From contig JADCLS010000019.1 in assembly GCA_026702845.1 (NCBI GenBank), positions 1-64,000 on the forward strand: a DNA stretch of 64,000 nt. The letters run 5' to 3'. Numbering within the stretch: position 1 is the stretch's first letter; each line of letters begins with the position of its first letter. Of the stretch, positions 1 to 64,000 are shown one piece after another. The notes under the pieces are model-generated. The model saw only the letters and a program-made list of their open reading frames with translations, did not search any database and was not told where the DNA came from. A program made the translations under genes and the position numbers. The stretch comes from Candidatus Heimdallarchaeota archaeon (GTDB lineage Archaea; Asgardarchaeota; Heimdallarchaeia; Heimdallarchaeales; Kariarchaeaceae).

Positions 1-2
1 GC

Positions 3-137
3 AAGATCAGAGGTTTTGTTGCCTCTGACCGAGGCAAGCAAACCCTGGAACGGTTTGCCACCATGTTTGAGACATGGAATCTTAGAGGAAATAATCCCTA
101 CGATGAGATTCTTGGGATATTAAGTTGTGGAAGTTAA
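3..137 (+). mobile_element. IS66-like transposase, C-terminal end (partial)
   Basis: An open frame enters from the window edge and stops with TAA at 135-137; 44 residues are visible. The stretch RGFVASDRGKQ followed by FETWNLRGNNPYDEIL matches the C-terminal pattern of IS66-type transposases (family knowledge: a G-F-R-S-x-x-G segment, then a W-x-T-x-x-x-R-G-x-N-P-hydrophobic segment). The base composition is richer in G+C than the following 4 kb. The same frame stays open directly after the stop into a truncated restriction gene, so this is most easily read as the 3' end of an insertion sequence that landed in res. The element boundary must lie between the stop and about 156; a run of six G at 142-147 is the only notable feature, and the terminal inverted repeat cannot be confirmed without the other end. 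Confidence 0.6.
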
Positions 138-2201
138 GTTAGGGGGGTAAACAAGTACCAATTTAGTATTAATGTAATATATAAATCTGAAATAAATACT
201 TCAAAATTAGAAACAGTAATTTATCTAACTAATATTCAACAATTATACTCTAATACCGAATCTGTAAATACAATAATAAAAAAAGCAGGGGTTATTTCAG
301 GATCAGATTTTCAAATAGAAAAAAATGAGTTGATTGATAGATCGACACCAGATAATCCGTTATTTAATTCAATAATTAATGGAAATAATCTAATCGTTAT
401 GAATGATGAAGCTCATCATGTTCATTCTGAATACCTAACATGGAATAAAACAATAGTTAAAATCAATAACAAGCTGAAAAAAACTTCAAATTCAAGAATA
501 ATCTCCCAAGTTGATTTCACTGCGACTCCTAGGTATTTGGATGATCAATCAAGATTATTTGATCATATAATTTATGATTATCCACTTTCTTCAGCAATTA
601 AGGATGGAATAGTTAAATTTCCAAAAATTGGTTCCTTGGAAAACATTCCTAATATTGAAACTGATGATTTTGGATTAATGAATCAATATCAAATTCAAGC
701 TGGTATTCAAGTCAGAGAAGAGTATGAGACATTATTAGAAAAATTAGGAAAGAAAGCAGTTTTATTTATAATGGCAGATAATAACAGAAATGCAGATCAA
801 GTATGGAATTTTATAGTAAATCAATATCCAAGGTACAAATCAAGTGAAGTATTGTTAATACATACTATAGATAGAGGAAATAAGAAAGGAGAATTATTGG
901 ATCAAGAAGAAACAGAATTGATTCAGGCTGCCAGAACTATTGATAATTTAGATAATCCCTTTAAAATAATAGTTAGTGTTCTTATGCTGAAAGAAGGATG
1001 GGATGTAAAAAGTGTTGTTTCGATAATTCCTCTAAGATCATATCAATCTCAAATCTTAGTTGAGCAAACTCTAGGTAGAGGACTTAGAAAACAATTTAGT
1101 CTTGAACAAAAAGAAGAATTAACTATAATTGAGCATTCAAGCTTTGTACCATTAATTCGATCAGCCTTAATTTCTGAAGGATTAGATAAAGATACATTTG
1201 AAATGTTCAAAATTGATGCTGCTAAGCAGAATCTACCAAAACCTGGTGCAATTCTTGTTTTTCCAGAAATTTCAAATATCCATCTAAATCTTAGAATACC
1301 AATTTTATCTGGTGGATATTTTTTAGAAACTGATGTTTTTCAAAATTTAAATTGGAATCAATTTCCTAAAAAACAAATGCAAATTGATAAAATTGAGATT
1401 AGAGATGCAAAATATTATGAGAAGATATATGCTAAAGATGAAATTATCAGGGAATTAGACTTAGATTTTGTTTACTATTATAATATAAATCAATATCTAA
1501 CATATTTAGTAAAACGAATTATGAAAAAATTACATATTTCGACTTCGTTAACACAATTTTTACCTAAATTTAAAAATTATATACAGAAGGATTTTTTTGA
1601 TAAGGAAATAATTTATTCTGATGAAGAAATTATGAAAAAATTAAATCATCCATTAGTTATAAAAAACATATATGAAATATTTAAAACAAAATTTTCAGAA
1701 CTCACGATAAAAGAAAAAGAGTTTAATAAATCAAATCAATATTTTGAGGTATCTCAGACACCAAATCGGTATGTTTCCAAAAAAGTCATTTCAAACAAGA
1801 AGAGTATCTTTAATTTTACAGAAATCGATAGTTCGTTAGAAGAAGAGTTTAGTAGGTACCTTGATAAAGAAAACGAAATTGTTTCATTCTGTAAAATTAC
1901 TCCTGCAATGAGATTTTATCTATATTATAATCATAATGGATTTCTAAAAAGATATTTACCTGATTTCTTTGTTAAGGACATTAATAATAAATTCTATCTT
2001 GTTGAAACCAAAGGAGAAGGATTTATTGATAAAAAGTCAACTGATTTAAAACGGATAGTAGGTGAGAATTGGACAAAGAGAGCTGGTGAGGATTGGACAT
2101 ATTTATTTATAGAAGAAAACTTTTTCAAGGAAATTGGCATAAAATTATCATTTCAAGAACAAGTTACAGAAATTAGGAGGCAGAAATATGTTGAAAATTA
2201 A
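138..2201 (+). pseudogene. res: Type III restriction endonuclease subunit (res), 5'-truncated by an insertion
   Basis: Type III Res subunits are ATP-dependent translocases with a C-terminal nuclease that cut together with Mod. This frame is open from 138, but the first usable start is a TTG at 330. Residues encoded at 138-330 already match the family (LTNIQQLY segment before the DEAH box), so the coding sequence extends upstream of any start and has lost its front, including the Walker A motif. Motif II is visible as NDEAHH (near 400), motif III as DFTATP, motif VI-like as QTLGRGLRK (near 1075). The C-terminal PD-ExK nuclease is present (LPDFF, then ETKGEG near 1960-2010). Intact Res proteins are about 850-1000 residues; 688 codons remain. 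The insertion sequence at 1-137 explains the loss. It overlaps mod by 14 nt. Restriction activity is very unlikely. Confidence 0.8.
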
Positions 2202-4005
2202 TTTTAATAAGCCTAAAATATCATTTAATGTTCCATTGCAAATTTTGGAAACATATAATGCTTATGAAGATCATAAAAGAAATAAAGTTAATCATTCGAC
2301 TGAATCAATAAAAACTACCACTCACAAAGGTGTTCAGTATAAAGATCTTGTGCAATTTTTTGATTATTTAGATGACAATGCAAATAACAATAATGGGGAA
2401 GATTATTGGTACAATTTACTTATATGGGGTGATAATTTGTATGCTTTAAATTCCTTAAAATCAAAATTTACTGAAAAAATTAAATTAATATATATTGATC
2501 CTCCATTTTATACAGGTACGGATGAGGTAATTGACATACCGATTGGACTAAGCAATAAGACCATCAAACAAGGACCATCAGTAATTCAGGATATTGCTTA
2601 TAAGAATATCTGGTACGGCAAAAATCCTGCGTATTCATTTGCTCATTGGTTTTATGAACGGGTAATTGAAATGCATAAATTACTTAGAGATGACGGTTTT
2701 ATTGTTGTTAGATTTGATTATCATTTTGGGCATTATTCGAAAATTGTGTTGGATCAAATTTTTGGACCTCAAAATTTCATCGGAGATTTTCCTGTCAGAA
2801 GAATGACTAAAACAGTAACAGAAAAATATTTAAATACTCAAAAACATTTAATTCATCAATTTGATAATTTATATATTTATCAAAAGACATCAAAAGCAAA
2901 ATATCAAATTGATATTACTAAGGCAAAAAGGGTAAATCAAGACGAAATTGAAACAAAATCAAACAACAACATCTGGTTAGATATTGTAGGTTACGAAAAA
3001 ACCAAAAAAACCTTATATCCAACTGAAAATTCAATAGAATTATTAAAGCGAGTGATAACTACTTTTAGTAAAAAAGATGACCTTGTCGCAGACTTCTTTT
3101 CTGGATCTGGTACAACGTTAGCTGTTGCTTCTGAGTTAGAAAGAAAATGGATTGGGGTTGATCTTAGCAGATATTCAATAAATGAAATCAAAAAACGAAT
3201 ATTGAATAATAAGAAACAAATTCCATTTCAATTACTGAACTTAGAAATGTACAATAAACACCTAGTTTTAATGCAAAATTTAAAAGATAATCAATCGAAA
3301 AAGCATATTTCTGATAGTTTAGATGAATATTACAAATATATTGTTAAAGCTTTTAAAGGTGAATACATAACAGAGAATCCTTTTATTCATGGTAAAAAAC
3401 AGGACGCATATATTCATGTTGGTAATATAGATACGATGATTTCTCCAACTGAGATTAAAAGCGTGATGGAAGAAGTGAAAAAATTAGGTGGAGATAAATT
3501 AATTATATTAGGATGGGATTTCATGATGGAAGCAACGTTTTTTAAGAAATTAATTCAAAAAGAGGAAAAGATTACAGTTGAATTGAAAAAGATACCTAGT
3601 GATTTACTATACAGATCTAATAAAGGAAATTTACCATTTATAGATTTACCATTTGTTGATATAATACACGAAATTGATCCAGTAAAGAGAAAAATTAAAA
3701 TCAGAATAAACGATGTGATAGTATCGTCTGAGGAAAATTTAGATTCGATTTTGACAGATAATAATTTTGAAAAAATTGATTTAATTGATTTTTGGGCAAT
3801 TGACTGGGATTACGATTCAATTGAACTATTTAATGCGCAAGAGATTTCGTACAGAAAAATTGGGGCCGGAAGAAAAATAACAAATAGTGTCAAAGATTCG
3901 TTTCATTATCAATATAAACAACCAGGTCGATTTATGATTGTAATAAATTTTGTTGATATTTTAGGTCATGATACAACAGAGTATATAGAAGTAGAGTTCA
4001 ATTAA
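2188..4005 (+). CDS. mod: Type III modification methyltransferase (Mod)
   Basis: Predicted DNA N6-adenine methyltransferase of a type III restriction-modification system, 605 residues. The catalytic motif IV is DPPF at residues 104-107 (IYIDPPFYTGTD) and the SAM-binding motif I is FSGSGTT at about 304-310, so the order is that of beta-class enzymes, with the presumed target-recognition region between them. The ATG at 2188 overlaps the end of res and is preceded by a strong ribosome binding site, AGGAGG at 2175-2180. The C-terminal 250 residues are less conserved and may contact Res. The order res-mod is the reverse of many type III loci. Because res is broken while mod is intact, the protein probably survives as an orphan methylase. 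It is convergent with the transposition operon that starts 13 bp downstream and may be cargo of that element. Confidence 0.85.
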   Translation: MLKINFNKPKISFNVPLQILETYNAYEDHKRNKVNHSTESIKTTTHKGVQYKDLVQFFDYLDDNANNNNGEDYWYNLLIWGDNLYALNSLKSKFTEKIKLIYIDPPFYTGTDEVIDIPIGLSNKTIKQGPSVIQDIAYKNIWYGKNPAYSFAHWFYERVIEMHKLLRDDGFIVVRFDYHFGHYSKIVLDQIFGPQNFIGDFPVRRMTKTVTEKYLNTQKHLIHQFDNLYIYQKTSKAKYQIDITKAKRVNQDEIETKSNNNIWLDIVGYEKTKKTLYPTENSIELLKRVITTFSKKDDLVADFFSGSGTTLAVASELERKWIGVDLSRYSINEIKKRILNNKKQIPFQLLNLEMYNKHLVLMQNLKDNQSKKHISDSLDEYYKYIVKAFKGEYITENPFIHGKKQDAYIHVGNIDTMISPTEIKSVMEEVKKLGGDKLIILGWDFMMEATFFKKLIQKEEKITVELKKIPSDLLYRSNKGNLPFIDLPFVDIIHEIDPVKRKIKIRINDVIVSSEENLDSILTDNNFEKIDLIDFWAIDWDYDSIELFNAQEISYRKIGAGRKITNSVKDSFHYQYKQPGRFMIVINFVDILGHDTTEYIEVEFN

Positions 4006-4018
4006 TGATCTTTTAGAT

Positions 4019-5308
4019 TTATGAAATCCTCAAAACTTCTAATTTATAATCCTCCCAGTTGTTAATACCTAAATCCTTCCAATAACCTCTATCGTAAATC
4101 AAGCTGTAAATAGTCCTGAGATTTCTTTTTGAAGGTAATTTACCATTTGCATCATAAAAATTCAAACCTTCTTTTAATGCTCTATTTAATCCTCTCTTTC
4201 CCTTGTAATATCCATTAGCTTTCATATTTATTTTCCCGAATGTAAACTGGAGAAAATCATTAAATCTAAAAATCCCAAATCTTTTCCAATAACCATTCAT
4301 AATAGCCTGATTAATGGCCTTGAGATCTCTTCTTTTTGGTAGCCTACCTTTATTCATCTCAAACAATTTAGCTTCTTCTTGTGCTTTTTCCAATCCCTTC
4401 TTACCTTTGTATGCAACATATTTGTTATGTCGCATATTAATTACTCCTGTTGTTTTTGATAGAAATTCATTCCAGTTTAATATCCCAAATGCGATCCAAT
4501 TACCATTATCAATTACCCTTGAGATATGCTGAAGATCTGAAATCCTTGGGTTTTTATTATATTTAATTTTGAATTGCTTTGTTTCATTCTGAGCCAGTTT
4601 CAATCCTTCCTTTCCTTCATACAATGAATAATTAATTGATCTGTCCACATTTACATCATCAAATACATGTTTGAGAAAGTCATTCCATTTGAAAACACCC
4701 ATTTCTCTCCAGTATCCTTCAGTGATCTTTGTTTTAATGGTTATTAGATCATTGGATTTGGGTAGTCTTCCTTCTTTCTGTGCAAATTCTTTTGCCTCTC
4801 GAACTGCATTTTCAAATCCCGTACTTCCAACATAATGTCCCCACTCCTTATTCTTTGTTTCTCCAAATATTTGATTCAGCAATTCATTCCAAGTTGTGAT
4901 ACTGTATTTTCTCCATCTACCTTTTCGTATTGCTCCAGATAATGAAATGAATTGTTTTGAGAGTGGAAGTTCTTCATGCCGTTTGTAATATTTTCGCAGT
5001 TGATATTTGGCCAATTCCAAACCCAATAATTCTTTCCACCCATTGGATTCAAATAGAGCATCCGTTAGGCATCGGTCTTCACTCAACCAGTAGCAAACAT
5101 CCCTCAGTAATTTAGGTTTTATTCCCGATTGCATAGGATTATTATCAACATAACCATTTTTGATAAAGCCTGGAATTATTTCTAATAAATCTTTGACTAA
5201 TTTAGACAAATATTCACCCAATAATTCCCTATCCTCTACAGCCCAGATATTTGGATTTGATAAAACCTGAATATTGTTGTCAATTGGTTGAAATTCCTTG
5301 ATTAGCAT
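4019..5308 (-). CDS. Putative target-selection protein of Tn7-like element; five HEAR-like repeats
   Basis: 429-residue basic protein, third gene of the transposition operon, 14 nt after tnsC. Residues 90-150, 161-218, 232-289, 302-359 and 370-427 form five tandem repeats with the pattern G-K-x-G-L-x-x-A-x-x-E, then G-R-L-P-x-x-x-D-L, then G-Y-W-x-x-F-G-I-x-x-W-N-D-F-L. This resembles the homing-endonuclease-associated repeat (HNH_repeat type), a small helical DNA-binding unit usually found in tandem. Residues 1-90 are distinct and match nothing I recognise. There is no paired-cysteine zinc finger, so it is not an evident TniQ/TnsD protein, although it holds their place in the operon. Inference: it reads target DNA and recruits TnsC. 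Alternatives are a regulator or a cargo protein. Start ATG at 5308; no strong ribosome binding site, so translation may depend on tnsC. Confidence 0.6.
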   Translation of the reverse strand: MLIKEFQPIDNNIQVLSNPNIWAVEDRELLGEYLSKLVKDLLEIIPGFIKNGYVDNNPMQSGIKPKLLRDVCYWLSEDRCLTDALFESNGWKELLGLELAKYQLRKYYKRHEELPLSKQFISLSGAIRKGRWRKYSITTWNELLNQIFGETKNKEWGHYVGSTGFENAVREAKEFAQKEGRLPKSNDLITIKTKITEGYWREMGVFKWNDFLKHVFDDVNVDRSINYSLYEGKEGLKLAQNETKQFKIKYNKNPRISDLQHISRVIDNGNWIAFGILNWNEFLSKTTGVINMRHNKYVAYKGKKGLEKAQEEAKLFEMNKGRLPKRRDLKAINQAIMNGYWKRFGIFRFNDFLQFTFGKINMKANGYYKGKRGLNRALKEGLNFYDANGKLPSKRNLRTIYSLIYDRGYWKDLGINNWEDYKLEVLRIS

Positions 5309-5322
5309 GGTTTTCGCCTGAT

Positions 5323-6558
5323 TTAGGAATCAATTATATTACCATCAACATCATGAATGGCATATTTTGGATGATTTGTCCTATAATGCCTAAGTAGAGC
5401 AGCTCCTGATTTATAGGGTTTGTTGACGTAAGGCGATTTACAATCTCGAACTTTACACCTCAAATCATTGATGTCGTATACTATTATACCCGTCTGTTCC
5501 TCTGCTAGCATCTTTCCAAGTGTGCGGTAATTGTTTTCGTCATCAAATTCCTCATCTTCAAGATTTATCTCCGTACCGTCAATAATCACTTTGGTATAAT
5601 CATCCAGAGTAGGATAAAATCTGCCTGAATTGAGGGCTCGTTTGGTGGCTTCTCGTATTATCTCTACAGCGAGACCAGGTTTTCCTAGTGATCTTTCATA
5701 CAGCACGGTAGCATGTTTTGGATTGATTACCTCGTCATTTTCCTTATCAAACACAACTAGTTCCCATTCTCTTGAAACTCCTATTTGGACAAAGTCATCA
5801 AAAATCTGCCACAGAAAATCTGAAAAAGCATCTTCATTCAATCCCTTTAGGTGAATAGTATGCGTTCTGCCCTGTATCCAATTCTCAACCTTGAAAATAG
5901 GTAGGGCTTCGGGTGTTCCAACAAGTATGAAACAAGTTTTTAATCTCTGATCTGCCCAATTTTCTCCATTAAGTAAGTCCTTGATCACCTCGAAAATTGA
6001 TGGCAGGTTTACATTTTTTGCCTTCAGTAGACGCTGTGATTCATCCATCATGAACAGCCTTACCTGATTGATATTACAGTATTTGATTACTCTATCAATC
6101 AACCGTGTTCTAGTTTGTTGTAGCTTTTCCCAATTCTTCAATTGCTTTGGATCTACCTGGCCACCGAGCACATCCAATAACCACAAAAGAAATTGTTCTC
6201 CTGTTCGTATATCATCTGGGATATTTTTCCTTAAAATAGGGAATTTATCCTTCTCCCAGAGTTTTTTGTATTCTTTGTGGAATAATGCCTGTGAATATTT
6301 CAATAGATATGTTTTACCCACATTATAATCTCCCCAGAATAGTACTATTCGCCCTCTATCATTGCTATCCTTTGAATAATCGAGAAATCTTGATCTCAAT
6401 TCAGTTAGCAATATGCTCTCTGCCTGCTCAAACATGTAAAATGCATTTCTTGATGTGATCTGATCCAGAATCATCTGAATTTTCTTATTTTTAGGTCTTC
6501 TAACCAATTCTATATGTTCCTCTGGAATTTGAAATTCCTCAATATTAGTTCCAGTCAT
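5323..6558 (-). CDS. tnsC: TnsC-like AAA+ ATPase
   Basis: Transposition regulator ATPase that in Tn7 relatives forms filaments on target DNA and links target selector to transposase. Numbering from the ATG at 6558 (411 residues): Walker A GDYNVGKT at 76-83, Walker B LFMMDE ending at 173, sensor-1-like LVGTPEA near 212-218, and a lid region with GKPGLAVEII. The frame is open 17 codons further upstream, but the ATG at 6558 lies 1 nt after the tnsAB stop and has a GAGGT ribosome binding site inside the tnsAB end, so I chose it. The C-terminus carries Cys368-x4-Cys373-x17-His391-x4-His396, a C2H2-finger-like arrangement not typical of Tn7 TnsC. An acidic stretch (EDEEFDDEN) precedes it. The family call is firm; the role of the tail is inference. 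Confidence 0.85.
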   Translation of the reverse strand: MTGTNIEEFQIPEEHIELVRRPKNKKIQMILDQITSRNAFYMFEQAESILLTELRSRFLDYSKDSNDRGRIVLFWGDYNVGKTYLLKYSQALFHKEYKKLWEKDKFPILRKNIPDDIRTGEQFLLWLLDVLGGQVDPKQLKNWEKLQQTRTRLIDRVIKYCNINQVRLFMMDESQRLLKAKNVNLPSIFEVIKDLLNGENWADQRLKTCFILVGTPEALPIFKVENWIQGRTHTIHLKGLNEDAFSDFLWQIFDDFVQIGVSREWELVVFDKENDEVINPKHATVLYERSLGKPGLAVEIIREATKRALNSGRFYPTLDDYTKVIIDGTEINLEDEEFDDENNYRTLGKMLAEEQTGIIVYDINDLRCKVRDCKSPYVNKPYKSGAALLRHYRTNHPKYAIHDVDGNIIDS

Positions 6559-6559
6559 C

Positions 6560-9127
6560 TTATTTACCTCTTTTCTTTCGTTTTTTACCTGAGAATGGAT
6601 TGTTCTCATTCTTTGGTATTCGTATAGTTTTTACGCTAGATCTCTTGGATTTAGGTTTTTCATCCTCTTGAAGATCTTCAAACTTTTTACCTGTAAATGA
6701 TGCAGGGCTTATAGATTTTCTACTCAACTTCATTTGATTTTCCTTTTGAGTTTCAAGCTCTCTTCTGTTTCTTTTTGATTTTTTAGTTTCTCTTGCCCTC
6801 TGTCTCAATTGACTGCGAAATGCCTTACCCTTTTCCTTTCTAAATAGGGCCAAAGTAATTCTCTCTCTATTTCTCTCTCTTATCAAGGCAATTTCTTTTT
6901 TCCAAAATGATAAGGCAATAGGTGCGTAGCCATAAACCTCAACAAATGTATTTGCCCAGCCATAACTCAGTTCTAATTCTATCGGTTTTTTTGTATCTGG
7001 ATGTAATGCCCAGATAATTCGAATATCTCTCATGTCATACAAAATAGTTAATTTTATCTTTCCCTTTTGATTATATAAAGTAATTAACTCTGAGCTTGTG
7101 TAATTCAGATTTGAAAATTCAATATTATCCTTCAATACTCTTGTCGTGGTTCCTAGAGCATTAACTTGAAGCAAGGTCACCTCTGATTTTTTAGTGGGGT
7201 GATCTCGTGCCTGCGGTAATATAATTGCTCCATTTCCCATTTCATAGTTCTCCATTCTGATACTTGGAGCAGGTAAACCATCATTGTATGTGTTGTTTAG
7301 ATGGTACTCATCCAAAATCCACGAGGCAAGCCATAGTTCGCTCTGTTGATAGGTAAAGATGACATTTGCTTCTGGATCAAAATCTGGATTTTCAAGTCGT
7401 TTTCTAATATTTGGTCTGAATCCATCTTCAGATAGTTCAAAAGCTATTGCTTCTTTTAGGATGTTGAACCAATTCTCAATATATGCTTTATACCTTGGTT
7501 TTCTGATTGGGGCAAATTCAAGGATAATATCATATTCAACACAGAATCTTCTAACATCCTGTGATCGATAATCCATCCCATTATCCACAAGTATCAGAAC
7601 TGGAAATCCTTGTATCTCCCAGTTAGGGTAATAATCTCCTTCCTTGAAGATATTTGAAATAAATCGATCTTTGGGAAGAATTGATTGAACCAGAGTTTCG
7701 AGTACTGATTGTCTATTTATTGGATTGAGTGATAATTCAAAACCAGTTATCATCCTGGAATATACATCAATTGCTGCACACAGATTAGGAGTGCCAATAC
7801 TCCTTTTTACCTCTTCATCCTGAATAAACAAATCAAAGGGTGTGTTATCAAATTGCAGTACCTGCATTGGCATAATCGCTCCTTGGAATGATTTCAGGGC
7901 AGGTTCTAAATCTCTCTTTCTTTTTCTTCCCTTTTTAGCTACTTCTATGTCATGGTAAGAAGTATTTTCCTTGATATATCTCCAGAAACTGGAATAGCTT
8001 GGAGGATCATCCTCTTGATCCCAAGAGCCCTCAACTATTTCTTCATACGCTTTTTTCACGGAGTAATTTGGATTTAAGAAAGCCTTTCTCCCTTTCTCAA
8101 GTATCTCCAGCGTAAAACTATCCCAGGTCTTATTTCTACCTGATTTTGAGTATTTATCTTTCAATCCAAACTTCCCTTCTTCCTCATATTTCTTTACCCA
8201 ATAATATACTGAGCTAATAGATACTCCATGTTTTGATTCAAAGTTGGCTCTCCATTCCTTTGAACGTTTAAAGCTTGGAGTTTTTAGAAATTCTTTGACT
8301 ATTTTTTCCTTTTTACTTGTTTTCTTGTTCTCCTCAACCACTGTTTCTTTATCGATTTCTTTGACAGAACTAACCTCAATAGAGAAGATTTCCTCCTCAT
8401 CTCTCATTTGTAGTGCTTCATCAAGTTCAATCCATAATGGAGAAAATGGAAAAATGTTTTTAGTCTTCTTTTTGATTATTGTCGTATTTGTAATTGGTTT
8501 GTCAGAGAAGGTATCAACAAACACATACCCATGATAAATTGCATAGCACAGAACTTGGCTGGCTTTATTAACATTTGTCTTCAATAATTCAGATATTCCA
8601 TAACATGCAGACTTAAAGTCTAATCCATCCGTTGGAATAATACTTGTCATCTTATCCATATATCTATCATTACTGGATACTTTAGCAGATCCCAATGTAA
8701 ACCAAATATTTGACATTCTTGCAGATCGAATATCGATTTCAGTAAGTACAATAAAGCTCATTCCTCTAGCTTCAGCAAATTCTTTGCATGCTTCCCACCT
8801 ATCCTTGAATTGATCACTGTTTTGTTGATAAGTATCATCATCCTTGATTTCAACCAGGATTTCCAAACCATTGGTAAATCGAACATGAACATCTGGGGTA
8901 TATGATTGGTTATCCCCATAAACAATCTTAATTGGTTGGTGCTGGTATTGAGCTACATGATCATCATGATCTAGCAAAAGAAAAAAATCACGCTCAATCT
9001 GAGATTCATATTCAACAACTCCATCTTTTACCTTTTTAGAGGGAAATACTCCTCGATTTCCCCTCTCTTTGGCAGGGATTGTCCTTACTGCACTTGAGAA
9101 ATCATGATCTGATAATTTCAATGTCAT
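6560..9127 (-). CDS. TnsA-TnsB fusion transposase
   Basis: 855 residues joining the two Tn7 transposase subunits. Residues 1-150 are a TnsA-type restriction-like endonuclease: E45 (SQIERDF), D79 (YTPDV) and E93-x-K95 (VEIKDD), the subunit that nicks the 5' ends so the element moves by cut-and-paste. Residues about 260-400 hold helix-turn-helix DNA-binding segments. The DDE/RNase H-like core of TnsB follows: D427 (QFDNT), D515 (LVDNG) and E551 (YIENWF), with 35 residues between the last two. A Mu-type beta-barrel region follows and the last 120 residues are a very basic tail, as in TnsB proteins that hold TnsC. TnsA and TnsB are separate in classical Tn7; natural fusions are known in several branches. 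All catalytic residues are present. The start ATG (9125-9127) lies in the innermost TnsB-type site, and a TATA-like region about 25 bp upstream suggests a leaderless transcript. Confidence 0.88.
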   Translation of the reverse strand: MTLKLSDHDFSSAVRTIPAKERGNRGVFPSKKVKDGVVEYESQIERDFFLLLDHDDHVAQYQHQPIKIVYGDNQSYTPDVHVRFTNGLEILVEIKDDDTYQQNSDQFKDRWEACKEFAEARGMSFIVLTEIDIRSARMSNIWFTLGSAKVSSNDRYMDKMTSIIPTDGLDFKSACYGISELLKTNVNKASQVLCYAIYHGYVFVDTFSDKPITNTTIIKKKTKNIFPFSPLWIELDEALQMRDEEEIFSIEVSSVKEIDKETVVEENKKTSKKEKIVKEFLKTPSFKRSKEWRANFESKHGVSISSVYYWVKKYEEEGKFGLKDKYSKSGRNKTWDSFTLEILEKGRKAFLNPNYSVKKAYEEIVEGSWDQEDDPPSYSSFWRYIKENTSYHDIEVAKKGRKRKRDLEPALKSFQGAIMPMQVLQFDNTPFDLFIQDEEVKRSIGTPNLCAAIDVYSRMITGFELSLNPINRQSVLETLVQSILPKDRFISNIFKEGDYYPNWEIQGFPVLILVDNGMDYRSQDVRRFCVEYDIILEFAPIRKPRYKAYIENWFNILKEAIAFELSEDGFRPNIRKRLENPDFDPEANVIFTYQQSELWLASWILDEYHLNNTYNDGLPAPSIRMENYEMGNGAIILPQARDHPTKKSEVTLLQVNALGTTTRVLKDNIEFSNLNYTSSELITLYNQKGKIKLTILYDMRDIRIIWALHPDTKKPIELELSYGWANTFVEVYGYAPIALSFWKKEIALIRERNRERITLALFRKEKGKAFRSQLRQRARETKKSKRNRRELETQKENQMKLSRKSISPASFTGKKFEDLQEDEKPKSKRSSVKTIRIPKNENNPFSGKKRKKRGK

Positions 9128-9227
9128 TCCAATACTATATGAAAATATACTTTATAATATTTATATCATTCTGAATCTTTTTGAAAAAATATATGCTATT
9201 CCAAAACTTTTTGAAAAATATATTACA
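9125..9227 (+). repeat. Tn7-like transposon end with TnsB-type sites and tnsAB promoter
   Basis: Three imperfect 21-bp direct repeats, 9125-9145, 9167-9187 and 9197-9217, share the pattern YATTCYRAA followed by TGAAAA. The outermost is followed after 10 bp by an ACA terminus at 9225-9227. The last 16 bases (9212-9227) match the terminus-like copies at 10555, 10890 and 11719 (in reverse) at 14 of 16 positions. A TATA-like tract (9151-9166) for tnsAB lies between the first two sites, so transposase binding would repress its own promoter, as known for Tn7. Weaker copies at 9221-9241 and 9285-9305 lie outside the proposed end. Confidence 0.65.
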
Positions 9228-9568
9228 CGACTTATTGAAAATACCTCCAAAATAAACAATAATGAGAGAGTAACTTCTTTTTTTCATTCCAGATCATTTT
9301 GAAATCAGTCAGATCGATCGATCGAGTTCAGGAAGTTGTTTAGTTTGATTCCCCACATTTTATTCATTTTGCAAAAAAAATCAGAGATCATCTATCTTTT
9401 TAAAATTTACTTGTCACCAAGAATCACCAATTTTCTGTAACCAGCTATTGAAATCATTAATCATTGGTAAAGTTTTCACAAATGCAAGTATTGTGTTATT
9501 GTTGGAATTAATTAATAACAATTGTTGGATAACTGATGCCAAACAATGTGATTATGATTTAAATAGAT
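9228..9568. other. Gene-free flank of the transposon end
   Basis: No credible gene in 341 bp. It holds a fifth, weaker 21-bp site-like repeat at 9285-9305 and a (GATC)x3 palindromic run at 9312-9323. It separates the proposed transposon end from the 3' end of the next gene and may contain the attachment site or remnants of an earlier insertion. Confidence 0.5.
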
Positions 9569-10453
9569 TTATTGAAATGAAGGTACTTCACCTAAAAAGC
9601 TTCGTTCGATTATGATCCAATCTTTAGGAGTTAATTTTTTCAAAAATGACTTTGGAGTATTAAACCATGTATCAGAATAATTCCATAATTCCCGAGTAAT
9701 TGTTTTCAAAGATAATCCCTTTGAGTTCCTCCATTGTCTAACTAAATCAAATTCGATCAGTTTACTTAATTCTGATTCTATCATACCAACATATGGCTGT
9801 GGCTCTAAATCTAAAGGTGTTAATTGAAAGTACATTTTTAATTTTTGTTCCTTAAAGTCCAATAATGATGAATGCCAGTTCTGGTCCACATCCCAGAAGA
9901 AACCTGATGAAGGTTTACTATTCACTCTTTGATCAAAGGAATCCTTGTATTTTCTAAGCTTATTTACAAAATCTAGAATTTCTTCATTAATTACCCTTAT
10001 CTCATACAAGAATTTATAGAATTGATAAAGAGCTTTAAGTGATAATGAGATTTCTTTTTTAGATAACGGCACTTTTCGGATATATCTTTCAAATATTAGA
10101 TTGATAATGTCAACTTCGTTAACATGCTGTACATGTTTTCCAAAATAAAACAGACACTCATCTAAATAATATTCTGTGATAAATTGATATAAGTCTCTTG
10201 ATTTTTGAGATACTGATTGTTCTTGCAATTTTGACAGAAATTGAACTACATATGATGAATGTTCATTTGACCATTTTTCTTCATTTTCATCATATGATGG
10301 AATTTGAAGTTCTGCTCGAATTTTACCAATAATATTAAATTTAATTTCTTTAAATTTATCCTCACTTAGGTTTGAATACTGTTTTCTTCCATCTATAGAT
10401 AATAAATTCAGATTCCTTATTTGATTATTATTTTGATTTTTCATATCATCCAA
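9569..10453 (-). CDS. Hypothetical protein next to the transposon end
   Basis: 294 residues, not recognised. The N-terminal half is largely helical by sequence and loosely resembles the core-binding (SAM-like) part of integrases, but no catalytic Arg-His-Arg-Tyr set follows, so I do not call it an integrase. The C-terminal part has many Trp/Phe residues (GFFWDVDQNWHSS, TPKSFLKKLTPKDWIIIE). ATG at 10453 or, more conservatively, at Met4 (10444). Its 3' end faces the transposon end, so it could be the gene next to which the element inserted, or cargo of a second element, since a terminus-like sequence lies 100 bp upstream of it. No signal peptide or membrane segment is visible. Confidence 0.5.
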   Translation of the reverse strand: MDDMKNQNNNQIRNLNLLSIDGRKQYSNLSEDKFKEIKFNIIGKIRAELQIPSYDENEEKWSNEHSSYVVQFLSKLQEQSVSQKSRDLYQFITEYYLDECLFYFGKHVQHVNEVDIINLIFERYIRKVPLSKKEISLSLKALYQFYKFLYEIRVINEEILDFVNKLRKYKDSFDQRVNSKPSSGFFWDVDQNWHSSLLDFKEQKLKMYFQLTPLDLEPQPYVGMIESELSKLIEFDLVRQWRNSKGLSLKTITRELWNYSDTWFNTPKSFLKKLTPKDWIIIERSFLGEVPSFQ

Positions 10454-10554
10454 TAAAAAATTATATTGTAAGATTATTTCTACAAAATATTGATCAAATA
10501 AAAGAAATACACAAATTATGACTAAAAAATTCGATCACACATTAATACACGTTA

Positions 10555-10641
10555 TGTCATTTATTTTTCATTTTCACAACGGGAATGAAATTTTCAGAAT
10601 AAATGGGAATAAGGAAAAATTTTTCAGAAATAGTGGGAATG
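10555..10641 (+). repeat. Solo Tn7-like terminus A
   Basis: Begins TGTCATTTATTTTTCA (10555-10570), followed by three site-like units starting at 10565, 10591 and 10621. Read on the minus strand, the units at 10591-10611 and 10621-10641 each match the outer TnsB-type site at 9197-9217 at 15 of 21 positions. The 10-bp distance between terminus and first site equals that at the tnsAB end. The orientation puts the interior to the right, opposite to the tnsAB end. No transposase gene belongs to it. It lies in a gene-free stretch (10454-10984). Confidence 0.55.
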
Positions 10642-10889
10642 AAATTGTCAGGTAACAGAAAAATCGCCATAATCACTACCTTTTTTGAAATCATTTTTTC
10701 CTGCATACTGTTTGATTTTCAATATACTTGGTCAGTATAGTTTCATTTCTTATCCTACAATCGAAATTAATTCGATACCTTGTTTAAATATCTCTTTTAA
10801 TATCGTCCAAGATGTCTAGAATTTAAATTAATAGTACAAATGGGACACACTTTATCGTTAGAATAACTTGTACACACTAACACATTTCA

Positions 10890-10970
10890 TGTCATTTATT
10901 TTTCAAATTAATATGAGAGTTTTCAAATATAATATGAGGTATAAAAAAGTTTTCTGATAGCTTAAGAATG
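10890..10970 (+). repeat. Solo Tn7-like terminus B, ahead of vapBC
   Basis: The identical 16-bp TGTCATTTATTTTTCA (10890-10905) is followed by site-like units at 10900-10920, 10920-10940 and 10950-10970. The last, read on the minus strand, matches the site at 9167-9187 at 16 of 21 positions. The interior again points right, towards the vapBC genes, whose 3' end is 14 bp away. It may mark a second insertion with a small cargo, or a decayed end. Confidence 0.5.
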
Positions 10971-10984
10971 AAAATTCAGGTGAT

Positions 10985-11380
10985 TCAGAAATTTTTTAAT
11001 CGATCATCAAATGTCAAAATTTCATCACATCTCAGTAATTTGTTTTTAATTAAAACAACACAATCAGTAAAATTCAATGGTTTTCGTTCACTTTTCTCAT
11101 CTTGTAATAATTCCCATGCAGATTTAATGATTGCTTGATTGCTATACACAATATTTGCTAGTTCCTCTGAAAATAAAATAGATCCCCAATCAATTACATC
11201 CTGAATTGTTCTTCCCTTAAGTACAATATTTAAGAATTCATCAATAACATAATCTGAGATGAATACCTCTGAATTGCTATTTTCAGATATTTTTTCAAAA
11301 ATGTCATTTGCCTCTTTATGGTATTTATCTTTTGGATTCGCTAATCCAACCATAAATGATGTATCTATAAAATATCGCAT
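10985..11380 (-). CDS. vapC: VapC-type PIN-domain ribonuclease toxin
   Basis: 131 residues with a PIN fold: Asp6 (FIDTS), Glu48 (VIDEF), Asp106 (NFTDC) and Asp125/126 (TFDDRL) form the expected acidic metal site. VapC toxins cut tRNA or rRNA when released from the antitoxin. The start ATG is 2 nt after the stop of the upstream antitoxin gene, so the pair is translationally linked. It lies between two transposon-terminus copies, in keeping with mobile cargo that stabilises its element. The specific RNA target cannot be told from sequence. Confidence 0.85.
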   Translation of the reverse strand: MRYFIDTSFMVGLANPKDKYHKEANDIFEKISENSNSEVFISDYVIDEFLNIVLKGRTIQDVIDWGSILFSEELANIVYSNQAIIKSAWELLQDEKSERKPLNFTDCVVLIKNKLLRCDEILTFDDRLKNF

Positions 11381-11382
11381 AA

Positions 11383-11652
11383 TTAAGATTCTCCATACAA
11401 CAAATCATCAATTAAATCAGGATTAGTTTCAATCTTCCAAGGTTTCTGTAATCCTTTGATTTTTTCAAATACTCCTGATTTTGGCATCTTTTTTGGTTCT
11501 AGAAATAATTCGATATTTGATTCACCAAATTTTATTAATAAATCAATAATCTCTGTTTGTGTGAATTTAAGGTCATAATTTATTAGTAAATTTGCTGATA
11601 ATTTATCTAAAGATCGTTTTGTCTGATCTGACACTTTAATTGAACTAGCCAT
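11383..11652 (-). CDS. vapB: VapB-like antitoxin
   Basis: 89 residues, directly upstream of vapC. The N-terminus (SSIKVSDQTKRSLDKLSANLL) has the alternation expected of a ribbon-helix-helix DNA-binding domain. The C-terminal half, with several Pro and Trp-Lys, would be the disordered toxin-binding part. By analogy the protein neutralises VapC and represses this promoter. The start ATG at 11652 is consistent with the domain start. The call rests mainly on position and size. Confidence 0.7.
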   Translation of the reverse strand: MASSIKVSDQTKRSLDKLSANLLINYDLKFTQTEIIDLLIKFGESNIELFLEPKKMPKSGVFEKIKGLQKPWKIETNPDLIDDLLYGES

Positions 11653-11718
11653 AATAAAAAGAAATACTTTGCACCTAATAATACTTTACTTATCAATGTT
11701 GATTATTAACCTTTTTTA

Positions 11719-11734
11719 TGTCATTTATTTTTCA
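11719..11734 (+). repeat. Solo Tn7-like terminus C
   Basis: A third exact copy of TGTCATTTATTTTTCA. Only the terminus is well conserved; clear 21-bp units do not follow. It overlaps the stop codon and last codons of the peptidase gene that ends at 11721, which would happen if insertion or recombination created this 3' end. Confidence 0.45.
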
Positions 11735-12596
11735 AGTTGATAATTGTACTAAAGGTAGGATAATCTAGAAAATCACTCTCAAAAAAAGATATCATTCTTT
11801 GTTTCAAATCTTCAGGTTTGAGTAGGGATGATAGAGAATTATTTTGTGCTAATGAATGACAAAATAGAAAACCTATGTAATATCCTGCTCTATATCTAGT
11901 TTCGGAGAAAGGACCGATGAAATATTCATCATAAAACTCTTGATCATCCTTTACATTAATCTCTTTGAGAATTTTTTCCTTATGTTTGACTCTGTTCTTA
12001 TCTACTCTATCAATTAACCCTTTAGGCAACGTAAGTAGAAGCTGAGCCGCTGTTGCCTCTGGATTCATAATATGAGTAATATAAGTGGCCAATCCTTCAA
12101 AATAAAATGCCTCCCATGCCTCATTCAAGAGCTTGTATTTTGTATAATGATATAGATGGAATAATTCATGGTGGATCAGGGGTGTGATATCAGTTCCCCT
12201 ATGAATTCTTGATATTACATCCAATCCAAAGCATAGCGTTCTTCTCCCATCAATCATCCTAATACCTCCATCAAACTGTCCAAAACTATGAACGATTAAT
12301 ACTCGATTCTTGATAGAAAAATCAGGGAAAAATTTCTTGAAACTATGGGTCGATGATTCAATAATATTAGGTATCTTTTCAGCATACTGTGAAAATATAT
12401 CCTCAATATCTTCAAAATTCTTCATAGCGTTTTCAAAATTTTTCTCAGTAATACTACTTTTGATCAATTTATCAAAACCAGGACTTAATGGAGCAACAAT
12501 CTCATCATACAATTCACTCGCAAATTCTGGTTTCTCCTTTGCTTTATTGTAGAACTTTAGAAATTCAGATCCCAAATTTAAGTATTCAATTTCCAT
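11721..12596 (-). CDS. Predicted zinc metallopeptidase (gluzincin-like)
   Basis: 291 residues, no signal peptide, likely cytosolic. The motif H143-E144-L-F-H147 gives the two zinc histidines and catalytic Glu of HExxH peptidases; E167 in YFEGLATY, 20 residues on, is the expected third ligand. This layout recalls the DUF2268 group of predicted Zn-dependent proteases. The substrate is unknown. The last eight codons coincide with terminus copy C, so the natural C-terminus may have been replaced. It lies downstream of no other gene in its direction and may be cargo of the accessory region. Confidence 0.65.
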   Translation of the reverse strand: MEIEYLNLGSEFLKFYNKAKEKPEFASELYDEIVAPLSPGFDKLIKSSITEKNFENAMKNFEDIEDIFSQYAEKIPNIIESSTHSFKKFFPDFSIKNRVLIVHSFGQFDGGIRMIDGRRTLCFGLDVISRIHRGTDITPLIHHELFHLYHYTKYKLLNEAWEAFYFEGLATYITHIMNPEATAAQLLLTLPKGLIDRVDKNRVKHKEKILKEINVKDDQEFYDEYFIGPFSETRYRAGYYIGFLFCHSLAQNNSLSSLLKPEDLKQRMISFFESDFLDYPTFSTIINLKNK

Positions 12597-12845
12597 AGAT
12601 TGAATAATTAATTATCCTATTTAATTTTAATTTATGCTTTGTAGATTTTGATTTGTCCATTTTTAGATATAAAATGAACCTCACATACATATCCCGCAAT
12701 ATACCACTTGTAATGAATAAATCCTTTACTTAATTATTTATTTGTTTTAAGTATTTTATTTTTCATGTTGAAAAATGAAGATCCTTCATTAGATTGAACA
12801 TTGATGAAGGCCTAATGAAGCTGTCACTATCAAAGAAACTCTCTA

Positions 12846-13700
12846 GTGAAAGAAAATTTACTAGATATTCGGGTCAATCACTTCCTGTTATTTGTCTTGA
12901 ATATTGGACAATACAAGCAGGTTGAAAAAATGGATATTGATAATTCTATTATGAGCTTGAAATGGAATGATATTTCTTTCTATCCTAGTAAGGCACTTGA
13001 ACCCAATAAAATATTTAAGATATCCTTCCCGCTTGGATCTCTTGCAGGGTCAGTGGGTAAGAAAATACATGATTACAAGCCTGGAATAAATGAGGATGGG
13101 GGATGTGTTGTATATAGTGAGGATCTTCGTCATATTATCTGCATTGTCATTGATGGTCATAAGGAGCGAGATACAACAGAAATCCTACTTGATACTTTCA
13201 GAGATTTGATTTACACATCGCAGTGGATTGGTGTGGATGATGATTTTATCACCTTCTGCCATCGTTTGACTGAACAAGCTCTGATGAACCTGAGGGAGAA
13301 ACAAACAGTAGGTTGGGCCAGTTATTCCATCGTGGGTATTGATAGGGTGCGGAAAACACTGCAATACTTCTCAGTAGGAGATGTCATGATTTTCGCACAT
13401 GATGATAAAAGACATTGGGGTCCTTATTACCAGATTGATTCAAGAAATTATTATGAATGGATTAATAAGGATGAATTAATTGGATATCACATGGGTCGAG
13501 TGAAATATAATGAGGGAACAGAATTAATAATAGCAACAGATGGTTTGATAGATTATCCAGTAATTAAAATGAATAATATAGAGAAGATTTACTCCATGAA
13601 AGGGAGTGATTGTGTTGCTGAAAACCTAGTGCGATTCGCACTAGAACACAACCAGCAGAGAGATGATAATATTACTATCATTTATTTGAATACACTCTAA
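12846..13700 (+). CDS. PP2C-family protein phosphatase
   Basis: 284 residues. Metal-binding aspartates of the PP2C fold are visible: NED84GG, IVID103GH, ATDGL near 229 and RDDNITII near 275. Such enzymes remove phosphate from Ser/Thr residues with Mn/Mg. The listed start is GTG; an in-frame ATG at 12930 (residue 29) still leaves the whole domain and may be the true start, since neither site has a clear ribosome binding site. No membrane segment or sensor domain is fused. No partner kinase is seen nearby. Upstream, CTTCATTAG and CTAATGAAG (about 12787-12820) form an inverted repeat in the promoter region. Confidence 0.75.
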   Translation: MKENLLDIRVNHFLLFVLNIGQYKQVEKMDIDNSIMSLKWNDISFYPSKALEPNKIFKISFPLGSLAGSVGKKIHDYKPGINEDGGCVVYSEDLRHIICIVIDGHKERDTTEILLDTFRDLIYTSQWIGVDDDFITFCHRLTEQALMNLREKQTVGWASYSIVGIDRVRKTLQYFSVGDVMIFAHDDKRHWGPYYQIDSRNYYEWINKDELIGYHMGRVKYNEGTELIIATDGLIDYPVIKMNNIEKIYSMKGSDCVAENLVRFALEHNQQRDDNITIIYLNTL

Positions 13701-13857
13701 GAATGAATATCTATTAATGATTTATCTCCAAACCTCATTTAAGATCTATTCTCAAGGAATTGATCACTTAATAACTCTATTCAGTACTTTCAAGATGAAT
13801 TTCTTTTTATGTATAAATGTTTCTTAATCTCAAAAATGAGCTGTTCATTTAATAAAT

Positions 13858-14049
13858 TTACATATCCTTATTTTGAAGTTCTTTAATCTGTTTCTCATAT
13901 TTTTCCCAAGATTCTTTATCAAAATCTGGGGATTTTTCTCCATATTCCATGAGAGTGGTAATGAGGTCTAATGCTTTGCTGTACCTTTCATCTTTAACAA
14001 ATTTTACAATTCTGTCTCTTAAGTCTTCTATTATTTCTGATTCTTGCAA
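13858..14049 (-). CDS. Small hypothetical protein
   Basis: 63 residues, highly charged and helical throughout (SEIIEDLRDRIVKFVKDERY), probably a helical hairpin or coiled coil. No family recognised. ATG start. An inverted repeat 35 bp upstream suggests it is a real, regulated gene. It stands alone between convergent and divergent neighbours. Confidence 0.45.
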   Translation of the reverse strand: MQESEIIEDLRDRIVKFVKDERYSKALDLITTLMEYGEKSPDFDKESWEKYEKQIKELQNKDM

Positions 14050-14083
14050 TTTATATCGATTCCTTGGTGTCGATTAATATCTG

Positions 14084-14119
14084 ACACTTAATGTAATATA
14101 ATATTAGACATTTAAGTGT
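14084..14119. promoter_or_regulatory. Inverted repeat, possible operator
   Basis: Arms ACACTTAATGT (14084-14094) and ACATTTAAGTGT (14108-14119) are near-perfect inverted copies around a 13-bp AT-rich centre, 35 bp upstream of the small gene ending its 5' side at 14049. Within the 323-bp gap 14050-14372 it is the only strong structure; GTTAA and TTAAC copies also flank the transporter start at about 14346-14370. Operator or small-element remnant; not distinguishable here. Confidence 0.4.
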
Positions 14120-14372
14120 TTTCCACAATTATTTATAAAATGCATTTATGGTTCTTTCAAATATTTCTCTGTTGATAGAATTGGATAACTCTCAGAGCTT
14201 AATCAATTAATTATTCTTAATGGATAAATTTCCTACTGAATTGAAGAAAAATAGATTAATTTTGTGTGAATTTATTCAATTAACGCTTCTAGGGTTGTTT
14301 CAAAGGTGATTAAGATTTATTCTACTTCTGTTTCAATTCTGAATTGTTAAATAACAAAAAATTAGTTAACCT

Positions 14373-15851
14373 ATGTTGACTTCTAAAAATTCATCAATGG
14401 TAGAACAAGTGACATTAGGATCAAAATTAGGATATACGGCTGTTGATTCATCAAATGCGCTCTTGTCAGGTCTTGCTTTCGGTTCAATTGATATCTTCTA
14501 TCTCAAGATGTATAAACTCAATCCTGGACTCATGGCACTTTCATGGATTCTCTTCCTCGTTTGGAATGCAATAAATGATCCCTTGATTGGAATTATGCAG
14601 GATAAGACTAAAACATCAATTGGACGAAGAATACCCTACATTCGATTTGGTGCGATACCTTATGCAATAGTTTTCATGCTTGTATGGGTTCCCTTTATTC
14701 AATCAGCTGAATTTGGCCTTGAGTTTCTTAGTAATTGGTATTCAGGTATTGATGCCATAGATATGGGCTTATTCTGGAATCATCTCCTCATGTTGTTTCT
14801 TTTCGATACTATGTTTACTACTATGGGGTTAATAGTGAATAATCTATCCTCTGAAATGGCAATTTCAAGTTCAGCAAGAGCTAAAATTGCAGCTTTCTCC
14901 TTTGTCGTAGGTACCCCTGCTTGGGTGGTTCCTCTGTTTTTACCTGCTATGCTACTTGGTGGTGATAATCCTAATTTACAGACATTTAGAATTGTTATGG
15001 CTGCCATTGCATTTATTGCTGGGATACTCTTGTATACTGCAAGTTACCTTATCAAGGAAAATAGATATACTGTACATGAAGAACCTCTTGGATTTTGGGA
15101 ATCTATATCCGAGACCTTCAAAAATCGACCATTCCTCATTGCTGAGGTGATGATGTTTGCTTTTACATTATTACTAGAAAATGTCATGAGTGGTCTTTTG
15201 TATATGTTTGATTATGTGATTGAATTCACAGGTATTTTTTCAATCTTATCCGCAGTAGCTGGTTTAGGAGTTGCAATATATGGTGTAATATACCTAATAA
15301 AGCAGATTGACATCATAGGTCTAAGAAAAGTAATTATCAGAGCTTCTTATTTGCTTATCTTTGGATTCTCAATTATGTTAATTCTCGGTTTGCTAATAGG
15401 TCCTCGATTACCTTTAGAGATCATAGTTTTTGGATTGCTCTTTGTCATAATGGGTCTTTTCACACTGGTAATGGCACAGGCTGCTTTGCAAGGGGAATCG
15501 GTTGATCATGATGAAATATTGACTGGAAAACGAAGAGAGACCACGTATTCTGGTATGAATGCTTTATTAACTAAACCTGCAGTATCCCTGGCACATTTCC
15601 TTACACTAACAATAATGGTTGCCTTTGGCTTCAACGAGGATTTGGTGGTTTCTGCTCAACCAGCATCAGTTTCTACAGGAGTATTAATTTCATATACCTT
15701 GGTTCCAATTATATTCCTGATATTCGGTATAATTGCTATGTATAAATTCCCACTTGATGGTCCTGAATGGGCTGAGAAAAAGAATAAATTGCTGGAGAAT
15801 AGGATTAGAAAGGAAAATGAATATTTGAAAGCTATTCAAGAAAATAGATAA
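14373..15851 (+). CDS. GPH-type MFS sugar/cation symporter
   Basis: 492 residues with about 12 hydrophobic segments. The cytoplasmic loop after the second segment, NDPLIGIMQDKTKTSIGRR, is the signature of the glycoside-pentoside-hexuronide:cation symporter family. An amphipathic helix rich in Glu/Lys ends the protein. It probably imports a sugar or glycoside with Na+ or H+. A secreted glucanase gene 1 kb downstream makes an oligosaccharide substrate attractive, but that is inference. ATG start. The gene is alone in its orientation. Confidence 0.8.
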   Translation: MLTSKNSSMVEQVTLGSKLGYTAVDSSNALLSGLAFGSIDIFYLKMYKLNPGLMALSWILFLVWNAINDPLIGIMQDKTKTSIGRRIPYIRFGAIPYAIVFMLVWVPFIQSAEFGLEFLSNWYSGIDAIDMGLFWNHLLMLFLFDTMFTTMGLIVNNLSSEMAISSSARAKIAAFSFVVGTPAWVVPLFLPAMLLGGDNPNLQTFRIVMAAIAFIAGILLYTASYLIKENRYTVHEEPLGFWESISETFKNRPFLIAEVMMFAFTLLLENVMSGLLYMFDYVIEFTGIFSILSAVAGLGVAIYGVIYLIKQIDIIGLRKVIIRASYLLIFGFSIMLILGLLIGPRLPLEIIVFGLLFVIMGLFTLVMAQAALQGESVDHDEILTGKRRETTYSGMNALLTKPAVSLAHFLTLTIMVAFGFNEDLVVSAQPASVSTGVLISYTLVPIIFLIFGIIAMYKFPLDGPEWAEKKNKLLENRIRKENEYLKAIQENR

Positions 15852-15877
15852 AAATAATGTATGTACTTCAATCTTAT

Positions 15878-16822
15878 TTATAGGCTTTTACTATAAATTA
15901 CTGCCCTAGATTGAATTTCAAAACCAAGTTTTTCGTACAGGTTGATTGCAGGAATATTTGAAGAATCAACACCTATCGAGGCAATACTCATTCCAGCTTT
16001 TGCAATTCTATTAACTGATTCAGCTAGCAACATTCTACCTAATCCATTTCTCCAATGATCTGGATCAATAACCAGAACATCCACATGCCCCTCATCTTCA
16101 CGTTGAAGGACTAATGAAATACCCACGAGCTTGTTATTCCAACGTAGAACAATGGATGCATCCTCCAGTATTGCTCTATTGGATGAGAAGGTTTTCTCAA
16201 AGGTTTCCTCGGCTTTACCGGCATTTATTTTGTCCAGCATATCTCTGTCTTGACCCCTAGTAAATGATCGTAACCAACATTCATATAACTCATCTGTTTG
16301 GGCATTTGTTAGATATTCAATAAAATACTCTTCAATATGCTCTTTTTTGTACACTATATTGTTCAAATTCTTGGTCATGTAGCATAATTCCTCAACAATT
16401 TGAAAACCACAGGCTTTATACCAAGTGGAAACTTTTTCCAAAATCGCATCATCATTAACTGCATTGAGTACAGCCTCCATTCGAGAAAATCCTAAAGATT
16501 TTGATTTATCCATAGCATTCTGAATTAAGGTCATCCCAATAGTATGTTCATCATCAACTCGTATTACAAATGGATGCCATCGACCCAGCTCGGATGTAGT
16601 TTTGGACAGTTTTTTCAATCCAAGCCATCCTACAAGTTTTTCTTCAATATATGCAGTAATTATTGATTCTGATGGATATCTCGCTTCCAATAATCGTATA
16701 GCTTGATCAACGTGTTCTACTGATGATCTGTTCAAATGTGAAGTTTGCTCTGATTCATAAGTTACAAGGGCTAGATTATGGAAATTGATATCACTAGGTG
16801 TTTCAAATTGAATAATAACCAT
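15878..16822 (-). CDS. Tandem GNAT-family N-acetyltransferase
   Basis: 314 residues made of two GNAT halves (about 1-150 and 160-314). The C-terminal half has the acetyl-CoA loop DPDHWRNGLGRMLL (R-x-x-x-G motif), followed by GVDSSNIPAINLYEKLGFE, a hallmark of the fold. The N-terminal half is more degenerate (WLGLKKL, EAVLNAVNDDAILEKVSTWYKACGF) and may be structural. The substrate is unknown. It is convergent with the transporter gene. Confidence 0.75.
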   Translation of the reverse strand: MVIIQFETPSDINFHNLALVTYESEQTSHLNRSSVEHVDQAIRLLEARYPSESIITAYIEEKLVGWLGLKKLSKTTSELGRWHPFVIRVDDEHTIGMTLIQNAMDKSKSLGFSRMEAVLNAVNDDAILEKVSTWYKACGFQIVEELCYMTKNLNNIVYKKEHIEEYFIEYLTNAQTDELYECWLRSFTRGQDRDMLDKINAGKAEETFEKTFSSNRAILEDASIVLRWNNKLVGISLVLQREDEGHVDVLVIDPDHWRNGLGRMLLAESVNRIAKAGMSIASIGVDSSNIPAINLYEKLGFEIQSRAVIYSKSL

Positions 16823-16934
16823 CTATAATTTGATTTTAGACTAGCTTATTAGGTATTTTGTATTTCCTAGTATGATTTATCCTTCAGGGGATGCTTTGGC
16901 TAATAATTTAATCCAACGACTGGCAAATTCAGTT

Positions 16935-19900
16935 TTACTTGTTGTATCTTTTAAAAGATGCTATGGACACTCTAGACTTGTTTACAACAATTAATGCAAT
17001 CATCCCAAATAATATCATATTAGCTGATATACTCGAATCATTAGATTGGCTTTCTGATATTTTTAGGAAATATGCAGTGATATTCTTATGAGAATCCATG
17101 ATTACATTTATTGTTGGAACATTTCCAGTCACATCACCTTCCCAATGATCGAATCTCCATCCTGAGATTGTACTTGCAGTGATTGTCACACTTGTTCCCT
17201 CATCATAGATCCCATATGATGGAGAAACATATCCTGAACCCACCAGATTGGTAGTTAAGGAATACTGTACACCAGATCTGCCGTATACTTCAAACTCATA
17301 GATCGAATAACCATACTCTGTTGCTCTATCCAATCCAAACATACGGACAAACCTTGCTCTCAATTCAGCTACATATATCTCATCAATACCACCATTCGAA
17401 TTTGAAGATGTATAGATTGTTTCCCAGTTATTTGAATCGTTGGATAGTTGAATTTCATACGAAGAAGCATAAGCATTTTCCCAATTCAATACTATCATTT
17501 GAATTATATGGATTTTAAGAAGATCCACGTAGATCCACTGTGGATCATTGAACTCTGATGACCATCGTGTACTCACAATTCCATCAACAGCATTTGAGCC
17601 AGGATAGTTATCTGATTCTACGGAGGAGACCGTTACAGGCTTTTCAAATGCTAAATTTCCATTTGCAGCATTCTCTTCAAAAACAGCAGTTATTGATTTA
17701 TTTCCATTTAATACCATGCTTGTTGGATTTTCATTACCTGAAAGGTCTCCCTCCCAATGGTCAAATGTCCATCCTTGAGCTGCAAATGCTGAGATTTCTA
17801 ATTCACTTCCCTCTGCATACGATCCACTTGATGGGGAGATGGATCCTGATCCAACAACATTTGTGAATAGAGAATAAGCTGGTCCTGTAATATTTTGAAT
17901 ACTAATAAGTGAATTTGCAGCGATATTTGTAATAATAAATCCATCTGAAAATTTGACAGATATTGGTGTATCTTTAGCATTGTATACTACGTATGTACGT
18001 TGTACTCCTTTTGTGAAGACATTGTACAGAGTAGTATTAGCAGTTGTCTCAAAATCTGGAAGACCCATATGATCGAGACTATGCACCCAATGGTAAGAAT
18101 GTGCCTTACTATCACCTTCTTCAACCCTGAAATCACTATTCATGTCCCACATATTCAAGGTATTAGCCTTGAGTATGGCTGCTGTTGGATCTGAAAGAGC
18201 AAGATACTCAGTTAATATATCCGCCCAAATTTCACTTGAATCTTCTTCATATGCTTCTTCATAATTACGCATAACATAACTAGGATCCATCCCCAGGTAA
18301 ATTGATGCCGGAGTGATAGGTAGCATAATAATACCATGTATCATATGTGCATTGGGAGAGAACCATGTGGCATGTTCATACTTTCCTCCGAATACTAGTG
18401 ACGCACAGCTATACTCGTAAGAATCAGTGAATACATCATCATATAAGTCAAAATAATAATTATTGATGGCCTGAACCTCTGTTGTGTAAAGATATATGCC
18501 AGTATCCCTAATTGTTGTATTTCCAGTAGCCTCCCCCCAGAGGATGAGAGATGCCCAAGCATTTATTGATTCAGATGATGATTCTTGATTATTACCAGCA
18601 TCGTATTGGGCAGTACCTGATGCCCAGGAGTGACCCTCATAGATATCATAGTTTCTTAATATGGGAAACATCTTATCCTCACGAGATGAAGCAGCTATAT
18701 CTCTTATTAATAGGTTAATCATTCCACCCCAGTTCTCCTCTGCTGCCCATACTTTATCCCTTATGGCAATTGCTGCAGCTGCTTGTATCCAGTAACCATA
18801 ATGAAAGTGATGATCATTTAAATCTGTATCAGATCCAAAACTGGCAGGGTATCCTATTAATGTACCCCATGTTTTATCATAGTAGAATTCTTCATTTCCA
18901 CCTGCAGTTAACCATTTTTGCAACTCACTTTTAAGCGATGATAGTATCATCTCCACAGCAATGGAATTTCCCATTTGTTCTGCAATGGGTAGTAATTGGG
19001 CTAATCTACCTACCTCTTTTCCTCCCCAGTAGGTATCAGTTACAGGACGAAGATCCAAACCTGTGATAGCCTCATCCACTAGGTTTGATAGAAGTATATT
19101 GTCGAAATTACTCTGTTCAGGAAACATAGGAAGGATACCAGAATACCTGTAGGAGGTTTGAAAACTATTGCCACGTATGACTTTCATGATTCCTCTAATG
19201 GTAGGATACGTGAAAGATAAATAAGATAAATCATTATCTCTCCATTGATGGGGATAGAGGGCCATAATAGTCGACGTATTGTTTCCTTCCTTGACCGTGG
19301 TAATGACCTCGTATGTGGTGATTACGGATCCTTTCTCATCAACATCCCAGCTGACCTGAGTGTCAGTAACAAAAGCATAAGCATAGGCTGCATAGTAAAG
19401 TAATGATGCTTCTGTATTATCTGGTAATCCCACAATGGAAAAATACGTCTCTGATAACGCGATACTTATCAATCGTGAACCTGTTACTGCTCCGGATATA
19501 CTTGATCCAGAGGGTAAAAATATTCCAAAACTATTGCCATAATGAGTGGTTATTCCAATATATTGGTTACCCAAATAAAACACTGTGATATCTCCATCAA
19601 AAGTAAGAGTCGCATCCCCAGCATTCAAATTGAAATATGCAAATGGGGATCCATGTCCGATCGATGCAACAAGGCTCTGTGCACCATTAGCCATATTGAT
19701 ATCTGCAAACCAATCCGAAGTATGCTCAAGAGTAGCATTATCTGGGTTGAATACTGAGCTTCCAACTACAAAATCTGCACGGTGAAGAAAGTAACCTGCT
19801 CCCGTAAAAGAGGGAAAGCCCATCTCTAGTCCATTTTCTACTGCTCGGTATGCCATTGGGTGTGCATATAGGGGTTGTGAAAAGGGTTCAAATAATACAG

Positions 19901-20204
19901 AACTAATCCAGTCTCCAGTTTGTACCGGACCTTCATAGTTTTGTGATTTCCAAATTTCAGAAGGTGGGGCAGTGGCTCCCTCAGGAAGGGTCTCAGTATA
20001 GCTTCCCAATCCGACAGAAATGGCATTATCTATTTGTAATTCAGTATCATGCTTGGTTGGGATCTGTTGTCTATATGTATCTGTATCTTGAGGTTCTGCA
20101 TTTTGATTTTCATCATAACTAATGATTGCAGAAGTATTAACCACTTGAAATATTAGTATTCCTACAATATAAAGCATAAGAACCTTATGTTTATCATGGA
20201 CCAT
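16935..20204 (-). CDS. Secreted GH81 endo-beta-1,3-glucanase with accessory domains
   Basis: 1089 residues. Residues 1-27 look like a signal peptide. The catalytic module (about 60-765) carries glycoside hydrolase family 81 signatures: DHHFHYGYW, GHSWASGT and GNNQESSSESINAW, with E541 and E545 in the last. GH81 enzymes cleave beta-1,3-glucans such as laminarin or fungal wall glucan with inversion. It is followed by an InlB B-repeat-like unit (about 775-843, FDHWEGD), an F5/8 type C carbohydrate-binding domain (about 847-980), a second B-repeat-like unit (about 983-1050) and a C-terminal membrane helix (about 1060-1080) with a basic tail. The enzyme would be tethered outside the cell. GH81 is mainly known from fungi, bacteria and viruses, so transfer is plausible. 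Confidence 0.88.
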   Translation of the reverse strand: MVHDKHKVLMLYIVGILIFQVVNTSAIISYDENQNAEPQDTDTYRQQIPTKHDTELQIDNAISVGLGSYTETLPEGATAPPSEIWKSQNYEGPVQTGDWISSVLFEPFSQPLYAHPMAYRAVENGLEMGFPSFTGAGYFLHRADFVVGSSVFNPDNATLEHTSDWFADINMANGAQSLVASIGHGSPFAYFNLNAGDATLTFDGDITVFYLGNQYIGITTHYGNSFGIFLPSGSSISGAVTGSRLISIALSETYFSIVGLPDNTEASLLYYAAYAYAFVTDTQVSWDVDEKGSVITTYEVITTVKEGNNTSTIMALYPHQWRDNDLSYLSFTYPTIRGIMKVIRGNSFQTSYRYSGILPMFPEQSNFDNILLSNLVDEAITGLDLRPVTDTYWGGKEVGRLAQLLPIAEQMGNSIAVEMILSSLKSELQKWLTAGGNEEFYYDKTWGTLIGYPASFGSDTDLNDHHFHYGYWIQAAAAIAIRDKVWAAEENWGGMINLLIRDIAASSREDKMFPILRNYDIYEGHSWASGTAQYDAGNNQESSSESINAWASLILWGEATGNTTIRDTGIYLYTTEVQAINNYYFDLYDDVFTDSYEYSCASLVFGGKYEHATWFSPNAHMIHGIIMLPITPASIYLGMDPSYVMRNYEEAYEEDSSEIWADILTEYLALSDPTAAILKANTLNMWDMNSDFRVEEGDSKAHSYHWVHSLDHMGLPDFETTANTTLYNVFTKGVQRTYVVYNAKDTPISVKFSDGFIITNIAANSLISIQNITGPAYSLFTNVVGSGSISPSSGSYAEGSELEISAFAAQGWTFDHWEGDLSGNENPTSMVLNGNKSITAVFEENAANGNLAFEKPVTVSSVESDNYPGSNAVDGIVSTRWSSEFNDPQWIYVDLLKIHIIQMIVLNWENAYASSYEIQLSNDSNNWETIYTSSNSNGGIDEIYVAELRARFVRMFGLDRATEYGYSIYEFEVYGRSGVQYSLTTNLVGSGYVSPSYGIYDEGTSVTITASTISGWRFDHWEGDVTGNVPTINVIMDSHKNITAYFLKISESQSNDSSISANMILFGMIALIVVNKSRVSIASFKRYNK

Positions 20205-20371
20205 ATTTCAAGATTCCGAGGTTTATTTTAAAGGTAAAGAAGAGATAAGGTAAAAAATCCCATAATCGTTCACCCACTAAACGTTATGAATTACATTTGA
20301 TATAACATTTAACTCAAGGCTAACCATGCCAATTATCACACAGGATTTTTTTGAAATATCACAGTCAATTC

Positions 20372-20863
20372 TTATGCAAACATGCTGTGGCCACACTTCT
20401 CACAGTTAATTGTATTTACAGCCATTTTATAACCACATTGCTCACAGAAAATAAATTGCTGAGGGATATATTGATCAGGCTGTTCATATCGCTCCTGATG
20501 TACATAGGGATTAGATTGGTTTTGCATTCTTTTTCTTCTGGCCTCCTCCATTTTTGACTGATCTATTGGAACATCAGCTGGATTCTTTGGTTTGAAAGGG
20601 AATACATTCATGGTCTGAGAATAGCTCATACTTAGATCTTTACCCATCATCTGATGTTCAGCAATTTGTTTCTCCCATTCATTGGCTTTTCTAATTAAAT
20701 TCACTCCAGAATAGACTAATGACCCACCAAATATAATGAACAACCACTGCCAGAGCAATACTGAGATGACAATTGGAACACTTCCTCCAAGAATATACAT
20801 CCATCCTCTTCTCTTCATTTCAGAGGGTTCATAATAGCGTACCATAATTTGCCATTCCTTCAA
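20372..20863 (-). CDS. Membrane protein with C-terminal zinc ribbon
   Basis: 163 residues. Two closely spaced hydrophobic segments (about 24-60) form a hairpin; the cytosolic C-terminus ends in a zinc ribbon of two CxxC pairs (CEQCG and CEKCG). Function unknown; such small zinc-ribbon membrane proteins are common in archaea. ATG at 20863 or at 20845 (Met7). It is divergent from the PadR gene, sharing an upstream region. Confidence 0.6.
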   Translation of the reverse strand: MKEWQIMVRYYEPSEMKRRGWMYILGGSVPIVISVLLWQWLFIIFGGSLVYSGVNLIRKANEWEKQIAEHQMMGKDLSMSYSQTMNVFPFKPKNPADVPIDQSKMEEARRKRMQNQSNPYVHQERYEQPDQYIPQQFIFCEQCGYKMAVNTINCEKCGHSMFA

Positions 20864-21053
20864 ATTTCTAAAAATATTTGTTTCTGGTGATCAAATATTG
20901 GGTGATATCTGGATGATTGATTTACCTGGAGTACTGGGATGTTCGTAGTTAAAAATTAATAAATATTGTATGATGAATTTGTTACGATAAATCGATAAAT
21001 ATTTTTGAGAACAATAACTATCTTTTTTAAAAACAAGAAATGTTTGTTGTTAG

Positions 21054-21593
21054 ATGAAATCAGAGCAGGAAATTTTGGATGAATGGCTATCAAAGTTTCA
21101 ACGAGGATTTCTAAGAGTAATTATTTTCAGGATGTTTCATCAACTCTATAAAACAGATGAACTCCTAACAGGAAATGAGATCAGGGAGAAAATCGAATCA
21201 AAAACTGGTGGAAAATGGAAACCTTCTCCAGGATCTGTGTATCCAATATTATCTGAAATGGAGAGGGATGGAATAATCAATGAAAAAGAGACTGGGAACC
21301 AGAAGAATAAGGAATATCACCTGACAGAATTTGGCCTTCATATCTTTGAGAAATTAATTGAGGAAACCCTAGTATTTCGTCCCCATCATCAATCAAAAAG
21401 GGATATTCATTCAAAAGAGTTTCGAGAACAGATAGAGAATGGATTTGCTATTTTAACCGTAAGACAGCTAAAGGATGAGTATGAACGTCACAAGGAGATT
21501 ATGGAGTATGAGCATGAACGACTTAAGATCATCACAGAAATTATGGAAGAGATGCTCAAACAGAAAATTCTAGAAGATCCACTTCTAGATTGA
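21054..21593 (+). CDS. PadR-family transcriptional regulator
   Basis: 179 residues. The winged-helix domain (about 15-100) has the PadR pattern GSVYPILSEMERDGII followed by YHLTEFGLHIFE; a long helical C-terminus (105-179) would dimerise. It lies 96 bp upstream of, and in line with, two ABC exporter genes, the usual arrangement in which PadR represses a drug-efflux pump and is released by its ligand. Ligand unknown. Confidence 0.82.
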   Translation: MKSEQEILDEWLSKFQRGFLRVIIFRMFHQLYKTDELLTGNEIREKIESKTGGKWKPSPGSVYPILSEMERDGIINEKETGNQKNKEYHLTEFGLHIFEKLIEETLVFRPHHQSKRDIHSKEFREQIENGFAILTVRQLKDEYERHKEIMEYEHERLKIITEIMEEMLKQKILEDPLLD

Positions 21594-21689
21594 CCAAAAA
21601 TATATCTTGTTTTCGATAAATTTTTCAAAAAATGTTTCGGCAAATCTATTATTTTATATAGAATTTCGAGATCGTTCGGATAATAGAAA

Positions 21690-23930
21690 ATGTGGAAAAT
21701 AATAAAATTTGCCAAGCCATATACATTAATGATCTTGCTTGCAATAGTTCTGTTATTTGCCCAGGCCAATCTTGAACTAGCATTACCTGATTATCTATCA
21801 AATATTGTAGATACTGGTATACAACAGCAAGGTGTCGAGAATGCTGTGCCAATAGCAATACGAGAGACTGAATTGAATAGAGTATTCTTATTCATGGATG
21901 ATTCAAATAAAAGCCTAATCCTTGATAATTATCAACTCATAGATGAAAATTCAACAGATTATGATACTTACTTGGAAGACTACCCGGTTCTGGTTAATGA
22001 ATCCATTTATGTATTCGAGGATAGCTCGGATGCAGATATTGATCAGTTAAATGAGGTTTTCAAAGAGCCACTGGTAGTAGTATTCAATTTTGAGCAGATG
22101 CTGGCCAGTAATGCCACTGAACTCTTTGTAATGATGAACATTACTATACCTGCCTTACCTGATACAGCACTTCCGGCGTATTTCTTCAATGTGCTTAGTT
22201 TTTATCCCCAAGTAGCCTTGATCCAGATTATGGCATCAATTACTGAGCGTTTGACATCATTGGGTGAGACTATGCTTGACCAGGTCTCTGTTATAGCAGT
22301 TAGATATGAGTATGAACAGGTAGGGTTAGATATGGATAGGATACAATTGCTGTATTTACTCAAAGCAGGAGGTTTGATGCTGCTTATGACTTTATTAGCA
22401 GTAATCTGTACCATATCTGTAAGCTATCTAGGTGCCAAAACTGCAGCTGGAATGGCTAAAAATATCCGTCGTGCTGTATTTAACAAGGTGGAGGGATACT
22501 CCAGTACTGAGTTTGATCGATTTTCCACAGCATCCCTCATCACACGATCCACCAATGATATTACCCAGATTCAAAATGTAACATACATGATAGTAAGAAT
22601 GGTATTCTATGCCCCTATTATTGGTGTTGGTGGTATTATACGTGCTTTGAACAAATCCACCTCGATGTGGTGGTTGATAGCCGTAGCCGTTGGTATACTT
22701 GTTTGTCTGATCATGATTGTCTTCTTCATCGCCTTACCCAAATTCCAAGCCATCCAGAAGATGACTGATAGAATTAACCTGGTGGCAAGAGAAAGTCTTT
22801 CTGGCATGCTAGTTATACGTGCCTTCAATATGGAGAGACATGAGGAGAACCGATTTGATGAAGCCAATGTGGATCTTACTGCACTTACTCTCTATATCAA
22901 TCGATTGATGGTGATCCTGATGCCTATCATGATGCTGGTGATGAATGGACTGACCATAGGTATTCTTTGGGTTGGTGCTCATCAAGTAGCTGATTTGGCC
23001 CTTCAAGTAGGTGATATGATGGCCTTCATGCAATACGCCATCCAGATTGTATTCGCCTTTCTCATGCTAAGTATGATGTTCATTATTCTCCCCCGAGCAG
23101 TGGTATCAGGTAAAAGAATCAGCGAGGTACTGGAGACAGAACCTGTGATCGTAGATCCAGTAGAACCGAAGAGTTTTTCTGAGCCATTTTTTGGAGAAAT
23201 TGAATTTAGAGATGTCTGTTTTAAGTTTCCAGGTGCCAAGGCATGTGCTATCGAACATATATCCTTCACAGCATTACCGGGAAAGACCACGGCATTTATC
23301 GGATCTACAGGTTCTGGTAAATCCACAGTGGTAAATCTCATACCCAGGTTTTATGACGTAACTAATGGACAAATCCTCATTGACGGTATAGATATTCGAG
23401 AGGTGACCCAGCATGATCTACGAGATAAAATCGGATTTGTACCCCAGAAGAGTTCTTTGTTCTCTGGTACGATTGAATCGAATATGTACTTTGCTGATGA
23501 GAATGCAGCTGAAGAGGATGTGCACTCTGCAATAGATATAGCCCAGGCAAGAAAGCTGGTAAATTCTAAAGATAAAGGAATGGATAGTGAAATTGCTCAG
23601 GGTGGTAGTAATGTATCTGGTGGTCAAAAACAACGACTGTCTATTGCTCGAGCACTGGTAAAGAAGGCTCCTATCTATATATTTGATGATAGCTTCTCTG
23701 CTTTGGATTTCAAAACTGAATCAGCATTACGAAGGGCACTTAAGCAGAAAACTGGTAATAGTACAGTTCTTCTTGTCACACAACGAGTATCTACAGTCAA
23801 AACAGCTGAGCAGATCATTGTACTTGATGAAGGTAGGATGGTGGGTAAGGGTACTCATGATGAGTTAATGCAGTCCTGTCCTATATATGCTGAAATCGCA
23901 CATTCTCAGCTTGAACTGGAGGAATTATAA
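21690..23930 (+). CDS. ABC exporter subunit with degenerate ATP site
   Basis: 746 residues: membrane domain plus nucleotide-binding domain. Walker A is GSTGSGKST, signature VSGGQKQRLS, Walker B IYIFDDS, where Asp replaces the catalytic Glu. This matches the degenerate-site partner of heterodimeric exporters such as TM287/288. Between the first and second membrane helices lies an unusually large extracellular insertion of about 170 residues (about 50-225). The stop codon overlaps the next start (TAATG), so the two are translated together. Likely exports hydrophobic compounds or peptides; substrate unknown. Confidence 0.85.
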   Translation: MWKIIKFAKPYTLMILLAIVLLFAQANLELALPDYLSNIVDTGIQQQGVENAVPIAIRETELNRVFLFMDDSNKSLILDNYQLIDENSTDYDTYLEDYPVLVNESIYVFEDSSDADIDQLNEVFKEPLVVVFNFEQMLASNATELFVMMNITIPALPDTALPAYFFNVLSFYPQVALIQIMASITERLTSLGETMLDQVSVIAVRYEYEQVGLDMDRIQLLYLLKAGGLMLLMTLLAVICTISVSYLGAKTAAGMAKNIRRAVFNKVEGYSSTEFDRFSTASLITRSTNDITQIQNVTYMIVRMVFYAPIIGVGGIIRALNKSTSMWWLIAVAVGILVCLIMIVFFIALPKFQAIQKMTDRINLVARESLSGMLVIRAFNMERHEENRFDEANVDLTALTLYINRLMVILMPIMMLVMNGLTIGILWVGAHQVADLALQVGDMMAFMQYAIQIVFAFLMLSMMFIILPRAVVSGKRISEVLETEPVIVDPVEPKSFSEPFFGEIEFRDVCFKFPGAKACAIEHISFTALPGKTTAFIGSTGSGKSTVVNLIPRFYDVTNGQILIDGIDIREVTQHDLRDKIGFVPQKSSLFSGTIESNMYFADENAAEEDVHSAIDIAQARKLVNSKDKGMDSEIAQGGSNVSGGQKQRLSIARALVKKAPIYIFDDSFSALDFKTESALRRALKQKTGNSTVLLVTQRVSTVKTAEQIIVLDEGRMVGKGTHDELMQSCPIYAEIAHSQLELEEL

Positions 23931-25798
23931 TGGCAATGATGAGAAGAGGAGGATCAGGAAGAGGCGGATCTGGCAGAGGCGGAGGTGCTCATGGTCCTAT
24001 GGGTCGTATGATGAAAGGTGACAAGGCCAAGGATTTCAAAGGCTCTATGAAGAAGCTGTTTCAGTATCTGAGTATGTACAAAACAAGTATTATTACAGCA
24101 ATTATCATTGCCATAGCATCTACCACAGCTAGTATCGTTGGACCCAAGATTTTGGGTAATGCAACCACAAAACTATTCGAGGGATTGGTTGCCAAGGTCA
24201 ATGGAACTGGTGATATTGATTTTGATGCAATAGGTACCATCTTGTTAACCGTTCTATTCCTGTATGTGTTTTCAGCAATTGCTGCCTACATCCAGGGATG
24301 GATCATGGCTAATGTGTCCACGGATATATCCTATAGGCTGAGAAGAGATATTTCTCATAAAATCAACAAAAACCAGCTGAAATACTATGATCGGGTGACA
24401 CAGGGAGAGGTCATGTCAAGAATTACCAATGATATTGATACGATCAATCAGACTCTAAGTCAAAGTATTACACAAATTATCACTTCCATAATCACAGTCA
24501 TCGGTATACTGGTGATGATGTTCTCCATCAGCTGGATTATGACACTGGTGGCACTAATTATTATTCCACTATCTGGTGTAACTGTTGCAATAGTTGTTAA
24601 GCGATCACAGAAGCATTTCACCAAACAACAGGAGTATATCGGACATGTCAATGGCCACGTCGAGGAAATGTTTGGAGGTCATCTTGTCATCAAAGCATTC
24701 AATGGCGAGGAGAGTAGTATGCAAAAATTCGATGAATTCAATGATGAACTGTACGATTCAGCTTGGAAATCAGCCTTCTATTCTGGGCTAATGATGCCTA
24801 TCATGAATTTTATTGGTAATCTTGGTTATGTGGCCGTAGCAATTCTCGGAGGTTGGCTCACAATCAAGAATAAGATAAGTGTAGGCGATATCCAGGCATT
24901 TATCCAGTACGTACGCTCCTTCAATCAGCCCATTGCCCAGCTTGCTAATATCTCAAATGTACTCCAGCAGACTGCAGCAGCAGCAGAGCGGGTATTCGAA
25001 TTTCTTGAGGAAACAGAAGATGTACCTGAGACATTGAATCCTGTGAAAGTCGAGAAAGTAAGAGGAGATGTCGAGTTCAAAAACGTAAACTTTGCCTATA
25101 GTCCTGAAAATCCAGTTATCCATGATTTCTCAGCTACTATCAAGGCAGGGCAGACAGTGGCCATAGTGGGGCCCACTGGCGCAGGAAAGACAACTATAGT
25201 CAAATTACTGATGAGATTTTATGAACTTAATGGTGGGTCTATCTATGTTGATGGTAATGAGATAACCTCATTATCTCGCTATGATCTAAGGAATAAATTT
25301 GGTATGGTACTGCAGGATACGTGGCTATTCAATGGTACTGTTCTTGAGAATATCCGCTATGGTCGGTTGGATGCAAGCGATGCTGAGGTTATTGCTGCAG
25401 CAGAGGCAGCTCATGCTGATCACTTTATTGATACTCTTCCAGGAGGGTATCATATGGAGATTAATGAGGAGGTTACAAATATTTCTGAAGGACAAAAACA
25501 GCTACTCACCATTGCTAGAGCAGTACTAGCCAATCCTGATATGCTTATTCTTGATGAGGCTACCAGTTCTGTCGATACTCGTACTGAGATACTTATACAG
25601 AGGGCTATGAAGAAATTGATGGAGAAGCGTACTAGTTTTGTCATCGCACACAGGTTATCCACCATTCGTGATGCTGATCTCATTCTGGTTATGAATGAGG
25701 GAGATATTGTGGAACAGGGAACGCACAAGGAGCTACTTGATAACAATGGGTTCTATGCAGACCTGTATAACAGTCAATTTGATATAATTAATGAATAA
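23930..25798 (+). CDS. ABC exporter subunit with canonical catalytic Glu
   Basis: 622 residues. After a Gly/Arg-rich cytosolic start (residues 1-35) there are six membrane helices, then an ATP-binding domain with Walker A GPTGAGKTT, Walker B LILDEA (Glu present) and a deviant signature NISEGQ in place of LSGGQ. A normal Walker B with an altered signature is the complement of the upstream partner, as expected for a heterodimer with one active ATP site. Coupled to it by a 1-nt overlap and placed under the PadR gene. Confidence 0.87.
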   Translation: MAMMRRGGSGRGGSGRGGGAHGPMGRMMKGDKAKDFKGSMKKLFQYLSMYKTSIITAIIIAIASTTASIVGPKILGNATTKLFEGLVAKVNGTGDIDFDAIGTILLTVLFLYVFSAIAAYIQGWIMANVSTDISYRLRRDISHKINKNQLKYYDRVTQGEVMSRITNDIDTINQTLSQSITQIITSIITVIGILVMMFSISWIMTLVALIIIPLSGVTVAIVVKRSQKHFTKQQEYIGHVNGHVEEMFGGHLVIKAFNGEESSMQKFDEFNDELYDSAWKSAFYSGLMMPIMNFIGNLGYVAVAILGGWLTIKNKISVGDIQAFIQYVRSFNQPIAQLANISNVLQQTAAAAERVFEFLEETEDVPETLNPVKVEKVRGDVEFKNVNFAYSPENPVIHDFSATIKAGQTVAIVGPTGAGKTTIVKLLMRFYELNGGSIYVDGNEITSLSRYDLRNKFGMVLQDTWLFNGTVLENIRYGRLDASDAEVIAAAEAAHADHFIDTLPGGYHMEINEEVTNISEGQKQLLTIARAVLANPDMLILDEATSSVDTRTEILIQRAMKKLMEKRTSFVIAHRLSTIRDADLILVMNEGDIVEQGTHKELLDNNGFYADLYNSQFDIINE

Positions 25799-25929
25799 AC
25801 CTATATTCAATATTGACTCATAACCAATTAGAGAAATAATGAAAATGACAGTTAAAACTATAAAATAATATGTGAATAGTAGGAAAAATCTTCTTTGCTG
25901 TACCCAATATTTTAATTCTAATTTTCAAT

Positions 25930-27021
25930 GTGTTATATCAAGTGAATCCAAGTATAGAATTTATTGTGATATTCATCGTTAGTCTAATCACACTTGGTTG
26001 TTCACTTGGCTATTATCGACAGTATAGAAAATCTCCCGATTTACTCATTGGATCAATGGCCCTAGCATGGTTTTTCTATGCTTTAACTCAATTCTCCATT
26101 GCAATTGGTGTTTTGCTGTTGAATCCCTTTATATATGCATTAAATCCCGTTTTTTTTGGGTTATGTGCATTTACTGCACAGATTTCCTTTGATTTGATAG
26201 AAAGAGGAAAGGTATCATTTTGGCATATCGGTGGAATTTCATTACTTATCGGTGCCCTTATGATAAGTTCTATATTTCTTGATGAAGTGATTCATATTAC
26301 ACTTGCAAATGGGTCTGAATCATTATTGGTTACTGGTATTACTCGAAATCTGGTAATGCTCTTGGCTCTATTTGTTGTTACACAGAATTTTATCTATGCA
26401 GTCAAGATCTATAGAAATGTACAGACTGAGGATAAACTGCTAAGAAGGAATATTCTCATCGGGAATTTCTTATTTGGTCCTGGTGCCTTTATTGCATATA
26501 CCATTCAGCCACTAGTCTTGATCCCTGGAAGCATTGATCTGTTGATTGCGATAGGGCTTCTAATTTCTACATACTCAATTCTCAAGGCACCTCAATTACT
26601 GTTTACACTTCCCTTCAAAGCTATCCAACTATCTTTAATTGAGCAGGATAGTGGAATTAGTCTCTATAGCTACACTTGGTCTAAATCTTTAAAACTAGTT
26701 GATGATCAATTATTATCTGCAGTTCTTGAGGCGATAACAGTATTTGTTAGTGAGAGCATGCATCTGGGAGAAATCAATGAAATCGGTCTTAAAGATGGAA
26801 AAATAATCATTATGCAGTTGAGTGGAACAAATAAATATCTTGCATTGATTGCAACGGAAATTACACTCTCTTTGAGAATTGGGTTGGAGAAATTTTCATC
26901 TGCCTTGTTTGTCAAATATGGAGAACAATTAGCTGTTAATCATGTGCTTGATGTAAGTGAATTTCAAGATCTATCTGACTTAATAATGGAGAGTTTTCCC
27001 TATACACCAAATCACTTGTAA
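25930..27021 (+). CDS. 7TM-longin protein, copy 1
   Basis: 363 residues. About seven hydrophobic segments fill residues 8-225; the C-terminal about 120 residues are soluble and start SLIEQDSGISLYSYTW, with a later helix VDDQLLSAVLEAITVFVSE. This is the pattern of longin/roadblock-like sensor domains abundant in Asgard archaea. Two paralogues occur in this window (37887-38975, 46785-47984). Start GTG. The gene is followed by a convergent stand-alone longin-like gene. Inference: a membrane receptor whose cytosolic domain docks a small GTPase or related partner; no ligand can be proposed. Confidence 0.6.
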   Translation: MLYQVNPSIEFIVIFIVSLITLGCSLGYYRQYRKSPDLLIGSMALAWFFYALTQFSIAIGVLLLNPFIYALNPVFFGLCAFTAQISFDLIERGKVSFWHIGGISLLIGALMISSIFLDEVIHITLANGSESLLVTGITRNLVMLLALFVVTQNFIYAVKIYRNVQTEDKLLRRNILIGNFLFGPGAFIAYTIQPLVLIPGSIDLLIAIGLLISTYSILKAPQLLFTLPFKAIQLSLIEQDSGISLYSYTWSKSLKLVDDQLLSAVLEAITVFVSESMHLGEINEIGLKDGKIIIMQLSGTNKYLALIATEITLSLRIGLEKFSSALFVKYGEQLAVNHVLDVSEFQDLSDLIMESFPYTPNHL

Positions 27022-27077
27022 TAATTCAAAAATGAAGATATGAAGTAATTGTTAATCCGGACATTCTACTCTATTGA

Positions 27078-27770
27078 TTATGCTGGTACTGCAATGGATG
27101 ACAATGATCGCATTTTATGCCTGATACCTGCAAACATCATCCTCATTAGTTTAAAGATGCTCATTTTCTTGTAAGCTGTAAATGCATCATTCATGGCCTT
27201 CCATATGGTAGTCTTTTCATTCAACTCACCAGTTAATGCAACTCTCATGGGGCAATTCTCACCCATCATACATGAGTGTGGACTTTTATTCTCCTTCATC
27301 CATGGGTAGATGACTTTTTGTAATAGATTTTCCTCAAATTCTTCGAATTCAGCTCCTACTAGGGATGACCAGTCAATATTTGTGTACTCATTATCAAAAA
27401 ATACCTCTAGATCATCAAATAAGTTGTTGATATAGTCTCGCTTGAATTCTAAATCAAATTTCTTCAACGGAAAACCAGCCACATAGAATAGGTCCTTCTT
27501 CTGTTCCTTGAAGAAAATCAGACGTGTCTTACCTATATCAAGGGTCGAAATTAGGCCATCAAGGGATAAATTGATGTTTAGATCCTGACCTTCAAAATCA
27601 ATTGAAGTGAAATCAGAATCTCCTCCTGCATCTGCATAGATTGATAGAGCAGATAAAAATGCAGAGAAGAGGATATCGTCACGCATCAAACTGTTACAGA
27701 AGTGGCCAAAGCATCTGGAATACACAGGGATTCCATCTGCTTGATAAATTAATAAGTAATCTAAATTCAT
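27078..27770 (-). CDS. Stand-alone longin/roadblock-like protein
   Basis: 230 residues. Residues 1-115 look like the same sensor fold as in the membrane paralogues: LDYLLIYQADGIPVYSR, then DDILFSAFLSALSIYAD, then TRLIFFKEQKKDLFYVAGF. The second half is a distinct helical region with a small Cys cluster (HSCMMGENCP) and a basic C-terminus. No membrane segment. The ATG is about 27 bp from a TATA-like tract at 27793-27800, so the mRNA is probably leaderless. Function unknown; convergent with a 7TM-longin gene. Confidence 0.55.
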   Translation of the reverse strand: MNLDYLLIYQADGIPVYSRCFGHFCNSLMRDDILFSAFLSALSIYADAGGDSDFTSIDFEGQDLNINLSLDGLISTLDIGKTRLIFFKEQKKDLFYVAGFPLKKFDLEFKRDYINNLFDDLEVFFDNEYTNIDWSSLVGAEFEEFEENLLQKVIYPWMKENKSPHSCMMGENCPMRVALTGELNEKTTIWKAMNDAFTAYKKMSIFKLMRMMFAGIRHKMRSLSSIAVPA

Positions 27771-28151
27771 ACTTTTGATATTGATTTTCTCTTAATAAAT
27801 CTGATTATCGTACATTTCGTGGATAAGAATACTAGAGTATTGCTCTAAAAAACATAGTATGTATGTTTTTGCCATGATGATGTATCACCATTTGAGTTCA
27901 AACAGAATTAGTACTTAGTATTCAATTAATACTAACAGGTAATTTCCATTTTTAGGGATTTCAAGGTGATAAATCTTATTTTTCATTATTTAAACATTGT
28001 AATATGTTATTATCTTCCAAATAAGGTCACATGGTGAATCAATTCTCTTAGATATTGTTTCAATAGTAACTAAACCAACAATAAAGTATAAAAATAATAA
28101 CTATATTGGCGCTCCCATTTTTTTTATAAATGTTCAATTTGTATATGTATT
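27771..28151. promoter_or_regulatory. Divergent promoter region
   Basis: 381 bp without a gene. A TATA box TTTATAAA at 28123-28130 sits about 25 bp before the ATG at 28152, and another TATA-like tract at 27793-27800 serves the minus-strand gene. No repeat or operator stands out between them. Confidence 0.45.
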
Positions 28152-28814
28152 ATGAGTAAAGATGAATTCTCTCCTGAAAGACCGAAAAAATTCGATGACA
28201 TGACAAGATGGGAATGGCAACAGGCCGAATTATTGGATCAATGTTCAAATGAGTTAAAGAAAATCTATTCTGAGCTAAGGATTCAAATCTCTGGTCATAT
28301 TAATAACATTATCCAATATATCGATCAGAATCAAATGAGCCATCTGCTAACTGGTGAATGTATAAAAGATAGCTTTTCAGATTGGTTTTCTCTTTCACTA
28401 TTTCGTTCATATTTTGAGAATTATAATATTAAAAGAACTGATTTACTAAATAAAATCAATGACCTAGAAAATAAATTGAAAATAAAAAATGAATATCCTG
28501 AGGTTGCTGGTAAAGAATATCTTAGCCAGATATTTAGATTAGCAAAACCATTCCTTACAAAGGAAGAGAAAATTGCACTACTTCATAGAAATCGAGAATT
28601 AATATTCTCTCAACTCATAAACATCGATTTTGATGTCTATGAGGGTTTATTATCACAGGTTGATCCCAATGAGAATGAGCTTGATACCTTCTGTGAATTA
28701 TTAGCGAATTTTGAAAAGAAAGTATATGAGATTTTGCTCCACTGTTTCAAGCAATATTTTGATGATTTAACCTTAATCGATTGTATTACTGACCCCTCAT
28801 TAGTTGAAATTTGA
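28152..28814 (+). CDS. Hypothetical helical protein
   Basis: 220 residues, mostly predicted helix, with a possible coiled coil at about 95-120 (LLNKINDLENKLKIKNE). No recognised domain, no signal or membrane segment. The ATG is placed as for a leaderless transcript about 25 bp after a TATA box, supporting it as a real gene. Convergent with the large dikinase-like gene. Confidence 0.5.
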   Translation: MSKDEFSPERPKKFDDMTRWEWQQAELLDQCSNELKKIYSELRIQISGHINNIIQYIDQNQMSHLLTGECIKDSFSDWFSLSLFRSYFENYNIKRTDLLNKINDLENKLKIKNEYPEVAGKEYLSQIFRLAKPFLTKEEKIALLHRNRELIFSQLINIDFDVYEGLLSQVDPNENELDTFCELLANFEKKVYEILLHCFKQYFDDLTLIDCITDPSLVEI

Positions 28815-28885
28815 TATTGCTGTAACCTTTAATAATCATCTTAATTGTAGTACTATTAACTGTAATTTCGCGCTGCATTGAGCGA

Positions 28886-31549
28886 TTACTCATCTAGTAT
28901 TTCAATAATTCCCCTATTACCATCAACCCTGATATTCATTCCCGTTTTAAGTTTTAGAGTTGCATTTCTCACCCCAACTACGGCTGGTATACCATATTCT
29001 CGTGCAACCACTGCACCATGCGTCAATGCTCCTCCTACCTCAAGTACAAGTGCTTTTGCATTGATAAATAATGGTGTCCACCCAGGATCTGTGAATTCAG
29101 TAACCAAAATCTCTCCTGGTTCTAGAGATTCATTTACTGGATCTTTGATAATATGGACTATACCTTCGATAACTCCGGAGGATACGGGATTGCCTAACAG
29201 TGCATTTTCTGGGGCATCTTCTATTCTATACTCCACCATAGGAATCTCTCCATCGCTTGTAATGATGCTTCCTTGTACTGAGAAGTTATTATTCCTCTCC
29301 TTGGTCATTCGTCTATTCTCAATGACTTCCTGCCAAGCTGTCTCATCATCATCCCAAATTGATATTAGTTCCTCCCATTTTAGGAAGAATACATCTTCTG
29401 GATTGTTTATTTTTCCGAGTTCAACTAGCATTTCTGCATTTTTAACTACAGTTTTCTTTATCTCTGCAAGTACTTTTATCACAAAGAATTTGTGATGCTC
29501 CCGCATCCCACCCACTTGACTCATAGTGTAGTATAGCCGATTATAAATTTTATACTTTGTTTTTCCAAATAATCCTTTCCGGACTTTCTGAAGCAGTATT
29601 TCCTTTACCTCCTCTCTCTCATTGATCATATTCGCAAATAATACTCTATGTCTGCCCTTCTCCCTTTGCAGGAATTCAGCGATTACTTTGAGTACCGGAA
29701 GTGGATCTTCATACCATCGTTTATGAGATAATTCGATCTCTGCAGGTCCTCGAGCCCCATACTCGTAGATAAAATCATCCCATTTTGCACAAAAACCAGC
29801 AGCCGAATCGACACCACGTATCTGTTCAAGCCATTCATTACCATCTTGAGACCGGATTTCAAAGGTTTTAACCAGTTCTGGATTATCTCTTGCGATATCA
29901 GCTAGGTCTGCAATCATGAAATTCATGTCCTGTACAGCGTTTCCCTCCAGTCCCAGGGTTAGTTTTTCCACTTCTATCGCAGAGAGATACTTGGCTGATT
30001 TCCTCTCAAGTATTTTGGTTGCAGCAATCCCTGCCATAAACTGAGGGATCCATTGTTTAAACATATAAGGGAATGTGATATTCATAATATCAATTAGTTC
30101 TTCAATTTGACCTTTCCCAGTATTCTTGGATGATATTCTGATTTTTATCTCATCAACAAAACCATTCATTAGGTTATTGATTTTCTCTACAAACCCAGAT
30201 AGGTCTTGAATAAATAATGATTTCAGGACTTTTCTTAGCAACCCGGAAACAAATCGCATTGTGGAGAATGACATTTTTGCAGGCTTAGATTGCTTAAATT
30301 CGGGTCGTTTGCTAACCTGATCAATAGCTTGCGGAGTGAGTGCATCCATCAATGATAATCCCATCTTAACCCGTTTTCCTGCTATTCTATGTCTTAGTAT
30401 GGGTGTTATATCAGCAAATATTCTGTTACCACTGGGTTTGATAACGGTGGAGCTGAATCTTCCCTCAGAATGACCCAAGGGAAGAAGCACAATTAGTGTT
30501 GACATCCCAAATGGTGTCATCGTCGACGTCATGCTTTGCTGATTCCCCATATTCAAGTAGACTCTTAGGGTACCATCATTTGACTTCAATCCATCAATGG
30601 GATACAATGATGTGATAGGTCTAGTTTGGAGCATATATAGAGTATCTTTTTCAATAGCCCATTCTATATCCTGTGCTGATCCGTAATATTGTTCAATTCG
30701 CGCACCTAACTCGGTTAGCTGTAGAATTTGTTGATCAGAGAGACATAATATCTCACTTCTCCTTGAATCTACATCTATTGTTTCAGTACCATTATCTTCA
30801 TGAAATACAATCTCCACTTTTTTCTCTCCAATGTGTTTTTGGATAATTGAGTTGTTTCTTTTATCTATCTTGATTTGGTCGGGAGATACAATTCCACTAA
30901 CTAAAGCCTCACCTAATCCATAACTTGCATCTATAGTTAACGTATGTCTATGACCCGTCAAGGGATCAACCGTGAACATAGTACCCGCAATCTCTGATTG
31001 GATCATTTTCTGAATAACAACTGATAATTTTACATCACCATGATCGAACCCATTTTTAATCCTATAAAGAATAGCTCTATCAGTGAAAAGCGATCCCCAG
31101 CACTTCCGAATAGCATTGAGTATCGCATCTTCACCTCTGATATTGAGGTAAGTATCTTGTTGACCGGCAAAAGATGCATCTGGTAGATCCTCAGCAGTGG
31201 CACTTGACCGGATAGCATAACTCGATTGGTCTTCAAATATACTGAGAGCTGATTTCAATTCCTCTATTATCTCTGTCGGAATTGATATTTTATTTATGGT
31301 ATCTCTAATGTTCTTACCTATTGTTCTGACCTGATCCAGATCATCCACATTAACTGACTCCAACTGATCATATATTGTTGATGTACTGCTATCTGATTGC
31401 ATGAAAAGATCAAAAGCATCTGTGGTCAAACATAATCCTGGTGGTACGGGGAGGTTTGCATGGGTCATCTCTCCAAGGTTCGCCCCTTTTCCTCCAACAC
31501 GTGGTAGATCAACTGTACGTATTTCTGTAAATTTCAAAATATATTTCAT
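28886..31549 (-). CDS. PEP-synthase/rifampicin-phosphotransferase-like protein
   Basis: 887 residues from the ATG at 31549, which overlaps the upstream stop as ATGA; a longer frame to 31639 runs inside the upstream gene and is unlikely. Residues 1-320 are the PPDK/PEP-synthase ATP-grasp domain (GGKGANLGEMTHA, IRSSATAEDLPDASFAGQQDT, MLQTRPIT). A middle region of about 450 residues follows. The swivelling phosphohistidine domain is at the C-terminus (GGALTHGAVVAREYGIPAVVGV). The PEP-binding TIM barrel of true PEP synthase is absent. This order is that of rifampicin phosphotransferases, which transfer a phosphate from ATP to a bound small molecule. The real substrate is unknown. Paired with a membrane protein and facing a TetR regulator, so it is probably induced by that substrate. 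Confidence 0.75.
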   Translation of the reverse strand: MKYILKFTEIRTVDLPRVGGKGANLGEMTHANLPVPPGLCLTTDAFDLFMQSDSSTSTIYDQLESVNVDDLDQVRTIGKNIRDTINKISIPTEIIEELKSALSIFEDQSSYAIRSSATAEDLPDASFAGQQDTYLNIRGEDAILNAIRKCWGSLFTDRAILYRIKNGFDHGDVKLSVVIQKMIQSEIAGTMFTVDPLTGHRHTLTIDASYGLGEALVSGIVSPDQIKIDKRNNSIIQKHIGEKKVEIVFHEDNGTETIDVDSRRSEILCLSDQQILQLTELGARIEQYYGSAQDIEWAIEKDTLYMLQTRPITSLYPIDGLKSNDGTLRVYLNMGNQQSMTSTMTPFGMSTLIVLLPLGHSEGRFSSTVIKPSGNRIFADITPILRHRIAGKRVKMGLSLMDALTPQAIDQVSKRPEFKQSKPAKMSFSTMRFVSGLLRKVLKSLFIQDLSGFVEKINNLMNGFVDEIKIRISSKNTGKGQIEELIDIMNITFPYMFKQWIPQFMAGIAATKILERKSAKYLSAIEVEKLTLGLEGNAVQDMNFMIADLADIARDNPELVKTFEIRSQDGNEWLEQIRGVDSAAGFCAKWDDFIYEYGARGPAEIELSHKRWYEDPLPVLKVIAEFLQREKGRHRVLFANMINEREEVKEILLQKVRKGLFGKTKYKIYNRLYYTMSQVGGMREHHKFFVIKVLAEIKKTVVKNAEMLVELGKINNPEDVFFLKWEELISIWDDDETAWQEVIENRRMTKERNNNFSVQGSIITSDGEIPMVEYRIEDAPENALLGNPVSSGVIEGIVHIIKDPVNESLEPGEILVTEFTDPGWTPLFINAKALVLEVGGALTHGAVVAREYGIPAVVGVRNATLKLKTGMNIRVDGNRGIIEILDE

Positions 31550-32226
31550 ATGATTTCTAACACTCCTTTGATGATAAATATCGATCCGAAAGCTAATGGT
31601 GCCCAGATGGAAATGGGCCTTCCATTCCTGTTTAACCAATCCTTTATTCCCAGTAATTTGTTTCTACCCTGTTTTGGAAATAGGAGATAAATTATGATGG
31701 GAATCAGAACGGATGAGCTGAAAACTAGTACTAATATTTCTGTAATAATCAATTTTTGCTGAATTACTAAGTCACTTAGAAGGACTACTGACAAGGCAGT
31801 CATGAACAGAGCAAAATTCTTAAAGTTCACCACTGTGACCAACAAACCAAATCCAAAAGCTCTGAGTGGTGTAATATTATCTACCATACGAACCATCCGA
31901 TTATCCTTGCTATCTCCTGATTCCTTTCTGTAATTCTTCAGGGAAAGATACAACAATAGGCCCCCCAGAAAAATGAGTATATAGTAAGGTATGAGGCTTG
32001 GTTCAGCTGGAGAACCACCAGTTGTTCTGTATTGAAAAAAAACAGATAGAATTCCTATGATACTATAACCAATTATATACCCAAAGGCATAACCCAACCC
32101 ATTTATCAAGCCTCTATCTGATATAAGAAGCAATATCGTTAGTGTCATGGAACCAACCGAAAGCAGCCCAGACGACGCAAGAATAATAGATTCAATTAGT
32201 ACTTCTATCATAATAAAAAGCCTCAA
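31546..32226 (-). CDS. GAP/LysE-like membrane protein
   Basis: 226 residues with six hydrophobic segments split by a charged loop (NYRKESGDSKDNR). The layout and the middle segment GLLVTVVNFKNFALF recall the GAP (Sap) family, distant relatives of LysE exporters. It is the first gene of an operon with the phosphotransferase-like gene and overlaps it by 4 nt. It starts at 32226 or at the second Met, 32211. Two operators immediately upstream imply TetR control. Export of the modified or toxic compound is a reasonable inference. Confidence 0.65.
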   Translation of the reverse strand: MRLFIMIEVLIESIILASSGLLSVGSMTLTILLLISDRGLINGLGYAFGYIIGYSIIGILSVFFQYRTTGGSPAEPSLIPYYILIFLGGLLLYLSLKNYRKESGDSKDNRMVRMVDNITPLRAFGFGLLVTVVNFKNFALFMTALSVVLLSDLVIQQKLIITEILVLVFSSSVLIPIIIYLLFPKQGRNKLLGIKDWLNRNGRPISIWAPLAFGSIFIIKGVLEII

Positions 32227-32234
32227 TAGTCTTT

Positions 32235-32298
32235 TGTAAGTCCTTACTTACATTAAAGGATTGTTCTTATATAATCTTTTTGTAAGTAAATGCTTACA
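32235..32298. promoter_or_regulatory. Bidirectional promoter with two TetR-type operators
   Basis: Two copies of TGTAAG-N6-CTTACA, at 32235-32252 and 32281-32298, flank a self-complementary TATA box TTATATAA (32267-32274). The operators are centred 27 and 19 bp from the TATA centre, where transcription would start in each direction. The adjacent TetR protein is the obvious ligand, repressing itself and the membrane/phosphotransferase operon together. Confidence 0.8.
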
Positions 32299-32347
32299 TA
32301 TGTTGAATAAAAACTTAAAAATGTAAAGGAGGTCGTAATAATGAATC

Positions 32348-32914
32348 ATGCCTAAATTAATAGATGACGAGTATGTGTATGCTAAGGTCATGCAGGTTAT
32401 AGGAGAAAAGGGATATCGAGGGGCAACTACTAAGGATTTAGCTAAGGCAGCTGGTATTAGTGAAGTTAGTCTTTTTAGGAAGTATCATTCAAAAAAAGAT
32501 TTGGTAAAACTTGCTACATCTTACATTTTGGATGAAGCTCAACTTCTTGGAGCTATTAACTATACTGGTGATCTTGAGGCTGATTTGAGCCAAATCGCCA
32601 GAGTATATTTTCATGGATTAGAAAAATATGGCGATTTCATAACTAGTCTAATTATGGAAATGGGGAGAGACGAAGATCTAAATGAGATCGCTCTCATTCC
32701 TGGACAAGCATTCAAACTCTTCGGTGAAATACTTGGTCGTTATCAAAAAGAAGGAAAATTAGTAGCGGAAAATCCTATATATGCTGTTTCAACACTATTA
32801 GGGCCGTTAATGTATATTTCCCTTTTAGGAAAATATCTCCCGATATTTGGACCAACAACTTTTGATCCAGTTCTTCATGCCAAGAAATATCTGGAAGGTA
32901 GAGCTTCCAAATAA
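32348..32914 (+). CDS. TetR-family transcriptional regulator
   Basis: 188 residues. The N-terminal helix-turn-helix is classical: GYRGATTKDLAKAAGISEVSLFRKYHSKKDL. The helical ligand-binding half follows. A strong ribosome binding site (AAGGAGGT, 32326-32333) lies 14 nt before this ATG; a tiny four-codon frame starting at 32341 occupies the better spacing and overlaps the start. Two matching palindromes upstream are its likely operators. It probably senses a compound handled by the divergent operon. Confidence 0.88.
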   Translation: MPKLIDDEYVYAKVMQVIGEKGYRGATTKDLAKAAGISEVSLFRKYHSKKDLVKLATSYILDEAQLLGAINYTGDLEADLSQIARVYFHGLEKYGDFITSLIMEMGRDEDLNEIALIPGQAFKLFGEILGRYQKEGKLVAENPIYAVSTLLGPLMYISLLGKYLPIFGPTTFDPVLHAKKYLEGRASK

Positions 32915-32979
32915 TAATTTACAGCTTAATTATATCAGTTAACTAGAAAATTTTTATTCTGAAAAATAAAGTAACAGAC

Positions 32980-33690
32980 GTGAGCGCAGAACTCAATTAT
33001 TCCAACCAATTGTCCCGCAGAAGGATTTTAAGGTTTATACTGATATTTACTTTTATGTTCATCACTATTTTTGCTTCAGTGATAATTTATATCTTTCCAA
33101 TAAATCCTGAGAGTTATACCACCACTTACCTAATTCTTATATCACTATCTACCATGGGTATACTTGGAACTGTAATATATCCATATTTTAAGCCAATCTA
33201 TCCACCTATGAGAGAGAATTCTGATCACAAGACTAACGGAGAATTAGATCCTTACTACGAAATAATTCGATTCAATCTTGTCATCTATGCGGTGGGACCC
33301 TTCACATTTTTAACCACTGTTGCAGCATTTTTATCTTGGCATAATTCCGATACTGTGGGTGCCAGTATTACTGGAACTGTTGCTGTATTTTTCTGGATCA
33401 TCCTCCTTACTTTTAATACAATGAAAATATATACCGAGGGTAATGAGTTAGTTGTGAAAATGGGGCCCAAAGCAGATCGTTTCAAAGCAGATGAGATGCA
33501 ACTTATATATCCAACCAAGATTAAAGCAATCCGTGAATTCCTTGGGTATGGCAAGAGGATAGGTACTGATGGGACTATTGGATACATTACTGGAATGAAA
33601 ACTGGTATCAAAGTTGAGATGACTTCTGGAAAAAATTATGTCATCAGTACAACTAATCAGACAAAACTACTGGAAGTTCTGAAAAAATAA
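32980..33690 (+). CDS. Hypothetical membrane protein
   Basis: 236 residues with four hydrophobic segments in two pairs (about 18-60 and 95-145) and a soluble C-terminal domain (about 150-236) rich in beta-type sequence, KIYTEGNELVVKMGPKADRFK, like a bacterial PH-type membrane domain. Start GTG. No family assigned with certainty. It is co-directional with the next gene but separated by 39 bp. Confidence 0.55.
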   Translation: MSAELNYSNQLSRRRILRFILIFTFMFITIFASVIIYIFPINPESYTTTYLILISLSTMGILGTVIYPYFKPIYPPMRENSDHKTNGELDPYYEIIRFNLVIYAVGPFTFLTTVAAFLSWHNSDTVGASITGTVAVFFWIILLTFNTMKIYTEGNELVVKMGPKADRFKADEMQLIYPTKIKAIREFLGYGKRIGTDGTIGYITGMKTGIKVEMTSGKNYVISTTNQTKLLEVLKK

Positions 33691-33729
33691 TTTACTGACC
33701 TTGATACTAGCTAAAATATACTTCAATTC

Positions 33730-34518
33730 TTGAAAATTTTTATAATCTCACAGATATTGTTGATTGAGGAGATAAAAATTACTCAGCCTGATATTAGCTC
33801 AGTACTCAAGGCATTGAACCATGAATTGCGACGAGAGATTCTACTATACCTCAATGAGTACAAGAGAGGTAGTTTCACCGCTCTTCATACTCATGTGGAG
33901 GAGCGTACAAAATCTACAGGGCAATTCTCCTATCACCTCAAGATGCTAATCGATGCTGGTATTATATCAAAACAAGATGATTCTTACACATTGACTCAAC
34001 TTGGTGAACGTGCAACATCAATGATTACAATGATAGATACTGAGGTAAGACAGCCATCAATTGCGCAGAAGATCTCAAATTCTTATTCACAGCTCTCTCC
34101 TTTGGAATCCATCCTTATAAGCTGGATGATTGCTCCTCTTATCATCTTTGCAGTGATTATGTCTGGATTTGAGGTGGTTAGAATCAACCCTATCACCTAT
34201 CTCCTCTATATACTCGGGGCTGTAATCTTACTCATCATTTCCTTTGTATTCATGTACAGCAAACTGAATTATCTACCCTCTATGCTTGCTTTATCAAGTG
34301 TTGTCTGGATACTATTTCTAGAGAAAAACCATATTCAACTTGGCTCTATGTACCTGTTTTCAGGCGTAAGTGTCGCTCTTATACTACAAGGGCTGATATT
34401 TGATGTTAATCAATGGTCGGTGCTCCTAGGTTGCATAATGTTAGTTATTAACTTTACAATTGGATATTTCCATGTAAAAAGCCAAAATGCACAAATTATT
34501 GATATTAAGATAAACTAG
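33730..34518 (+). CDS. Membrane-tethered ArsR-like winged-helix regulator
   Basis: 262 residues. Residues about 22-100 form an ArsR/HTH_20-like winged helix (VLKALNHELRREILLYL, then FSYHLKMLIDAGIISK); four or five membrane helices follow to residue 250. Such fused regulators are common in archaea. The listed start is TTG at 33730; a GAGGAG motif at about 33767 suggests that translation could begin later, but no standard codon follows it. The 3' end overlaps by 4 nt, convergently, the ABC permease gene, so it may regulate that operon. Confidence 0.7.
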   Translation: MKIFIISQILLIEEIKITQPDISSVLKALNHELRREILLYLNEYKRGSFTALHTHVEERTKSTGQFSYHLKMLIDAGIISKQDDSYTLTQLGERATSMITMIDTEVRQPSIAQKISNSYSQLSPLESILISWMIAPLIIFAVIMSGFEVVRINPITYLLYILGAVILLIISFVFMYSKLNYLPSMLALSSVVWILFLEKNHIQLGSMYLFSGVSVALILQGLIFDVNQWSVLLGCIMLVINFTIGYFHVKSQNAQIIDIKIN

Positions 34519-35276
34519 TACAAATCACGTCGATTATAATATATTAGACCTGCCAGACCAGGAATAACAATCCATAATGACAATGCCAAAACATGCCACC
34601 CCAATTCGGATGATCCATCCAGTCCAAATATAATTTCTTTCCATATGCCTGCAAGAGTGAATGGAGATAACCATTTTAGTGGCTCAATCAACCCAATTAG
34701 CATCTGAAGAAAAAGAAAGACAAAACCCAGTAATCCACTTATTGTACTATTAAATACGGTGCTTACAGCTATGACTAATGATGTTACAACTGCAATGTTC
34801 ATCATCAATAACATGATTGCAAGTACAAACTGTCCAGTATCTATTGGGTCGAAGAATAATAATGCATAACCATAGGTTAGCACTGATGCCAAAGCGAAGG
34901 CTAGGGAGAAGCCTATTACTCGTACTAGATACCTTGTTACATAGTATGTTGTGCGTGAAATGGGCCTGGATAAATAAATATAACCATTTTTATTCACATC
35001 TAACTCTGCTGAAAATGTGGACATTGTCACCAGGATAATAATCATGGAAAGTAAACTAATGTCTCCCCAAAAATCAATCAATATAGCTTGGATTGAAGGT
35101 TCTGGGAGATTAATAATCTCTATTTCTGACATCTTGAGTATATCTGGTAGATACAGCTGCATTACAACAGCTGATAATCCAAAAAAGAGGAAGAGTAGTG
35201 TCATGGATAGAATTTTTGATCGATCCAACTCGAATTCAGTTAGGATATGTATTCTAATCCTTTGGGTATGATTCAA
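34515..35276 (-). CDS. ABC-2 type permease (YxlG-like)
   Basis: 253 residues from a TTG at 35276, which follows the ATPase stop within 2 nt and has GGAGGG upstream inside the ATPase gene; the open frame to 35327 overlaps that gene and is less likely. Six hydrophobic segments, with the loop DVNKNGYIYLSRPISRTTYYVTRYLVR typical of ABC-2 permeases (Bacillus YxlG type). It works with the ATPase encoded just upstream. Confidence 0.8.
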   Translation of the reverse strand: MNHTQRIRIHILTEFELDRSKILSMTLLFLFFGLSAVVMQLYLPDILKMSEIEIINLPEPSIQAILIDFWGDISLLSMIIILVTMSTFSAELDVNKNGYIYLSRPISRTTYYVTRYLVRVIGFSLAFALASVLTYGYALLFFDPIDTGQFVLAIMLLMMNIAVVTSLVIAVSTVFNSTISGLLGFVFLFLQMLIGLIEPLKWLSPFTLAGIWKEIIFGLDGSSELGWHVLALSLWIVIPGLAGLIYYNRRDLY

Positions 35277-35277
35277 T

Positions 35278-36207
35278 CTAATGATCTTCTCCCTCCTTGT
35301 TGATAGCATCAAGAAATACACGTTCAAGATCCATCCTCTCTCTCATAAATGAATGGATGATTACTCCGGGATTGTCAATTATTGCCTTGAGAAATCCGGG
35401 TGTGCTATTGCCACTATTAGATGTATATACCGTGAACCGGTCATCCATTATCTTTTGAACCTCTGAAACGCCTGGTAAGTTTTGTAAATCATCTATTAGT
35501 AAACCAGATGCATTCAAGCTGAATGAGTTAGATCCTGGGAGAAATGTATGGATATTAGATAAGGTACCTTGAGTTATCACCTTGCCTTTATTCAAGATAA
35601 GAATCTGATCACAGAGTTTTTCCACTTCACCAATTACATGACTGCTGAAGAATACTGATTTTCCCTGATCCTTAACTAGGGATCGTGTAATATCATGAAA
35701 CTGTTTTCTAGCGACTGGATCAAGCCCTGAAGTGGGTTCATCTGCTATTATCAGATCTGGATTAGATATCAATGCATTGGCAATTTTGATCCTAGTTTTC
35801 TGTCCTTTACTTAAAGTAGACGTATTTCTGGAGACGAAATCTCGAGTTTCTGTAAGTTTTACAATGTCCGAAACCTGTTGTCTAAGCGTCTGTCCCTGAT
35901 AGCCGTGATACCTAGCAGTATGCTTCAATAGTTTAACTCCTGAAATTCTTGGTAGATCTGCATCAGGGATCAGTCCAATTCGCTGTTTGATCTCAGTATT
36001 ACCCTTGATGTTCTCACCAAAAATCATCACTTTACCTGAATCTGCATACAGTAGCTGATTTAGAATAGCAATTGTCGTGCTCTTGCCAGCTCCATTTGGT
36101 CCTAGAAAACCGAATATCGTGTTCTCCTCAACCTCGAAGCTTATGTTATCAAGGGCTATTACCTGTTTATATGATTTAGATACTCCCTCAACAGAAATTA
36201 CTGACAT
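35278..36207 (-). CDS. ABC transporter ATPase (YxlF-like)
   Basis: 309 residues. Walker A GPNGAGKST, signature LSKGQKTRI, Walker B LIIADEPTSGLDP, switch His in FFSSHV, then a C-terminal extension of about 90 residues typical of ABC-2 ATPases. Energises the downstream permease. It sits between a small PLDc_N-type membrane protein and the permease, the same order as Bacillus yxlE-yxlF-yxlG. Substrate unknown. Confidence 0.88.
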   Translation of the reverse strand: MSVISVEGVSKSYKQVIALDNISFEVEENTIFGFLGPNGAGKSTTIAILNQLLYADSGKVMIFGENIKGNTEIKQRIGLIPDADLPRISGVKLLKHTARYHGYQGQTLRQQVSDIVKLTETRDFVSRNTSTLSKGQKTRIKIANALISNPDLIIADEPTSGLDPVARKQFHDITRSLVKDQGKSVFFSSHVIGEVEKLCDQILILNKGKVITQGTLSNIHTFLPGSNSFSLNASGLLIDDLQNLPGVSEVQKIMDDRFTVYTSNSGNSTPGFLKAIIDNPGVIIHSFMRERMDLERVFLDAINKEGEDH

Positions 36208-36211
36208 GAGA

Positions 36212-36430
36212 TCACCCCTCTAACCATTTATCCTCAGTACTTACTCTAGGTGCAACCATGAAATACATGAGTGGGCCAATAGTATTTACCAGAATTATGA
36301 TAACTAACCAGATCATTTTATTGGTCATATCTTTGGGTTGTCTCAACCAGTCTCGAAGTGCAATCAGCATTATACTCAACTGGAGGATCACTAGTGGTAG
36401 AATAATTGGAAGTAGTTCGTTAATATTCAT
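36212..36430 (-). CDS. Small PLDc_N-type membrane protein (YxlE-like)
   Basis: 72 residues with two membrane helices (about 5-26 and 38-60) and the phospholipase D N-terminal-like pattern (ALRDWLRQPKDM, then LVNTIGPLMYF). In Bacillus, YxlE is encoded just before the YxlFG transporter and takes part in anti-sigma-Y control; here no sigma factor is expected, so only the transporter link carries over. The ATPase start follows 4 nt later. Confidence 0.7.
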   Translation of the reverse strand: MNINELLPIILPLVILQLSIMLIALRDWLRQPKDMTNKMIWLVIIILVNTIGPLMYFMVAPRVSTEDKWLEG

Positions 36431-36772
36431 AGTTCCGCATACTAATATAGCTTACATAATTAAAAAAACATCATCGTCTAAAATTTTCATTGTATGTATG
36501 TCTAAACTTTTAGAGTGAGAATCTTAGAATTTAGAGCTGGTAAAAATTATTAGACTTCCTTATTTAATTGGTGATTAAAATTATGCTTTTTATTGATTAC
36601 TGCATTTTCCTACTTCACCAATCCTATAGATACTAAAGACCGATTTTGTAATGTACATTCTTTTAGATTGATGTCATACAATCTCATATATGATTTAGTA
36701 AAATTCTGTTTAGGTATCTTTACACTAATTTCCATGCAATAGTATTATAGAGATTAATTTCTACCTAGTCTT
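36431..36772. promoter_or_regulatory. Divergent intergenic region
   Basis: 342 AT-rich bases between the YxlE-like gene and the oxidoreductase gene. It must hold both promoters; no operator-like palindrome or repeat stands out. Confidence 0.35.
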
Positions 36773-37819
36773 ATGGAAATAGGTCTTGTACTATCAAGTG
36801 ATTACCTACCAGCAAAAACCTTGATAAAAATTGCTCCACTTATTGATGCTTTGGGATATTCTCAAGTGTCAGTTCCCGAGATATGGGGTCATGATGCCTT
36901 CTCTCTGCTCTCTATTCTTACAAGCAAGACAAGAAATGCAAGATTAGCAACGGGAATTGTTAATATGTTCTCTAGAACGCCTGCAACCATGGCTATGACT
37001 GCTGCATCGATTGATGAGGTTTCAAGAGGTAGATTTGTACTGGGTTTGGGATTATCCGGTCCTCATGTGATCGAGAATCTTCATGGTATGCCATATTACA
37101 AACCAATAACCCGATCCAAGGAGTATATTCAATCTCTACGGACTTTATTTGCAGGTGAACGATTGAATTTTGATACTCAGACACTTGGAACATATAATGG
37201 ATTCAAATTATCAATCAAGAAAATGAGATCTGATATTCCCATTCACATCGCAGCTCTAGGGCCAAAAAATATCGAGTTAACGGCAAAACTAGCAGATGGG
37301 TGGATACCAGTTACTATGCCACTTCCAGCATTCGAAGAGCAAGTAAAAGACCTCATGAAGAATGTTCCAGCTGATCGAAAGGATTCATTTGCTATTACAC
37401 CATTTATACTTACTATGTTAGGAGATACTGAGGACAGATTGAATTTACTTAGAGGACATCTGGCTTATTATTTCGGTGGTATGGGCGATTTCTATAACAA
37501 TATGCTCAAACGGATGGGATTTGTTGACGAGGCAGATACAATAAAGGAACTTTGGTCAAAGAATAAACGAGATGAGGCTGCAAGGGCAGTAAATGATGAA
37601 TTATTGTCACTAACCAGTGTTTTTGGTGATAAAGAGGAATTACATGATAAGATGAGTCAGTATGTCAAAGCTGGAGCAACAACTCCCCTAGTAGCTCTAC
37701 CTTTCAAAACGTCTTTCAAATATGCTGAGGGTACTTTGAAGGCCATGGCTCCCAATTCCATGTTATCTGCGGCAGGAACTATAATTAAACAACGAGTGGG
37801 CTGTATTCTTGGTAAATAA
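36773..37819 (+). CDS. LLM-class flavin/F420-dependent oxidoreductase
   Basis: 348 residues with the luciferase-like TIM-barrel pattern: LIDALGYSQVSVPEIWGHDAF, ARLATGIVNMFSRTPATMAMTA, and RGRFVLGLGLSG followed by PITRSKEYI. Archaeal members commonly use F420, for example as methylenetetrahydromethanopterin reductase-like enzymes; this one lacks further clues to the substrate. ATG start. Monocistronic, followed by a 7TM-longin gene in the same direction. Confidence 0.8.
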   Translation: MEIGLVLSSDYLPAKTLIKIAPLIDALGYSQVSVPEIWGHDAFSLLSILTSKTRNARLATGIVNMFSRTPATMAMTAASIDEVSRGRFVLGLGLSGPHVIENLHGMPYYKPITRSKEYIQSLRTLFAGERLNFDTQTLGTYNGFKLSIKKMRSDIPIHIAALGPKNIELTAKLADGWIPVTMPLPAFEEQVKDLMKNVPADRKDSFAITPFILTMLGDTEDRLNLLRGHLAYYFGGMGDFYNNMLKRMGFVDEADTIKELWSKNKRDEAARAVNDELLSLTSVFGDKEELHDKMSQYVKAGATTPLVALPFKTSFKYAEGTLKAMAPNSMLSAAGTIIKQRVGCILGK

Positions 37820-37886
37820 AAATTGAATATTTTAAATTAAGAAAGTCGAACCTCAGCTGAAACAATGTTTTTATCTCACTAGAGAA

Positions 37887-38975
37887 TTGAAACCTGTGGA
37901 TCTTAATTGGACAATAGAATCTATACTTGTTTTTGCTTCTTTACCCCCACTCATATATACGATATTTGTAGTTGGTAGGATCTATTTTTCCAATAAAATC
38001 ACCTTTCTATCTGTTTTTTTCACAGCTTGGGTTATGCTTGCTCTCTACTGGATAGTACTTGGCTTTTCATACCTGTTCTATAATGAACAGTTATTCAAAT
38101 ATGCTGGTTTGTTAATATTACCTATCTATGTGATGATTCCAATTGCTTTTGACTTGATGGTTGATGATAAAATCTCAACATCTAGATTCGCTATTCTTAT
38201 GATGTTGATTGGAATTTTGTTATATGATCTCTTCCTTCATGATCAAACAGCTGAAAACATATATCAAAATGGTGATAAATCATTTATTGTAACGGGAAAT
38301 TATAGAATAATACTTGCGATTGTAGCAATCTACGCTGGTGGAGTTTTTGTATTCAATAGTTATCGGATAATGAAGCAAAGTCCCCAAACCTTGCGTGGAT
38401 ATGCTCAGATTAATTTCATTGGTTCTCTCCTGTTTGCTGTCATTCCGGCATTAATATTTGCTTTAGAGATTAATAATTACATTCCAGGTATCGATATTGC
38501 AACCTCGGTGATTGGACTTGTGGTCTCAGCATGGGCCTTGAATAAACGTCCACAGCTCTTCTATGTACTTTCATTCAGCACTTACAAACTCAGTGTGATA
38601 CAAAGTGATTCAGGTATCTCTCTTTTCAGCTATAACTGGAATGATGGCTTGTTTGTTGATGATCTGCTCTTTTCATCTATTATTGAGGGTATTAAAGGTT
38701 TCACAGATGAAGTCCTAAATGCAGGATTATTGGAAAGTTTTAATTTACAGAAAGGTAAATTGATGCTCACTCATACTGATGATCAGCAGTATTACTTTGT
38801 GCTCTTTGCTAGTAGGGAATCTGTTATGCTCAGAAATGCTCTCGAGTTATTCAAGAAGGATTTCATTGATACTTACAAACCTTCTAAATTGGATACAAAG
38901 ACAGTTGTAGATATTGTTCAATATGAACGTGCTGATAAACTTGTTAAGAAAGCATTTTCATTTATCTCTTTCTAG
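37887..38975 (+). CDS. 7TM-longin protein, copy 2
   Basis: 362 residues, similar in length and layout to the protein at 25930-27021: about seven membrane helices up to residue 225, then a soluble domain starting LSVIQSDSGISLFSYNW and DLLFSSIIEGIKGFTDE. The shared motif DSGISL(F/Y)SY-x-W is the clearest link between the two copies. Start TTG at 37887, or GTG at 37896. Proposed as a receptor-like membrane protein with a cytosolic longin/roadblock-like domain. Confidence 0.6.
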   Translation: MKPVDLNWTIESILVFASLPPLIYTIFVVGRIYFSNKITFLSVFFTAWVMLALYWIVLGFSYLFYNEQLFKYAGLLILPIYVMIPIAFDLMVDDKISTSRFAILMMLIGILLYDLFLHDQTAENIYQNGDKSFIVTGNYRIILAIVAIYAGGVFVFNSYRIMKQSPQTLRGYAQINFIGSLLFAVIPALIFALEINNYIPGIDIATSVIGLVVSAWALNKRPQLFYVLSFSTYKLSVIQSDSGISLFSYNWNDGLFVDDLLFSSIIEGIKGFTDEVLNAGLLESFNLQKGKLMLTHTDDQQYYFVLFASRESVMLRNALELFKKDFIDTYKPSKLDTKTVVDIVQYERADKLVKKAFSFISF

Positions 38976-39046
38976 AATAAGTAAAAATCAGGGATTTATT
39001 CAAAACAAGTACCAAATGTATAAATTTACCATCTAATACTTATTCT

Positions 39047-39463
39047 TTGAAAACTGATATGTGGCAATGTGAGATCTGTGGTAGAGAATTCTCTCGCAAA
39101 AATCAACAACATAGTTGCGAAACCTATTCCATAACAAATCATCATTACAAAAAGGGAACACAACATTCCATTAACATATTTGAGCTTTTGATGTCTCATG
39201 TACAAAAATTTGGAGAAATTAAAATTGAACCAATGAAGTCAATCATTGCCATCAAGAAAATTTCACAGTTCTGTTCTATTCAAATACAGCAACAATCTAT
39301 AAAAATTACTTTCAGGTTATTCACTGAGCTCTCAAGTTCCCGATTTCATGCTCATAGTCAACAGGAGGATGGTAGGCATTATTACCAGCTAAAACTCAAC
39401 AATCCTGTAGATGTCGATCTAGAATTGATTAATTGGTTACATCTTGCCTATATAGAAAATTGA
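39047..39463 (+). CDS. Zinc-finger plus DUF5655-like protein
   Basis: 138 residues. The N-terminus has one C2H2-like finger (CEICGREFSRKNQQHSCE); the remainder matches the DUF5655 pattern (MSHVQKFGEIKIEPMKSIIAIKK, FCSIQIQQQSIKITFRL), an uncharacterised domain. A TATA-like tract at 39016-39026 is 26 bp before the TTG at 39047; an ATG at 39059 is the other start. Cytosolic; function unknown. Confidence 0.65.
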   Translation: MKTDMWQCEICGREFSRKNQQHSCETYSITNHHYKKGTQHSINIFELLMSHVQKFGEIKIEPMKSIIAIKKISQFCSIQIQQQSIKITFRLFTELSSSRFHAHSQQEDGRHYYQLKLNNPVDVDLELINWLHLAYIEN

Positions 39464-39495
39464 TTGTTATATATTACTCAAACTATTGAATTTAA

Positions 39496-40023
39496 TTATT
39501 CAATAGCATTTCGCTTCAAGGTGTTGAGAAGTGTAGTTTCATCGTCATTATTCTTAATATGATAAATCTGTTTGTGAGTAAATTTGTCTAGTAAGGCAAG
39601 AAATTTTGGTTTGAGTTTCAGGTCCACAAAATCTAGAAGTTCCATTTGTTTATCCTTCAATTCTAGAGGATATGGGCAATTATCTGGAACAAAGGGATTA
39701 GGTCGGTATTGATCTTCTTTCATACGTTGCAATGCTTGTCTTTTGCATTGTTCGAGTGGTGGATCAAGAAATATTATTATATCTGATGCCTCACATCTTT
39801 GTTCCCAAGTTGATTCATAGGCTACTCCTTCAATTATCCATGCCTTCTTAATGATAATTTCCTTGTGTTTTTCGAGAAATGAGTTCTCCTCGGTTCTCAC
39901 CCAACCTGGATTCCATAGTATCTTATCTAGATGATATACTTTGGAGCCTGTTATAGCAGCGATTTTCATTGCTAGTGTTGATTTTCCAGATGCTGCATTT
40001 CCAATTATTGTAATTTTTAACAC
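39496..40023 (-). CDS. FlaR/adenylate-kinase-like P-loop protein
   Basis: 175 residues. P-loop GNAASGKST at 7-15; LDKILWNPGW and WIIEGVAYEST follow the pattern of DNA-topology-modulation (FlaR)-like kinases in the nucleoside/shikimate kinase group; a lid arginine region RQALQRMKEDQYR is visible. Most members are predicted nucleotide kinases of unknown substrate. ATG start; 47 bp downstream of the PAC2 gene in the same direction. Confidence 0.72.
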   Translation of the reverse strand: MLKITIIGNAASGKSTLAMKIAAITGSKVYHLDKILWNPGWVRTEENSFLEKHKEIIIKKAWIIEGVAYESTWEQRCEASDIIIFLDPPLEQCKRQALQRMKEDQYRPNPFVPDNCPYPLELKDKQMELLDFVDLKLKPKFLALLDKFTHKQIYHIKNNDDETTLLNTLKRNAIE

Positions 40024-40070
40024 AAATTCCTATCTAAAAGCTAGCTCAAATAGTTGTCTGTATGGTCCAT

Positions 40071-40799
40071 TCAAGCATACATATCTGCAAACTTTGGTTT
40101 TTGTTGTACGTTCTGTGCTTCAATCATATACTGCTGAGCCTGTGCTTTCAATTCATCATATTTCTCATGGAGAATGGACAGATCAAGTTCAAGATCTGGA
40201 TTGAGTTCCTTGAAAACAGAGCTGACCTCAATGGCAGAACTGAAATCTGGTAAATTCTGATTAGCACCTACTAGCAGACCAACTACTGGAAAATTATCCT
40301 TGCTGGCCTTGAGTATTACTGCTCCTGACAATCCAGTAATGAATCCTGCTTGCAGAGGAGATGTGGATATGCTCTCAAGACTAGTGAGTACTTCATCTGT
40401 ACTGCCTATATGATACATTGGTTGGGATCCATCCGGCCTTGGTTGTGCTGGAATCCCATCTATTGTGATAATACGAGAAATTTGATTTTTTTTGGCCCAT
40501 TCAATAATTGCTGAAGATAATTCACCTATGAATTTGCCTTCAATGGGAATGGCTGATGACATAATCGTTATCCCTGACTTCTGTACCTTATCCGTAAATA
40601 TCTGTATGGCTGGTACTGGTTTACCATTTTGGATAAGTGTGACAGGTTCATTGTCCTCTAGTGAAACAGCTCCAACAACCTCAAGGTTGAGCTGGTTGAT
40701 CATAAAGTCTGAAAGGATTGAACTCACCATACCAACCGTTGGGAAACCTAGTACTAGCTGAGATCCGGGGTTTATATCTGTGTAATTTTCGATCATCAT
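40071..40799 (-). CDS. PAC2-family protein
   Basis: 242 residues of the proteasome-assembly-chaperone 2 type: GSQLVLGFPTVGMVSSILSDFMINQLNLEVVG at the start, then AIIEWAKKNQISRIITIDGIP, and ITGLSGAVILKASKDNFPVVGLLV. Archaeal PAC2 homologues form oligomers and may help proteasome assembly or handle small molecules, but their role is not settled. ATG start, own promoter region (40800-41088). Confidence 0.78.
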   Translation of the reverse strand: MMIENYTDINPGSQLVLGFPTVGMVSSILSDFMINQLNLEVVGAVSLEDNEPVTLIQNGKPVPAIQIFTDKVQKSGITIMSSAIPIEGKFIGELSSAIIEWAKKNQISRIITIDGIPAQPRPDGSQPMYHIGSTDEVLTSLESISTSPLQAGFITGLSGAVILKASKDNFPVVGLLVGANQNLPDFSSAIEVSSVFKELNPDLELDLSILHEKYDELKAQAQQYMIEAQNVQQKPKFADMYA

Positions 40800-41088
40800 T
40801 TTTGATCACCTATTCTGTACTTTTAGTACTATACCTTATGTATACATCTGATTCTCAAATATATAAATATATTGAATAATTCATATTGTCTTGCATAATT
40901 CAACAAACTGGAGGAATTTTAACTATTACAAAATCTAAGTAATATTTATTTCATGCATTTCGATGTAAATTGATCTCTTGATTAAAAATTTGATATTATG
41001 GTCAGGTGATATATTTCTAACATCAAAAATTCTTAAATTTCATTTATTCTAGGATATATTTATTAATATGTTAGAATAATATAACATT

Positions 41089-41538
41089 ATGTTGGAAATA
41101 TATAACAACGACATTCGACGATTCTTCTCCTTAATGAGAGTAACAGTAGCCACAGTGGCAGTCAGCTTATTAGCTCTTGGCTTCCACCTCACCACTATCC
41201 CAGGTAGCACTGCATTTGGAGTATTTATAATATTACTTGCCTTCGTTCTGCTAACCATCGGTTCCATGATCATCTCTAAACAGAGAACAAAACTTGAACA
41301 AGGACAGACCATTGTGGACGAGATGTCCATTGCGCAGATTTACAAGGCTGGCTATTATACCATGGTTATATCCTTCATGTTTTGGATGTTTATGGGCTCA
41401 TTTGTAGATTCATACAGCCCCCCTAGGTTCCTGGTTTATCTGGGTCTTCTTTTCATGGTTGTCTGTTTTCTAGTTTTGCAGCAAGTATTCCGTTGGCAGC
41501 AGGCAAATGAACTACGAGATGATGTGGATGAAGACTAG
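41089..41538 (+). CDS. Small membrane protein paired with an XRE regulator
   Basis: 149 residues, four hydrophobic segments in two pairs (about 15-60 and 85-140). A TATA-like tract near 41054-41065 lies just under 30 bp upstream of the ATG. The end overlaps the following regulator gene. The pairing of a DUF2178-like membrane protein and a small XRE repressor is common in bacteria and archaea; the membrane partner is thought to modulate the repressor. Function unproven. Confidence 0.6.
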
Positions 41539-41731
41539 GATTAAGGAATTCAGGGCCAAGCTTGATCTCACACAAAAAGATCTTGCCGATAAGGTAGGTA
41601 TTAGAAGGGAGACCTTGTTGTATCTGGAGAAGGGTAAATACAATCCATCATTGCGATTGGCCCATCAGATTGCCAAAGAGCTTGGTACAAGCATCGATGC
41701 ACTCTTTTCATTCGAGGATGAGGATTTATAA
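41528..41731 (+). CDS. Small XRE-family HTH regulator
   Basis: 67 residues from the ATG at 41528 (the frame is open to 41507). Nearly the whole protein is a helix-turn-helix: [19 protein letters not shown], then [20 protein letters not shown]. The start lies inside the preceding membrane-protein gene (11-nt overlap), so the two are co-translated. Probably autoregulates the pair. Confidence 0.82.
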
Positions 41732-41834
41732 GTTCAACAATAAATCAATACCAAAATATTTGATCGATTAAATTCACAACAATAAATTATTTTATGAACT
41801 ATTGTTCTAGAATCTTTTAAAGGTTGAAAATGTT

Positions 41835-43166
41835 GTGAAGTCAGTGTTTCTATTCACTCGTGATCTACGAGTACATGATAATCTAGGACTAATTCAGGCC
41901 ACAGCTATTTCAGATGAACTCCTTCCGATATTTATTCTAGATCCCAGATTTTCTACGATCATATCCAATTCCCCTAAACGTTGGGAGTTCATGAAGGACT
42001 CGCTGATCTCACTGAATGAACAACTTCAGGAATATAATTCACGATTGCACATCATTGAAGATTCCTTATCTCAAGCACTTGATCTCATCTATGAGGTATA
42101 TCCTTTTGATGCCCTACATATAAATAGAGATTTTACTCCATTAGCCAAGAGAAGGATGAAAGAGATCAGACAGTATTGTGATCTCAAAGGAATAGATATG
42201 CACGTGCATGATGATTTTATGCTTATTGATCCCTACAGCATATTAACAGGCTCTGGTACACCTTACAAGGTGTTCACAGCATTCTACAATCGTGCAAAAG
42301 TTGTCGAAGTGGCTGAACCTAAATCTCTTCCAAAAAATATTCTGGTTCAGTTAAATGATATTCCTAAATCTAGGGTACTCTTAGGTAGGTCTATATCTGG
42401 AGGTCGAGATAATGCGATGGCCAAATTAGAAGAATTGCATAATCTCACGAATTATGAATATGATCGTGATTTTCCATCTCTCAATGGTACAAGTGGCCTA
42501 TCTTCCTTTATTCGATTCGGTGTCATATCCATCCGAGAAGCATTTCATCTTATATCATTTCATCTTGATCATTCTGAACCTCTTCTACGACAGCTATACT
42601 GGAGGGAATTTTATACATACATCTCTATTCACTTTCCTCATGTATTTCACTCTCCATTCAAGAAAAAGTATCAACATCTGATATGGGAGAATGATCCTGA
42701 GTTATTTGAGAGATGGAAGAGCGGAAATACTGGATTTCCGATTGTAGATGCGGGGATGCGTCAATTAAATACCACTGGAAAAATGCATAACAGGGTGAGA
42801 ATGATAGTAGCCTCATTTCTTGTTAAAGATTTACTCATCGACTGGAGGTGGGGTGAGCGATATTTTGCAGAAAAATTGATTGATTATGATCCAGCAGTGA
42901 ACAATGGATCTTGGCAATGGGCAGCATCTACAGGTACTGATGCTCAACCATATTTTCGAATATTTAATCCATGGAGACAACAGAAACGGTTTGACGCAGA
43001 TGCTCAATACATTCGTCGTTGGGTTACAGAGCTAAAAAATCAGGATGTCCGTACAATTCATAATGCTTTCAAATATCAAATTCCTCATTATCCTAAACCA
43101 ATTGTTGATCATAAACAACGTTCAGCTATGGCTAAGGATATGTTTAAGATTTTAGGATCTAATTGA
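41835..43166 (+). CDS. phr: Deoxyribodipyrimidine photolyase
   Basis: 443 residues of the class I photolyase/cryptochrome family, which repair cyclobutane pyrimidine dimers with blue light. N-terminal Rossmann-like antenna domain (FLFTRDLRVHDNLGL); FAD domain with LYWREFYTYI, GFPIVDAGMRQL, GKMHNRVRMIVASFL and NNGSWQWAASTGTDAQPYFR. The residues expected for FAD binding and for the Trp electron-transfer chain appear present. Start GTG. Its 3' end overlaps the convergent helicase gene by 15 nt. Implies exposure to sunlight, at least at times. Confidence 0.92.
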   Translation: MKSVFLFTRDLRVHDNLGLIQATAISDELLPIFILDPRFSTIISNSPKRWEFMKDSLISLNEQLQEYNSRLHIIEDSLSQALDLIYEVYPFDALHINRDFTPLAKRRMKEIRQYCDLKGIDMHVHDDFMLIDPYSILTGSGTPYKVFTAFYNRAKVVEVAEPKSLPKNILVQLNDIPKSRVLLGRSISGGRDNAMAKLEELHNLTNYEYDRDFPSLNGTSGLSSFIRFGVISIREAFHLISFHLDHSEPLLRQLYWREFYTYISIHFPHVFHSPFKKKYQHLIWENDPELFERWKSGNTGFPIVDAGMRQLNTTGKMHNRVRMIVASFLVKDLLIDWRWGERYFAEKLIDYDPAVNNGSWQWAASTGTDAQPYFRIFNPWRQQKRFDADAQYIRRWVTELKNQDVRTIHNAFKYQIPHYPKPIVDHKQRSAMAKDMFKILGSN

Positions 43167-44519
43167 TGCTTTTTGCTTCTTTGAAGTATGTTTTCTAGTC
43201 TGTTTCTTTGGCTTTATATCTGTATATTCAGGTTCCTGAATGTCACTCTGATATGGATAACCATGAGCCCGAATAAGGTGTTCTCCAGTCAAGTACTCAA
43301 TATCCACAAGGTATTTCCTTTCCATAACATCACAGAAATTATATGCTATACCTGATTTTCCTGCTCTGGCAGTTCTTCCTATTCGATGAACATAGATCTC
43401 TGCCTCATTTGACATATCATAGTTGATTACATGGCTGATATCATCTATATCAATACCTCTTGCTGCTATATCTGTAGCAACTAGTATTGCAATTTTATCA
43501 TTTTGGAACTGCTCCATTGCCTTTTCTCGAGCACTCTGTGATTTATTACCATGTATAGCATCTGCAGAAAATCCTTTCTGTTTGAGCTTTTTAACCATTT
43601 TATTAGCCCCGTACTTAGTTCTCATGAATATAAGTGCCTTGGGGATGTCATCATTCTTGAGAAGATGGAGGAGCAAGCTCAATTTATCCTGTTTTTCCAC
43701 AAAAAATACCAAGCTCTCAACAGTTTCTACAGTGGATGCAGGAGGGTCGACAGATACTTTTCTGGGATCAATGAGAATATCATTGGCCAGCTCTAGTATC
43801 TGATTGGGCATAGTGGCTGAGAATAACATCACCTGTGATACATAGGGTATATACCCGATGATCCGCCTGATATCATTGATAAATCCCATATCCAGCATTC
43901 TATCTGCTTCATCAAGTATTAGAATTTCGATATTCTCAAGTGTAATAATTTGCTGTTGGACAAGATCAATGAGCCTTCCTGGAGTTGCAACGAGTATATC
44001 GAATCCCTTTTTAATTTCCTTCTCCTGTGGTTTTTGTGAGACTCCACCATAAATGGTTACTTGTTTGACCTTGGTATACTTGGCATACCCATTGATACTC
44101 TCTCCAATCTGATTAGCTAATTCTCTGGTGGGTGAGAGAATTAAAGCTCGAGGGTTTTTATTCTTAGCCTCGGTGGATTCTAGATAATCAATTGTGGGCA
44201 GTGCAAAGGCAGCAGTTTTTCCAGAACCTGTCTGTGCTGTTCCGAGAATATCTTTACCTTCCATGGCTATGGGTATCGCTTGGCTCTGAATTGGTGTGGG
44301 TTCTGTATATCCTAATTCAGACAGTGCTCTATTGATACTATTCAGTAGTTTCAGAGAATCGAATCCTGTTTCTACTTCTATAATTTCTGGCTGTGTTGAA
44401 TGTGGTTCTTTGATTGATAGTATCCCAAGCTCTAACGTTGTGCCATCAATAAGCTCTGGAAAATCAAGCATTATTTTTCCATTTTTAACGATGGCTTTTA
44501 GAGGCTTAAGATCCTTCAT
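43152..44519 (-). CDS. DEAD-box RNA helicase
   Basis: 455 residues from the ATG at 44519. All core motifs are present: AQTGSGKT, PTRELANQ, TPGRLIDL, DEADR, SAT, ARGIDI and HRIGRTARAGK. RNA unwinding in ribosome assembly or cold adaptation is the usual role. Before the helicase core lies a 60-residue extension, and after it a Lys-rich tail (KPKKQTRKHTSKKQKAS) likely to bind RNA. The longer frame to a TTG at 44537 is less likely: a TATA-like tract at 44540-44550 places the transcript start close to 44519, i.e. leaderless. Confidence 0.9.
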   Translation of the reverse strand: MKDLKPLKAIVKNGKIMLDFPELIDGTTLELGILSIKEPHSTQPEIIEVETGFDSLKLLNSINRALSELGYTEPTPIQSQAIPIAMEGKDILGTAQTGSGKTAAFALPTIDYLESTEAKNKNPRALILSPTRELANQIGESINGYAKYTKVKQVTIYGGVSQKPQEKEIKKGFDILVATPGRLIDLVQQQIITLENIEILILDEADRMLDMGFINDIRRIIGYIPYVSQVMLFSATMPNQILELANDILIDPRKVSVDPPASTVETVESLVFFVEKQDKLSLLLHLLKNDDIPKALIFMRTKYGANKMVKKLKQKGFSADAIHGNKSQSAREKAMEQFQNDKIAILVATDIAARGIDIDDISHVINYDMSNEAEIYVHRIGRTARAGKSGIAYNFCDVMERKYLVDIEYLTGEHLIRAHGYPYQSDIQEPEYTDIKPKKQTRKHTSKKQKASIRS

Positions 44520-44708
44520 AAGAAAGGATTGATACAAAAGATATAAAACTACTTACCTCGGACAAATATATTGATTCTAGTTGATCCTTTTAGCACATTA
44601 TTGGTAAATAATCCGATATTTTTCCAAGATTAACTTACCAAAACTATACTAAATACTTGTGCCGTTCTAGTCAAATAGGTCTTTTATATAGGCATGTGGT
44701 ATATTCAT

Positions 44709-46706
44709 ATGAATACAAATATGATAAGTAATATTAAATCAAGTGCAATCATTGCACTAATTGGAATGAGTGTGATAATTGGGGGTTATTATGGCTACCA
44801 ATACTGGACTCTACCTGAAGAATCTCTCAATCTAAGCGCAGAGGAAGCAATTACTATAGCTAAACAAGATAATGAGGTTAGTTCATGGGTCATTCAGTAT
44901 AAGGCAACTGAAGCTGCAGAGTATACTGATGGGCTTTGGTATGTGCAATTCTCATCAACAGCACAACCAGGTACATTTTTACTGGCCAAGGTTGATGATG
45001 CTTCTGCAACCTTAATTGATTATGACCAAATCTCACTTGGTGGACCTAGCATGAATGCACCCAATATGGAAACAGGAGCTCCTGTGGATACAAGTGAGGA
45101 TGCCATGAGCAGTGCACCACAGGCTGGATTTGGCTATTATAACGATGTATGTGAAGGAGGCTTCTATACCGATTGTGGTAGGTACTACTCTGATATGGGA
45201 GAGAATTTCTCACAGGCAGCAATAGATTTTGTGAAATCTTTGGATTATATCATCATTTTTGACAATTATGAAATGGAATTCTATGCTTATGGTTACCAGT
45301 GGGAAGATGACAATTATGGTTATGTTTGGGCCTACTATTTTGATGAAGTCGAAGATGAATATATTTACATCGATTTTGGCCTAGATTTCACAGAAATAAC
45401 AGATAATTCATGGACCTTCAGTGTAACGAGTATATCCTCTAATGTAATATTTGTTGAGACAGAATATACTCTAGATGATGTCTGGAATCTTATTGAGGCT
45501 AGTGATGAATATTTAAATTATACATCTATAGTATCATCCTATAATGATTATGTATATTTCCAGTATTTGAATGATATATTCACGTTTACAGTTAGTCTAT
45601 ATCCCGAATACAACTGGGATGAGTATGAGTATTATGATAATGAAACAGATCCATCAACTCCCACAGATAACTATGAGTACAGCTGGATTGAGTTTGTTGT
45701 TGAGGATGGTACAGGTATTGCAGAGATATGGGGCACTCATTCCAATTCTTTGTCAGAATCAGATGTATTTGCAATTGCTTTACAATCTGCCAATTTAACT
45801 GACTGGTTTAATTCAGTGGTGAATTATGATCTCTCAGCATCTTATTCAGGAAGAGGATACTGGTATGTGTATCTCTATGATGAGGTGGATTACTACAGCT
45901 ATGCCTATGTGTACATCAATGATCGCACCTCTGAGATTGAGTATATCTACTCAATGATTGCCATACCTGCCTTGCATGAAGAGTATGAAATGCATTCAAT
46001 GGTGGAGAATCTTGAATTCACCTCAGATTTCTTTGATCAAGTGGATAATTACGAGAGTTATTACTACTATGATCATTATGGTTCCTGGTGGATTTCTTAC
46101 TATGACACTGATGATTGGAGAAATTACTTCTATCTTCAGGTGAATGATTCAGATCTTAGCATCCAATTTTCCGGACTGTGGCTCATTACTCCTGCTACGA
46201 TGGCTGAAAGTGAGGTAGTTGATGTTGCTATGGATGCAGGTCTATCTGAATTTATTGATCTTTATGACAATATTGATGTTTACATATACTATGATGGTTA
46301 CGGAACCCATTTTGTGTATGCATACGATGCAATTTTGATTGAAGCATTTGCTTTTGCAGCAATTAATGATACCTCTGCTGAATTAATACACTACTATGAG
46401 TATCATCCAGAAATTCTACCTGAAATGGAAGTAAATGAAGTTCTAAATATCGCTCTGAACACCGAAAATTATACAGAATTTCTCAAGAATTGTGATATTG
46501 CCTATTACTATCTCTACTTTTATCGTGGAACCTGGTATTTCTATGCTTATGGATTGGATTATGAGGATACGTGGTATGGTTACAGTCTTTCTATCGATGA
46601 TAGTACAGGAGAAATTATAGATGAATGGTCCTACTCATACAATGAAGTATATTATGAAGATACAGTTGAGGTAGCATTTGATGAGAAAGGAGATGAGGAT
46701 CGGTAA
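44709..46706 (+). CDS. Membrane-anchored, tyrosine-rich PepSY-like repeat protein
   Basis: 665 residues from the ATG at 44709, about 23 bp after a TATA box (44683-44690); an ATG at 44694 is the alternative. One N-terminal membrane helix (about 12-30), the rest extracellular. At least four units start with a helix such as LSAEEAITIAKQ, LSESDVFAIALQ, MAESEVVDVAMD or MEVNEVLNIALN, followed by strands W-Y-V-x-F/Y and a D-x-S-A-E/T-L-I turn, the PepSY pattern. Composition is extreme: very rich in Tyr, Asp and Glu, with few Lys or Arg. PepSY domains often inhibit proteases or sit by redox systems; its function here is unknown. Confidence 0.6.
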   Translation: MNTNMISNIKSSAIIALIGMSVIIGGYYGYQYWTLPEESLNLSAEEAITIAKQDNEVSSWVIQYKATEAAEYTDGLWYVQFSSTAQPGTFLLAKVDDASATLIDYDQISLGGPSMNAPNMETGAPVDTSEDAMSSAPQAGFGYYNDVCEGGFYTDCGRYYSDMGENFSQAAIDFVKSLDYIIIFDNYEMEFYAYGYQWEDDNYGYVWAYYFDEVEDEYIYIDFGLDFTEITDNSWTFSVTSISSNVIFVETEYTLDDVWNLIEASDEYLNYTSIVSSYNDYVYFQYLNDIFTFTVSLYPEYNWDEYEYYDNETDPSTPTDNYEYSWIEFVVEDGTGIAEIWGTHSNSLSESDVFAIALQSANLTDWFNSVVNYDLSASYSGRGYWYVYLYDEVDYYSYAYVYINDRTSEIEYIYSMIAIPALHEEYEMHSMVENLEFTSDFFDQVDNYESYYYYDHYGSWWISYYDTDDWRNYFYLQVNDSDLSIQFSGLWLITPATMAESEVVDVAMDAGLSEFIDLYDNIDVYIYYDGYGTHFVYAYDAILIEAFAFAAINDTSAELIHYYEYHPEILPEMEVNEVLNIALNTENYTEFLKNCDIAYYYLYFYRGTWYFYAYGLDYEDTWYGYSLSIDDSTGEIIDEWSYSYNEVYYEDTVEVAFDEKGDEDR

Positions 46707-46784
46707 CAAAATCTTTGATCTAAGCGAATAATTCCTGTATCAATGACACAAATCTTCTTATTGATTATTTGAATACTCTACTTC

Positions 46785-47984
46785 ATGGATCATTTTGATT
46801 ATCTGAAAAAGATCTTCTATATCAGTTCCTTGTTTGTATTTCTATACGTACTTTTAACCAGTTTTCTGTTTCCAGATGCATTCAGACAGTATTTTGTTGA
46901 TATGGAGATTTTTGGGATTTATCCCTATTTTCTCTTCTTCTCCCTCATTCTTTTTGCATTTGGGGTACTTTTGGCTTATCGAGCATACAAGTTTGAGTAC
47001 TCATCTCTTCGGATATTAATAACGAGTGTTTTTGCAGGTTCACTTTCCTATTTCTTCGGATTTCTCAACTGGGATCCTACCAGAACATCAAACTATACAC
47101 AAACAAGATTCTATCAGTTACAGGTACTCTTCACTACACTTGCCACATTTCTTCTCTATCTCCATTATGAGCTCAATGACAGAGATCAACCCAAAACCAT
47201 CAATATTGGGATACTCACCTTTCTATTGACCCCATATTCCATTTTCAACCTATATTATTTGATTTTTGATTTCTATCCTGATGGAATGGATGTTTTAGAA
47301 CTAATCACACTTATTATGCTTCAGATTGGTTCTGTTATAGTCTTTCTCGTAATCGCTCTTAATGGATATAGGCTGACCAAGGTGATGATCAGTCACAATA
47401 AGGAAACCAAAACATTAGGTGGTATACAATTTGCAGGTCTTATTGTGTTATTATATAATGTGCTACTGGAGATGCTTGATAATATTCCAGGAGTGAATAT
47501 GTTCAATACAGCACTGTTTATCTTCGCCTTTCTGCTGATAGGCATTCCATTCTATATGGATCCACGTGTATTTGCTGCAGTTCCCATAAATATTCACTTG
47601 ATGGCTATTATTGATAAATCAGGTAGATCTTTGTATTATCTCCCTGTTTCTGATGATTTTGCTGGTGAGAATGAGGAGATTACTTCACAGCTCTTCGCTG
47701 GTTTAACAGTAGCCTTTTCGTCACTTGGTAGAGAGGTGGCCAAGACTAATGAACAGGTAGATTCTCTTAATTTTGGTGATCGATCCATGATCATTGAATA
47801 TATGGATCCATATTATCTTATTCTTGTGGCTGCTCGATCCACTTACTTTCTGCAAAGGGAAATGCGAGAATATCTGATAGAATTAAAGCAACATCACCCA
47901 GTGCCTCCTTTAAGTGATTTCTCACACGAGTTGATGGCCAAATTAAATGAGAAATTCTATCCTTTAATTTCCAGAATCGACTAA
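46785..47984 (+). CDS. 7TM-longin protein, copy 3
   Basis: 399 residues; seven or eight membrane helices (about 8-255), then a soluble domain from LMAIIDKSGRSLYYLPV with EITSQLFAGLTVAFSSLGREV and YYLILVAARSTYFLQREM. Same layout as the proteins at 25930 and 37887 but more divergent (longer linker, SGRSLYYLP in place of DSGISLYSY). ATG start. Proposed as a receptor-like membrane protein with a cytosolic longin/roadblock-like domain. Confidence 0.55.
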   Translation: MDHFDYLKKIFYISSLFVFLYVLLTSFLFPDAFRQYFVDMEIFGIYPYFLFFSLILFAFGVLLAYRAYKFEYSSLRILITSVFAGSLSYFFGFLNWDPTRTSNYTQTRFYQLQVLFTTLATFLLYLHYELNDRDQPKTINIGILTFLLTPYSIFNLYYLIFDFYPDGMDVLELITLIMLQIGSVIVFLVIALNGYRLTKVMISHNKETKTLGGIQFAGLIVLLYNVLLEMLDNIPGVNMFNTALFIFAFLLIGIPFYMDPRVFAAVPINIHLMAIIDKSGRSLYYLPVSDDFAGENEEITSQLFAGLTVAFSSLGREVAKTNEQVDSLNFGDRSMIIEYMDPYYLILVAARSTYFLQREMREYLIELKQHHPVPPLSDFSHELMAKLNEKFYPLISRID

Positions 47985-48041
47985 ATAAATTGAATATGAG
48001 ATACAAACAAAGTATAAAAAGGAACAAGATTACCGATATTC

Positions 48042-48701
48042 ATGGCATTGAACACCGAAGGTGGGATTTGGAAAGAGACTAATCATGGAAAGACCATGTC
48101 TGAAGGTATTCGAAGGCTGATCAAGAAAGATTTTTTTAAAGACAAACAGATACTTGAACTGGGAGGTGGTATTGCTAATCATACTGTGCTGATGCTAACA
48201 AATGATCCAAAATCACTCACAGTAACAGAGATTGCAGAAGATAGAATGCAAAATACTCGAGACAATGTGGCAAGAAGTGGAGTGAAAGGCAATATTGAAT
48301 ATATTATTGCTGATTGGCTGTCTGTGGAAGGATTATACGACATGGTGGTAACCAATCCACCGTACTTTATGTCAGGTAAATTCAATCGACGCTACTTCAT
48401 AGATGAACTCATTTTGAATGCTCATAAACACCTAAAAACAGGTGGTCACCTGCTATTTGTACAGTCCTCCATGGCAGATATTGATACAACCATGAAGCGG
48501 ATGATTGAGAATGGCTTTGAACCTGAGATAATTTTTCAGGATAGCTTTGAATGGAGAGATTACTACTTTGAGGATCCAGCTTTTCTAGAGATGTGTGATG
48601 CCCGTCCATCAAGCTATTTCATCAGAGAGGACAAACGCTGGGAAACTTTATTTGTAGTACTTGGAACATTGAAAGAATTCTTCAGCCCATTCAAGCATTA
48701 A
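48042..48701 (+). CDS. SAM-dependent methyltransferase (PrmC/RsmC-like)
   Basis: 219 residues. Motif I LELGGGIANHTVL, acidic residue in VTEIAED, and catalytic motif IV NPPY in VVTNPPYFMSG, which points to methylation of an amino group (glutamine, guanine or adenine). An extra C-terminal part is family-specific. A TATA box (48011-48020) lies about 26 bp before the ATG, fitting a leaderless transcript. The exact target cannot be assigned. Confidence 0.78.
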   Translation: MALNTEGGIWKETNHGKTMSEGIRRLIKKDFFKDKQILELGGGIANHTVLMLTNDPKSLTVTEIAEDRMQNTRDNVARSGVKGNIEYIIADWLSVEGLYDMVVTNPPYFMSGKFNRRYFIDELILNAHKHLKTGGHLLFVQSSMADIDTTMKRMIENGFEPEIIFQDSFEWRDYYFEDPAFLEMCDARPSSYFIREDKRWETLFVVLGTLKEFFSPFKH

Positions 48702-48802
48702 ATCCAGAGCCAATAAGGTTATCAACAAGATACTGATATTAAGTAACTTAGGATTATTGCCTAGATATATACCTATATAGAGATAATTGCCCACCTAATT
48801 GT

Positions 48803-49228
48803 ATGTTTTATCTACTCATATTTTTACTATCTATGATACTTTTTCATGGAACCATAAGTCTCGTCTATAATGCCACACGACTTAGTAATGACAATTTGAT
48901 GGGGATTGCACAGAAATTGTTTTTACTCAGTCCGGTACTCTTTCTCCTAGGATATTATCTAGCTAGTAAAGATGGTCAGACCCATGCTAAGTGGTATCTA
49001 GCAATATTATTTTATATTCTGATTGAAATCCTCTTAGATTATATCTTGAAAATTGATTTCAGGAGCAAATTGTATCTGCATATCCCCTATAATATTATAT
49101 TGTATTTCGCCTTGGGTAGCATAATTTTTATTGCATTTGAACTTGATACAAGACTGGGATATTTCTCAATTCTTACCACTCTAGTTCTATTAGGTTCTCT
49201 GATTTGGTTAATTATTGAGAAGAAATAA
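48803..49228 (+). CDS. Hypothetical four-helix membrane protein
   Basis: 141 residues, four or five hydrophobic segments covering nearly the entire chain, few charged residues. No family recognised. ATG start. It is convergent with the DUF1801 gene, ending 7 bp from its stop. Confidence 0.5.
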   Translation: MFYLLIFLLSMILFHGTISLVYNATRLSNDNLMGIAQKLFLLSPVLFLLGYYLASKDGQTHAKWYLAILFYILIEILLDYILKIDFRSKLYLHIPYNIILYFALGSIIFIAFELDTRLGYFSILTTLVLLGSLIWLIIEKK

Positions 49229-49235
49229 TCATATT

Positions 49236-49703
49236 CTACTTTTTCTTGCGTCCAGCACTTATCTTAGCATTCTCATATAATGCGATAAATTCATCAACAG
49301 AGGTATGTGCAACAGATTTGGCTATAATCTCCAACGGTAGATGATCTAGTTTTCTGAACCGTACACAGCTCTTTCCCATATCCAGTCGTTTCCCACTCTC
49401 TCTATATTCCTGCACAAACCATGACTGATGCTCAGGATCAGAATAAATTCCATTCATGTACAGTGCCATGTGATTCTTCTGGTTTCCCAATGAGATATAG
49501 GCCAATGGTTGCTTATTATATGTTTCAGGAAATCTTTCAAATGGTACTATATAGCTGATCATGTCATATTGTATCACTTCCTCATATCCATCGGGTAAAT
49601 TGTCTAGGATAATTTGACGTACTATCTCCAAAGTAGTTTTACGTTCTTCAGGTAGGGAATTGAGATATTCATCTACAGTTTTGGCTTTGGTTTGCATTAC
49701 CAA
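49236..49703 (-). CDS. DUF1801-family protein
   Basis: 155 residues. TVDEYLNSLPEERKTTLEIVRQIILDNLPDGYEEVIQYDMISYIVP, then KNHMALYMNG and GKSCVRFRKLDHLP, are the DUF1801 (YdhG/SCO-type) pattern, a small cytosolic fold related to iron-chaperone-like YdhG. The C-terminus is Lys/Arg-rich. Start at the first ATG or at Met3. Function unproven. Confidence 0.75.
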   Translation of the reverse strand: MVMQTKAKTVDEYLNSLPEERKTTLEIVRQIILDNLPDGYEEVIQYDMISYIVPFERFPETYNKQPLAYISLGNQKNHMALYMNGIYSDPEHQSWFVQEYRESGKRLDMGKSCVRFRKLDHLPLEIIAKSVAHTSVDEFIALYENAKISAGRKKK

Positions 49704-50013
49704 TAATAATATTTATTTCCTTAAAATGGTTCTTATAAGGGAATTTATGACATTCAATCTTCCTGTGAGAGTAATATGATTCTAGCTTGAATAAAAAATT
49801 CACTTATTTCAAACATTTTTATGAGAATTTTGAAGATATTAGTAAATTGTATTTCAACTAGAATAATTGTTAAATGAATATCTAATTGATTATAGTTGGT
49901 ATAAAAAACTAGCCAACCTTTATACTTAAATATATATTTGATTAACTAAGTATTACAAAGACCAAGTGCATAGTAAGATAAATTTATATATTTTATTTAT
50001 TATATAAATTATA

Positions 50014-50487
50014 ATGAACACAGAAATTCAATTTGACTGCATTTTGTCAAAGGTTCTTGAGACTGTTGGGTCTGAGATATCAGGTAATTTAGTCGATTGG
50101 TTTTTTGAATTAGATGGTGATTCGATTGAAATTTTTGATTTATCCCAGGATAGTAGAGGGAAGAGCTGGTATTTTGATTATATATTCCTCAAACAAGATG
50201 GTTTGATAAAAATGATGTCCATTATTGCCAAATCAACTGTATTGTCAACAGAACCAAAAATGGATATCTATTTTCCTTCTCCAATTGAAAAACATAGATC
50301 AAAGAATATAGTTAATGTACTGAAAGAACTGTTAAATGATGAATTCCCCAACTCCAAATTTACTTCGTATTTCACAGATGTCTATATCAACCAGTCTCAA
50401 GATACCTTAGCAGATGCATTAGAGCGTACGAGGGATTCAATTAACTTCTCTATCAATTTATCAAGAAGGATGAACTCAATAGCATAG
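50014..50487 (+). CDS. Hypothetical protein
   Basis: 157 residues, cytosolic, not recognised. Mixed alpha/beta sequence with an acidic N-terminal half. A TATA box TTTATATA at 49983-49990 lies 27 bp upstream of the ATG, so a leaderless transcript is likely and the gene is probably real. The upstream gap (49704-50013) is very AT-rich and holds nothing else visible. Confidence 0.5.
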   Translation: MNTEIQFDCILSKVLETVGSEISGNLVDWFFELDGDSIEIFDLSQDSRGKSWYFDYIFLKQDGLIKMMSIIAKSTVLSTEPKMDIYFPSPIEKHRSKNIVNVLKELLNDEFPNSKFTSYFTDVYINQSQDTLADALERTRDSINFSINLSRRMNSIA

Positions 50488-50502
50488 TGAACCAGTATTA
50501 AA

Positions 50503-51834
50503 TTATAATTTGATACGAACATTACAACGATCAGATACTTGCACTTTCAATCCTGTTAGGCCGGTAAAATCTATTATTTCTAGATTATCCATACGTGATA
50601 GATCAGGTACATACTTGATGTTATTATAGGCTAGGTTGAGGTGGCGAAGATGTACTAAGTTACTGAGTATCTCTGGAAGTCTCTCCAATTTGTTGTACCA
50701 TAAATCCAGGACTTCTAGTTTGTGGAACCGGATGATTGTTGTGGGTAATTCTGTCAGCACAAATTTGATATTATCCTCGGAGTTCCATGTCTTCAATTCT
50801 TTGAGCTCTGATAAATATTGAATATTGCGTGGGAGTGAGTTGAGCAATTGTAAAGGCATACGTAATGAATGTACTGATGAGAACTGGCAAAGTGATAGGG
50901 GAAAATACTGAATATTCAACCCTGCAAGATTAATGTGCAGTTGATTATTACTTATACTAATTATTTGTCCAACTTTTCTGAGAGAAAATGATATATTGTT
51001 CAGTCTCATCTCTAGATAAAACCTAAGTAGCTGTTCCTCAGAGATATATTCGAAAAGTTGAGTAGATGATTTGAGGTTACTGAGTTCTAGGATAAAACTA
51101 TTAGCAAGATTTTCATACACCTCATCAGAAATTGACTCAAGTATAGATTGCATATGATTATTAGAAGCATTAAAATACTCATAACTGGGGATTTTAGATA
51201 ATATCGCTCCTGGGATACTATATAGATGATTATTACTAATATCTAGTTTTTTAAGAGGTAATGTTGCTAGATTATCTGGGATTGCCTGCAACTGATTACC
51301 ATTAAAATACAGCACCTCGAGATTATGCATGTTGGAAAGATCAGGGAAATCATTGAGTAAATTATTACCCATATCCAACTCTATTAAATTACTTGCTAAT
51401 TCCAAACCGATGGGTATCTCAATTAATAGGTTATTACTCAAATTCAAACGTTTGAGGTGATAGAAATTTACCAGATTGATGGTTATTACACGGATCTCGT
51501 TCTGCGCAAGGTTCAATACCTCGATCTGCCTTAAATTTTCCATGGACTCAGGAAGTGTGATTAATTCATTTCTGCTGAGATCCAGATGTCTAAGTTTCTT
51601 CAAAACCCCTATATCATCAAATACTTGAGTAATCTTATTTGCATGGAGATCTAGGGATTCAAGCGTAGGGAAGCGAAAGATGGTGATAGGTATTACTGGT
51701 AGCTCGTATCCTGCAAAATAAAAGCCAACTGCTTGCTTATCAATATAATTGAAGTGAGATTGTAACGATCTTTCTGATATGGAGTAACCAAGTAGTCGTA
51801 ATTCAAAATGTAATGATGTTAATCTACTTGGCAT
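50503..51834 (-). CDS. Leucine-rich repeat protein
   Basis: 443 residues. About eight LRRs (residues 60-215) follow the pattern L-x-x-L-D-L-S-x-N-x-L-x-x-L-P, and a second block of about five (300-430) ends the protein. Each block is preceded by a similar segment (LRLLGYSISERSLQSHFNYIDKQAVGFYFAGYEL and MRLNNISFSLRKVGQIISISNNQ), so the protein looks like a tandem duplication of an LRR unit. No signal peptide or membrane helix: a cytosolic protein-binding scaffold. LRR proteins of this type are unusual in archaea but frequent in Asgard genomes. Confidence 0.8.
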   Translation of the reverse strand: MPSRLTSLHFELRLLGYSISERSLQSHFNYIDKQAVGFYFAGYELPVIPITIFRFPTLESLDLHANKITQVFDDIGVLKKLRHLDLSRNELITLPESMENLRQIEVLNLAQNEIRVITINLVNFYHLKRLNLSNNLLIEIPIGLELASNLIELDMGNNLLNDFPDLSNMHNLEVLYFNGNQLQAIPDNLATLPLKKLDISNNHLYSIPGAILSKIPSYEYFNASNNHMQSILESISDEVYENLANSFILELSNLKSSTQLFEYISEEQLLRFYLEMRLNNISFSLRKVGQIISISNNQLHINLAGLNIQYFPLSLCQFSSVHSLRMPLQLLNSLPRNIQYLSELKELKTWNSEDNIKFVLTELPTTIIRFHKLEVLDLWYNKLERLPEILSNLVHLRHLNLAYNNIKYVPDLSRMDNLEIIDFTGLTGLKVQVSDRCNVRIKL

Positions 51835-52703
51835 AATAGTATACAGACATTCACTCCTTATATTCTTTTGTAATCTTTCTATCGCGAATGGGTAATACTG
51901 TATCTGTCAAATATTGGTGTACGGGTTAATATATCATTGTAATGTGCTATTCTAATGATTCATTTTCATTTATCTGTAAAATGAAGGTTCTGAATTCTTG
52001 GTCAATGTACAAATTGAAAATTTGGATTTCTTGAAGATTTAATTTTTGATTTTAAACAGTCTAAGGTAATTTATATTTCAATTTGATTTTTAATATGTGC
52101 AAAGATCCCGTTTTTGTACTTGGCAAAAAAACTTGTAGAAGCTACTGTTTATCTTTTGTATTTTGTTTGTCTGCCTTTCCAAAATGATAAATTTTATACA
52201 ATATGTATTATGTTTGTGTAGTTATTAACTTTTATAAAACAACTATTTTTGATCTATAATTCGAATAGTAAAATAAGATTAGTAATCAAGAATATATTAA
52301 CTAATTGTTCAATTTATCTACGAGTTCATTGAACAGTTGAATATATATTTTGATCTTTTGAAAATTTTTAGAGCCGAATTTGGAAATTAAAGAATCTTTT
52401 AATATCGAACGTTCATTTTACAAAATTCGCTCTTTTTGGGGGTAAAAATACGACCCTTTTAGTATGATTTTTTCCTTCTGAATCCGTATTGGTTGTTGAA
52501 AGGAAGCTCTCTTTCATCAATTGTATATTTTCTATATTTTTTTATTATTTGATACGAAAACAAAATTATTTTCTTTTTTGGAGCAATTTTTCATATATTT
52601 CTGAAATAATTGAATTCTTGTAATATTTAGTATCGAATTACAGTTTCGAGTAATCAAATCAAAAGATAATTATTAAATACTAACGTGAGGGAATCGGCTT
52701 AAC
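51835..52703. promoter_or_regulatory. Long gene-free leader before the cytochrome genes
   Basis: 869 bp without a credible gene on either strand. Near the 3' end, TTATTAAATA (52670-52679) is a likely TATA box about 29 bp from the ATG at 52704. Elsewhere there is a hairpin-like GTTCAA/TTGAAC pair near 52306-52335 and several TATCGAA copies (about 52398, 52631). Such length suggests complex control or a non-coding RNA, but neither is shown. Confidence 0.4.
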
Positions 52704-53813
52704 ATGAAGACTCCCCGAGTTTTATTAGTAATACTTGCTTTGGCTCTATGTGCAAACTTAGCCATGCAAGTCAATTCATATCCGGGTATCAGAAGTGGTG
52801 GTGCAGAATGTTTGGACTGCCATAATGAGCCCATTTCTACAGAATATGATTCAACCACTGAGGCCAATGTCAATTTGGATATCGATGGTGATGATGATGA
52901 CATCTTCTGGGACGATAATGCACGTGCAGCTCTGTACATTCCTATCGGTAACTACCTAGGTGATGGACATGTATTCGAGTTTGTAAGAACTTATTTTGCC
53001 CAGAACTCAACACACGTATTCTTTATGGTACGTGTTCATGACAGTGACTACGATGTTGTTGGTACAGATAACCCCTATTATGGTAGTGCTGATAAGTTAG
53101 CTTTCCTTTGGAATATCAACGCTTCAACCACTGGCCAAGGATTTGGTTCTGGTATGTCTGCTGATATTGAAGAAGGCGAAGCCGTCGATCTTTGGATGTT
53201 CTCCCCTGCTGCCGCAGACAATACCAATGGATCTGATACAGTATACTTTGATGCTGTCACATATGATGGTTCATATGTATCAGGTGCTCAAGCAAATGAT
53301 ACTAACAACGATCTAGAAGCTGCTGTCAAGTACACCACAAATGCACATGGTGGAACCATGGATTACTTCTATGAAATTGTCAGACCATTAACCACAGATG
53401 ATGATACTGATGTACAATTTGATCACAGCGGGTTCTACGAATTTAGTATTGCAGTTTGGGACGAGAGTAATGGGGCATCCCATCACGTCTCATTCTCTCA
53501 CTATCTTTGGGTAACCGAACCTGTAAATGACATAAGTCATGCTCCTTATGACAATGTGGTGACCACCACCACAGAGACTGTTCAAGATGTTGATGAAGAA
53601 GAGGTTGAGGTTGTCGAGACCGTAGATGTCACTGTAACTGTTGATGAAACTGTTGTGACTACCGTCGTAGTTGATGTTGTCGGAGATACAATAACCTCTG
53701 TCATCAATCAAGACAAAGGAGATGAAACAACAACCCCACTGAACTTTGGTTTCTTCCTTATTGGATTGACGCTAGTTTCAGGTGTAATGGTTTACACACG
53801 GAGGAGGTCCTAA
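52704..53813 (+). CDS. Secreted mono-haem cytochrome, ethylbenzene-dehydrogenase-like, copy 1
   Basis: 369 residues. Signal peptide 1-25; a c-type haem motif C36-L-D-C39-H40; then a beta-rich domain (about 55-275) with DDIFWDDNARAALYIPIG, YFAQNSTHVFFMVRVHDSD and ADKLAFLWNINAST, which follow the pattern of the haem-binding gamma subunit of ethylbenzene/dimethylsulfide dehydrogenases. A Val/Thr/Glu-rich stalk leads to a C-terminal membrane helix and RRR tail. It would be an electron-transfer protein tethered outside the membrane. A paralogue follows after 2 nt, with its ribosome binding site in this gene's last codons. Confidence 0.72.
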   Translation: MKTPRVLLVILALALCANLAMQVNSYPGIRSGGAECLDCHNEPISTEYDSTTEANVNLDIDGDDDDIFWDDNARAALYIPIGNYLGDGHVFEFVRTYFAQNSTHVFFMVRVHDSDYDVVGTDNPYYGSADKLAFLWNINASTTGQGFGSGMSADIEEGEAVDLWMFSPAAADNTNGSDTVYFDAVTYDGSYVSGAQANDTNNDLEAAVKYTTNAHGGTMDYFYEIVRPLTTDDDTDVQFDHSGFYEFSIAVWDESNGASHHVSFSHYLWVTEPVNDISHAPYDNVVTTTTETVQDVDEEEVEVVETVDVTVTVDETVVTTVVVDVVGDTITSVINQDKGDETTTPLNFGFFLIGLTLVSGVMVYTRRRS

Positions 53814-53815
53814 AA

Positions 53816-54946
53816 ATGAATAAGAAGATTTTCTACGCAATATTTGCTCTAGCTCTCATTGCTCAGCTCACCCTTCAGGTCAATTCCTATCCAGGAATTA
53901 GAAGTGGAACCGCAGAGTGTATCGATTGCCACAATGAGCCCATATCCACCATGTATGATCCTACTCAGGAGAATGTGAGTGCTACACTCGATGGTAGATA
54001 TGATGAAGTTTTCTATGATGATAACACCTACTCCGCTCTTTACATTCCAGTTGGAAACAACATTGAAACTGAGAGTGGTGAGCACGAGTTCGAGTTCGTC
54101 AGAACCTACTTTGCTCAGAATGGAACACATGTATTCTTTGTTTTCAGACTTCATGACGACAATGGAGAGCTAAACGGTGGAACACAGTTCGATTACTCCT
54201 CCGCTGATAAGTTTGCTATCATGTGGAACATCAATGCTTCAACTACTGGTAAGGGATTCCCCACAACCATGGAGGCTGACTTTGATCTAACCGAGGATGG
54301 TCAAGAAATGGTTGATCTCTGGACCTGGTACCCAACTTGGGAAGAACAAGAAGCTTATGAGACCGACGGTACAAGTACCTTTGAGGGTGTTGTTGAAGAT
54401 GGTTTCTATGGTCCTCACAAAACTGTTGAGGGTATTCCCAGAACAGATTTTGCTAGTTATAAGAACGACCTCGCAGCTGGTGCTCGATACGTTTCTGGAC
54501 GAGGTGGAATGGATCTCTACCTAGAGCTTGCCAGACCACTCGTAACAGATGACGATACTGACATTCAGTTCGATCACACTGGCTTCTATGAGTTCTCAAT
54601 TGCTTTATGGCTCGATGGAGCTGGAGGTGCACACCACGTGTCCTTCCCCCACATGCTATGGGTCACCAATCCTGATAGTCTAGATGCAGGGTATGATGTA
54701 ACCGGTGAGGATACCAAGACTGAGGTCGAGGTTGACTATACCGGCACTGAGACCGTGTATGAGACCGTACAGGAAGAGAACACCGTAGAGGTAACAAACC
54801 AGATCGTTGAGACAGTGTACGCCATTGGTGACACCGTAAACGTAACCGTGAACGAGATTAACTCCGAGGCTCCTCTTGCTGCAGGAATCGTTGGAGCAAC
54901 CCTCACCATCACCGGTATTATGGTTTACTCTCGAAAGAGAAGATAA
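53816..54946 (+). CDS. Secreted mono-haem cytochrome, ethylbenzene-dehydrogenase-like, copy 2
   Basis: 376 residues, clear paralogue of the preceding protein throughout. Signal peptide 1-24; haem motif C35-I-D-C38-H39; DEVFYDDNTYSALYIPVG and YFAQNGTHVFFVFRLHDD repeat the same domain; C-terminal stalk, membrane helix and KRR tail. GGAGGAGGT (53799-53807) is the ribosome binding site. G+C is visibly higher in this gene than in its surroundings, and codon choice is richer in C-ending codons, compatible with high expression. Probably works with copy 1 as a pair. Confidence 0.72.
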   Translation: MNKKIFYAIFALALIAQLTLQVNSYPGIRSGTAECIDCHNEPISTMYDPTQENVSATLDGRYDEVFYDDNTYSALYIPVGNNIETESGEHEFEFVRTYFAQNGTHVFFVFRLHDDNGELNGGTQFDYSSADKFAIMWNINASTTGKGFPTTMEADFDLTEDGQEMVDLWTWYPTWEEQEAYETDGTSTFEGVVEDGFYGPHKTVEGIPRTDFASYKNDLAAGARYVSGRGGMDLYLELARPLVTDDDTDIQFDHTGFYEFSIALWLDGAGGAHHVSFPHMLWVTNPDSLDAGYDVTGEDTKTEVEVDYTGTETVYETVQEENTVEVTNQIVETVYAIGDTVNVTVNEINSEAPLAAGIVGATLTITGIMVYSRKRR

Positions 54947-55390
54947 ATTACTAAAACGATATAATTATTATTAAACTCTACCATATTCTTTTCACACAAT
55001 AAATTAAATATCATTAATAATTTCAAAATCTAATCATGAAATTGTATTCAGTTTCAATAATTCTGAGTAAGATGATCATATTTTAGGCTACATACTCCAA
55101 AATACATAAAGAGTGTCCATTTAAATTGTCAGAAATTCTTGATATCATCTCACAGAAGCAAGTGAAATTGGAAATTTTGTATTACAATATCAAGGCAATT
55201 TCCAGTTCATTTGAATTATGGATCGATCTTGACATTTTCAATTTTTTTTTTAACATAAAGCTAATTTAGTAATTGCATATGCTAGTTTTTGTCAAGATCT
55301 ACATTACTTGAAATTAAATTCTCCTCATAGCATTCTATTAAATAGAAATAAGAAATTTTAAGAATTGAATTATCACTGAGTTACTATCGA
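54947..55390. other. Gene-free AT-rich region
   Basis: 444 bp between the cytochrome pair and the histidine kinase. Short T-runs follow the cytochrome stop and could terminate its transcript. A nine-T run lies near 55243. No gene, operator or repeat could be supported. Confidence 0.35.
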
Positions 55391-57421
55391 ATGTTTAAGA
55401 ATGTTTTACTCGGATATTATGAGAATCCAAATTCAAAAAGAAATGCAATTTTACGGATCTCAACATTAACATTCTTTTTCTTTCTATGCTATTATTTTCT
55501 AAATTACATTGGACATACATATTTGGCAATTAAAGTAGGATCAGTAACACAGAGTGTAATTCATCTAGCAGATGGCTTCCTGTATTCATTTATTATACTA
55601 ACCAACATTAAATATGTTGGATTAATAATTATCAATTTGGTATTTAATTCCCCTTTTCCAGAAGAATCTATCCTTTTTCAAATGATGGTAGCCATCTTAT
55701 CCAGTTTGGGAGTGACTGTTTTTTATTTTTTAATGATAAAAATAACCAAATTACCAATAAATTTCACTAATTATACACAATTAACCAATTTCATATTTGT
55801 TGCTTCAATTTCACCATTTTTTGTATATGGTTTCACCCTAGTATTTTCTGGATTGACACCAAGTTCTCATATTAGTTTGATTTTGGATGCTTGGATGGCT
55901 GAATCATTATCAATTGTTACAATTGTCCCATTCATGTCTGTAATAATTTTTCCATTTATTGATGATCGTCTAAAGGCCTATGCACAGGATAAAAAAGTAA
56001 AAGTGAAACTAGATTATTACTATCTTACTGATATTGCAATCCTCTTTCTGGTCCAATATTTCGTTTATTATAGTGGGTTAGCAAGCAGAATAAATTTACT
56101 TTATCTGCTTTATATCCCTACCATTTGGATTGCCTCACAATATGGTTTAAATAGAGTGATCACGCTTAATTTCTCTAATGTACTAATAGCTAGTTTTTTC
56201 TGGAAACGTGAAAACCCATTAGAAATTGATATCCTTGAAATACAAGTTTTTTTTCTGTTATTATCAATTCTCGGATTGTTTCTTGGAACTGCAGTATCTA
56301 GAAGAAGGATACTTGAAGAGGAAAACATTAATACTTTGAAGAAATATAATGAGGTGCAAAAAATTGAGGCAATCGGGAGACTAGCCAATGGTATAGCTCA
56401 TGATTTTAATAATTTACTGGCAATCATTAAATTATCAAATGATGAACTTCTATTGGAACCTGAAAGTGAAGACAAATCACGATTAATTTCAGATATAAAT
56501 GACGCAATATTAACAGGAAAGAATTTAATCGATCAAATTCTTACATTCAGTAAGGATACTGGGGAGAAAAAAGTCGTTTTTGATGCAAGTTCCAAGATTA
56601 ATCACACTTGTAACTTTCTAAAGAGATTATTACCAGGGGGTTTCCAATTAGTCTTGGAAATAGAACCTAACTTGCATTTAGAGATGAATCCATCACAATT
56701 TGAACAGATTATTGTAAATCTTTTTGTTAATGCTAAAGATGCACTAGAACTAAATGGAGAAATTAAAATTTCTGCTAGAAAAGTTAATTCAATTGTTCAG
56801 ATCATTGTTCAGGACAATGGTGTAGGTATTTCAGCTGAGAATTTAGATAAAATTTTCGAACCATTTTTTACTACCAAACAAACTGGAACAGGGCTTGGTA
56901 TGTCAACTATTTATGGGATTTTAACACAAGCTGAAGGATCAATACAAGTGATCAGTAATGAAAATAATGGAACTCAAGTGATAATTGAGCTACCTTATAG
57001 TATCAAACCAATCCCCATAACAGAGGATCTTAAAACTAAACTAACTTCTTATCAGAGTGCAAATATCATGCTAGTGGAGGATAACAATAACCTACGGGAG
57101 ACTATTGAAAAGTCTCTTTCCAGATTAGGTTATACCGTTCATTCTTTTGTCAGTCCTGAAAGTGCCTTGATGAATTACAATGAATCCTATCATCTTGTGA
57201 TTTCAGATGTTCATCTGCCATATCTATCTGGTTATGAATTCTGTACAAGTTTACATAAAATTAATCCTCAAATACGAATAATCCTAATTTCAGGCTTATT
57301 TGAACCCAGTAAAGTAAATGATTTATCACATATAAAAATAAAATTTCTCCAGAAACCCTTTGATATTTATGCTCTTGCTAATATCATTGAGAGGTTGATT
57401 TCATCCCCTAATGAAAAGTAA
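55391..57421 (+). CDS. Hybrid sensor histidine kinase with MASE1-like membrane domain
   Basis: 676 residues. Eight or so membrane helices (about 15-305) resemble a MASE1-type integral sensor. The kinase follows: H337 in GIAHDFNNLL (HisKA of the NtrB/CckA type), then ATPase boxes NLFVNAKDAL, VQDNGVGI and GTGLGMSTIYG. A receiver domain ends the protein with phospho-acceptor D606 (ISDVHLP) and the conserved Lys in FLQKPF. All key residues are present. No separate response regulator is adjacent. Two-component proteins in archaea usually come from bacteria by transfer. It may sense the state of the neighbouring redox proteins, by position only. Confidence 0.85.
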   Translation: MFKNVLLGYYENPNSKRNAILRISTLTFFFFLCYYFLNYIGHTYLAIKVGSVTQSVIHLADGFLYSFIILTNIKYVGLIIINLVFNSPFPEESILFQMMVAILSSLGVTVFYFLMIKITKLPINFTNYTQLTNFIFVASISPFFVYGFTLVFSGLTPSSHISLILDAWMAESLSIVTIVPFMSVIIFPFIDDRLKAYAQDKKVKVKLDYYYLTDIAILFLVQYFVYYSGLASRINLLYLLYIPTIWIASQYGLNRVITLNFSNVLIASFFWKRENPLEIDILEIQVFFLLLSILGLFLGTAVSRRRILEEENINTLKKYNEVQKIEAIGRLANGIAHDFNNLLAIIKLSNDELLLEPESEDKSRLISDINDAILTGKNLIDQILTFSKDTGEKKVVFDASSKINHTCNFLKRLLPGGFQLVLEIEPNLHLEMNPSQFEQIIVNLFVNAKDALELNGEIKISARKVNSIVQIIVQDNGVGISAENLDKIFEPFFTTKQTGTGLGMSTIYGILTQAEGSIQVISNENNGTQVIIELPYSIKPIPITEDLKTKLTSYQSANIMLVEDNNNLRETIEKSLSRLGYTVHSFVSPESALMNYNESYHLVISDVHLPYLSGYEFCTSLHKINPQIRIILISGLFEPSKVNDLSHIKIKFLQKPFDIYALANIIERLISSPNEK

Positions 57422-57635
57422 TTTAGAATTCCCAGATCAACAATATAATCTAGGTCGGATATGACTTCCTGTAATCAAGATTCATTTCAAAACTATGCAA
57501 TAATATATCTGCCCTCGCTAATCAGAATTCATCAAACTATCAAAAAGAATAATTATATGAGTTTGTGACATTTAGGTTTTTATTTAATTTGTATTTGAAA
57601 TTCATCACAATGAATTGTGTTAAGTAAAGAATGAC

Positions 57636-57947
57636 ATGAAACTGGATGAGATAGACTTTAATATCCACAAGTTCACTTTCTACACAATGATAAAAGAATT
57701 AGTTACAGATTCTTACACTATTTATTTTCATATGTTGAAAGATGGATACTATTCATTACAATACAGGGGAGCAAAAGAACTAGATGATTTTGGTACAGTG
57801 CATATGAAAAAGGGAAGGATCGAATTAACCTTTTCCCTCACAAGACAAGAAGTCGAAGTTCTTCTCAATCTTGATACACTTAAGGTGGCCATCAAGCAAC
57901 GCTGCTGCAAAGGCAATAGGGAGGTCCACATCTCCTTTAGAGAATGA
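57636..57947 (+). CDS. Hypothetical small protein
   Basis: 103 residues, alpha/beta mixture, no recognised domain. Paired Cys (QRCCKGNREV) near the end. Start ATG at 57636, with another ATG 13 codons downstream of a weak promoter region. No operon partners. Confidence 0.45.
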   Translation: MKLDEIDFNIHKFTFYTMIKELVTDSYTIYFHMLKDGYYSLQYRGAKELDDFGTVHMKKGRIELTFSLTRQEVEVLLNLDTLKVAIKQRCCKGNREVHISFRE

Positions 57948-58185
57948 TGTCTTAAAGAATAATAGACATAGCAACCAATTGTTCCGATAAAAAGTTATAT
58001 TCTGACCAATTGTGTACTTAATTCTGAATTTATGCTTATTTTTGTTCCACGAATTCGATTTTGCTCATCAGAATTAGATTAATTTCGTAAATATGTGCTG
58101 AATTTGTGTCATTTTTTTGAAAAGGACACTAACTAATATAAGGACAATTAGATTACCTTCAATTAGTACATACCGGTGACTGATT

Positions 58186-60084
58186 TTGTATACAGACATA
58201 GGAAAATACCTTTTATATCTGGCCATATTAATGGCCTGGGCTGTTTATATACTGAGCCTGCGAAAAAAATCATATACTACGCTATTCCGATTGAATCTAG
58301 CATCTTTTCTAGGGATTTTTATTAGTTATATCATGATGCTAATGGTTCTATTGAGTAAGGATTACTCAATGGCAATCGTGTATAATTATACATCAAGTAG
58401 TATGAGCCTTGCGGAAAGGATCTCTGCTCTTTGGGTGGCACGAGCACCTATCATGACCTTATGGGGACTATACATGATGTTGATCTCAGTTATCACCTTA
58501 TATTATGTGAGAAATGAATTTAATGATCCAGTAGTGCAAAATATGACAAAACTTATTTTCTTGTTCTCCGCTATTATCATTTCATTTGCCGTTTCTGCAC
58601 GACCTGGTGCCTTTGATCAGCTGGAAGGAGATGTATTTCCCAATAATGGAAAGGGTCTCGAACCCTCTCTCCTCTCTAAATGGAATCTTTTACATCCACC
58701 ACTGGCATTTTTAGGTTATTCATCCTTTATTGTTCCTTTTGCTGCTGGTATTGCCATCCTCAATGCCTATAAATCAGGAACCAAGATTTCATCTCGTATT
58801 TACTACCTTATTGATTTCTTCATGCTGCTGGCTTGGTGTCTCAACTCAATTCTGCTTCTAGCAGGATCTCTTTGGGGATATGAGGAGAACTGGAGTGGTT
58901 TCTGGGCTTGGGATCCAGTCGAGATTGCCTCAGTTGTCATGTGGGCTGGTGCGACACTATACTTCCACGTTAAGTCTCTGGTGGAACAAGATCATCCTCT
59001 GCGGCCTTTCACAGCTACATTGGGCTGGTTAGGTGTAGCATTTGCCTCATTCATAGTGAGGAGTGGTATTCTCTCAGGATTGCACAGCTATACCTCAGTG
59101 CCACAAACTATTGTCTTTGGATTGATGTTAGCAGGCTCTATCCTAGTTGTTACAATCACTGTCTTAAGATCTGGTGTTGCGCTTATTCCAGATCATATCT
59201 ACCAGATACTGGGCAGTACACGGAAAACCTCAGTAATTACATTCTGGTTGTTATTCTCACTTATTACTGTGAATGTCGTGGGTCTGACCATGCAAATCAT
59301 CAATGCCTTGGCATTTTCCAATGAGATCACTCCACGATGGTATTATATACCACTCAACTCAATAATCCTAATTTCACTTGCAGTGCTCCTTCCGCTATGT
59401 GAGATGAAATGGGAGCAATTAAAGTCAAAACCCCAGCTATATTATGTGATAGCTTTCTTCGTTGTCTCTTTAGTCTACTTCTTCCTCTCAGGCCTATCAA
59501 TCCTGTTAATTTTTGCAGCAGCAGTTGTTATGACTGCTCTTCTATTGCAGATCCAAATAACATTTGGAGCAATCCGTAATAAACACGCCCTGAAAAAGAT
59601 GGGTAGGCACCTAGTACATATAGCTACCTTACTTCTCATAGTATCTTATGTCTCTGGAAACTACAGTGGGGATCGTGTTTACAAACTGGTCGATCAGGAT
59701 CAAATGGTTACTATCGACGAATTTGACTTCAAGATCTGGGTCGACAGAATTATTGATCCTACAGGTGAGAATTCACGAATAGAGGTGAAAATCTATGATA
59801 TGGATGAAAAACTATTAGATACTTTGGCATTAACAGATGGATTTTACGGTGAGGAGAATGAATACTGGGTCAGAGGAGATTACTATGTCACCCCATTCTA
59901 CGATTTCTTCTTCCATCAAACCCATGAGAGTTTTAGTTTTCAGTTGAATGCTCCCATAGGATTGAATATTGATAAGGTTGCTAATGCCAATCTCTTTCGT
60001 TTTTCATTCTTTGCTGTCTTCTCACTTTCTATAATTTCAGTAGCAGCAATGACAAGAAGAAAACCATCTGTTTCTGTTGAGTAG
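58186..60084 (+). CDS. ccmF: CcmF-like cytochrome c haem lyase
   Basis: 632 residues, about 14 membrane helices. The family signature GKGLEPSLLSKWNLLHPPLAFLGY (155-178), with haem-ligand-type H170, and the WWD haem-handling domain W230-G-Y-E-E-N-W-S-G-F-W-A-W-D (230-243) are both visible; a periplasmic domain near 525-600 precedes the last helix. CcmF attaches haem to CXXCH proteins outside the membrane. TTG start supported by a GGTGAC ribosome binding site at 58174-58179. No other ccm gene is adjacent. The nearby CXXCH proteins are likely substrates. Confidence 0.88.
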   Translation: MYTDIGKYLLYLAILMAWAVYILSLRKKSYTTLFRLNLASFLGIFISYIMMLMVLLSKDYSMAIVYNYTSSSMSLAERISALWVARAPIMTLWGLYMMLISVITLYYVRNEFNDPVVQNMTKLIFLFSAIIISFAVSARPGAFDQLEGDVFPNNGKGLEPSLLSKWNLLHPPLAFLGYSSFIVPFAAGIAILNAYKSGTKISSRIYYLIDFFMLLAWCLNSILLLAGSLWGYEENWSGFWAWDPVEIASVVMWAGATLYFHVKSLVEQDHPLRPFTATLGWLGVAFASFIVRSGILSGLHSYTSVPQTIVFGLMLAGSILVVTITVLRSGVALIPDHIYQILGSTRKTSVITFWLLFSLITVNVVGLTMQIINALAFSNEITPRWYYIPLNSIILISLAVLLPLCEMKWEQLKSKPQLYYVIAFFVVSLVYFFLSGLSILLIFAAAVVMTALLLQIQITFGAIRNKHALKKMGRHLVHIATLLLIVSYVSGNYSGDRVYKLVDQDQMVTIDEFDFKIWVDRIIDPTGENSRIEVKIYDMDEKLLDTLALTDGFYGEENEYWVRGDYYVTPFYDFFFHQTHESFSFQLNAPIGLNIDKVANANLFRFSFFAVFSLSIISVAAMTRRKPSVSVE

Positions 60085-61614
60085 GTGACTTTATTGCGTA
60101 GGGTAGTTGTGATTCTTATCATCCTGTTGTTTCTTCAAACAGCTCCGACACATGCAGTCGAAGTGAATGTAGATGTTAATACCTTTATTGATGAGCTGAT
60201 CACACGGTTGCTTGATGATGTGGAGTACAATGAAACCGGACATTTCATTGGTTGGAAGGATAGGTTGTATACTAAAGATAATCAATTAATCTTGTATCAG
60301 AAGGGATATACTGTTGGTGCAGCAGGGATTGCAGATGTACTATTATCCTACTACGATCAACCTGAGGTGAAAGCAATAGTGGATCAAACTGCCAATTTTC
60401 TTGTAACGACTACCGTTCCTGAGGATATTGGGGTCTCCTGGGATCGCTTCTCCACATTCAGAGGGGGAAGTTATCTGGGATTGCGATATGGAACCATGGG
60501 TATCATCAAATTTCTGACCCACTATTATCAGGAAACCCAAAACACAACAATACTTGAGACTATCAATCTGGGATTGGAATATTTTTACTCACAAGAGGAA
60601 TCACCAGGGTTCTGGAGAATTGGAGAAGGAGAGTATATCACAACCTATTATGAGTATGGTCTCACAGGTATGGGTGACCAATTTCTCGAATTATACGATG
60701 TTTTTGAGGATGAGATTTTTATTACCAAAGCCAAAAATATTGCCAATCTGATAATCAATTTAGGTGTGTGGAAGGGAGCGATGTTTGAACTGTATTGGGA
60801 CCCGGAATACGTTGGATCCATTCATGATGAGGTGGTCTATGCCAGTATGAATTCAGGTGTCAGTGGTGTGATGGGTTATTTACTTGATCTCTATGATGTG
60901 ACTGGAAACTCTACCTATCTTGATGTGGCCATAGGATTGGGAAACACATTAGTAGAGCTTGAGATAAATGGTGCATTTGAACATGCAGCTATCGGATATA
61001 TTTCTGGATTTGGTTACAAAAATAAAAATTTTGTGGGATATACTGCTGGTTCTGCTGGTGTGGCAAGTTCACTGTTCCGATTATATGAGTATAGCCCGAA
61101 TTCAGAATTCATCCAGACCTGTGCCAATATAGAGACTTATGTCAATTCCATGAATTATGATAATGGTTCTGTATCTATAGGCCAAGATTACATCAAATAT
61201 CAGTTTACTGGGATGGATCTTGGAGGTATAGGGCTCATAATGTATTATGCTCAATTATATGAACGCTATGGATTACAGGAATATATCGATCGAATCAATA
61301 ACTTACTCAATCATCTTCATGAGCTATGGGTGGAATACGATTATATACCTGTGGATGAGAATCATATCTCAATTTTTGGGTTCTCCTACAACATAGAAAA
61401 GGGACTTGCAGGACTAATACTGGCACTTCAACAGATAAATTCAGTAAGTTTTGACCAAGCTGAGGAAGATGGGTACATTGATGCACTTGATCGTGTTTCA
61501 TTTGTTCCCACAGATACATCAACTGAAGAACCCACATCATATATTATGGTGATGCTACCCTTGCTGTTTCCATTAATTCGAAAATCAAGACAATTTACTA
61601 AAACACACTCTTAA
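60085..61614 (+). CDS. Secreted LanC-like toroid protein, copy 1
   Basis: 509 residues. Signal peptide (about 1-24), C-terminal membrane helix. In between, repeated helical hairpins each end in a Gly-rich turn: GAAGIADVLL, LRYGTMGIIKFL, YGLTGMGDQFLE, SGVSGVMGYLL, AGSAGVASSLF and MDLGGIGLIM, the pattern of the LanC alpha/alpha barrel. The Cys-Cys-His zinc ligands of lanthionine cyclases are absent, so it is not a classical cyclase. The GTG at 60085 abuts the ccmF stop; TTG at 60094 after GGTGACT is an equally good start. Tight linkage suggests a job in extracellular haem-protein assembly or surface-glycan handling. Confidence 0.6.
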   Translation: MTLLRRVVVILIILLFLQTAPTHAVEVNVDVNTFIDELITRLLDDVEYNETGHFIGWKDRLYTKDNQLILYQKGYTVGAAGIADVLLSYYDQPEVKAIVDQTANFLVTTTVPEDIGVSWDRFSTFRGGSYLGLRYGTMGIIKFLTHYYQETQNTTILETINLGLEYFYSQEESPGFWRIGEGEYITTYYEYGLTGMGDQFLELYDVFEDEIFITKAKNIANLIINLGVWKGAMFELYWDPEYVGSIHDEVVYASMNSGVSGVMGYLLDLYDVTGNSTYLDVAIGLGNTLVELEINGAFEHAAIGYISGFGYKNKNFVGYTAGSAGVASSLFRLYEYSPNSEFIQTCANIETYVNSMNYDNGSVSIGQDYIKYQFTGMDLGGIGLIMYYAQLYERYGLQEYIDRINNLLNHLHELWVEYDYIPVDENHISIFGFSYNIEKGLAGLILALQQINSVSFDQAEEDGYIDALDRVSFVPTDTSTEEPTSYIMVMLPLLFPLIRKSRQFTKTHS

Positions 61615-61646
61615 GCCTAATATACACCAGAGACAATTGATCATCA

Positions 61647-63113
61647 ATGCGTCTGCAAATTCTTATTCTCTTACTTCTTATTCAACTACCCCCTGCAGTC
61701 GCATCTCCCATAGATCTAGCATTTGATCTGGAGGATTTTCAGCAGACCCTTCTCGATGATCTTGCAGCGGGAGTGGTGTATGAAAATGGCAAATTCAAAG
61801 GTTGGCCCTTTAGAGATCTCTACACCCGTTCAGTTAATGATGAGTGGTATAATGGCTATAGTATGGGACAGGCAGGTATAGCTGAAACTCTGTTGATGTA
61901 TAATATTTCAGATTTGATTGATGATGTATTTGATCATTTCAATAGCAGTTATTTTGAGGAGAATGGAGGGTTAACATGGGCAAGAAAACCATATTTCAGG
62001 GATATTGGATGGACAGGTGTCCGTTATGGTACAGCTGGTATCCTACCAGTTTTATTGCAGTACGCTGACATTGGCTATGACATTGATCATCTCATTGATC
62101 CTGCAATCACTTGGTTGATATCCCAGCAAAGAGAGAGGGGAATGTATGCCATAACTGAAGGTGATTTCGTGACCACAGGAATGGAATATGGGATGACCGG
62201 TGTTGGAGAGTGTTATCTTAAGCTCTTTTCTGCACTGGAAAACCAGACCTATCTTGATCTTGCCTATGAAGTTGTGAATTCTCTGTTTTCCATGGGTAGT
62301 TGGAATGGAACACAATTCTCCGTTCCCTGGTCTCCTGATTTGCAAGGTTCCGATGATGCCTATGGTGCATTGGCCAGTAGAGGAATTGGAGAGGCAGGAA
62401 TAATAGAATATCTCCTGCATTTCTATGAGCTCTCGTCCAATGATACAATACTAGATCATGCAATAGGGCTTGGTAAGGAATTATTATCCAGAGAGGAGAA
62501 TGGAAGCTGGAAAGCATCATCAGAGGGATATGTTTCATATATTTATGTCAAGAATGACTATTTGGGAGGATATCCTACTGGTTCTGCAGGAATTGCACCA
62601 ATCATGCTTGCCTTATATGATCTCACTTCTGATGAACAGTTTCTAGCATCTGCAGCCAGGATCGAGGCCTATGTTACTTCATTGATTTCACCAGATGGTG
62701 GATTCCAACCAGCAGCTCAGATTGATAATTATGAATTTTCTGGTATGCTTGGCATTTCAGGGATTATTCAGTACTTCCTAGAACTCTATGCTCGTTTTGG
62801 TCAACAACGGTATCTAGATAATAGTCATCGCCTTCTCAACCATTTGTATACACGCTATTTGGATAATGGGATGCTTTTATGGGATTTCAAACAGCCAGAT
62901 TATGGTATCTCATACTATCTTGATGGAGGTATCTCAGGAGTGTTACAGGTATTGAATTATTATGCTAATGTAGATGCAGGATCACGTGATTATTCGAGCT
63001 ACTCAAACCTAATGTCACTGTCAAGTACTACAGAACAAACATCATTCCCAGTAATTGGCATTTTTTCTGTTATTATTCTCATATATGGGAAAAAAACATT
63101 AGGTAAACGGTAA
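61647..63113 (+). CDS. Secreted LanC-like toroid protein, copy 2
   Basis: 488 residues, paralogue of the preceding protein. Signal peptide about 1-19; alpha/alpha toroid with turns MGQAGIAETLL, VRYGTAGILPVLL, YGMTGVGECYLK, RGIGEAGIIEYLL, TGSAGIAPIML and LGISGIIQYFL; C-terminal membrane helix and basic tail (GKKTLGKR). Zinc ligands of LanC are missing here too. 32 nt after copy 1 and in the same operon as ccmF. Membrane-tethered, outward facing. Confidence 0.6.
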   Translation: MRLQILILLLLIQLPPAVASPIDLAFDLEDFQQTLLDDLAAGVVYENGKFKGWPFRDLYTRSVNDEWYNGYSMGQAGIAETLLMYNISDLIDDVFDHFNSSYFEENGGLTWARKPYFRDIGWTGVRYGTAGILPVLLQYADIGYDIDHLIDPAITWLISQQRERGMYAITEGDFVTTGMEYGMTGVGECYLKLFSALENQTYLDLAYEVVNSLFSMGSWNGTQFSVPWSPDLQGSDDAYGALASRGIGEAGIIEYLLHFYELSSNDTILDHAIGLGKELLSREENGSWKASSEGYVSYIYVKNDYLGGYPTGSAGIAPIMLALYDLTSDEQFLASAARIEAYVTSLISPDGGFQPAAQIDNYEFSGMLGISGIIQYFLELYARFGQQRYLDNSHRLLNHLYTRYLDNGMLLWDFKQPDYGISYYLDGGISGVLQVLNYYANVDAGSRDYSSYSNLMSLSSTTEQTSFPVIGIFSVIILIYGKKTLGKR

Positions 63114-63222
63114 TACACCATTCTTTCCCACGAATGGGAAAAATAAAATATATTTTTCTTGCCTCTTCATAAAAATTGTTCTTCGCTATAATCATTATAA
63201 AGGTATTCTCCTTCTCCGTCAT

Positions 63223-64000
63223 ATGGCAAATAGAGTGTTCACTTTTGATAAAGGAGAACCTGATAAATCCGTTCTAGGTGGTAAGGGTGCTGCTCTAGCT
63301 ACGATGACTCAGCTAGGATTACCTATTCCACCAGGATTTACAATTACCACTGGAACCTGCATAGAGTTCCTTGAGAATAATTCTACCTACCCTGAAGGTG
63401 TTTGGGATGAAGTATTAGCTGCAATGAAGGATGTGGAGCAGAAGATGGGCAAAACATTCAATGATGCCTCGAATCCTCTGCTGGTCTCGATCAGATCAGG
63501 TGCGAAAATTTCTATGCCTGGTATGATGGATACTGTACTTAACTGTGGATTAAATGATGAGATTACCGAGGCATTTGGTAAGCAGACAGATAATCCAAGA
63601 TTTGCACGAGATGCCTACAGAAGATTAATCCAGATGTTTGCAGATGTAGTCTGTGGATTGAACCAGGATGAGTTTCATCACCTACTTGATGAGATGAAAA
63701 AGAAGGTAGGTGTGGAGTATGATCATCAGTTAACTGCAGATCATCTAGCAGAATTGATAGGGCAATACAAGAAAAAATTTGCTGAATTACATGGATCTCC
63801 CTTCCCACAGGATCCCTATGATCAACTGGATATGGCCATCAAGGCAGTGTTCAAATCATGGAATAATGCAAGAGCTATTGCCTATCGTAATTTTGAGGGA
63901 ATACCACATGATATTGGTACAGCTGTGAATGTACAATCCATGGCATTTGGTAATTTTGATGATACCTCTGGAACCGGAGTATTATTCACCCGTGATCCCT
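63223..64000 (+). CDS. ppdK: Pyruvate phosphate dikinase, N-terminal part (runs off the window)
   Basis: 259 codons are visible from the ATG at 63223. GGKGAALATMTQLGLPIPPGFTITT, then SIRSGAKISMPGMMDTVLNCGLND, then RFARDAYRRLIQMF and NVQSMAFGN are signatures of the ATP-binding domain of PPDK, which interconverts pyruvate and PEP using ATP and phosphate or pyrophosphate. The SGAKISMPGMMDT segment distinguishes PPDK from PEP synthase. No stop before the window edge. The gene has its own upstream region (63114-63222). Confidence 0.9.
   Translation, partial: MANRVFTFDKGEPDKSVLGGKGAALATMTQLGLPIPPGFTITTGTCIEFLENNSTYPEGVWDEVLAAMKDVEQKMGKTFNDASNPLLVSIRSGAKISMPGMMDTVLNCGLNDEITEAFGKQTDNPRFARDAYRRLIQMFADVVCGLNQDEFHHLLDEMKKKVGVEYDHQLTADHLAELIGQYKKKFAELHGSPFPQDPYDQLDMAIKAVFKSWNNARAIAYRNFEGIPHDIGTAVNVQSMAFGNFDDTSGTGVLFTRDP

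Follow-up and report, generated by a model that had tools for sequence, protein, structure and literature searches.

How does a Tn7-like transposon choose its insertion site when the gene behind tnsC encodes a tandem array of helical repeats in place of TniQ or TnsD? The question is raised by the window, a stretch of 64,000 nucleotides from a Candidatus Heimdallarchaeota archaeon, whose minus strand carries a TnsAB fusion (6560-9127), a TnsC ATPase (5323-6609) and a 429-residue repeat protein (4019-5308), with tnsAB and tnsC intact. Combining profile searches, trees, structure prediction and comparison with other Asgard genomes, we judge it probable that the operon belongs to a Tn7-like transposon, resident in an Asgard archaeon, whose repeat protein stands in for TniQ/TnsD and acts as the target selector. 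To the left the element extends beyond 4019 and ends outside the window.

The transposition operon and its right end

The features to which we refer are as follows.

330-2201, plus strand: res-like ORF (Type III restriction enzyme), N-terminus apparently incomplete, presumed cargo
2188-4005, plus strand: mod-like ORF (Type III DNA methyltransferase), presumed cargo
4019-5308, minus strand: repeat protein, 429 residues, with an N-terminal helical domain (about residues 1-91) and five helical repeats; proposed selector
4856-5035, minus strand: repeat unit 1, residues 92-151, 60.2 bits to the repeat model
4652-4831, minus strand: repeat unit 2, residues 160-219, 65.4 bits
4439-4618, minus strand: repeat unit 3, residues 231-290, 57.6 bits
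4229-4408, minus strand: repeat unit 4, residues 301-360, 61.9 bits
4046-4204, minus strand: repeat unit 5, residues 369-421, 43.2 bits
5323-6609, minus strand: TnsC/TniB-family AAA+ ATPase, 428 residues
5371-5457, minus strand: putative C2H2-zinc-finger-like motif at the TnsC C-terminus, residues 385-413, found by eye and with a regular expression
6560-9127, minus strand: TnsAB fusion, 855 residues (TnsA-like nuclease and DDE transposase)
9126-9146, minus strand: TnsB-binding-site-like repeat 1, innermost, overlapping the tnsAB start
9168-9188, minus strand: TnsB-binding-site-like repeat 2
9198-9218, minus strand: TnsB-binding-site-like repeat 3
9286-9306, minus strand: TnsB-binding-site-like repeat 4, outermost
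9128-9311, minus strand: inferred right end, terminus TGACTGATTTCAAAATGATC, read leftward from 9311

The initial annotation had described a TnsAB fusion with complete nuclease and DDE residues, and our searches bear this out. Pfam places a TnsA-like N-terminal domain (PF08722, 7.7e-10) and Mu-transpos_C (2.4e-5) over their cut-offs and an rve match (2.5e-6, 28.1 bits) under its cut-off of 32.6, while the best sequence match among solved TnsAB/TnsB chains reaches 5.3e-25. The expected residues, D79 and E93-x-K95 in the TnsA half and D427, D515 and E551 in the TnsB half, which we take to be the catalytic motifs, are all present and invariant across a 15-sequence TnsAB alignment. Among related loci, the TnsA match lies under the cut-off in L046 and L051 and is absent at E<=0.001 in L045 and L092, and rve is unmatched in L046. 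Matches to the window TnsAB occur in 4,425 plasmid records, all below 60% identity and the best-ranked at 28%. From its family and intact residues, TnsAB would excise the element and join it to the target.

The second gene likewise proves to be the TnsC ATPase proposed from its motifs: TniB is matched over the cut-off (2.8e-10), a six-sequence TnsC profile that includes the window protein finds solved TnsC chains at 4e-12 at best, and the GxxxxGK and DE motifs are in place. Its family suggests the role of an ATP-dependent matchmaker. A C..C..H..H pattern like that at its C-terminus also occurs in L041, L045 and L046. In viral contigs neither TnsC nor the repeat alignment had a confirmed relative, and phage records gave no match to the repeat protein.

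Upstream of tnsAB, between 9126 and 9306, four TnsB-site-like repeats match at no more than three mismatches, one of them being the pattern itself, against 0.15 expected from shuffles. The right end, first put at 9227, is probably at 9311, followed by a candidate 5-bp target copy at 9312-9316, because TGACTGATTTCAAAATG there resembles the inverted-repeat-backed termini of elements with related TnsAB (25/26 positions in L002 and L006, 23/26 in L003); L001 and L007, each known from one end alone, have a similar sequence at the corresponding position. Right ends at 9227 and 9357 (TGTGGGG) were rejected, as the related elements terminate with TGAGT immediately ahead of the outermost site and the window equivalent is TGACTGA at 9311. 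Within 1-4019 the best inverted-repeat candidate for a left end (18/26) was judged noise, and no convincing second ends were found for L001, L045, L051 or L004. In the flanks of L003, 3 of 5 target-copy bases agree; L002 and L006 start at contig ends.

The repeat protein and its family

The five tandem repeats reported in the 429-residue protein recur at a spacing of about 69 residues, and each scores 43 to 65 bits with a model derived from the protein's own relatives. Structure prediction gives an all-helical protein (mean pLDDT 82.9), and its pI of 9.6 falls among those of six repeat proteins (9.2-10.0). No Pfam family is matched over its cut-off, and PF06527, the TniQ core, is unmatched at E<=5 in a search whose filters discard most weak matches. 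Neither the whole predicted model (best E 0.45) nor a two-repeat model (best E 5.4) has a significant match in the PDB, which gives no evidence for a new fold. Several relatives (P0006, P0007, P0009, P0010 and L052) score over the Pfam cut-off for HNH_repeat (PF18780, homing endonuclease associated repeat), whereas in the window protein neither this repeat nor an HNH nuclease is matched.

Across 135 repeat rows, near-duplicates kept, the three most variable positions are 32, 35 and 39; together with 33, 36 and 42 these lie on or beside helix 2, adjoining the nearly constant I34 (88%) and W43 (83%). Helix 2 was picked as the candidate reading helix after the entropies had been seen, and helix-3 positions 49, 56 and 57, which are about as variable, count against that choice.

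Whether homologues of the repeat protein lie mostly away from tns genes, which would weaken its link to transposition, has a mixed answer. Tns genes stand beside a repeat gene or fragment in only 8 of the 23 contigs with repeat matches, and among ten uncut repeat genes of three or more units, half lie in tnsC operons and half do not (L042, L043, L052, L054 and L055, with no tns match in the sequence examined). The repeat family is therefore not confined to transposons. We nonetheless regard it as very improbable that the gene sits behind tnsC by chance as ordinary cargo, coding for instance for a defence protein: the nine-repeat gene of L042 does sit in a run with a PADLOC candidate-defence protein (PDC-M34B, 4.1e-16), but six loci with different transposases, the window included, hold a repeat gene at the same place and on the same strand behind tnsC, and L046 has no other cargo.

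Probable replacement of TniQ, and the alternatives

The search for homologues next to tns genes elsewhere, proposed at the outset, found them in five Asgard genomes, in which the order tnsAB, tnsC, repeat gene recurs on three transposase backbones. This order is seen in the window, L001, L041 (tnsAB decayed), L045, L046 and L051 (tnsA and tnsB separate), and within the sequence examined no TniQ follows the repeat gene in any of the six. A search of 227 Asgard genomes found 12 TnsC-like places in 10 of them, six strong (E<=1e-125; five sit in the search profile by construction) and six weak. The repeat gene comes next in five of the strong places, the sixth (L092) being cut by a contig end; among the weak ones, TniQ comes next in four, once fused to repeats, and zinc-finger arrays in two. 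The sampling behind these counts is partly circular, the repeat gene having served to fetch most repeat-type loci.

The most direct view of a whole element comes from L046, which is complete at 5,274 bp (right end 598, left end 5871, in the tns-plus orientation), with terminal inverted repeats agreeing at 22 of 24 positions and CACAT target copies on both sides, a 5-bp duplication. It has just three long genes, tnsAB, tnsC and the repeat gene, the 12 further ORFs of 60 codons or more spanning 63-94 codons, and so holds no TniQ and no room for one. Its repeat protein recurs as P0091 on three contigs of up to 21 kb. The claim that a repeat protein takes the place of TniQ is supported by this complete relative; in the window, no TniQ occurs among the main ORFs of 1-9311, and the left part of the element lies beyond it.

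With Tn7 and Tn7-like elements these loci share the TnsA nuclease, the TnsB DDE transposase, the TnsC/TniB ATPase, subterminal arrays of TnsB sites and, in L046, the 5-bp target duplication; they differ in that L046 lacks TniQ/TnsD and carries the repeat protein behind tnsC instead. In the available parts of a survey of 80,028 loci, tniQ/tnsD is described as ubiquitous in the Tn7 branch (PMC10293859). The same source, as far as its text was accessible, describes multiple helical (HTH) units in the C-terminal region of TnsD of Tn7 and of CAST TnsD-like selectors, a likeness to the window protein, which differs in consisting of the array and a short N-terminal domain only, with no TniQ match.

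In a TnsC tree of 13 rows, the seven repeat-type rows form one side of a branch (support 86/90, a moderate value on long branches that include one near-copy pair), and none of 500 label shuffles is as clustered; in a TnsAB tree of 12 rows, with L041 left out, the repeat label needs three changes, a value as low in 94 of 500 shuffles. Since repeat-type TnsC group together and their transposases do not, TnsC and the repeat protein seem to move between elements as one module. The array itself may be exchanged as well: the window and L041 TnsC are 97% identical, and divergence between the two repeat genes jumps from 5.5% to 22.8% around residue 334, a pattern expected from module exchange (full-scan gain 33.2 against a largest gain of 8.8 in 300 permutations scanned every fifth position, with mismatch elsewhere in the operon ranging over 0-23% per 90 bases and a poor alignment of the final 20 residues). 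Between these loci dN/dS is 0.26 for the repeat gene and 0.06 for tnsC, which we read as mosaicism rather than positive selection because dS is uneven (0.03-0.08 in units 1-3, 0.6-1.4 in units 4-5, 0.19 in the N-terminal domain and 0.245 in tnsC).

The alternative that survives best, though we hold it unlikely, borrows from Tn552, IS21 and Mu, elements with TnsB-like and TnsC-like proteins and without TniQ, in which TnsC alone picks DNA with little specificity; the repeat protein would then be an accessory, for instance in regulating tns expression or in target immunity. To our knowledge, those elements have no TnsA domain and no operon-linked repeat gene of this kind. The insertion of L046, which breaks a gene within its first four codons and so occupies no evident safe site, fits such loose targeting, as do the Mu-type domains (PF09299, PF09039) in its TnsB half. 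A homologue of the interrupted gene was sought in 79 genomes, G005 and its relatives, where the gene found only itself, so no empty site is available; the right flank of the window gave short matches in 41 of 227 Asgard genomes (best 70% identity over 0.6 kb) and no empty site, and no attachment site shared among the elements was recognised. The accessible text of another survey, moreover, puts the share of transposons with tnsD/tniQ at 73-97% per clade, leaving some with no detected copy (PMC8649781). Against targeting by TnsC alone stand the grouping of repeat-type TnsC across three transposase backbones and three proteins that fuse TniQ to these repeats (TniQ matches 5.9e-15 in P0009, 3.8e-11 in P0015 and 6.6e-18 in L002), where the repeats occupy the position of TnsD's DNA-binding part; the L002 fusion sits between inverted repeats matching at 25 of 26 positions, 5.87 kb apart.

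Less probable still is that the repeat protein is a TnsF-like partner requiring TniQ in trans from another element in the cell. TnsF of Tn6022, like the window protein, is a non-TniQ target selector encoded with tns genes; it is similar to tyrosine recombinases and acts together with a short TniQ, according to the available portion of PMC10293859, whereas no tyrosine-recombinase-like domain or accompanying zinc finger was matched in the window protein by Pfam, and fold searches gave no significant matches. The genomes of L045 (G006) and L041 (G007) do have one TniQ match each, on another contig. On the other side, PF06527 finds no TniQ at E<=1e-3 in the drafts G001 (L001), G005 (L046) and G050 (L051), a model that a divergent TniQ escapes, and repeat-type and TniQ-type TnsC are 17-26% identical, although some repeat-type pairs, down to 23%, are hardly closer. 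The reading we favour remains a Tn7-like variant that lacks TniQ and has a modular, helical DNA-binding array as its selector.

A possible route of target selection

The new targeting mode first suggested for this operon is partly supported: replacement of TniQ is backed by the loci above, and from these we infer that the repeat protein would bind DNA, contact TnsC and set target specificity. Its repeats, predicted small three-helix units each with a hypervariable exposed face, may bind in line along a specific DNA sequence, next to which the protein would load TnsC, probably through its conserved N-terminal domain. We further raise, tentatively, a third targeting route beside TnsD-type proteins and CRISPR guides, in which an array whose 3 to 13 interchangeable units each read one segment of target DNA loads TnsC directly and is naturally retargeted by gain, loss or swap of units. 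Were that so, a repeat code could be deciphered much as that of TAL effectors, and the zinc-finger-array proteins encoded next to tnsC in L004 and L089 would have met the same need in parallel.

By our analysis Asgard archaea carry Tn7-like elements; a survey of 2021, in the part of it available, reports none in any archaeal genome then at hand (PMC8649781). If targeting by the repeat protein is confirmed, it would be a new mode of insertion-site choice for transposons. Tn7-like transposons are the basis of CRISPR-guided insertion tools, and an element that dispenses with TniQ and links TnsC to an array of modular repeats would amount to a protein-guided system of three genes, 5.3 kb long in L046. 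Such an element would split the question of what TnsC requires from that of TniQ, and would offer a candidate modular DNA reader.

Organization and ends of the window's element

The operon consists of three minus-strand genes arranged one behind the other, with a further gene pair beyond it:

330-4005: restriction-modification pair
4019-5308, minus strand: repeat protein of 429 residues, its units detected with a repeat model built from relatives
5323-6609, minus strand: TnsC/TniB ATPase of 428 residues, from Pfam matches and from sequence similarity to solved Tn7-family proteins
6560-9127, minus strand: TnsA-TnsB fusion of 855 residues, from the same two sources

These matches, together with the expected catalytic residues in TnsAB and Walker residues in TnsC, bear out the initial annotation's naming of the two proteins, the rve match of TnsAB falling under its Pfam cut-off. 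The five tandem repeats it claimed were likewise recovered, at residues 92-151, 160-219, 231-290, 301-360 and 369-421. AlphaFold, run on the repeat protein as that annotation had proposed, returned an all-helical model (mean pLDDT 82.9, pTM 0.40), and a two-repeat model (pLDDT 91.3, pTM 0.52) was also obtained; each unit is predicted to comprise a long, a short and a third helix, and PDB searches with both models gave no significant match.

Immediately upstream of tnsAB is an array of four TnsB-site-like repeats, whose innermost member overlaps the start of the gene. In elements with related TnsAB (contigs L002, L006 and L003) the outermost site is immediately preceded by a terminal TGAGT, and the ends form inverted repeats that match at 25/26 in L002 and L006 and at 23/26 in L003, whose flanking 5-mers agree at 3/5 positions. 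Because the window has TGACTGATTTCAAAATG at the position corresponding to these termini, we place the probable right end at 9311; the end first annotated, 9227, falls within the site array. A search of 1-4019 found no left end. The start of the restriction-modification pair only 13 bases past the repeat gene makes the pair probable cargo, and since the left end lies outside the window, a distant TniQ is possible on the window evidence alone.

Several other features of the window deserve mention. A 44-residue ORF end at 1-137 (plus strand), with no match in a Pfam search, stands directly upstream of an apparently incomplete res gene and is perhaps part of an insertion sequence that broke it. 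There are three direct copies of the 17-base ATGTCATTTATTTTTCA (10554, 10889, 11718), the third copy overlapping the stop codon of a protease-like ORF (11721-12596) and a PIN/antitoxin-like pair (10985-11652) sitting between copies 2 and 3; the copies may reflect repeated integration at a gene's 3' end. Two repeats at 10590-10640 (plus strand; scores 14.2 and 13.1) resemble the element's TnsB sites on the opposite strand, are the best plus-strand matches to them within the 64 kb, and are perhaps a relic of another element's end. Adjacent proteins at 60085-61614 and 61647-63113 (plus strand) resemble part of LanM-type lanthipeptide synthetases (6e-22 and 4e-18) and adjoin a CcmF/NrfE-like protein (58186-60084; 3e-31); none of the three matches reaches its curated cut-off.

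A complete relative

A whole element of 5,274 bp is present in L046, a contig of 6.7 kb from genome G005, whose contig L005 carries the name Candidatus Lokiarchaeota archaeon isolate HM1_B6_4. Its termini, TGTGAACTCTCAAAATGTTTGCTA and TGTGAACTCTCAAAATGATTGCAA, match at 22/24, and CACAT flanks it on each side, which establishes both its ends and a 5-bp duplication. Joining the flanks yields an open frame starting MTTSTQSNQQ that the element breaks within the first four codons; this frame matched no family over cut-off, and a 79-genome search found no homologue in the 78 other genomes. The long genes are three, tnsAB, tnsC and a repeat gene, and the 12 further ORFs of at least 60 codons span 63-94 codons each. 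Pfam supports TnsB (Mu-type domains) and TniB, with the TnsA match under cut-off and no rve match in TnsAB. The repeat protein recurs as P0091 on three contigs, the longest of 21 kb.

This relative is built like Tn7 but without TniQ. The initial annotation's proposal that a repeat protein replaces TniQ holds for L046, and would hold for the window's own element if no TniQ lies towards its left end, outside the window. A TniQ search of the genomes holding L046, L001 and L051 gave no match, although it can miss divergent TniQ, since the genomes of L004 and L089 are absent from its results; each genome holding L045 and L041 has one TniQ match on another contig.

In published surveys, tniQ/tnsD is called ubiquitous in the Tn7 branch (PMC10293859) and occurs in 73-97% of transposons per clade, with none of the surveyed transposases in archaea (PMC8649781). 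Neither Asgard nor HNH occurs in a term search of PMC10293859, and a paper on the mobile elements that circular Asgard genomes carry is, in its main text, without the terms Tn7, TnsA, TnsC and TniQ. PF18780 (HNH_repeat) turned up in a structure-modelling table only, within the open-licence literature searched. Searches of that literature, by titles, abstract openings and text passages, yielded no description of a repeat-protein selector for Tn7-like elements, in line with the novelty claimed initially; an earlier account elsewhere is possible.

Spread and variation of the repeat family

Two protein searches, with the window protein as query and with a 17-row alignment (E<=1e-10, best 7,991 candidates scored), listed 15 proteins each in overlapping lists that both include the query's own record; the three with a named organism (P0007, P0012, P0089) are from Promethearchaeota. 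Uncut arrays hold 3 to 13 units, and 16 of 227 Asgard genomes have a repeat match at E<=1e-6. We read 23 contigs, 20 retrieved as one set plus L001, L002 and L005. In eight, tns genes adjoin the repeat gene or fragment (L001, L002, L005, L041, L045, L046, L050, L051); five have a repeat gene of at least three units with no tns match in the sequence read (L042, L043, L052, L054, L055); one repeat gene is cut by the contig edge (L044); six carry just short repeat fragments and no tns match (L047, L048, L049, L053, L056, L057); and three have matches under threshold (L058, L059, L060).

Of the uncut repeat genes that have three or more units, five are in tnsC operons (L001, L041, L045, L046, L051) and five outside. 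The family is therefore not limited to transposons, which weighs against a target selector, the initial annotation having named homologues mostly away from tns genes as the contrary evidence; that five of its genes stand directly behind tnsC would nevertheless be far from expectation for genes scattered in several-megabase genomes.

Some of these loci are of interest in themselves. At L042:7834-13887 (minus strand) a nine-unit gene lies in a tight three-gene run with no tns match. One of its neighbours in the run matches PADLOC candidate PDC-M34B (4.1e-16), and the other, of 782 aa, has a weak NERD match under cut-off; the run is possibly a second use of the repeats. Small three-unit genes at L054:1373-1993 and L055:9564-10193 (both minus strand) stand away from tns genes in look-alike neighbourhoods of two genomes. 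On L005, also from G005, a repeat gene truncated by the contig edge (1-666, plus strand) lies directly upstream of a window-family tnsAB (1175-3664, plus strand), and two elements may have inserted at one place.

Across 135 repeat rows, P24, I34, W43, W51 and F59 are constant at 83-99%. Variability is greatest at positions 32, 35 and 39; it is likewise high at 33, 36 and 42, and similar at 11, 49, 56 and 57. Six of the repeat proteins are basic. In a comparison of the window with L041, whose TnsC proteins are 97% identical, repeat-gene divergence rises abruptly near residue 334, from 5.5% to 22.8% (gain in log-likelihood 33.2 versus at most 8.8 across 300 permutations), and dS is 0.03-0.08 in units 1-3, 0.6-1.4 in units 4-5 and 0.245 in tnsC. 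It looks as if part of the array was exchanged, a reading from one pair, one partner of which is decayed and whose operons diverge unevenly elsewhere too.

A possible module for target choice

In P0009 and P0015 a TniQ domain is followed by the N-terminal domain and repeats shared with the repeat proteins, and in L002 by one clear and one weak unit. The L002 gene sits between inverted repeats 5.87 kb apart, on a contig that starts at the element's right end. PMC10293859 describes TnsD-like selectors as having a long C-terminal region past the TniQ core that folds into multiple HTH domains; as the repeats follow TniQ just as this region does, the analogy would place them at the DNA-reading position. 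We suggest that, most likely, the units of the repeat protein bind a specific stretch of DNA, where the protein would load TnsC; by family precedent, TnsC would then recruit TnsAB, which would insert the element next to the bound site and duplicate 5 bp. For the repeat protein, binding to DNA, contact with TnsC and site specificity are all inferred.

Run against 227 Asgard genomes, a TnsC profile built from six repeat-type loci, in which tnsC precedes a repeat gene, matched 12 places in 10 of them. The repeat gene comes next at five of the six strong places and a contig end cuts the other (L092), five of the six being part of the profile by construction. At the six weak places TniQ comes next in four, among them the L002 fusion, and C2H2 zinc-finger arrays in two. 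These arrays, in two Asgard-phylum genomes (L004:7712-8731 and L089:11651-12748, plus strand), have seven zf-H2C2_5 stretches each and are possible target selectors; the L004 ORF extends to the contig end, and L089 has a 205-aa ORF at 12741-13355 (plus strand) with a weak TniQ match (2.4e-4, under cut-off). A C-terminal C2H2-like pattern also occurs in the repeat-type TnsC proteins of the window, L041, L045 and L046; L092 has a weak zinc-finger match under cut-off, and L001 and L051 are without the pattern.

The TnsC tree separates all seven repeat-type rows from the others by a single branch (support 86/90), L092, whose selector would lie past the contig end, being scored as one of the seven; none of 500 label shuffles was as clustered. 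This branch has moderate support in a tree of long branches, and window and L041 are near-copies. Repeat-type TnsC proteins can share as little as 23% identity with one another, versus 17-26% with the TniQ type. In the TnsAB tree (L041 left out), the repeat label needs three changes, forced by starred branches, and 94 of 500 shuffles were as low. Most loci in these trees were fetched via the repeat gene or picked by TnsC similarity. The simplest reading of these sequence comparisons is that TnsC and the repeat protein would together constitute a target-choice module that moves between transposases.
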